Part shown: positions 1 to 26,254 of the stretch, piece after piece
How positions within the stretch are numbered: position 1 is the stretch's first letter
Layout of the letters: each line of letters begins with the position of its first letter
IMG/VR virus record: IMGVR_UViG_3300031951_001058
Coordinates: 1 to 26,254 of that record
Reading direction: 5' to 3' (one strand)
DNA from: a virus
Length of the DNA stretch: 26,254 nucleotides
The notes under the pieces: generated by a model
Seen by the model: the letters and a program-made list of their open reading frames with translations, nothing else
Told to the model about the DNA's origin: nothing
The model's database searches: none
Program-made: the position numbers and the translations under genes

Positions 1-1026
1 GGTCAAAATGCCAGACAAGTACTAAGAGCAATAAATAATACTGACATATCTTACAATTATTTAGATTTGTTTTCGGCATCTAAAGAGTTCAAATTTATTG
101 AACCAACTATTAATCACAAATTCAAATCTAATCTATTTTGTTGTAATCCTGATATTGATTTGACTGATTTTATTAATCTTAAAAAAAATAATCATAAAAA
201 AAATATTGGTTTATGGGCATGGGAAGTAGAGGTTCTTCCTGAGTATTGGATTAAATATTCAGAGCTTTTTGATGAAATATGGACAATTTCTAATTTTACT
301 AAAAGTATTTTTGAAAAGGAATTACCAAATAAAATTATAAAATCTTTAAATATTCCAGGAGCACCATTTAAACTGTTGGACAAGTCCACATGTAAACAAA
401 CATTTGGAATTAATTCCAATACTTTTTTGTGTTCATTTGTTTTTGATTCATTTAGTGATATAAATAGAAAAAATCCATTACATGTTATAGAGTCTTTTGA
501 ATCATCATTAGGGGATGAAGATTCTGTTTTATTAATAAAATGTCAAAACTTAAGTCAAGAAAACAGGGACATATTACTTAACTACCCTAAAACTAAAAAA
601 GTTAAATTTATTTTTGAAACTTTTTCAGACGAGTTAATGAATCATTTATTTTGTGCGACTGATTTATACATTTCTCTTCATAGAAGTGAGGGGTCAGGAC
701 TGACAATAATGGAGGCATTATCAGTAGGCACACCTTGTTTAGTGACAAATTATGGTGGATGTTTAGATTTTTGTCTTCCTGAATTTTGTGAGTTAGTTGA
801 TTATAACTTTATAGAAATTACTGAAGATATTTGGTATAAAAATAACTTTTTTAAAGACAAGGAAGTTTTTTGGGCAAACCCTATAGTAAATGACGCGTCT
901 AATAAAATTAAAAAAATATTTGACAATTATGATGACTACCTTATTAAAACTAATGAATTAAAAAATTTCATAGAGAATAATTACAATTTAGAAAATATGT
1001 CTATTTTTTTAAAAAACAATTTATGA
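1..1026 (+). CDS. GT4-type glycosyltransferase, 5' partial
   Basis: The frame is open from base 1, so the gene begins upstream; the TTG at 67 is not a credible start. The visible 341 residues form most of a GT-B glycosyltransferase, which would move a sugar from a nucleotide-sugar donor to an acceptor in the cytoplasm. The first residues, GQNARQVLRAINN, look like the glycine-containing first loop and helix of the N-terminal Rossmann domain, so little is missing. GLWAWEVEVLPEYW follows in the N-domain. The C-terminal domain has the EX7E-type motif SEGSGLTIMEALSVGTP (about nt 683-736) followed by NYGG, typical of family GT4. It overlaps the next gene by ATGA. With the two glycosyltransferases at 1893 and 2962 it probably makes a phage-specified glycan. 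The acceptor (virion, host surface or DNA) cannot be told. Confidence 0.85.
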   Translation, partial: GQNARQVLRAINNTDISYNYLDLFSASKEFKFIEPTINHKFKSNLFCCNPDIDLTDFINLKKNNHKKNIGLWAWEVEVLPEYWIKYSELFDEIWTISNFTKSIFEKELPNKIIKSLNIPGAPFKLLDKSTCKQTFGINSNTFLCSFVFDSFSDINRKNPLHVIESFESSLGDEDSVLLIKCQNLSQENRDILLNYPKTKKVKFIFETFSDELMNHLFCATDLYISLHRSEGSGLTIMEALSVGTPCLVTNYGGCLDFCLPEFCELVDYNFIEITEDIWYKNNFFKDKEVFWANPIVNDASNKIKKIFDNYDDYLIKTNELKNFIENNYNLENMSIFLKNNL

Positions 1027-1625
1027 GGATTGGTATAGAAATTAACGGTGTTCTTAGAAATACTTTGGGTAAAATTGAACAAACCTATAATAAATTTTAC
1101 GTGGAAAAAACCGAAGGTATTGAAGATGAAGACGAGTTCAAATATGAAGTTATTTCTGGATTGGATTCTTTAGATGTTAAATCTCATCTAAAATTTAGAG
1201 ATGATGAGGAATTATTTTCTTTTTTATATGAAGAATTCCCGATGGAAATTTTTGGTCACGCTCAATCCACAGAGTACACCACGTTTAACGATTTAAATGA
1301 ATTGTATTTTCAATTAAGAGATAAGCACGAGATGATAATAGTATCAGATGAGATTGGTAAATCAAAACCAGCTTCATTGTTTTTCTTATCTAAATTTGGT
1401 TGTCAATTTGAGAAAATTGTATTTTATAGTAACTACACTATAAATGAAATGTGGAATCAAGTTGATATTTTAATTACATCAAATCCAAATTTATTAGAAA
1501 ATCATCCTGAAGATAAAATGGTTATAAAATATAACACAATATATAATAAACAAGTTGATTCTTTTCACTCAATTACGTCTATTAGAGAATTAGAATCTAA
1601 AATAAATGAAACAGTACTATGTTAA
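1023..1625 (+). CDS. HAD-like protein with degenerate catalytic motifs
   Basis: This 200-residue protein has the layout of small HAD phosphatases of the 5'(3')-deoxyribonucleotidase type, where motif I is normally DxDGVL. Here the N-terminus reads MRIGIEINGVLRNT, with Glu and Asn in place of both aspartates. Motif II may be MIIVSDE, the motif III lysine may lie in GKSKPASLFFLSKFG, and the motif IV region reads VDILITSNPNLLENHPED instead of an acidic DD. The nucleophile is therefore missing and phosphatase activity is unlikely; a binding or regulatory role is inferred. Start and stop overlap both neighbours (ATGA upstream, 7 bp downstream), so it is translated inside the glycosyltransferase operon. 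It could instead be an unrelated Rossmann-like protein. Confidence 0.6.
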   Translation: MRIGIEINGVLRNTLGKIEQTYNKFYVEKTEGIEDEDEFKYEVISGLDSLDVKSHLKFRDDEELFSFLYEEFPMEIFGHAQSTEYTTFNDLNELYFQLRDKHEMIIVSDEIGKSKPASLFFLSKFGCQFEKIVFYSNYTINEMWNQVDILITSNPNLLENHPEDKMVIKYNTIYNKQVDSFHSITSIRELESKINETVLC

Positions 1626-1888
1626 AAATTTTAGGAGAAAATTATTATCTCGATTTAGACAAAATCGAGGACTACATCAATGTTGAACCCCCAAAAGATT
1701 ATACAGGGGTTCCTGAAAATCATATAAGCGTTGTTAAATATGATATGGTTAAAGCATTAACTGAAACATTATTAACCGAAAGTGAAGAAGTTGATGAAAA
1801 CTTGGGTTCTAAAGCGTCAGGTTTATCGATACCATTTAAACTAGCGTTCAATACCCTCCTTAATAAAAAATTACTAAATAAATATTAA
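1619..1888 (+). CDS. small acidic hypothetical protein
   Basis: This 89-residue protein matches no family I recognise. It starts with MLKILGENYYLDLDKIEDYI, has a proline-containing middle (VEPPKDYTGVPENH) and an acidic stretch ESEEVDEN, and ends in a lysine-rich helix. The start overlaps the end of the HAD-like gene by 7 bp and the stop lies 4 bp before the next glycosyltransferase, so it belongs to the same translationally coupled operon. The coupling and an uninterrupted frame are the main evidence that it is real. Confidence 0.65.
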   Translation: MLKILGENYYLDLDKIEDYINVEPPKDYTGVPENHISVVKYDMVKALTETLLTESEEVDENLGSKASGLSIPFKLAFNTLLNKKLLNKY

Positions 1889-1892
1889 AAAA

Positions 1893-2957
1893 ATGAATCA
1901 AGAAAATTTATCAAAATTAGAAAAATCAATTGAGAACTTAAAAAACAAAAAAAGTAAAATTTATTTGTTGGTTCAAGACACCAAAGGTAACGCAAAGGCT
2001 TCTATCGCGTATATCTATAATTTAGGAATGTCACTACTTAATAGTGGTTTTAATCCTATTATTCTACATGAAAAACCTGACTACACAGGTGTTGCAGGAT
2101 GGTTAGGAAAAGAATATATGGATTCTTTACCTCATAAATCTATTGAGGGCGAAAATTTAGAAGTCTCACCTGAAGACTTCATCATTGTCCCTGAATTGTA
2201 TGGTTTTGTAATGGCACAGTTATCAAAACTTCCTTGTGGTAAAATTGTCTTATGTCAAGCTTATGACCACATGTTAGAAACATTACAACCTGGTATGACT
2301 TGGGGTCAAACAGGATTCCATAAATGTATAACAACTTCTGAATTCCAAAAAGAATTCATTTCAAATGTTATGAGAAATGTTTCATTTGACGTTATTGAAC
2401 CTTTTATTTCTGACAAATATAAAAAACAAACTAAACCATCTAAACCTATTATAACAATTCATTCAAGAGAACAGAGAGACACGACTAATTTAGTTAAATC
2501 TTTTTATTTAAAGTTCCCTCAATACAGATGGGTAACGTTTAGAGATATGAAGAGTCTAACTGAAGACCAATTCGCACAAGCGTTTCAGGATAGTTTCTTA
2601 TCAATTTGGATTGACGAAACAAGTGGTTATGGTACATTTCCATTAGAATCTATGAAATCAGGAGTACCCGTTTTAGGTTTAGTACCAAATGTACTTCCTC
2701 ATTGGATGAGTGAAGATAATGGTCTTTGGATAAACAATAAAACTCAACTTGTAGATTTTGTTGCGGACTTTCTTCAAAATTGGTTAGAAGATAATATTAA
2801 TGAAACTCTTTTGACTGAAATGAAAAACACTGTTGATAAACTACCAACAAAAGAAACTTTTGACTCTAAAGTATCTGAAGTTTTTGAAAGTTATATAAAC
2901 ACTAGATTAACTTCATTTGAAGAACAATTAAATAAATTTACAACAATAGAAGAATAA
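1893..2957 (+). CDS. GT-B fold glycosyltransferase
   Basis: This 354-residue protein looks like a GT-B glycosyltransferase distantly related to GT1/GT4. After a charged N-terminal helix, KSKIYLLVQDTKGNAKASIA matches the first beta-strand and loop of the N-domain, and HEKPDYTGVAGWLG follows. The C-domain starts near PIITIHSREQRDTTN. It has ETSGYGTFPLESMKSGVPVLG (about nt 2619-2681), a looser form of the acidic donor-binding motif in which the two glutamates are ten residues apart instead of eight. No signal peptide or membrane segment is visible. It lies 4 bp after the 89-residue gene and 4 bp before a GT2-like gene. The start, ATG after an A-rich stretch, has no Shine-Dalgarno sequence. Confidence 0.75.
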   Translation: MNQENLSKLEKSIENLKNKKSKIYLLVQDTKGNAKASIAYIYNLGMSLLNSGFNPIILHEKPDYTGVAGWLGKEYMDSLPHKSIEGENLEVSPEDFIIVPELYGFVMAQLSKLPCGKIVLCQAYDHMLETLQPGMTWGQTGFHKCITTSEFQKEFISNVMRNVSFDVIEPFISDKYKKQTKPSKPIITIHSREQRDTTNLVKSFYLKFPQYRWVTFRDMKSLTEDQFAQAFQDSFLSIWIDETSGYGTFPLESMKSGVPVLGLVPNVLPHWMSEDNGLWINNKTQLVDFVADFLQNWLEDNINETLLTEMKNTVDKLPTKETFDSKVSEVFESYINTRLTSFEEQLNKFTTIEE

Positions 2958-2961
2958 AATT

Positions 2962-3765
2962 ATGGAAAAATTCGATATCTCGGTAATACTACCAATTAAG
3001 TCGGCAGCGGCTAGAGGATTTGATGAACTTTTTGAAAAAGCGATTGAATCTATTAAAATACAAACTTTACAAATTAAAGAACTAATCATTGTTCATACAG
3101 ACGAAACCGCATTAGTAGAGTTTTTAGACCGATTTAATTTCGGTGATATAAATGTTAAAAGAGAAGTTTGGACAAAACCGCCAAGCTACGCGGAACAAAT
3201 TAATCACGGAGTTAGAGTTTCTACAGGTAATTGGATTTCATTGTTTGAATTTGATGATGAATACTCTAAAATTTGGATTAAAAACGTTAAACTATATTCA
3301 GAATCATATCCTGAAATTGACGCATTCTTACCAATTGTTGTCGATATTGATGAAAAAAACCAATTCGCTGGTTTTACAAATGAAGCAACGTTTGCATTAA
3401 ACATTGCATCTGATATGGGTATGTTGACAAATGAAACATTACAAACTTACCAAAATTTCCAAATATCAGGTATGGTTATTAAAAAATCAAAATTTATTGA
3501 TTTTGGTTTAATTAAACCAAGTTTCAAACTTACGTTTGGCTACGAATTCTTTTTAAGAATGACACATAATAATGTTAAATTCATGTCTATTCCAAGAATA
3601 GGGTATAAACATGTAAACCTAAGAGAAGGTTCTATTTTTTGGAATTACAAAAATGGTGACAATGTGTTATCTGAGGATGAGGTTAAATTTTGGGTTGAGT
3701 CGGCTAAGAAAGAATATTTTTTCATCAATGACAGAGCCATAAAATACGAACCTTCCGAAGTTTAA
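2962..3765 (+). CDS. GT2-like (GT-A fold) glycosyltransferase
   Basis: This 267-residue protein has the GT-A pattern of family 2. The N-terminal strand FDISVILPIKS is followed by an ELIIVHTDET strand and loop. SYAEQINHGVRVSTGNWISL precedes FEFDDEYS (about nt 3247-3270), the likely metal-binding DxD-type motif. The C-terminal half, with FGYEFFLRM and IPRIGYKHVNLREGS, resembles the acceptor side. No transmembrane helix is visible, so a soluble enzyme is likely. Its stop shares a base with the start of the late sigma factor (TAATG), which couples the glycosyltransferase operon to the sigma gene. The donor and acceptor are unknown. Confidence 0.8.
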   Translation: MEKFDISVILPIKSAAARGFDELFEKAIESIKIQTLQIKELIIVHTDETALVEFLDRFNFGDINVKREVWTKPPSYAEQINHGVRVSTGNWISLFEFDDEYSKIWIKNVKLYSESYPEIDAFLPIVVDIDEKNQFAGFTNEATFALNIASDMGMLTNETLQTYQNFQISGMVIKKSKFIDFGLIKPSFKLTFGYEFFLRMTHNNVKFMSIPRIGYKHVNLREGSIFWNYKNGDNVLSEDEVKFWVESAKKEYFFINDRAIKYEPSEV

Positions 3766-4514
3766 TGAGTGAAGTTAATGTTTTAACGGGAGCAACAGAT
3801 GTATTAACAAAAAAGAAAGGTAGAAAACCAAAACAAGCAAATTATTTTGATGTCCAAGAGGAATTAGCGGTTATCAGATTTTTAGAAACCGATTCTATGG
3901 AAGAAAAAAATAAAATCTACAACGATTTTTTGAGAAAACCTCTGGATAAGATGATATCTTCTATCATAAGAAGGTATAAATTGTATCGAAAAGATATGGA
4001 TTTTTACGAAATCCATACTGACACTCATTCATTTTTAATGACTAAAATCGATAAGTTTAAGCCTTCAAAAGAGAAGAAGGCTTATTCTTATTTTGGTACT
4101 ATCTGTAAGAATTATTTGATGGGTCAAATAATTAAAGACCAAAAGGAAATTAATAGAAAAATATCTTATGAAGATATTTCGCCCATACTTGAAAATAACA
4201 CCGACTATTCATATTCCATAGATTCTGATTCTGTTGATTCGGAATTAGTAATAAGAAATTTTCTTACAGAATTAGATAAATTCTTGAAAGAAGGTAATCT
4301 AAATGAAAATGAAATTAAGTTAGGTTACGCTTTATATGATTTATTTGAGAACTACGACAGTATTTTTGAAGGGAGTTCAAATAACAAATTTAATAAAAAT
4401 ATTATTCTTTTGTCATTAAGAGAAATGACAAACTTGTCTACCAAAGAAATAAGAAGTTCCATGAAAAAATACAAAGTTATATATGTGAACTTGGTTGATA
4501 AAATGGCTAAATAA
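3765..4514 (+). CDS. gp55: late-transcription sigma factor, T4 gp55-like
   Basis: This 249-residue protein resembles the divergent sigma-70 proteins that direct host RNA polymerase to phage late promoters. A basic N-terminus (KKKGRKPKQ) leads into a region-2-like helical core: DFLRKPLDKMISSIIRRYK, then FKPSKEKKAYSYFGTICKN (YSYFGT at residues 107-112), then IIKDQKEINRKISYED. That matches the conserved 'F.P.KGKKAFSYF.T...N' segment of gp55-type sigmas. A possible recognition helix near the end is LSLREMTNLSTKEIRSSMKK. The length is somewhat above T4 gp55. It starts at the TAATG overlap with the GT2-like gene. The ATATTTAT elements in this window are candidate targets. I see no obvious C-terminal clamp-binding motif. 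Confidence 0.75.
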   Translation: MSEVNVLTGATDVLTKKKGRKPKQANYFDVQEELAVIRFLETDSMEEKNKIYNDFLRKPLDKMISSIIRRYKLYRKDMDFYEIHTDTHSFLMTKIDKFKPSKEKKAYSYFGTICKNYLMGQIIKDQKEINRKISYEDISPILENNTDYSYSIDSDSVDSELVIRNFLTELDKFLKEGNLNENEIKLGYALYDLFENYDSIFEGSSNNKFNKNIILLSLREMTNLSTKEIRSSMKKYKVIYVNLVDKMAK

Positions 4515-4539
4515 AATTACAGAATAACTATTTATTATT

Positions 4540-4914
4540 ATGGGAAGACCTCAAAAAAAAGAAATTAATTTATCAAAAGAATCCATTCTTTCATTGATGC
4601 AAGAGATTTATAATGAACTTGTTGAGCAGAGAAATACTGCAATAAGAATTCAAAATAAAATGTTGTCGATGATGAAAGAGCCTGAGGACATGACTCTAAT
4701 TGGTCCTGTAATTGAAAAACAACAAAAAATTATAAATGACTGTGTAGATAAAAAATTATCGTTGTCTAAGTTGCAATCAAGTATTTGGGAAAAACAAAGT
4801 TCAAGTAAGGAGTCATTTTCTATTTCCGATATTGACATCGATGATGAGATAATTAAAGACTTGTTAGAAAAAGATATTTCTAAATCTGACGGTAGTTACA
4901 AAATGAATAAGTAA
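4540..4914 (+). CDS. small helical protein, possible terminase small subunit
   Basis: This 124-residue protein is mostly helical. MGRPQKKEI is followed by a long helix (ESILSLMQEIYNELVEQRN), then KEPEDMTLIGPVIEKQQKII and KKLSLSKLQSSIWEKQ, with an acidic tail DIDIDDEIIKDLLEKDI. The central helical pair resembles the core of gp16-type small terminase subunits, which form rings that load DNA on the motor. That is a shape-level resemblance only. Its place next to the gp55-like sigma also allows a gp33-like late co-activator. It lies 25 bp after the sigma gene and 2 bp before the next gene. I cannot separate these options by reading. Confidence 0.4.
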   Translation: MGRPQKKEINLSKESILSLMQEIYNELVEQRNTAIRIQNKMLSMMKEPEDMTLIGPVIEKQQKIINDCVDKKLSLSKLQSSIWEKQSSSKESFSISDIDIDDEIIKDLLEKDISKSDGSYKMNK

Positions 4915-4916
4915 AA

Positions 4917-6824
4917 ATGGCTTCATTAGATTTAAATGCGGATTATAAGGCGATTCAGGATAAAGTCAAAGCCACTCAATCATATAAAGATGCTAAAGCG
5001 GATTATGATAAGGCGAAAAAAAGAAAAGGAGAAAGTTTTGATAAAAAGAAATCTGAAGTTACTGAAAAAATCAATAACTTTAAAAAAGATACTAAAAAAT
5101 ATCAAAAACAGATTAAATCTCAATTTGAGCAGTTATTAGATTTAAATAACGTTACAGGAGGTAAAGGAAGTAATTCATCTAAGTACATAAAAAAACTAAT
5201 GTTACAGGCTTTAAAAAACATTGAGCCAAAAATATTAGAAATTTTACGACAAGAAGCGATTAACGCGGTTGGTTGTGACCAACAACAAGTATTTAATGCA
5301 CAGGTCTTATACATAAAAGTTTCATCGGTTGATTTAGGGTCAATGCTAAAAAAAGACCCTGCAGATGAAATAGGTAAAGTTTTATACGAAAAAAATCCAA
5401 TAGCCATTCAGTCATTCCCATTTTCAATGAATAGGGAATTATATCAAAGAATACAAAGTGGACAACCATATTCTGTGGATAATGGTCAGTTGTATTTAGG
5501 AGCGTCTACTCAACCATTGTTCGATATACAATATGTTGAGACAGATAACATAGGACAAACAGGTCCTTGGTTTAAGGTAACCTTACCTAACAGGATTGGT
5601 AATGTTAACAAGGTTGGTGAATTCTTAGTTGATTATTACAAGACAATCAAATTAGTTGATTTTACTAATATTATCGCCCAAATTATGGAGGCGTTATGTG
5701 GAGCAATTTCAATTCAGGCGAACGTTGGTTTAGTACAAGCCGAGGACGCAAGTAAATTCATGTTAATTTTACAAAGAATACTTGGGTTGTGTTTTGATTC
5801 TGTAAAAGAAATTGATGTTAGTGGTGTTGCGAAAGTATCTGAGTTGGACGGTATTGATGAATCTTTTTTTGAATTTACTGAAATTGATTTAAGAAATATA
5901 GACCTTAGAATTTCTAACATAAAAAAAGGTGTAATACAATTTGAGGATTGTGGTAATGTAGATATCCCTGTAGACTCTACATCAATATTAAATGCTCTAA
6001 ATAACTTAAATTTTGTACCTGATTCAGATTTGGAAAACGCGTCTGACCAAGTGACTAATGTTTTAGCCAATAATCCTGAACTTAATGGTTTAGGGATTGA
6101 AGCAAATATTCAAGCGTCAGTTGATTTTAACTTTATTAAGTTATTAGCACAAGGGTTAATATTCGCTCTTTTAACTCCAAAAATTTTGTTACCGATTATG
6201 ACCATGTTAAAGGCTATCGGACAAAGTGCGATTGATGGTATTGATTCGTTCCAACAATTTGCGAAAACTTTTAGAAAATTTGTATTAAACTTAGTTTCTA
6301 AAGTAGGTTCACTATTTGTTCAGGAATTATTTAATTTAATAAAAAGAGACATTCAAAATTTAATCCAACAAGTGATAATGGATTTGGCAAGAGAAAAGGC
6401 CGACAAAAGAATTATTATGATTTTGAAATTAATCCAATTGTTACTTTTAATTGCACAGTTTATATCCGATTGGAGGAAGTGTAAAAGTGTTATTGATGAA
6501 CTATTACAGTTGTTGAATATCGTCGCTTCAGGATGGGGTGGTGAAGTACCATTACCACTTCTTTTTGCCTCCCAAATCTTAGACGGTTATTCTGAAACAA
6601 GAGCCTTTATTGGTACTATAGAAGAAATGCAAAAATTAGGGATTCCTACAGGTCCTATGCCTGACGGAAGCCCCAACTTAAATGTACTTTCTAAATTCGC
6701 TCAAATGAAAGCTCAAGCTAAAGAAGAATCTGAAAATGGTAAAGTTCAAGTTGCGGTTGGTGCTCTTAGTATTACACCTGCAGGATTAACAGTTCCATCA
6801 AGTGCTTTTGGTAAAAAAATGTAA
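4917..6824 (+). CDS. large putative tail/baseplate structural protein
   Basis: This 635-residue protein is not a family I can name. The first about 75 residues are lysine-rich coiled coil (KADYDKAKKRKGESFDKKKS). A mixed alpha/beta region follows (NPIAIQSFPFSMNRELYQ). From about residue 400 come long hydrophobic helices, such as LLAQGLIFALLTPKILLPIM and IIMILKLIQLLLLIAQFI, which could be buried bundles or membrane-inserting segments. The C-terminus is a flexible tail ending AFGKKM. It lies just upstream of a 70-residue helical protein and the hub/spike gene with 2-4 bp spacings, which suggests a baseplate or tail-tip component. A membrane-active ejection protein is an alternative. Confidence 0.5.
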   Translation: MASLDLNADYKAIQDKVKATQSYKDAKADYDKAKKRKGESFDKKKSEVTEKINNFKKDTKKYQKQIKSQFEQLLDLNNVTGGKGSNSSKYIKKLMLQALKNIEPKILEILRQEAINAVGCDQQQVFNAQVLYIKVSSVDLGSMLKKDPADEIGKVLYEKNPIAIQSFPFSMNRELYQRIQSGQPYSVDNGQLYLGASTQPLFDIQYVETDNIGQTGPWFKVTLPNRIGNVNKVGEFLVDYYKTIKLVDFTNIIAQIMEALCGAISIQANVGLVQAEDASKFMLILQRILGLCFDSVKEIDVSGVAKVSELDGIDESFFEFTEIDLRNIDLRISNIKKGVIQFEDCGNVDIPVDSTSILNALNNLNFVPDSDLENASDQVTNVLANNPELNGLGIEANIQASVDFNFIKLLAQGLIFALLTPKILLPIMTMLKAIGQSAIDGIDSFQQFAKTFRKFVLNLVSKVGSLFVQELFNLIKRDIQNLIQQVIMDLAREKADKRIIMILKLIQLLLLIAQFISDWRKCKSVIDELLQLLNIVASGWGGEVPLPLLFASQILDGYSETRAFIGTIEEMQKLGIPTGPMPDGSPNLNVLSKFAQMKAQAKEESENGKVQVAVGALSITPAGLTVPSSAFGKKM

Positions 6825-6828
6825 AAAT

Positions 6829-7041
6829 ATGACAAAAAAAGAAACTGCGGAAAAAGTACTAAAAATAGTAAAAGATTATAAATCCCATTCAAACAAGGAT
6901 TTAACATTTGCTATGGATTTTATCCAAGAAGATTTTAATTTAACAAAAGAAACTCTTTTGAGATTATCTACTCATTTGGATAAATTAGAAACAACATACA
7001 ATTTAATTTTAAAAGAATACGAAGGTAGAGTTAAAAAATGA
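6829..7041 (+). CDS. small helical protein between tail genes
   Basis: I chose ATG 6829 ([16 protein letters not shown]), 4 bp after the preceding stop. A start 27 bases earlier would lie inside the previous gene. The 70 residues form two or three charged helices with heptad-like leucine spacing ([19 protein letters not shown]), suggesting a small coiled-coil partner. Its last bases overlap the hub gene by ATGA, so the two are probably made in linked amounts. A tail assembly or baseplate role is inferred from position only. Confidence 0.6.
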
Positions 7042-8612
7042 ATATAACTAACGACAATCAATATCAAATCATATTTCCTGGTATCGTCTTGGATGACCAA
7101 GACCCAATGATGCTTGGTAGATTAAGGGTTATGCCAGAAACAGAAGTCTACCGAGATATCATCGCTTCAGTTCCAAATTGGAGTGAGGAAAAAGATAAAT
7201 GGTCAAGTAGAGACCCTTTAATATTTTTACCTTTATTACCGTTTTTTTTAAGTCAAATACCAAAAAAAGGAGAATACGTTAATATCATTTATCAAAATAA
7301 AAAATTTGTTTTTCAAAACCAATTCTATATTCAAGGACCGTATTCTTCACCTATGTTATCTCCTTTTGAATACTACCAAGGTTCTAAAAAGTTTTTAGCT
7401 ACGGGTGACAGAATAAAACAAGGTTTAAGTATTAAAAATACTGATGGAACTTATAGAAATAAAAATAGTTTCGGGGTATTTCCTGAACCTGGTGATAATT
7501 CTCTTTTAGGTCGTGGTAGTGCCGATGTTATTGTAAAACAAGATGAAGTTTTAATAAGAGCGGGAAAAACTAAAACTCTTAAATCAACTCAGTTACCTGC
7601 GGGTAATCCTCTTAGGTCGTTTTTACAACTATCATATTTTCCTCAGACAAAAAATTTAGAAGACCCTGAATCATTTGCAAGACTTAAAGAAATTGTAAAA
7701 GTCGTTAAAAAAATGGTTGTGTGGGATATTATGAATTTAGAAAATACCCAAGATGTTTTTAATGGTTCTGTTAAATTTTATAACGTAATACCTTCTGAAT
7801 CGGTTAATACTCAAAATTTTAAATCCGATACAATAACTAAATTATCTGAAGGAACAAATTATACATTTCTTTGTGGTATTAATTTTAACTCAGTTTCTTT
7901 TGAAACTGCGGTTAATATAATTAACAAAACTATACAAGGTGTTTTTAACAGTTTTATTCAACCCGACCCAAACTATCCTTTATTACCCTCAACACCAAAT
8001 GTGGTTGACCAATTCCCATTTATTGTCACACCATCAAAATTAACTTATGAAACGGGTAACAAATTTACAACCGCATCTACCGCAAACGATATTGCTGAAT
8101 TAGTTAATTTTAAAAGGTTTTATAAAAAAATAAAAATTAACGATGGTATTAAACAAAGTGGTTTCTTTTTGGTTTCAGAAAATAATAATGGTAAACCTAA
8201 GATAGGTCCTAGTTCTGAAGTTGTTACTGAGACAGTTACTCCAGCAAATTACACTCAAAGTTCTATTACTTATGGTGTTTTAGGAGGTCAAAGACTTTAT
8301 TTACTATCACAAGATTCTGCAGGTCCTAAAGGTCAAATTAGTTTAAGTCAAACTTTATATGGTATTCCACAAGAAAAATTTATTGGTAGTGAAAAAAGTA
8401 TTCAAACACAAACTTACCCAACTGTAAGAGGTGATGAGTTAATGATTTTACTTAGAAAAATGTTTTCCTACTTAAAAGGACACGTGCATCCCGAATCAAC
8501 AATACCTCCTGTTCCTGTTGCCGCAGGTAATGGTCAGACAAGCACAGAAATTGACCAAATATTAGCAGACGCTGAAAATACAATTCTAAATCAAAATATT
8601 CGAATTAATTGA
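7038..8612 (+). CDS. gp5: baseplate hub/spike protein, gp5-like OB-fold, no lysozyme
   Basis: This 524-residue protein has the outline of the T4 gp5/VgrG central spike component at the tip of the contractile tail. The N-terminus reads [20 protein letters not shown] (residues 13-32), the typical start of the OB-fold, where a strand is followed by 'D..GR.RV'. [20 protein letters not shown] matches the later OB strands. Near the C-terminus [18 protein letters not shown] (GHVHP at residues 481-485), followed by PPVP, matches the conserved segment of hub proteins. I see no T4-lysozyme-like catalytic part between them, so it would puncture without its own muramidase, or the enzyme is encoded elsewhere. 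It overlaps the previous gene by 4 bp. Confidence 0.7.
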
Positions 8613-8619
8613 TATTTAT
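8612..8619 (+). promoter_or_regulatory. candidate late promoter element ATATTTAT
   Basis: GATATTTATTAAAC lies in the 24-bp gap between the hub gene and the 489-residue structural gene; the core ends 17 nt before the start codon. It matches the elements before six other genes on both strands. The link to the gp55-like sigma is inferred. Confidence 0.5.
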
Positions 8620-8636
8620 TAAACAAACAACGTTTA

Positions 8637-10106
8637 ATGTCAATTAATAATTCGTATTTCAGTAAAAATAACACTATTATATCTAATAGCTTCACAAACA
8701 CAGGAAGAAATCCTGTGACTGAACTATTTTTTGGTTCATTAGCAACTTCTCAATATCCTAATGGGTATAGCCGATTTATATTTGATTTGGATTTGACTCT
8801 TTTAAAAGAAAAAGTAACTAATGGTACAATTTCTCTTGATTGTAATGAAAAACCAAAACACACACTTAGAATGGTTAACACCTCTTCTTTTGACCGTGAG
8901 TTATTGAATACGAGAACTTCACAAGGCAGAATGAGAGCAACATCGTTTGACCTTGTTCTTCTTAGAATTCCTTATATTAATGATGATATGGATAGACCTC
9001 AATTATGGGATGAAGGGGTTGGTTATGATTTTGCTGACTTGGTTTATGATTATAGTGAGTTTGATAAAAACTTTTCAGATAGACCATCTAATTGGTATCA
9101 AACAACAACATTAGGTGTTTGGACAACAAATGGTATATATGACAACACAAATTCAGGAACTGGTAATACCATTCATTATTCAGCATTAACAAAGGTTGCT
9201 GAACAACATTTTGAATTTGGTGATGAAAATATCGAGTTTGATATGACAGGTGAAATAAACGATATTTTAAATGGAGTTTTAAATAACGTATCGGGATGGG
9301 TAATTGCTTATAAACCACAATTAGAAAACATTACAGGATTAACTGATATATATGAAACACAATTCTTTACTCGTCATACCCAAACATTTTATGAACCTTA
9401 TTTAGAGACAAACTATAATGACTTTATTGATGATGATAGAAATAACTTTACGTTAGGTAGAGTTAATCATTTATACCTTTATCTATATGATAATGGAAAT
9501 CCTGTTAATTTAGACTTCAATCCTACTGTCGACATCTTAGACAACGGTGGCGATGTAATATTATCTAATCTCCCTACTTGTAAAAAAACAAGAGGAGTTT
9601 ATGAAGTTACTGTACCAGCTCTTAATAGTTATAAGACACCATGTACATTTTCAGATAAATGGAAAAACTTAAGTTTAAATGGATTTCCAATAAATCCAAT
9701 TTTAAATGATTTCACCCTTTATCCGTTTAAAAATTCAATTCAAATTGGAACTGAATCTCAAGAACCAAAACTTTATGGTTTTGATTATTACGGAATTAAA
9801 CAAGATGAAAAAATCTTTAATACTGACATAAGAAAAGTTGGGGTTGTAATTAAACAGGCATATACTACAAATAAACTTTTACAAAAAGTAGAGGCTTTTT
9901 ATAGGATATATGTTAGAGAAGGTCAGACTGAAGTACAGGTTCAAGATTGGACAAAAATAAATAGAACACCAAATGAGTATTATTTCATTTTTGATACAAG
10001 AGATAAAATACCAAATGAGTATTATATCGATATACAAGTTAAAAGTTCTAACGAGGTTAACACCTATAAAAAACAAATAAAATTTCAAATTGTAAATTAT
10101 AAATAG
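8637..10106 (+). CDS. beta-rich virion structural protein, DNRLRE-like plus Ig-like part
   Basis: This 489-residue protein has no signal peptide and appears beta-rich. Residues about 45-270 resemble the DNRLRE/CBM96-type jelly-roll: FDLVLLRIP, then the 'fD.T..i...l.g....G..i' segment (EFDMTGEINDILNGV, NVSGWVIAYKP), then FFTRHTQTFYEPYLETNYND, which matches the usual 'F.sre....P.L.v.Y' ending. Residues from about 285 look like one or two Ig-like domains (VNHLYLYLYDNGNPVNLDF; VEAFYRIYVREGQTEVQVQD). It lies between the hub protein and two giant cysteine-repeat proteins, 2 bp upstream of the first, so a baseplate or fibre connector role is likely. A candidate late element precedes it. Confidence 0.5.
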   Translation: MSINNSYFSKNNTIISNSFTNTGRNPVTELFFGSLATSQYPNGYSRFIFDLDLTLLKEKVTNGTISLDCNEKPKHTLRMVNTSSFDRELLNTRTSQGRMRATSFDLVLLRIPYINDDMDRPQLWDEGVGYDFADLVYDYSEFDKNFSDRPSNWYQTTTLGVWTTNGIYDNTNSGTGNTIHYSALTKVAEQHFEFGDENIEFDMTGEINDILNGVLNNVSGWVIAYKPQLENITGLTDIYETQFFTRHTQTFYEPYLETNYNDFIDDDRNNFTLGRVNHLYLYLYDNGNPVNLDFNPTVDILDNGGDVILSNLPTCKKTRGVYEVTVPALNSYKTPCTFSDKWKNLSLNGFPINPILNDFTLYPFKNSIQIGTESQEPKLYGFDYYGIKQDEKIFNTDIRKVGVVIKQAYTTNKLLQKVEAFYRIYVREGQTEVQVQDWTKINRTPNEYYFIFDTRDKIPNEYYIDIQVKSSNEVNTYKKQIKFQIVNYK

Positions 10107-10108
10107 TT

Positions 10109-11953
10109 ATGGCAGCGAATTCAATAAATTGTGTAAACTTAGATGAAAAAGATATAGATTTCAATGGTAACATTATAAATTCAGGTGAATATTGGGTTGG
10201 GATGACTGACCCATTTGACCAATTTTTCACTCAAAGAATATGTGTTGAGACAGTGTCCAATATTGATAGTCCTGGAAGTGGTTTATTTGCCACACAACAA
10301 TATACAAGTTGTTATGATTGTGTAAGTAATAATAATGGTTTAATACAATTAAACCCATGTTACCAAACTGTTTTTGAAGTTTTATTTATTAATGTAAGTG
10401 CTTTAACAGAATCACAATATTTGGAAATTTATTCAATTTCTACAGGAGACACTGGACAAGCTTTATATATAGAATTTTTAAATAACGGTACATTACAAAA
10501 AGGGTGTTTTAATAAATCTAAAATAGTAACTGTAAGTACCGCAGAATATGTTCAAATTACTGCTCAACTACAATCTATAGGTCAACAAATTGTAAATGAT
10601 TTAAATTATACTGCTCAAACCGACTGTCAAAGTTGTTTAACAGTCTCTTCGTTTATTTATGAAGTTTCCAATTGCGTGACAGTTGACGAAATTGAGTATG
10701 TTTATTTACCTTATGATTTTCCTTCAGGACATTTAATTTCATATACTGATGGAATTAATGAATTTTGTGGTGTTGTTCGCGGTCTGACCGTTGAAAATGT
10801 TGCAACATATACTTTTGTCACTGATTACGGTCCATGTCGTTTTGAATCTTGTTGTGATACTTGTTTAGAAAATGTAAATAAAAAAGTATTAATTGAAAAT
10901 TGTGTAGATGATACAGACCAACAAGTAGTTTGGGCGTCTCTATTATTTGGTTTGGAGTCAACTAATTTTGAGTTAGGTGGGGGTTGTTTTAAAATTATGG
11001 GAGAGACATCAGACCCTATAAGTTTTGTAGGGTACTTAGATTATGAACCTCATAGTAGTTGCGAATCTTGTCTTACTTGTAATGGAGTTATATATCAATA
11101 TGCTTCTTGTGATGACCCAACAACTCCTGCTGGAGTGATTCAAACAAATCAAATATTACCAAATGGTTTTTCTTTTATAAATCCTTTTGAAGATAAATGT
11201 TGTATTATTTTAGGTTTATCAACGGGGTCACCTATTAGACCAGAATCTTTACCAAGTGTACAACCTTGTGTTTGTGATACTGTATTAGAATATCAAGTAT
11301 TTCCTGCAACAGAATGTTTAACAGGAATACCTGTAGGAGTTTTAACGGATATGAACGCCCAAGATGGTGACATAGTAAAAATAATGTATGGTGAGGTTGA
11401 ATTTTTGTGTGTTCAACTTAATAGTACGGGTAGACTTCCTAGAGTGACATACAATTCTGAACGAGATGTTAATGGTGATACAATTATATATAATAACTGT
11501 ACGGACTGTATAAGTAACAGAGAGATTGGTGTAAGAACTGTAAATTGTGATACTCAAGAATTTAGTATTGTAAATGTTCCATATTCATCATATACAGAAT
11601 TTTTATTTAATCGAGATGATAATTTCATTTTCAATTGTTTTGTTGATGCTGAAGGTTATTGTAGAACCGTAGTTGAACCTTGTCCTCAACCACCAACAGG
11701 ACGTTTATCTATCCCTGTGACAGATTATTTTAGTTGTCCTGTGTGTCGAACGTTTAATCCTGACATACCTCCAACAACAGTATCGGCAGGAACTGAATAT
11801 ACCGTATGTGTGATATGTGAGGACTGTTGTCAATCAGGAACAACTGCAACTGTAATAAAACCTCCTCATCCAACTTGGTCAAGACTTAACGGTGATGCCG
11901 TTGTTTTATTAGACGCGGTACAATTAGGAGGAATGTTTGGATTAAATGCTTAA
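10109..11953 (+). CDS. cysteine-repeat structural protein A, putative adhesin
   Basis: This 614-residue protein is built from about seven beta-rich modules of about 60-95 residues. Most close on a CxxC-type signature: CYDC, CQSC, CDTC, CESCLTC, CTDC, CPVC, CVICEDCC. A second cysteine commonly sits in the middle of a module (EFCGVV, GGCFKI, EFLCVQL). The last about 60 residues (SAGTEYTVCVICEDCC, then PPHP, then LLDAVQLGGMFGLNA) are nearly the same in the next gene. No signal peptide is present, so it probably acts in the virion, where the cysteines may bind metal or form disulfides after release. Its place after hub and connector genes suggests a tail fibre or receptor-binding protein. The family is not one I can name. 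Confidence 0.6.
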   Translation: MAANSINCVNLDEKDIDFNGNIINSGEYWVGMTDPFDQFFTQRICVETVSNIDSPGSGLFATQQYTSCYDCVSNNNGLIQLNPCYQTVFEVLFINVSALTESQYLEIYSISTGDTGQALYIEFLNNGTLQKGCFNKSKIVTVSTAEYVQITAQLQSIGQQIVNDLNYTAQTDCQSCLTVSSFIYEVSNCVTVDEIEYVYLPYDFPSGHLISYTDGINEFCGVVRGLTVENVATYTFVTDYGPCRFESCCDTCLENVNKKVLIENCVDDTDQQVVWASLLFGLESTNFELGGGCFKIMGETSDPISFVGYLDYEPHSSCESCLTCNGVIYQYASCDDPTTPAGVIQTNQILPNGFSFINPFEDKCCIILGLSTGSPIRPESLPSVQPCVCDTVLEYQVFPATECLTGIPVGVLTDMNAQDGDIVKIMYGEVEFLCVQLNSTGRLPRVTYNSERDVNGDTIIYNNCTDCISNREIGVRTVNCDTQEFSIVNVPYSSYTEFLFNRDDNFIFNCFVDAEGYCRTVVEPCPQPPTGRLSIPVTDYFSCPVCRTFNPDIPPTTVSAGTEYTVCVICEDCCQSGTTATVIKPPHPTWSRLNGDAVVLLDAVQLGGMFGLNA

Positions 11954-11958
11954 GCGAG

Positions 11959-11966
11959 ATATTTAT
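11959..11966 (+). promoter_or_regulatory. candidate late promoter element ATATTTAT
   Basis: GATATTTATAAATAAAA lies in the 27-bp gap between the two cysteine-repeat genes, with the core ending 14 nt before the start codon. It also contains TATAAATA (11964-11971), identical to the T4 late promoter core. Confidence 0.5.
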
Positions 11967-11980
11967 AAATAAAATTTAAA

Positions 11981-14752
11981 ATGGCATTTCAAAGAGTATA
12001 TGTAGAACCTTGTGGTAAAGGTTTTGGTTATGATTTATTAATAGATAATTCAGTAACTTCAATTTCGGTAGGTCAAACATATTTTATATCAGGTACTACA
12101 GGTCAACCTCCAAAACAACAACAAATAGTTGGTTGTTTTTCAGTAAAAAACATTAAAGATGTTCAATCAGGACCTGCGGATTCTTTAACATTTAGCACTC
12201 CTTATTTAGGTTGTGAGGAGTGTGAATTAGCCAACGCTAATTTTATCCTATTAAGAACTTGTTTTGATAGTCAATATGGTCAAATAATAATTAATATAGG
12301 TGATATTACCCCTACACCGTCTATAGATGATGTCTTTTTAATGGAAGTGATTATTTTAGATGATTTTGGAGGGTCAATTAGATTAACTTCATGTTTTTCA
12401 GTATCTGGTTTTTTATCATCAAATTTTGATTTTAATCCCACAGGAGTTTTATCATATTCATCAAGAACTGACTGTCAAGATTGTTTAAATAATTCACCAA
12501 TAATTCATGAGGTTTATGACTGTATAGATTCTAATGAACCATATTATATCGCATTTCCATCAACAGGTTTTCAAGACCATTTAATTACTTTCACAGATTT
12601 ATTTGGTATTACACAATATTGTGGAACAGTTAAAGGACAAGTTGGAGATGTTGCAATAACAGGTTTATTAGTGACAGATTTGGGTAAACCAGACGAGACA
12701 GGAATTAAGTGTGATGATTGTTTGGCAAATGTTGCCGAAAAGAAAAAACTACAAAACTGTATAGATTCTGATGAAATTCAAATTGTTTGGGCGTCCTCAT
12801 TATTTCAACCAGATAATTCAACACATTTATCAAACGCTAATGGATGTTATACAGTTCTTCCTGATGTTGTACCACCTGAAGAACCTATAACTGTAAATGA
12901 ACTTGCAAACTTTGACCCTCAAAATAATTGTGAAGATTGTTTGGAATGTTACGGTATAGAATTTGATTTTGTTACTTGTGAAGAAATTGAAGTATTTGAA
13001 CCTGTAAATCAAATTAATACAAATGGAGCTGGTTTTAACTTTTTATCCAGAGAAATAACTATTGACTCCTCAAATAAATTATTTGCGGTTTTTCAAAATT
13101 CAGGTAGAATTGCAAAATATAATCTAGGTACTTTGAGTTGGGAAGAAAATTCTGTACCAGTTTTGGTCAACCCTTGGGGTATTGCAATAAATGAAACCGA
13201 TGGGATTATTTGTGTTTCAAATTTATCGACTAACCAAGTCACATTTTTTGACTATAATAATATTAATCTTAGTAATTCAATATCAGTTCCATTGTTTAGT
13301 GGTCAAAAAGTTTATTTTGACCCTATTGGTTCTAAATTTTATGTAGTGTTCGCAAATACTGGTGTTCCTAACATCGCTGTTTTTGGAGGGTCGAGTTACT
13401 TAGGGATGTCTTATATTATATTTGGTAGTTCATCCGCACGATATACTGATGTTGTTAGAATTGGTACAGGAATTTATTGTTTAAACTATAGTAATCAACA
13501 ACTAGAGGTTTATGATTTAAGCTATACCTTAATTAACACTTATGGTTTAACAGGAAAACCATTGTCTTTAGATGTAGATTATATTAATACTACTATTTAC
13601 ATTGCAACAAATGCTTCAAGGTATATCAAATTTAATTACACCACAATTAGTTTTGTTGACGTAAATTATAGTCCGAATTGTGTGACAGATGAACAAAAAA
13701 TTAAAATTGAACCATCTACTAATCTTTTGTACATCACTGACGTTAATTGTAATCATATCTATATTTTTGATTTGACTACCGACACTTTAGTAAGGTCTGT
13801 AACAAATTTTGATAATCAATACGGTATTAATAGCATTTATGGAATGGCGTTAGATACGTCAAATAATATATGGTTTGGTTCTAATGTTAGAATATTCCAA
13901 ACTCAAACATCTAATCAATTTGTTAATGGGTCTTCAAGTACAAATGAACTTTTAACTGTAGGTCAAACTTTCTTCAATCCTGTATTAAGCGCATGTTGTG
14001 AAGTTACAGATACAAACTCAATTACTAACGACTCATTTCTAAATATAACAGAATATCCTAGTATACTTAATTTTAATGACTGTACAGAATGTTTAAGTAC
14101 TCCTGTAGAATCTTTTGTTTGTATAGACTGTATAACAGGTAATGAGGCTATTTTAGTTGCACCAGCAGGTACTTTTATTATTGGAAATTATGTCCGTTCT
14201 CAATACGGTAACTCAGATTGGTTATGTTTTGAAATTGTTGATAACTACACTGTAGAAAACTACGGTGATTTATTTAAATTAGAATCAAATGGTGTTGTGT
14301 ATTCAAGTTGTGAAGAATGTCAATCAGGAGCGACTATAGGTATTACATTAATCAACACTGAAACATTACAACAAGAACAATACAACATAACTTTAGATGT
14401 ATGGTATCGAATTGTAGGTTTTCCTTTTTCACTACCATTATCTTGTCTTAGTGATAAAAATGGTGTTTGTTATCAGGTGATTAATGCTTGTCCTATCGAT
14501 AATGTACATCCTTTATTTGAACCTGGAGATTTCTTCCTAAATCAATCTTTATGTAGATTAAATAGTGAACGATTACCTGTATCAGCGGGTACTGAATATT
14601 TGGTTTGTCAAATATGTGAAGATTGTTGTGGTTCAGGAACAACCGCAACATTAATTGTTCCTCCTCACCCTGTATGGACAAGACCTAACGGTCAACAAGT
14701 AACATTGTTAGACGCAGTTGCTTTAGGTGGAATGTTCGGATTAAATAATTAA
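11981..14752 (+). CDS. cysteine-repeat structural protein B with inserted beta-propeller
   Basis: This 923-residue paralogue of the previous protein has the same CxxC module ends (CEEC, CQDC, CDDC, CEDCLEC, CTEC, CEEC, CQICEDCC) and nearly the same C-terminus (LLDAVALGGMFGLNN). Between the fourth module and the following CTEC module, residues about 355-650 form what looks like an NHL-type propeller. Seven similar strand sets can be read, such as NPWGIAINETDGIICVSN, KPLSLDVDYINTTIYIATN and SIYGMALDTSNNIWFGSN. Protein A has only a short loop at the matching place, so the propeller appears to be a clean domain insertion. Propellers commonly bind glycans or proteins, so a receptor-binding function at the tail or fibre tip is inferred. 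No signal peptide is present. Confidence 0.65.
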   Translation: MAFQRVYVEPCGKGFGYDLLIDNSVTSISVGQTYFISGTTGQPPKQQQIVGCFSVKNIKDVQSGPADSLTFSTPYLGCEECELANANFILLRTCFDSQYGQIIINIGDITPTPSIDDVFLMEVIILDDFGGSIRLTSCFSVSGFLSSNFDFNPTGVLSYSSRTDCQDCLNNSPIIHEVYDCIDSNEPYYIAFPSTGFQDHLITFTDLFGITQYCGTVKGQVGDVAITGLLVTDLGKPDETGIKCDDCLANVAEKKKLQNCIDSDEIQIVWASSLFQPDNSTHLSNANGCYTVLPDVVPPEEPITVNELANFDPQNNCEDCLECYGIEFDFVTCEEIEVFEPVNQINTNGAGFNFLSREITIDSSNKLFAVFQNSGRIAKYNLGTLSWEENSVPVLVNPWGIAINETDGIICVSNLSTNQVTFFDYNNINLSNSISVPLFSGQKVYFDPIGSKFYVVFANTGVPNIAVFGGSSYLGMSYIIFGSSSARYTDVVRIGTGIYCLNYSNQQLEVYDLSYTLINTYGLTGKPLSLDVDYINTTIYIATNASRYIKFNYTTISFVDVNYSPNCVTDEQKIKIEPSTNLLYITDVNCNHIYIFDLTTDTLVRSVTNFDNQYGINSIYGMALDTSNNIWFGSNVRIFQTQTSNQFVNGSSSTNELLTVGQTFFNPVLSACCEVTDTNSITNDSFLNITEYPSILNFNDCTECLSTPVESFVCIDCITGNEAILVAPAGTFIIGNYVRSQYGNSDWLCFEIVDNYTVENYGDLFKLESNGVVYSSCEECQSGATIGITLINTETLQQEQYNITLDVWYRIVGFPFSLPLSCLSDKNGVCYQVINACPIDNVHPLFEPGDFFLNQSLCRLNSERLPVSAGTEYLVCQICEDCCGSGTTATLIVPPHPVWTRPNGQQVTLLDAVALGGMFGLNN

Positions 14753-14756
14753 TAAT

Positions 14757-15455
14757 ATGAAAAGAAAAATTAGATTAACAGAAACAGAACTTAATTCTCT
14801 AATCAAAAAAATGGTTAAAGAATCTGACTTTACAGTTGAGCCTGAAATAGGTACTCAACCAAGAGAGAAAGACGTAAAATCTATGTTTGGTCAAAAATAT
14901 GGAGCTTACATCCCAATGGATGTTCTTAGATACATGAGAAAGAACCCCGCATTAATCTTCAAAAGATTATATGATATCTATGGTGATAGTGCATATGATT
15001 ACTTAGATAAAGCCAAGGGTAATGATGATTTAATGGAGTCTCATGAAGGTATGAGTAATCGATACATGTTCTTTAGTAATTTAGAACAGATGGAAAGACA
15101 ATGTAATCTTTTATTAGACTTAGACCAAGACACGATAGAAGGAATATTAGAAGACGGTCATGATTGGGCACAAGACCATATTGCGGAAGCAAAAAATAAC
15201 ATGGACCAAGTATTTGATTTTATTATGAATCAAACAAATGGTGGAGATGAATATATGGACGATGAAGAAGAAATGGTAATGATGGAATCTGAGTTATCTG
15301 AAAAAAAGAAAAAAAATGTTCCTACAAATCCATCACTTTGGCAAAGTTGTTTACAATGGGCAAAACAAAGATATAAAGTTTGTCCAAGTGCTTATTGTAA
15401 TGGAGCTGCCGCCAAACGATATAAATCAAAAGGTGGTAAATGGAAAAAGAAATAA
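14757..15455 (+). CDS. putative internal head protein with basic C-terminal tail
   Basis: This 232-residue protein has three parts. The N-terminus MKRKIRLTETELNSLIKKMV resembles short amphipathic leaders also seen on proteins at 17451, 18376 and 16801 (minus strand), followed by VKE/S at residues 20-23, a possible prohead protease site. The middle is acidic and helical with several methionine/acid runs (DDEEEMVMMESE). The C-terminus, NPSLWQSCLQWAKQRYK then PSAYCNGAAAKRYKSKGGKW, is strongly basic and resembles a short tail that I recall from other phage proteins. DNA contact in the capsid is inferred. It is the last gene of the plus-strand tail operon, 4 bp after the propeller gene, and ends in a strong terminator. 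Confidence 0.5.
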   Translation: MKRKIRLTETELNSLIKKMVKESDFTVEPEIGTQPREKDVKSMFGQKYGAYIPMDVLRYMRKNPALIFKRLYDIYGDSAYDYLDKAKGNDDLMESHEGMSNRYMFFSNLEQMERQCNLLLDLDQDTIEGILEDGHDWAQDHIAEAKNNMDQVFDFIMNQTNGGDEYMDDEEEMVMMESELSEKKKKNVPTNPSLWQSCLQWAKQRYKVCPSAYCNGAAAKRYKSKGGKWKKK

Positions 15456-15477
15456 GTGGTTTTTATACCACTTTTTT
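15454..15477 (+). terminator. intrinsic terminator after the tail operon
   Basis: AAGTGGT (15454-15460) pairs with ACCACTT (15467-15473) around the loop TTTTAT and is followed by a T run. The stem begins at the stop codon of the 232-residue gene, so it ends the long plus-strand operon. Confidence 0.75.
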
Positions 15478-15480
15478 TAT

Positions 15481-15624
15481 CTTTATAGGATTGACAGAAA
15501 TAAGGGATACACAAAAGATAATGTTGTATTATGTTGTTATTCTGCTAATATAGGACGAAATGAGAATGATGAAGATACTTGGAAAAAATTTTTAAGTATT
15601 TTACAAATCAGTTTGAATAACTAA
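15481..15624 (+). pseudogene. remnant of an HNH-type endonuclease (C-terminal fragment)
   Basis: A frame ending in TAA at 15622-15624 encodes LYRIDRNKGYTKDNVVLCC and then YSANIGRNENDEDTWKKFL. This closely matches the ending of phage and bacterial HNH-family endonucleases, where 'DRIDN.KGYT.DNVV.CC..CN' precedes a final helix. There is no start codon of its own. Upstream, the frame runs into the terminator and then antiphase through the neighbouring gene. The N-terminal part and the first histidine motif are absent. I read it as debris of a homing endonuclease once located after the tail operon. Confidence 0.6.
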
Positions 15625-15643
15625 ATTAATGTTCCTATATTTG
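15612..15643 (+). promoter_or_regulatory. host-type Bacteroidetes promoter, TTTG-N20-TATATTTG
   Basis: TTTG at 15612-15615 and TATATTTG at 15636-15643 are separated by 20 bases, matching the Bacteroidetes housekeeping consensus TTTG / TAnnTTTG. Transcription would start near 15650 and leave about 15 nt before ATG 15665. The base pattern continues as GTGG, as it does in the promoter before bS21. Confidence 0.7.
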
Positions 15644-15664
15644 TGGTATTGTAAATTTAAAGAT

Positions 15665-16108
15665 ATGTTTAGAGGATTGAAAAGGTTGACAAAAAGATTT
15701 TATGTGAAATGGAAATTAAAGTCAAGGTATAAGTGGTTACAGGAAGAGAGAAAGAATACTGAGGCAGAATCCGTTTGTCTATCAATTTGTAGAAGTTTAA
15801 TTTCCCACCCTACTTCTAAATTTCTGATAGCACCAATCTCGATGAAGAGATATATAAAAAATGAACAATTAGGTTTGTTTATTATATTAGAAGATAGAAA
15901 CATCAGCGTAACTAACCACGTTTACCATTATGATGTGAAACTATCGGAAAGAGATTGGGATAGAATTTGTACTATGTACGATTCAAAAACTGAAAAAATA
16001 AGAGAGGAATATGAATCTGAAATCATGCGTCAGATTCAACACTCTCTAAGAAATATAAAAGATAAGATTGAAAAATTAAATCAAACTTCTCAAGACATTT
16101 CTAACTAA
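15665..16108 (+). CDS. hypothetical protein with basic N-terminus and coiled-coil end
   Basis: I chose ATG 15665 because the earlier ATG at 15629 lies upstream of the promoter's predicted start point. The 147-residue protein begins with a strongly basic segment (MFRGLKRLTKRFYVKWKLKS). A compact middle follows (PISMKRYIKNEQLGLFIILE) and then a charged coiled coil (MYDSKTEKIREEYESEIMRQ). No catalytic motif or signal peptide is visible. It has its own host-type promoter after a terminator, so it is probably expressed early and independently of the late genes. Its last 33 bases overlap the end of the convergent gene on the minus strand. Function is unknown. Confidence 0.6.
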   Translation: MFRGLKRLTKRFYVKWKLKSRYKWLQEERKNTEAESVCLSICRSLISHPTSKFLIAPISMKRYIKNEQLGLFIILEDRNISVTNHVYHYDVKLSERDWDRICTMYDSKTEKIREEYESEIMRQIQHSLRNIKDKIEKLNQTSQDISN

Positions 16109-16801
16109 TCTTTCAACAGATTCGTTTTGTTTTTTTCTTGGTTTGTAACTCACCATTTTAGGTTTGTTACCTGTACCACCTTTAGGATTTGTTTTTTCCG
16201 CTCTTCTTTTTTGAGCACAAGCGGCTTTTTTCTGTGAGTCAGTCATCTTTGATGCAACACCTGCCGCTCTACATTTAGGATATCCTTTATCAGTTGCTTC
16301 AGGTCTACCACATGGAGGATGTCCTCCGCCTTCTTTTTTTCTACAAATATTAACCCAAGGACCTTTAGGTTGTTTACTACCTTTAGGTTTCTTTTTTGTA
16401 CCAAACCAAACCGCCAAATCTTCGTTTAATAAATCGTCAGTAATTTCAATCCATTCACTAACATTTTTTTTGTTATTAACTTTTTGTTTAACTACCTTAA
16501 ATTTATCCGCAAATTCGTCTTCACCTTCTTCTCTATTTTGAATTTTAAAATCTTGATTACTTAGTTTTTTAGAAATCTTTTCTTTACCCCCAATATTTTT
16601 ATTGTTTTTACTCATTATTCCGTCTAAAGAATCGTAATTATTTTTTGCGTTAACATAATCTGAAATTTGTTGATTAAATGGGTCTAAACTATTTTTTAAC
16701 CATTTTCTAAATCCAGGTCTAAAAGGAGGATTATATGAACCTCTTGCACCTGTTTCACTTGTGGCTTCTTTAAGAACTTTTTTAATGGTATCTCTTAACA
16801 T
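16076..16801 (-). CDS. basic protein with DUF5872-like core, putative internal head protein
   Basis: This 241-residue basic protein begins MLRDTIKKVLKEATSE, where LKE/AT (residues 10-14) is a good match to a T4-type prohead protease site. The C-terminal half contains LAVWFGTKKKPKGSKQPKG, PWVNICRKK, HPPCGRPEA, YPKCRAAGVASKMTDSQKK and a basic tail. This matches the small basic protein type found in phages and large algal viruses that I recall as DUF5872; the name is from memory. It ends ESVERLVRNVLRSLI, resembling the leader helices of neighbours. DNA association inside the head is inferred. It is divergent from the 70-residue gene at 16849 and overlaps the plus-strand gene at its 3' end by 33 bp. 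Confidence 0.55.
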   Translation of the reverse strand: MLRDTIKKVLKEATSETGARGSYNPPFRPGFRKWLKNSLDPFNQQISDYVNAKNNYDSLDGIMSKNNKNIGGKEKISKKLSNQDFKIQNREEGEDEFADKFKVVKQKVNNKKNVSEWIEITDDLLNEDLAVWFGTKKKPKGSKQPKGPWVNICRKKEGGGHPPCGRPEATDKGYPKCRAAGVASKMTDSQKKAACAQKRRAEKTNPKGGTGNKPKMVSYKPRKKQNESVERLVRNVLRSLI

Positions 16802-16824
16802 TTCAAATTATTTTCCTTATTATT

Positions 16825-16832
16825 ATAAATAT
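16825..16832 (-). promoter_or_regulatory. candidate late promoter element in divergent gap
   Basis: On the minus strand GATATTTATAATAA (16833 to 16820) lies 23 nt before the start of the DUF5872-like gene. On the plus strand the same DNA reads TATAAATA (16824-16831), 17 nt before ATG 16849. The 47-bp gap may thus serve both directions. Confidence 0.5.
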
Positions 16833-16848
16833 CACATAGAAACAAAAA

Positions 16849-17061
16849 ATGGAAGAAGAACTATTCGGTAAATTATTTAATACAGTTCCACTTGTAGATG
16901 AAAATCATTTAGATACGATTTTAAGTACAATGGACAAACCACACGCAACTTATATACTCGTACAAGCAGTTAAACACGCATATCACTCAGGAGTATACTC
17001 ATTGGGTGAATCCGAAGTAATCTCAAAGTGTATTAGAGTCTTAGGAAAAGAAGAGTCATAA
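16849..17061 (+). CDS. small hypothetical protein
   Basis: This 70-residue protein (MEEELFGKLFNTVPLVDENH...) is helical and acidic at the start. It has TYILVQAVKHAYHSGVYSLG in the middle and ends in KCIRVLGKEES. I recognise no family. It stands alone, preceded by the divergent gap with TATAAATA and followed directly by a hairpin terminator that begins at its stop codon. A compact gene with its own promoter and terminator supports it being real. Its function is unknown. Confidence 0.6.
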   Translation: MEEELFGKLFNTVPLVDENHLDTILSTMDKPHATYILVQAVKHAYHSGVYSLGESEVISKCIRVLGKEES

Positions 17062-17092
17062 AAAAAGGTCAGTTTTATAACTGACCTTTTTT
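17061..17092. terminator. bidirectional terminator between convergent genes
   Basis: GGTCAGTT (17067-17074) pairs with AACTGACC (17079-17086) around loop TTAT, flanked by six A's on the left and a T run on the right. It can end both the 70-residue gene (+) and the 17113-17451 gene (-). Confidence 0.8.
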
Positions 17093-17112
17093 ATTGTGAT
17101 TTAATTTTTTTA

Positions 17113-17451
17113 TTAGAAGTCCGCACCTTCTCCCGCAGTTGTGTCTTTACCATCTTTACCTGTAGTTGGTTGAGTTCCTAAAGATGCTCCAGTCGGAAGT
17201 TGTTCCGCTGGTTTAGTTGGTAACTTACCAACTTCGCCTCCTTGTGTTGCAGTTTTACCTTTTAATGCGTTTTCGATTGCAGCAATTGTTTTAGAACCTA
17301 ATTTACCATCAACAGTTAATCCCGCTTTAAAAGTATCATTTAATAATTGTTGTAACTCAGTTGCGGTCGCTTCGTTGATTCTTCCTTTGGAAGGTGAATA
17401 CATATTAATGATTCTATTTTTTTCTGATTCTGAAATTGTCATTCTTTTCAT
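17113..17451 (-). CDS. putative internal head protein with peptidoglycan-binding-like domain
   Basis: I chose ATG 17451 (MKRMTISESEKNRIINMY) because the longer frame runs inside the upstream gene. The 112-residue protein starts with a leader like that of its neighbour (ISESEKNRI against INESERERI). RINE/AT follows at residues 24-29, the same INE/AT found at the likely cleavage point of the capsid protein. Residues about 29-64 (ATELQQLLNDTFKAGLTVDG, then KLGSKTIAAIENAL) match the PG_binding_1 fold, which grips peptidoglycan. The rest is a low-complexity tail of Gly, Thr and Pro. It lies 22 bp after the 300-residue gene. I infer that it is packaged and delivered, or tail-located, rather than a free enzyme, since no catalytic domain is visible. 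Confidence 0.6.
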   Translation of the reverse strand: MKRMTISESEKNRIINMYSPSKGRINEATATELQQLLNDTFKAGLTVDGKLGSKTIAAIENALKGKTATQGGEVGKLPTKPAEQLPTGASLGTQPTTGKDGKDTTAGEGADF

Positions 17452-17473
17452 TGTCGTATATTTTTTTATTTTG

Positions 17474-18376
17474 TTATGCTTCACCTCCAACAACGTTTGT
17501 AGATGTTGCAGGACCTGTTGGTGTAGATTTAAGTTTATTATAAATCGCGTCAATCGTTGCTTGGTCCATCGTACCTGATTCCGTAACTCCAACTTGTTTT
17601 TGAACTGATTTAATTCTTGGTGCTAATGATGTTCCTGTTCCACCTCCTGATTGCATTTTAGAACCTGGTTTAGGACATTTCCATCCTGAGTTTTTATATC
17701 CCTCAACATCATTACCCCAACCACATTTTTGTGCGTTTGTAGCAACATCACCACCTTTTGTTGATTGGTCAGGATTTGTTTGTTGTTGTTGAGCTTGTTT
17801 AATAATTTGTTGTGTTCTTCTGTATGATTTAATCATAGGTTGATAAACATATTTATTCCATTCAGAATCATCATCAATATCACCATCTAAATCATTAAAT
17901 AGTGTATATCCTGGGTGGTTCTCAGCATATCTTTTAACAACCGCACATAAATCAGGAATTGTTTGTAGTGAACCAAAAGCTTTACCGATTGCTGCCTCAT
18001 CAGTTCCTAAACCTTCCATTGCGTTCCATAATTGGTCAACAACTCCGTCAATTGCGGAGTCATCCATTGTTGTTTCACCAACACCTTTAGCATTACAACC
18101 CTGTGTAATTTTTTGTGCCGCGTCTTTTGACCCAGGACCACTAAACGCTTGATAAATAAGGTTAGCTGCTCCACCTATGATAGCTCCAGGAATAGCACCG
18201 ACACCCGCGAAAGCCGCTCCACCTGCCGCTCCCGCCGCAGTTGCAGTTCCAACTTTACCCCAATCAATTTCATCCAATTCTTCAGATTCTTTTAAATATT
18301 GTTTTCTTGTTGCATATTCGTGCATTCCAAGAATTCTTTCTCTTTCAGATTCATTTATAGAAAATAAGTTCTTCAT
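17474..18376 (-). CDS. multidomain protein: leader, glycine zipper, annexin-like, PG-binding-like
   Basis: This 300-residue protein begins MKNLFSINESERERILGMHE and has LKE/S at residues 28-31, a possible protease site. Residues 43-78 are a glycine/alanine-rich hydrophobic segment (GTATAAGAAGGAAFAGVGAI...), a glycine-zipper that could insert in a membrane. Residues about 108-180 resemble an annexin repeat: GLGTDE at 122-127, then CAVVKRYAENHPGYTLFNDL. Near the C-terminus, RIKSVQKQVGVTESGTMDQA resembles PG_binding_1 again. It has no signal peptide. The smaller neighbour at 17451 shares its two end modules. A packaged protein that touches the cell envelope during DNA entry fits the modules, but this is inference. 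Confidence 0.6.
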   Translation of the reverse strand: MKNLFSINESERERILGMHEYATRKQYLKESEELDEIDWGKVGTATAAGAAGGAAFAGVGAIPGAIIGGAANLIYQAFSGPGSKDAAQKITQGCNAKGVGETTMDDSAIDGVVDQLWNAMEGLGTDEAAIGKAFGSLQTIPDLCAVVKRYAENHPGYTLFNDLDGDIDDDSEWNKYVYQPMIKSYRRTQQIIKQAQQQQTNPDQSTKGGDVATNAQKCGWGNDVEGYKNSGWKCPKPGSKMQSGGGTGTSLAPRIKSVQKQVGVTESGTMDQATIDAIYNKLKSTPTGPATSTNVVGGEA

Positions 18377-18393
18377 AACATTTTTGTTTATTA

Positions 18394-18401
18394 ATAAATA
18401 T
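18394..18401 (-). promoter_or_regulatory. candidate late promoter element ATATTTAT
   Basis: On the minus strand GATATTTATTAATAAAC (18402 to 18386) lies 17 nt before the start of the 300-residue gene. It is nearly identical to the element at 8611-8624 on the other strand. Confidence 0.5.
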
Positions 18402-18462
18402 CGTAATCAATAAAAAAAGTACAAATAAACTTTTCTTAATTTAATTTGTTTGTATATGAATT

Positions 18463-18470
18463 ATATTTAT
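18463..18470 (+). promoter_or_regulatory. candidate late promoter element ATATTTAT
   Basis: ATATTTATTTATAA on the plus strand ends 20 nt before ATG 18491. The DNA also reads TATAAATA on the minus strand (18475 to 18468), so direction is less certain here than elsewhere. Confidence 0.4.
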
Positions 18471-18490
18471 TTATAAAGTTGTTTTGAAAT

Positions 18491-19591
18491 ATGAAAAAAT
18501 TAATCTTAATAGTAGTATTAATGATGTTAAGTTTAACGTCATTTTCACAAACATGTACCACATTAGTTGCAAATGATAGAATGGAAACATTCGATTGGTT
18601 TGGGGATTGGTGGTTATTACAATCAAATTCAGGGTTTTATACAAATGCCTCAACATCTCCAACAACAAGTGCCGCAATATATGGACTAGGTTCAGGAACT
18701 TCTGCAATTGAACAGAATTGGTATGTTTTACCAAATATAACGGGATTAAACCCAACTAGTACATATCAATTTAAATTTAGACTTGCATCATATAAATTTT
18801 CATCTTCCGCAACTTCAGGAGGCGTTGACGGGGGAACAAGTCCTGATTTAATTGAAGTTCAGATATCAACTGACGGTGAGGTTACGTACACTTCAGAAAT
18901 AAGAATCAGGGGATTTTCAAACGCATTTTGGGATTACAATACAAATGGTGTAATTAATAAAACCTCAAACGGAGCTCTTACCACATACTCACCCGTTGCG
19001 GGAGGAAATAGAACAACAACAGGTGATGGTTATTCTGTTATAACACTTACAATACCTCCAGGAATTACACAAATAGCCGTTGATGTTTTGGCAAGAGTAA
19101 ATGCCGCAGGTGAAGAATGGTGGTTCGATGATTTTGAATTATATGAAATATTTGATTGTACTCCATTACCAATTGAATTAATTAATTTTGACGGAACAAA
19201 TAATGTTAGTTATAATAAATTATTTTGGTCAACCGCATCTGAAATAAATAACTCACATTTCACTTTAGAAAGAAGTATTAATGGTCAAGATTGGATTACA
19301 GTATCAACCATTAATGCCGCAGGTAATTCAAACACAACACTATCATACGAATATAAAGATTATAGTTATGTAAGAACCCATGTAAATTATTATAGGTTAA
19401 GTCAAACAGATTATGATGGAGTTAAAGAATACTTCAATATAATAGCAATTCAACCTGATGATACAAATAGTAGTTGTGACGAGTTCGAATATTTTAGTTT
19501 GTCAGGAGTAAAAATTGATATTAATCAAGTACCGACAGGAATTTATTTAAGAAAATGTGATGGTATTGTAGAAAAAATATTTAAACCATAA
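18491..19591 (+). CDS. secreted Bacteroidetes-type protein with T9SS-like C-terminus
   Basis: This 366-residue protein starts with a clear signal peptide (MKKLILIVVLMMLSLTSFSQ), probably cut just before Gln20, as in many Bacteroidetes exported proteins. Residues about 21-220 form a jelly-roll or MAM-like domain (NWYVLPNITGLNPTSTYQF; EEWWFDDFELYEI). Residues about 225-320 match the host-type module 'LPIEL..F...W.TASE.NN..F..ERS..G..W' ending in YYRLSQTDYDGVKEY. The last about 38 residues (FEYFSLSGVKI, then QVPTGIYLRKCDG, then VEKIFK) look like a shortened type A sorting domain of the type IX secretion system. This is a host-surface type protein in a phage, so host surface change or exclusion of other phages is inferred. 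Its end overlaps the HNH gene by 11 bp. Confidence 0.7.
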   Translation: MKKLILIVVLMMLSLTSFSQTCTTLVANDRMETFDWFGDWWLLQSNSGFYTNASTSPTTSAAIYGLGSGTSAIEQNWYVLPNITGLNPTSTYQFKFRLASYKFSSSATSGGVDGGTSPDLIEVQISTDGEVTYTSEIRIRGFSNAFWDYNTNGVINKTSNGALTTYSPVAGGNRTTTGDGYSVITLTIPPGITQIAVDVLARVNAAGEEWWFDDFELYEIFDCTPLPIELINFDGTNNVSYNKLFWSTASEINNSHFTLERSINGQDWITVSTINAAGNSNTTLSYEYKDYSYVRTHVNYYRLSQTDYDGVKEYFNIIAIQPDDTNSSCDEFEYFSLSGVKIDINQVPTGIYLRKCDGIVEKIFKP

Positions 19592-20264
19592 TTTTATTTG
19601 ATTTTCTTATATTTTCTTTTCCCCACATTGGTTGAAGATTTGATAGTGACCAACATTTCATAAACTCTTCGTCACCAATTTCTTGTATATTATACACTGA
19701 AATAGGTAATATGTGGTCGACATGCCATTCCCCATAGTTACCCCATGTCATACCGTCTTTAAATTGGTTTTCCAAATGACCAATAAGTTCTTCAGGAGAA
19801 TATTTTAGAACTTCAAAATAATGACCATTCTTTTGTACATTATTCTCTTTTAATACTTGGTAGATTGCAGTTCTGAAATTATTAATTAATTTATAAATGG
19901 GGTCGTTTGCTTTACGAGTTTTTTCGTAAGTTCTTTTATTTTTTCTATGTCTATCTATATTTTTATCTCTCCATTCTTTATGATATCCATTAAGATAATC
20001 TCTATTTTCTTTAGACCATTTTTGGTGACTTTCTGAAAGTCTTGTTTTATTTTTTTCTCGATATTTTTTATCAGAAACTTTTTTACCTCCTAAAAATTTT
20101 CTTCCGCTCCCTTTAATATTAACACCATTCTCTTTTAATATTCTACTAATTGTAAACGTAGACCAACCAAACTTTTTAGATATTTCGCGCAATCCTTTAA
20201 GTTCATCAACGAACATTTTTTTTATTTCAGTAATCTCTTGTTCTGTGGGGATAATCTTATTCAT
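19581..20264 (-). CDS. free-standing HNH homing endonuclease with N-terminal HTH
   Basis: I chose ATG 20264 (MNKIIPTEQEITEIKKMF); the longer frame runs into the promoter-like gap. The 227-residue protein has an N-terminal helix-turn-helix for site recognition (LREISKKFGWSTFTISRILK). A lysine- and arginine-rich linker follows, and then a C-terminal HNH nuclease of the phage type: FEVLKYSPEELIGHLENQF, DGMTWGNYGEWHVDHILPIS (HVDH near residues 179-182), then CWSLSNLQPMWGKENIRKSN. The catalytic His-Asp-His and final Asn are present, so it looks active. It sits just after the capsid gene and its terminator, a common place for homing endonucleases in T4-like phages. It is not inside an intron that I can see. 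Confidence 0.85.
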   Translation of the reverse strand: MNKIIPTEQEITEIKKMFVDELKGLREISKKFGWSTFTISRILKENGVNIKGSGRKFLGGKKVSDKKYREKNKTRLSESHQKWSKENRDYLNGYHKEWRDKNIDRHRKNKRTYEKTRKANDPIYKLINNFRTAIYQVLKENNVQKNGHYFEVLKYSPEELIGHLENQFKDGMTWGNYGEWHVDHILPISVYNIQEIGDEEFMKCWSLSNLQPMWGKENIRKSNKIMV

Positions 20265-20269
20265 ATAAT

Positions 20270-20277
20270 ATAAATAT
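20270..20277 (-). promoter_or_regulatory. ATATTTAT element close to HNH start
   Basis: The minus strand reads ATATATTTATATTATATG, with the core only 5 nt before the HNH start codon. The spacing differs from the 14-23 nt of other copies, so it may be chance in A+T-rich DNA. Confidence 0.3.
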
Positions 20278-20320
20278 ATTATATTATTACAAAAAAACAA
20301 CTATTTAATTTTAATAATAA

Positions 20321-20347
20321 AAAAAGGTCAGATTTCTCTGACCTTTT
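20321..20347. terminator. terminator downstream of the capsid gene
   Basis: GGTCAGA (20326-20332) pairs with TCTGACC (20337-20343) around loop TTTC, with A's on the left and T's on the right. On the minus strand it follows the capsid stop by 23 bases and ends in a T run, so it should stop head-operon transcripts before the HNH gene. Confidence 0.8.
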
Positions 20348-20369
20348 AAAGATTTATTTAAAGATTTGA

Positions 20370-22247
20370 TTATCTCAATTCTTGTAAATCAAATGTACGA
20401 ACACCATCAACAGTAATACGTGCGTAGAAGCGGTTGTTCACCATCTTTTTCGCGTATCTTGTCATAATACCTTTGATAGGTGTGAAGTTGAATGGGTTGT
20501 ACATTGTAGGTGTTAATTGTAGAGGTACATACGGTGCGTAGATGTAACCTGTGTCTAACAATGATGTTCCTTTGTGCCCGATTAACACTTGGTTAGGTGG
20601 GAAGTAAGGGTCACGGTAAACTTGGTAACGTCCTGCAAGAGTACCAACTCTTTCAATACCCATGTTGTATTGGTCTTGCTCAGGAGACGCGTTAGATACG
20701 TGGAAGTATTCTAAATCGTCGAAGATTGCAGAAACCTCAGATGATACAACAATCCAGTTAGCTCCACCACGAAGTGTAGACTTGTGGATTTGTGCTGACA
20801 ATTGGTTGATTGCAGTAATCAATGTTTGATTCCAATCTTTCTGAGTGTAAGAAGTTGTTAAACCTTGAACTCTTCTCCATCCGTTGTAATCCCAACGTAG
20901 GTTCCAAGCCGCTCCTTTACGTAAGTCACGTAAGATTTCACGGTCAATTTCAGCCGCAACTTGTTCAGAAAGAAGAGCCGTTAACTCAGCTTCTGCGTCA
21001 ATGTTGTGGAATGCCGCTACGTCTTGAGCAAGTTCTGGAGACCACTGAGCTCTTAACTTTCTTTCAGTTACAGTAACTGTTACTGATTGAAGGTCAAAAG
21101 ATACCTCACCAATCTTATCTTCGAACTCAAGTTCTTCGTAACGTCTGAATACCGCAGTTAAACATGTATCTCCTGTAAGAGCCGCAGTAGCCCCATCAGC
21201 AAATGTTGTTCCTGTGTAACCATCTAAAGTACCATCACCACATGTTGCACATACTGGACAAGATAAATCCATTTCTAAATAGATACATCCGTCAGGAGTA
21301 CAAATGTCTTGATAAGTACCACCGTTTCCTTTGTCAGCCCAAGTAGCAGTTGCACGTTTAGTGTAAAGACCGTTAACAATACCTTGACCATATTGTTGTG
21401 TAACAACACGGAAAAGAATTGACTTTGGTTTTGAAGTATCTCCATCTACATAGAATGGATTACAAGTTGAAGCGGTGCTCACTAAATCACACTCATTAGA
21501 CGCAAATAAACGAAGGTCAGACAAGAAAGTTTCTGTGTCATACTCGTTACCATCAGGACCAATCATTTTACCAAGACCGTCTGGTGCGAAACCACAAAGT
21601 CTTACGATAAGTTTTCTTACATTTAAACCATCAAGGTCTACTGTAGTAGCTGAAAGAGGTGTTAATACTCCATTTTCCCATACTACAACGTCTGCATTAA
21701 CAGTAACTGCTGACCAACGACCTTTAGAGTAGTCAAACAACCCTGGAGGGTCTAATTCAGGTTCGTTACCTTCGTAGAATAAATCGTAAAGGTTTTTAGC
21801 GTAAGCTCCTGCCCCTGTGTAACCATTTGATGGGTCACCAGGATAGTTACCAGGAGAACCGATAGGAGCGTAGTGGTCACCACTGAAATCTCCTGCAGTA
21901 CCACCTGAGTAACCTTGGATTTTAGGTACGAAGTAGAACAATTTACCGATAGGTAAGTTCATAGCTTGTACAGAAACGATATCATTCGCTAATAATTTAG
22001 AGAATACACGTCTAACGATAGGGAATACTACAGTTTCGAATGAACCTGAGCTACCGTCAGAAGTTGCTTCATTGATTAGGAAAGACGCTTGGTTCTCATA
22101 TAACTGAGCTACGTTTTCTTTTAGGTGGCCTTTAAGACCTTCTAGGAACCCTAATCTGTCCCATTTGTTAATTGTATCTTCTTTGATAACCTTAAGGTGC
22201 TTAAGACCTATGTTACCAACAAGACCTGATTCTAATAATGCTCCCAT
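20370..22247 (-). CDS. gp23: major capsid protein, T4 gp23-like
   Basis: This 625-residue protein is the HK97-fold major head protein of a T4-like phage. The N-terminus (MGALLESGLVGNIGLKHLKV...) is the scaffold-contact segment. INE/AT at residues 58-62 is the likely prohead protease cut, followed by a GS-rich turn and FPIVRRVFSKLLANDIVSVQ then AMNLPIGKLFYF. That matches the gp23 block with 'RR....L.A.DI..VQPM..P.G..F'. The C-terminus YAPYVPLQLTP, then TRYAKKMVNNRFYARITVDG, also matches gp23. An insertion around residues 310-350 has CTPDGC and CPVCATC, unusual in this family and possibly metal-binding. The gene looks richer in G+C-containing codons than its neighbours, as expected for high expression. 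Confidence 0.95.
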   Translation of the reverse strand: MGALLESGLVGNIGLKHLKVIKEDTINKWDRLGFLEGLKGHLKENVAQLYENQASFLINEATSDGSSGSFETVVFPIVRRVFSKLLANDIVSVQAMNLPIGKLFYFVPKIQGYSGGTAGDFSGDHYAPIGSPGNYPGDPSNGYTGAGAYAKNLYDLFYEGNEPELDPPGLFDYSKGRWSAVTVNADVVVWENGVLTPLSATTVDLDGLNVRKLIVRLCGFAPDGLGKMIGPDGNEYDTETFLSDLRLFASNECDLVSTASTCNPFYVDGDTSKPKSILFRVVTQQYGQGIVNGLYTKRATATWADKGNGGTYQDICTPDGCIYLEMDLSCPVCATCGDGTLDGYTGTTFADGATAALTGDTCLTAVFRRYEELEFEDKIGEVSFDLQSVTVTVTERKLRAQWSPELAQDVAAFHNIDAEAELTALLSEQVAAEIDREILRDLRKGAAWNLRWDYNGWRRVQGLTTSYTQKDWNQTLITAINQLSAQIHKSTLRGGANWIVVSSEVSAIFDDLEYFHVSNASPEQDQYNMGIERVGTLAGRYQVYRDPYFPPNQVLIGHKGTSLLDTGYIYAPYVPLQLTPTMYNPFNFTPIKGIMTRYAKKMVNNRFYARITVDGVRTFDLQELR

Positions 22248-22285
22248 TTTATTGGTTTTTTTGTTTTTAGTTTAGTTTATTTTTA

Positions 22286-23803
22286 TTATCTTAGTTTACC
22301 CATTAAATCTTTCATTCTAAGGAATTGAGGATTTTCATAAGTTTTTGACTCAATTAAGTTAACCGCTGAACCTGTTGAAGGTGCTTTTTCAATTACACGT
22401 TCGATAGACTCATTCATTGGTTGACTTGTCGTAGTTGAAAGCTCATCTTTAATGGTCTTATACAAATTCTTAGATTCTTTAATAGTTTCAACTCCATCGA
22501 ATCTTCTAAGAATGTTGATTTTTTCTTGTTTTGATGTTGAGTGTTCAGTGAACAAACGTGTAGCGTATGCTAAGTTTGAGTTGAATACCGCAACTTCGTT
22601 TAGTTTGTTTCTGAAGATGTTAAGTGCTTTTCTGTATTCTTCATTCTTCTCTCTAAGGATTTGTAACTCTCTTAAAGTTTCACCTTCTTTAATTGCGGTG
22701 TTTGCTTTTGAATGAGCTCTTGGTTTTGGTAAACCACCCTTTCTGAAATTAGAACCACTACCATAAGTTCTTGAAGCTTCTTTAGTCTCCATTTTCTTAG
22801 GTTTGTGTTTGAATTCACCGTCAAGAGTTTCAGTATCTTTGTAAACGTTAACTTTCTTAGCGTTTCCTGTACCCATAGTCTTGTCAGATTTTTTCTTAAC
22901 CACTTTAAAACCTCCACTTGTATTAGGATTTTTAGAATAGATGTCTTTTTTAGGACCTTTTCCGATTCCAACGCCTTTTGGTTTAACTGTTTTTTTAGAC
23001 TCCATCATGTAGTCGTCTTCTTCATACATTTCTTCTTCCATATCTTCTTCGTCATCCTCAAAAGAAATTTCGTAGATTGTTTCTGAATCCATACCTTCCA
23101 TCATTTCGTCTTCTAAGTCTGCGTCACCGTAGAACTCTTCTTCTTCCATCATTTCGTCTTCATCTTCCATCATTTCTTCGAAGTCCATTTCTTCTTCGTC
23201 TTCGAAATCCATGTCCTCTTCATCTTCGTAATCCATATCTTCTTCATCTTCATCTCCGAAAACTTTCGATACGATTGATTCAATAGACTCATCTTCTTCG
23301 TCCATTTCTTCATAACCTTCGTTCTCTTCGTCCCACATTTCGAACATTTCCTCTTCTTCTCCTTCTTGAACAATCATGTATTCTTTGTTTGTTTCGTTAT
23401 CCTTAAGATTAATATTTCCAGCACCGTCTTTTTTAACGATGATTTTATCTTCAGGGTCCATCAATTCGAATACACGAAGAACTTGTTCATCGGATTGACC
23501 TGTCAAGTCGATTGTGTCCATAGAGTCCATGGCCATCATATCTTCGTCTTCATTATCAGTATCCATGTCTTCACCTTCTTCGTCGTCCATTTCTGGCTCT
23601 TCCATTTCAGGCTCTTCCATTTCAACATCTGTTTCAACCTCTGCATCTTCTTCTTCTTGTTCAGATAGAGATTCTTTTACTAGTTCTTTGATTTCTTCCT
23701 TCATTGTTGAAGCAAGTATTCCTTTTGCGTTTTCAGCAACCGCTTCTTCCAAATTTTTCATTTGGATGATTGCTTCTTCTACTAAAGATTTTTCTTTTGC
23801 CAT
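22286..23803 (-). CDS. gp22: prohead core scaffold protein, gp22-like
   Basis: I chose ATG 23803 (MAKEKSLVEEAIIQMKNLEE); the longer frame crosses the promoter-like element. The 505-residue protein has a helical N-terminus, then about 200 residues made mostly of Glu, Asp and Met (EEDMDYEDEEDMDFEDEEE). A lysine-rich middle (KTVKPKGVGIGKGPKKD) is followed by a helical C-terminus (ILREKNEEYRKALNIFRNKL ... NPQFLRMKDLMGKLR). Position between protease and capsid genes and the helical C-terminus support a gp22 role: it would form the core on which the capsid assembles and then be degraded by the protease. It is much longer than T4 gp22, mainly because of the acidic tract. The antisense reading frames here are shadows of that tract. 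Confidence 0.8.
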   Translation of the reverse strand: MAKEKSLVEEAIIQMKNLEEAVAENAKGILASTMKEEIKELVKESLSEQEEEDAEVETDVEMEEPEMEEPEMDDEEGEDMDTDNEDEDMMAMDSMDTIDLTGQSDEQVLRVFELMDPEDKIIVKKDGAGNINLKDNETNKEYMIVQEGEEEEMFEMWDEENEGYEEMDEEDESIESIVSKVFGDEDEEDMDYEDEEDMDFEDEEEMDFEEMMEDEDEMMEEEEFYGDADLEDEMMEGMDSETIYEISFEDDEEDMEEEMYEEDDYMMESKKTVKPKGVGIGKGPKKDIYSKNPNTSGGFKVVKKKSDKTMGTGNAKKVNVYKDTETLDGEFKHKPKKMETKEASRTYGSGSNFRKGGLPKPRAHSKANTAIKEGETLRELQILREKNEEYRKALNIFRNKLNEVAVFNSNLAYATRLFTEHSTSKQEKINILRRFDGVETIKESKNLYKTIKDELSTTTSQPMNESIERVIEKAPSTGSAVNLIESKTYENPQFLRMKDLMGKLR

Positions 23804-23825
23804 TTTGCGTGTTGATTTTTTATAT

Positions 23826-23833
23826 ATAAATAT
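23826..23833 (-). promoter_or_regulatory. candidate late promoter element before scaffold gene
   Basis: On the minus strand AATATTTATATATAAAAAATC lies 22 nt before the scaffold start. A second copy, AAATATTTATATACAAAT (core at 23901 to 23894), lies further upstream. Both are downstream of a terminator, so they could restart transcription for scaffold and capsid genes. Confidence 0.55.
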
Positions 23834-23921
23834 TACCAATTCCTAAAAAAGTCGTTTTTTGACTTTATTCAGAATTAGTTTTTTTATTTGTATATAAATA
23901 TTTCCTTTTTTGGGAAAAACA

Positions 23922-23948
23922 AAAAAGGAGGTCAAAGACCTCCTTTTT
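23922..23948. terminator. terminator between DUF4494-like and scaffold genes
   Basis: GGAGGTC (23927-23933) pairs with GACCTCC (23937-23943) around loop AAA, flanked by A and T runs. On the minus strand it follows the 69-residue gene and precedes the scaffold promoter elements. Confidence 0.8.
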
Positions 23949-23979
23949 AAAATTGATTATTAAATTATTGAAATTTAAA

Positions 23980-24189
23980 TTATTCTATCACCTCATCAAT
24001 CTTACTTTCAACAATCGCGGTTATTCTCCAATCTTGAGTATAATGTTCGAACACCTTGGTTACTTTTGCTTCTACATCAGTTGGATTATAACCCTTAACC
24101 AACTTTTCTTCTTTTTGTTTTTTTACTTTTCCTGATTCTGCGTCAACCATGTCGATGGTAACTCTTGCAATGAAATATTTTTCGTCCAT
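23980..24189 (-). CDS. small DUF4494-like protein
   Basis: This 69-residue protein reads FIARVTIDMVDAESGKVKKQ, then EEKLVKGYNPTDVEAKVTKV, then WRITAIVESKIDEVI. The pattern is a beta-strand with acidic turn, K-rich strand, YNPTDVEAKV helix and final 'I.AI' strand. It resembles DUF4494, a small family common in Bacteroidetes genomes, whose role is unknown to me. It lies 12 bp after the protease gene and before a terminator, so it is expressed with the protease. In T4 nothing sits between genes 21 and 22, so this is an insertion in the cassette. A core protein role is possible but unsupported. Confidence 0.55.
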   Translation of the reverse strand: MDEKYFIARVTIDMVDAESGKVKKQKEEKLVKGYNPTDVEAKVTKVFEHYTQDWRITAIVESKIDEVIE

Positions 24190-24201
24190 AATAAAATGTT
24201 T

Positions 24202-24924
24202 TTAATATCCTAAATAATCGGATAATTTTTTCATTAAGTCAAGAGATTTGTTTGCTGAAGGTCCAACTTCTCTTTCTGCCCTCATTCTATTTTCTTCTTC
24301 TAAGTTCTCCTCAAACTGATGTCTTCCATCGGGTTCTAAGAAAAGATAAGCTCCTGGGGTGGATGGGGATGATACCAAGTCAAAACAAATTAATTCAAAA
24401 TCATCTTGAACTTCATTTTGTTCCCCAACTTTTTTAAGTGAACCAACCCCTCTTGAAGAGATTCCTAATGTAACACCTTGTCTTAAATAATTTGCAGCTA
24501 AATCTCCTTTAGTTGAACAAACTCCTCTTTCATGGAAACCAGGACTTGTTAATAGTTTAAGTTTTCCCATAAGTACAGGTCCGTCCCACCATATATCAGT
24601 TATAATATGAGATACTCTATCTAAGTCAATTAAAGATGATTCAGGGTGGTTTAACTCAGAAAGTGATGTACCTTTCTGAATCATCTTTTTGTAGTTTTCA
24701 GCTTCTCTTTTTAAAATTCTTTCAGGGTAAATTCTACCGTTTCTATTTGGAGTATTGTATTTTTGTAATACCGCATAAAACTCAAATGGTTTTGAGTAAT
24801 CCAAAAGATTTTTAGATTCCATGATATATTGATTATTGTCGGTTTTAGGATTTATATATCCTGCATCATACTCAATCAATATCCCTTTTCCTGTTTGGCC
24901 AGGTTGTATAATTTGTAAACTCAT
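24202..24924 (-). CDS. gp21: prohead core protease, T4 gp21-like (peptidase S77 type)
   Basis: This 240-residue protein matches the gp21 serine protease that matures T4-like proheads. Visible motifs are NRNGRIYPERIL (residues 60-71), ELNHPESS with the likely catalytic His93, VSHIITDIWWDGP, and LGISSRGVGS (residues 153-162) containing the catalytic serine. FDLVSSPSTPGAYLF follows, the usual end of the fold. Its own N-terminal YIME/SKN (residues 33-39) may be a self-processing site. It is followed by DUF4494-like, scaffold and capsid genes, the T4 21-22-23 order. It would cut scaffold, capsid and internal proteins after [LIV]xE. Confidence 0.92.
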   Translation of the reverse strand: MSLQIIQPGQTGKGILIEYDAGYINPKTDNNQYIMESKNLLDYSKPFEFYAVLQKYNTPNRNGRIYPERILKREAENYKKMIQKGTSLSELNHPESSLIDLDRVSHIITDIWWDGPVLMGKLKLLTSPGFHERGVCSTKGDLAANYLRQGVTLGISSRGVGSLKKVGEQNEVQDDFELICFDLVSSPSTPGAYLFLEPDGRHQFEENLEEENRMRAEREVGPSANKSLDLMKKLSDYLGY

Positions 24925-24939
24925 TGTCTATTTTTAATA

Positions 24940-24947
24940 ATAAATAT
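24940..24947 (-). promoter_or_regulatory. candidate late promoter element before protease gene
   Basis: The minus strand reads TTAATATTTATTATTAAAAA, with the core ending 15 nt before the protease start and touching the last base of the upstream gene. Confidence 0.5.
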
Positions 24948-25417
24948 TAATGAGTTTCTAATTTTACCTTACTTTCCTTTGTTTTACCGTTTTTAGTTAA
25001 ATGAAATTTAAAATAGTCGTTTTTAGAAAAACCATGTTGTATAACATTTTTTACCATTTGTTTTAATTCATCTCGTAGTTTAATTGATTTAAAGTCGGTG
25101 ATTAACTCTTTAAGGTATAAATTAATTTCTAAATTCAAAAAGGATTTTTTCCCGACTGTAATACCACTTGACCTTAAGTCTAAGTCAACGATAAATTTGT
25201 CATCAAAAAAAGACCTGTCTAATGTTTCATAAATTACATGTTTAATTGACCTACTAAAATTAAGAACAATACGATTCCAATTTTCAGAATCTTTTATGGG
25301 GTCTACCCAAGTTTGAATGTTTAAATAGAGTGATTTAAAATTTACTGAGTCTACTGTACCGTATAGTACTTTGACTGTTTTGAATCCTTGGATTCGAGAG
25401 GTTTTCCCCTTTTTCAT
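24947..25417 (-). CDS. hypothetical protein of the portal-protease interval
   Basis: This 156-residue protein has a basic start (MKKGKTSRIQGFKTVKVLYG) and a beta-rich first half (SVNFKSLYLNIQTWVDPIKD). A conserved-looking segment follows (FIVDLDLRSSGITVGKKSFL then NLEINLYLKELI), and then a helical, lysine-rich end. I do not recognise the family. It is directly upstream of the protease gene, where T4 carries small prohead core genes such as 68, but no sequence resemblance to those is visible by reading. bS21 is divergent on the other side. A head assembly role is inferred from position only. Confidence 0.55.
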   Translation of the reverse strand: MKKGKTSRIQGFKTVKVLYGTVDSVNFKSLYLNIQTWVDPIKDSENWNRIVLNFSRSIKHVIYETLDRSFFDDKFIVDLDLRSSGITVGKKSFLNLEINLYLKELITDFKSIKLRDELKQMVKNVIQHGFSKNDYFKFHLTKNGKTKESKVKLETH

Positions 25418-25461
25418 TAATATTCATATTTTTCTGTTTATTTTACTAAAAAATAAGAATA

Positions 25462-25493
25462 TTTGTGTGATTAGTCAAAATTTATTATCTTTG
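25462..25493 (+). promoter_or_regulatory. host-type Bacteroidetes promoter, TTTG-N20-TATCTTTG
   Basis: TTTG at 25462-25465 and TATCTTTG at 25486-25493 are 20 bases apart, a full match to the Bacteroidetes housekeeping form. The predicted start is near 25500, leaving only about 10 nt before the bS21 ATG. GTGG follows the -7 box, as in the promoter at 15612. Confidence 0.75.
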
Positions 25494-25510
25494 TGGATAT
25501 TTGTATATAT

Positions 25511-25702
25511 ATGTTGATTATCACCGTTAAAAAAAACAATTTAGAGAGAGCTCTAAAAGAATACAAAAGTAAGGTCATTAAAACAAGACAAATGACTGAA
25601 TTAAATAACCGTAAAACTTTTGTTAAGCCGTCAGTAAAACGCAGAAACCAAATTTCTAAAGCAAAATATGTTCAGAAGAAGTTTGGGGACAATCAAGATT
25701 AA
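25511..25702 (+). CDS. rpsU: phage-encoded ribosomal protein bS21
   Basis: I chose ATG 25511 (MLIITVKKNN), which matches the usual bS21 start. The 63-residue product is full length and contains LERALKEYKSKVIKT, LNNRKTFVKPSVKRRNQISK and AKYVQKKFG, the standard bS21 helices and KPS..RR linker. bS21 binds the small ribosomal subunit near the anti-Shine-Dalgarno end of 16S rRNA. In Bacteroidetes it helps hide that end. A phage copy may replace the host protein and shift initiation toward phage mRNAs. There is no Shine-Dalgarno sequence before it. It is antisense to the head operon, has its own host-type promoter, and shares its TTAA stop region with the convergent gene. Confidence 0.9.
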   Translation: MLIITVKKNNLERALKEYKSKVIKTRQMTELNNRKTFVKPSVKRRNQISKAKYVQKKFGDNQD

Positions 25703-26254
25703 AGATTTTCTTTTAATCCTTTTAACTTGAAATAAGTTAACTTGTCGTATTTCTCAGCGGAAACTTTATTGATAGTTTCATTTATTCTGTTCATAGTTTC
25801 AGAATCAGAACCCTCTTTAAGATTTTCTAATTTGTTTAGTACACCTTCTTTTAGAGAATCAAAATTATTTTTTAATTCACTATCATCCGAGTTTAAAAAT
25901 TTAATTAGTTCTTTTTTCTCAGATTCATTTAATGACTCCATGTAATTTTGAATTGTTTTGTTTGCAACACTAATCATCGTACTCATAGGGAGTTTAACAA
26001 TTTCTTTTTCAATTGGTCTTGGTCTTTTTAAAGATTCCGCAATTATTTTTTTACTTTTAATTCTTGATTCGATTGTTAAAACATCATTTGAGAATAAGTT
26101 ATCAATATTTTCATATTCATTAGTCGTCTCAACTTTGTTCACCCAATTTTTTAAAATCTGTAAATCAGAAGATTTAATCTTATTAAGACTATTCTCATAA
26201 ATTGTAATACATTCATGAATATAATCATTCACGTATGATTCATTTAGACCTTTT
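25699..26254 (-). CDS. helical charged protein of the head cassette, 5' partial
   Basis: The minus-strand frame stays open to the window edge (residues KGLNESYV precede the GTG at 26232), and no ATG lies in frame, so the gene begins outside. The visible protein is almost wholly helical and charged: YIHECITIYENSLNKIKSSD, RIKSKKIIAESLKRPRPIEK, NESEKKELIKFLNSDDSELK, then LKEGVLNKLENLKEG and MNRINETINKVSAEK. Several LKE and INE sites could be cut by the prohead protease. Location upstream of gp21 and helical nature fit a prohead core protein like T4 gp67/gp68, but the family is not recognisable. Its stop overlaps the bS21 stop by 4 bp. Confidence 0.55.
   Translation of the reverse strand, partial: KGLNESYVNDYIHECITIYENSLNKIKSSDLQILKNWVNKVETTNEYENIDNLFSNDVLTIESRIKSKKIIAESLKRPRPIEKEIVKLPMSTMISVANKTIQNYMESLNESEKKELIKFLNSDDSELKNNFDSLKEGVLNKLENLKEGSDSETMNRINETINKVSAEKYDKLTYFKLKGLKENL

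Follow-up and report, generated by a model that had tools for sequence, protein, structure and literature searches.

Shared leaders ending in prohead-protease-like sites probably mark proteins for head loading and host injection in large phages distantly related to T4

Why do four neighbouring proteins of a phage each begin with a short segment ending in a site like the one at which its capsid protein is presumably cut? This question is raised by the window, a 26,254-nucleotide stretch of viral DNA (IMG/VR record IMGVR_UViG_3300031951_001058) whose relevant features are collected in Table 1. In T4, the protease gp21 recognises [LI]xE and cuts the 10-19-residue leaders of IPI, IPII, IPIII and Alt (PMC9026906). 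The first-pass annotation of the locus had proposed a set of cargo proteins unrelated to those of T4 and using the same leader-and-protease route. All protease-like sites lie where it placed them: INE/AT at residues 58-62 of the capsid protein and 25-29 of the 112-aa protein, LKE/AT at 10-14 of the 241-aa protein, LKE/S at 28-31 of the 300-aa protein, and VKE/S at 20-23 of the 232-aa protein (slashes mark presumed cuts). Three of the four proteins also have the [LI]xE[ST]E start that it described (LTETE in the 232-aa, ISESE in the 112-aa and INESE in the 300-aa protein). Its DUF5872-like label for the 241-aa protein falls, since Pfam DUF5872 did not match this protein at E up to 1; in PHROGs, it matches phrog_23735 only.

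Table 1. Features of the window (positions in the 26,254-nucleotide stretch; cargo roles and cuts are presumed)
Feature	Positions	Strand	Basis or content
232-aa candidate cargo	14757..15455	+	two fused bodies; internal LME/S; sub-threshold C-terminal DUF5872
Leader A of 232-aa protein, residues 1-22, presumed cut after VKE22	14757..14822	+	family alignment
241-aa candidate cargo	16076..16801	-	leader and body relatives
Short A-like leader of 241-aa protein, residues 1-12, presumed cut LKE12/AT	16766..16801	-	relatives
C-terminal leader-like helix of 241-aa protein, NESVERLVRNVLRSLI	16079..16126	-	relatives
112-aa candidate cargo, weak peptidoglycan-binding-like domain	17113..17451	-	PG_binding_3 E 0.0058, below cut-off
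Leader B (short form) of 112-aa protein, residues 1-27, presumed cut INE27/AT	17371..17451	-	leader-B family
300-aa candidate cargo	17474..18376	-	leader B, glycine-rich stretch, annexin-like repeat
Leader B of 300-aa protein, residues 1-30, presumed cut LKE30/S	18287..18376	-	relatives
Annexin-like repeat, about residues 103-182 of 300-aa protein	17831..18070	-	profile and predicted fold
Gp23-family major capsid protein, presumed cut INE60/A at 22068-22076	20370..22247	-	PF07068 E 3.4e-73
Acidic scaffold-like protein, conserved [LIVM]xE/S sites	22286..23803	-	position and composition
Prohead protease, Peptidase_S77 (gp21 type)	24202..24924	-	PF03420; phrog_207 E 2.9e-43

Both the window's phage and its relatives encode a gp21-type (S77) protease together with a capsid protein bearing an [LI]xE-type site. 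The protease scores 82.4 bits against PF03420 (cut-off 27) and the capsid protein 247.6 bits against Pfam Gp23 (gathering cut-off 24.4), with INE/A kept in 79 of 79 relatives. Likely sites also occur in a protein to which we assign a putative scaffold role from its position and composition, no Pfam family scoring above cut-off. Its LVKE/S, TIKE/S and PMNE/S sites are present in all 58 sequences aligned (58 of 64 matches were kept) and NLIE/S in 56 of them, while site 48 has Q as P1' in 39 of 58. Seven more [LIVM]xE columns are conserved, four of them followed by E, I, K or V and thus by no small residue. Since the protein is Glu-rich, part of this [LIVM]xE density is compositional.

The bare motif on its own is not strong evidence: [LIV]xE[AST] occurs within residues 8-35 of 212 of 1503 non-leader ORFs (14.1%), and [LIV]xEAT in 21 of 1503. 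The sites exceed chance because the leaders belong to recurrent N-terminal families, which the proposed motif search across related phages found on many unrelated bodies. Leader A reads MKKIIRLTESDLTRIVKRVIKE/ and leader B I[TN]E.EK.RIL.LHE.ATK.QYL.E/. Among the 117 unrelated body clusters found with a search model built without the last four leader residues, 116 have the terminal E of leader A, against a background E frequency of 10%. The 15 seeds of the core model were chosen with E present; without seed-holding clusters, the counts are 10/10 in the capsid-selected set, 79/80 in L142-L219 and 100/101 overall. Contigs L142-L219 were retrieved by the first nine leader residues, in a tblastn ranking that used the whole leader, and the retrieval pattern for L281-L359 can include the terminal E. 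Conservation of leader A falls after this residue and largely ends there. Position P3 is I or L in 97 of 104 cases. Leader B behaves similarly, in an analysis that took in 42 of 49 leader-B proteins, the other 7 having no recognised core.

At E 0.01 or better, profile models A and B gave 59 and 49 N-terminal matches, respectively, in the ORFs from which they were seeded (43 and 32 seeds), 7 and 0 internal matches, and none in reversed proteins. A pair test to which no motif was supplied recovers the known T4 IPII/IPIII leader. In a 262-kb control phage, no N-terminal pair reached score 55; lowering the score to 45 gave 2 pairs at the N-terminus, 3 in the middle and 7 at the C-terminus. This test covered 10 genomes; among the pairs listed individually, for five of them, the non-leader pairs were one in G002, two in immuto and one in T4. 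Immuto (MW353176), a Flavobacterium phage grown on Flavobacterium sp. LMO8, has its leader genes at 1803-2318, 25470-25865, 103762-104310, 111631-112095, 117587-118588 and 118588-118887. The loose leader set contains false leaders, such as L046:4547-5233, a nuclease with a helix-turn-helix, and a few wrong cut positions, including those of two G001 leader-B proteins. Leader copies are also found at C-termini and at fusion joints, and related bodies can carry swapped leaders. Constraint at the DNA level was considered and set aside: in nine leader-A genes of G001, different codons are used for 35% of the identical leader residues, with 46% expected if codons were random, so that the constraint is mostly, if not wholly, on the protein. 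Composite leader peptides had no tblastn match in 50,697 phage records, which the short queries may explain. In the openly licensed PMC literature, we found no paper containing the four leader strings, and none of the titles and abstract openings listed announced such leaders.

The four proteins illustrate how these leaders are combined with different bodies. The two bodies of the 232-aa protein are separate leader proteins in L026, and its internal LME/S lies at residues 92-94 (15030-15038). Within its leader, for which a helix is predicted at residues 9-22, E22 is the sole invariant column among 31 aligned family members, and relatives of its RYMFFSNL body, found by body alone, have [LIVM]xE upstream of that body in 29 of 29 cases. 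The C-terminal DUF5872 match is below threshold (E 0.015, 16.3 bits versus a gathering cut-off of 27.5). Three phage records matched this protein, one of them across the RYMFFSNL body; its predicted fold (mean pLDDT 62.8) gave no meaningful Foldseek match. Within the first 45 residues, [LIVM]xE directly precedes A or S in 36 of 46 relatives of the 241-aa protein, likewise found by body; relatives also bear leader-A-like helices at their C-termini. Two of the four bodies related to the 112-aa protein have N-termini other than leaders A or B. For the 300-aa protein, relatives found by body carry leader B in seven of eight cases and another leader in the eighth; their glycine stretch is glycine-zipper-like and their C-terminal region peptidoglycan-binding-like. 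Neither the 241-aa nor the 300-aa protein matched any phage record. A single repeat-sized region of the 300-aa protein resembles annexin repeats in profile and predicted fold, whereas annexins have four. The Pfam Annexin match is below cut-off (E 0.0036, 17.8 bits versus 25); the best Foldseek E was 0.12, with annexins as top rows and nothing at 0.001, and the best structure-aligner Z was 7.9, under the aligner's stated safe level.

The leaders resemble T4 capsid targeting sequences in being short N-terminal segments on otherwise unrelated bodies, in their presumed [LI]xE cut motif, and in the joint presence of an S77 protease and a Gp23 capsid protein. In sequence, however, no similarity to the leaders of T4 is detectable: models A and B found nothing better than E 0.4 among T4 N-termini, and neither IP leader matched. 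The two sets of leaders also differ in length (22-30 here versus 10-19 residues in T4), and those found here have far more carriers per genome, copies at fusion joints and C-termini, and a P1' that is mostly Q. In phiKZ, 201phi2-1 and SPN3US, a gp21-like protease likewise cuts many head or ejection proteins after Glu, and SPN3US gp53 and gp54 have an identical N-terminus (PMC5694885); in contrast to the leaders here, the motif is S/A-x-E or A-x-E and the propeptides often exceed 100 residues (PMC9026906, PMC5694885). The diverged Gp23 capsid protein with adjoining structural genes is shared with the uncultivated Far-T4 phages (PMC4360716), with which we infer that the window's phage belongs. 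The abstract and section 6 of PMC4360716 mention neither leaders nor packaged cargo.

The proposal of cargo unrelated to that of T4 on the same route accounts best for the comparative data, and the recurrence of the leaders on many unrelated bodies makes it stronger than it could be from a single window. We consider it quite probable that all four proteins are carried as cargo in the head of a phage related to T4, with capsid-targeting leaders that the protease would remove; the best reading is that such leaders work like those of T4, on many more kinds of cargo. Each leader would be a short, mostly helical propeptide that, as the prohead grows, docks its protein onto the core formed by the scaffold. 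Cutting by the S77 protease after the terminal [LIV]-x-E would follow, leader and scaffold pieces would exit, and the freed cargo would remain with the DNA and be injected. That leader A may be homologous to the scaffold N-terminus is a tentative suggestion: the best scaffold window ranked 77 of 495,899 non-leader windows in similarity to leader A, and the 40 highest-ranking windows listed were in many, though not all, cases other leader-like helices.

Counts per contig speak for the cargo reading: leader A occurs in 13 of 13 leader-selected contigs above 100 kb, with 3-18 copies each, and in none of 19 random viral contigs, and S77 was found in 16 of 26 leader contigs versus 2 of 19 random ones. 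Against it, both S77-positive random contigs are without leader A, some leader contigs are near-duplicates, and above 100 kb the S77 contrast is weak (11/13 versus 2/5). In many related loci several leader genes adjoin the capsid gene, and T4 core proteins are cut as well (PMC9026906), as would be expected if the proteins were processed structural parts of the virion (minor head or core) rather than injected cargo. This is doubtful, since a single contig has up to 23 body clusters and bodies are mostly contig-specific, unlike a fixed structural set.

Elsewhere in the large genomes, leader genes lie dispersed at a distance from those of the head, and the leader P1' departs from the A of the capsid and the S of most scaffold sites; both points count against the cargo reading. 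In addition, the domains recognised on 58 and 95 body representatives, two sets that may overlap slightly, with Pfam and PHROGs (25 of 30 PHROG families listed) are largely envelope-type (peptidoglycan-binding, lysozyme-like, L,D-transpeptidase, thioredoxin), which could hint at another destination. The leader might therefore be a tag docking proteins at another site in the infected cell (replication compartment, membrane or envelope), with E kept for binding and not for cutting. This is unlikely: conservation stops at [LIV]xE, which is the motif published for gp21 (PMC9026906), the capsid and scaffold proteins of these phages conserve that motif, and T4 provides a precedent. Among the families listed for the body representatives, the only replication-type enzyme recognised was one HNH nuclease, a false leader call; this search for leaders on clearly non-virion proteins, suggested by the first-pass annotation, has low power, since no domain can be recognised in the majority of bodies. 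That the sites match a loose motif by chance, common as this motif is in non-leader ORFs, is hardly credible given the recurrent families, the near-invariant E on unrelated bodies, the drop in conservation after it, and the absence of matches in reversed proteins at E 0.01 or better and of N-terminal pairs in the control phage at score 55.

Together, these findings indicate that, in large phages distantly related to T4, shared leaders probably mark proteins for head loading and host injection. We also lean towards an open form of cargo loading, in which almost any protein could receive one of a small number of interchangeable leaders, seemingly patterned on the protease-cut N-terminal helix of the scaffold, and so enter the head and be injected. 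Some proteins injected by phages act against host defences or seize control of the host; in T4, IPI blocks a restriction enzyme and Alt modifies RNA polymerase (PMC9026906). The leader would make the question of head cargo testable on an isolate, and leaders could serve as new tags for bringing proteins into phage heads. Such injected proteins change quickly in evolution and are difficult to recognise. With a leader that can be read from sequence, they could be listed across uncultivated phages and, if open cargo loading is true, more than 100 orphan protein clusters, one with an annexin-like repeat, would be candidate injected effectors for which sequence alone suffices to draw up the list.

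Two N-terminal leader families, A and B, each ending in a presumed protease cut (/), recur on different proteins among 1956 ORFs from the window, from 80 loci sampled by capsid homology (the best 80 of at least 599 relatives) and from nine long contigs read at full length. This leader motif search across related phages bears out the first-pass annotation, which had proposed that neighbouring proteins share protease-site leaders. Leader A typically reads MKKIIRLTESDLTRIVKRVIKE and also comes in shorter versions, for example MNLDRIIKKIIKE; leader B reads MKKLYFLDEEEKNRILNLHESATKRQYLSE and likewise has shorter versions. At an E value of 0.01 or better, profile models gave 59 N-terminal matches for leader A and 49 for leader B, with seven and zero internal matches, respectively, and none in reversed proteins. 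Six of the seven internal leader-A matches lie between two bodies (the body being the rest of the protein), resembling a fused pair of leader proteins; the seventh is at a C-terminus. Loosely defined, the leader proteins number 151 and form 58 body clusters, 23 of which are present in one 296-kb contig. Of the four window proteins, those of 112 and 300 aa start with leader B and that of 232 aa with leader A; the leader of the 241-aa protein is short and A-like. Elsewhere, a body of the 241-aa type is joined to another body, and a complete leader A sits at the junction, as in a polyprotein (loci L047, L054, L068, L071 and L017; contig G008:24580-26211).

The same signal appears when no motif is used. 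Within each genome, the first 30 residues were compared for all pairs of proteins whose remaining bodies are non-homologous, and the procedure was repeated on residues 31-60 and on the last 30. N-terminal pairs scoring 55 or more, a few of which are not leaders, numbered 74 in G001, 16 in G004, six in G007, three in G008, two each in G003 and G002, nine in Flavobacterium phage immuto, 11 in 41 kb of LR756508 and two in T4, with no middle or C-terminal pairs in any of these. The control phage G044 gave 0, 0 and 3, its C-terminal pairs being acidic tails. One of the two T4 pairs is IPII/IPIII, proteins with a known targeting leader. In immuto, the test brought out two further leader types ending in [LI]xE, MKKQILSEQFxRMQxLAGIITE/ and MENFDLKKFLVENKLTxNSKILKE/. 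Many near-capsid genes of LR756508 (a 484-kb phage, locus L363) start with a helix resembling a leader (for example MRLTERRLKKIVKEEIDKVLQE) or with a short form (for example MRLKEILLE).

At the presumed cut site of leader A, Glu is nearly invariant. A search model ending four residues before this site found Glu at the predicted position in 116 of 117 body clusters (22/22 from capsid-selected contigs; 85/86 from contigs picked out by leader residues 1-9), or in 100/101, 10/10 and 79/80, respectively, without clusters holding a model seed. The sole exception has LSE/A two residues later. Across the 104 capsid- and first-nine-residue-selected clusters, entropy is ~0.1 bit at the Glu, 2.3 at the next residue (Q in 55) and 3.6-4.1 beyond, and P3 is I in 90, L in 7, V in 6 and M in 1. 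Glu22 is the sole invariant column of the 232-aa family (31 sequences), all 29 relatives found by body alone have [LIVM]xE upstream, and AlphaFold predicts a helix at residues 9-22 followed by a low-confidence stretch. Leader B tails hold [LIMVF]xE in 38/42 cases versus 30% in shuffles, and in 36 of 46 members of the 241-aa family a highly variable leader precedes [LIVM]xE with A or S as the next residue. Since many leaders contain an earlier LTE/S, ISE/S or INE/S, two cuts are possible in them.

The five protease-type sites listed in the first-pass annotation are all found at the residues it gave in the window translations. By motif alone they would carry little meaning, because 212 of 1503 non-leader ORFs of related contigs have [LIV]xE[AST] within residues 8-35 (21 have [LIV]xEAT). 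INE/A of the capsid protein is kept in 79/79 relatives. In the scaffold, LVKE/S, TIKE/S and PMNE/S each occur in 58/58 sequences and NLIE/S in 56/58; these are among eleven conserved [LIVM]xE columns. Its density of [LIVM]xE[SAGTQN] is 2.2 per 100 residues versus 0.65 in 396 other long ORFs, in part because of its Glu-rich composition. The scaffold N-terminal helix ends in LVKE/SLSE/Q, closely like IVKRVIKE/Q of leader A, and P1' at site 48 is Q in 39/58, as in leaders. This resemblance, which ranks high among non-leader windows, suggests, short of proof, that leader A mimics the scaffold. In immuto, the scaffold-like protein ends in VSRWQKLAGIIK and one leader type reads FRRMQKLAGIITE (L082:18707-19948; immuto 25470, 111631), a possible mimicry of the scaffold C-terminus.

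Features of the window and their coordinates
Feature	Position	Strand
Two long Cys-rich neighbours	10109-14752	plus
Annexin-like repeat, single, 300-aa protein (~residues 103-182)	17831-18070	minus
366-aa protein, signal-peptide-like start	18491-19591	plus
Nuclease-like gene, helix-turn-helix start	19581-20300	minus
Capsid protein, Gp23 family	20370-22247	minus
Scaffold-like protein, acidic	22286-23803	minus
Prohead protease, Peptidase_S77	24202-24924	minus

All 13 leader-selected contigs longer than 100 kb contain leader A, with between 3 and 18 matches apiece at E up to 0.1 (G012/G013 are near-duplicates and G017/G018 probably so), as do 8/9 capsid-selected contigs (weakly in G002, E 0.013); it occurs in 0/19 random viral contigs. 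Prokaryote genomes totalling 257 billion bases contained 39 matches to a strict leader pattern, four of them confirmed, all within metagenome-assembled genomes and three with a longer leader variant; similar but non-identical patterns in viral contigs gave at least 459 confirmed among at least 600 matches listed. The Peptidase_S77 gene is found in 9/9 capsid-selected long contigs, as expected because these were chosen beside the capsid gene, and in 16/26 leader-selected contigs of at least 62 kb (11/13 over 100 kb). Of the two contigs over 100 kb that lack it, G013 matches the leader positions of G012 at a constant 26,637-base offset and stops short of where the protease gene would be. Since the gene is also present in 2/19 random viral contigs of at least 40 kb (2/5 over 100 kb), this co-occurrence backs our reading and is insufficient alone.

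Few body representatives in the two scanned sets (58 and 95) have known domains; those recognised were peptidoglycan binding, lysozyme-like, SLT (weak), L,D-transpeptidase, thioredoxin and leucine-rich repeats. The sole replication-type match, an HNH nuclease, proved to be a false leader call. Leaders look exchangeable between bodies, since a cluster linked by peptidoglycan-binding bodies has leader B in eight members and leader A in one, and some relatives of the 112-aa and 300-aa bodies have other N-termini, still containing [LIV]xE. The halves of the 232-aa protein are two separate leader proteins in locus L026, and the fused form of the 26,254-base virus record retains LME/S at the joint. 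Nuclease-like genes that start with a helix-turn-helix adjoin the capsid gene in the window and at L046:4547-5233; the latter matches phrog_1035 endonuclease VII, which the window gene resembles by eye. The C-terminal segments of the two Cys-rich neighbours are closely similar and end in LLDAV.LGGMFGLN. The 366-aa protein has a C-terminus that looks like a sorting domain of type IX secretion, a possible hint that the host belongs to the Bacteroidota.

In the 300-aa candidate cargo, a glycine-rich stretch precedes the annexin-like repeat. Annexins rank first when the family profile is compared with the PDB: the E value is 2.7e-13 when repeats are summed, and the best individual repeat reaches 0.06 and 0.2 in the two alignments displayed. 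Nearly all the structures closest to a template-free model are annexins or annexin fusions (best match Z 7.9, rmsd 1.9, 74 aligned); Foldseek gave no E below 0.12 on this model, and Pfam Annexin was below cut-off on the protein. Among nine relatives scanned (E up to 0.1), three matched Annexin and two glycine zipper. The papers listed by a literature search on annexins and phages included bacterial annexins and no phage annexin.

From the diverged Gp23 and PMC4360716, we infer that the window phage belongs among the Far-T4 phages. T4 offers the closest precedent for the leader system: according to PMC9026906, propeptides of 10-19 residues take its internal proteins to the core and are removed by gp21 after [LI]xE. 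The helices resembling leaders at the C-termini of the 241-aa family have a parallel in T4 Alt, which PMC5694885 describes as cut at both ends. The leaders here have no detectable relation to those of T4, and we therefore term the system a working analogue, short of proven membership. By this analogy, the logic of T4 would account for the features seen here: the leaders would mark candidate cargo proteins for packaging and injection, and would themselves be removed by cleavage.
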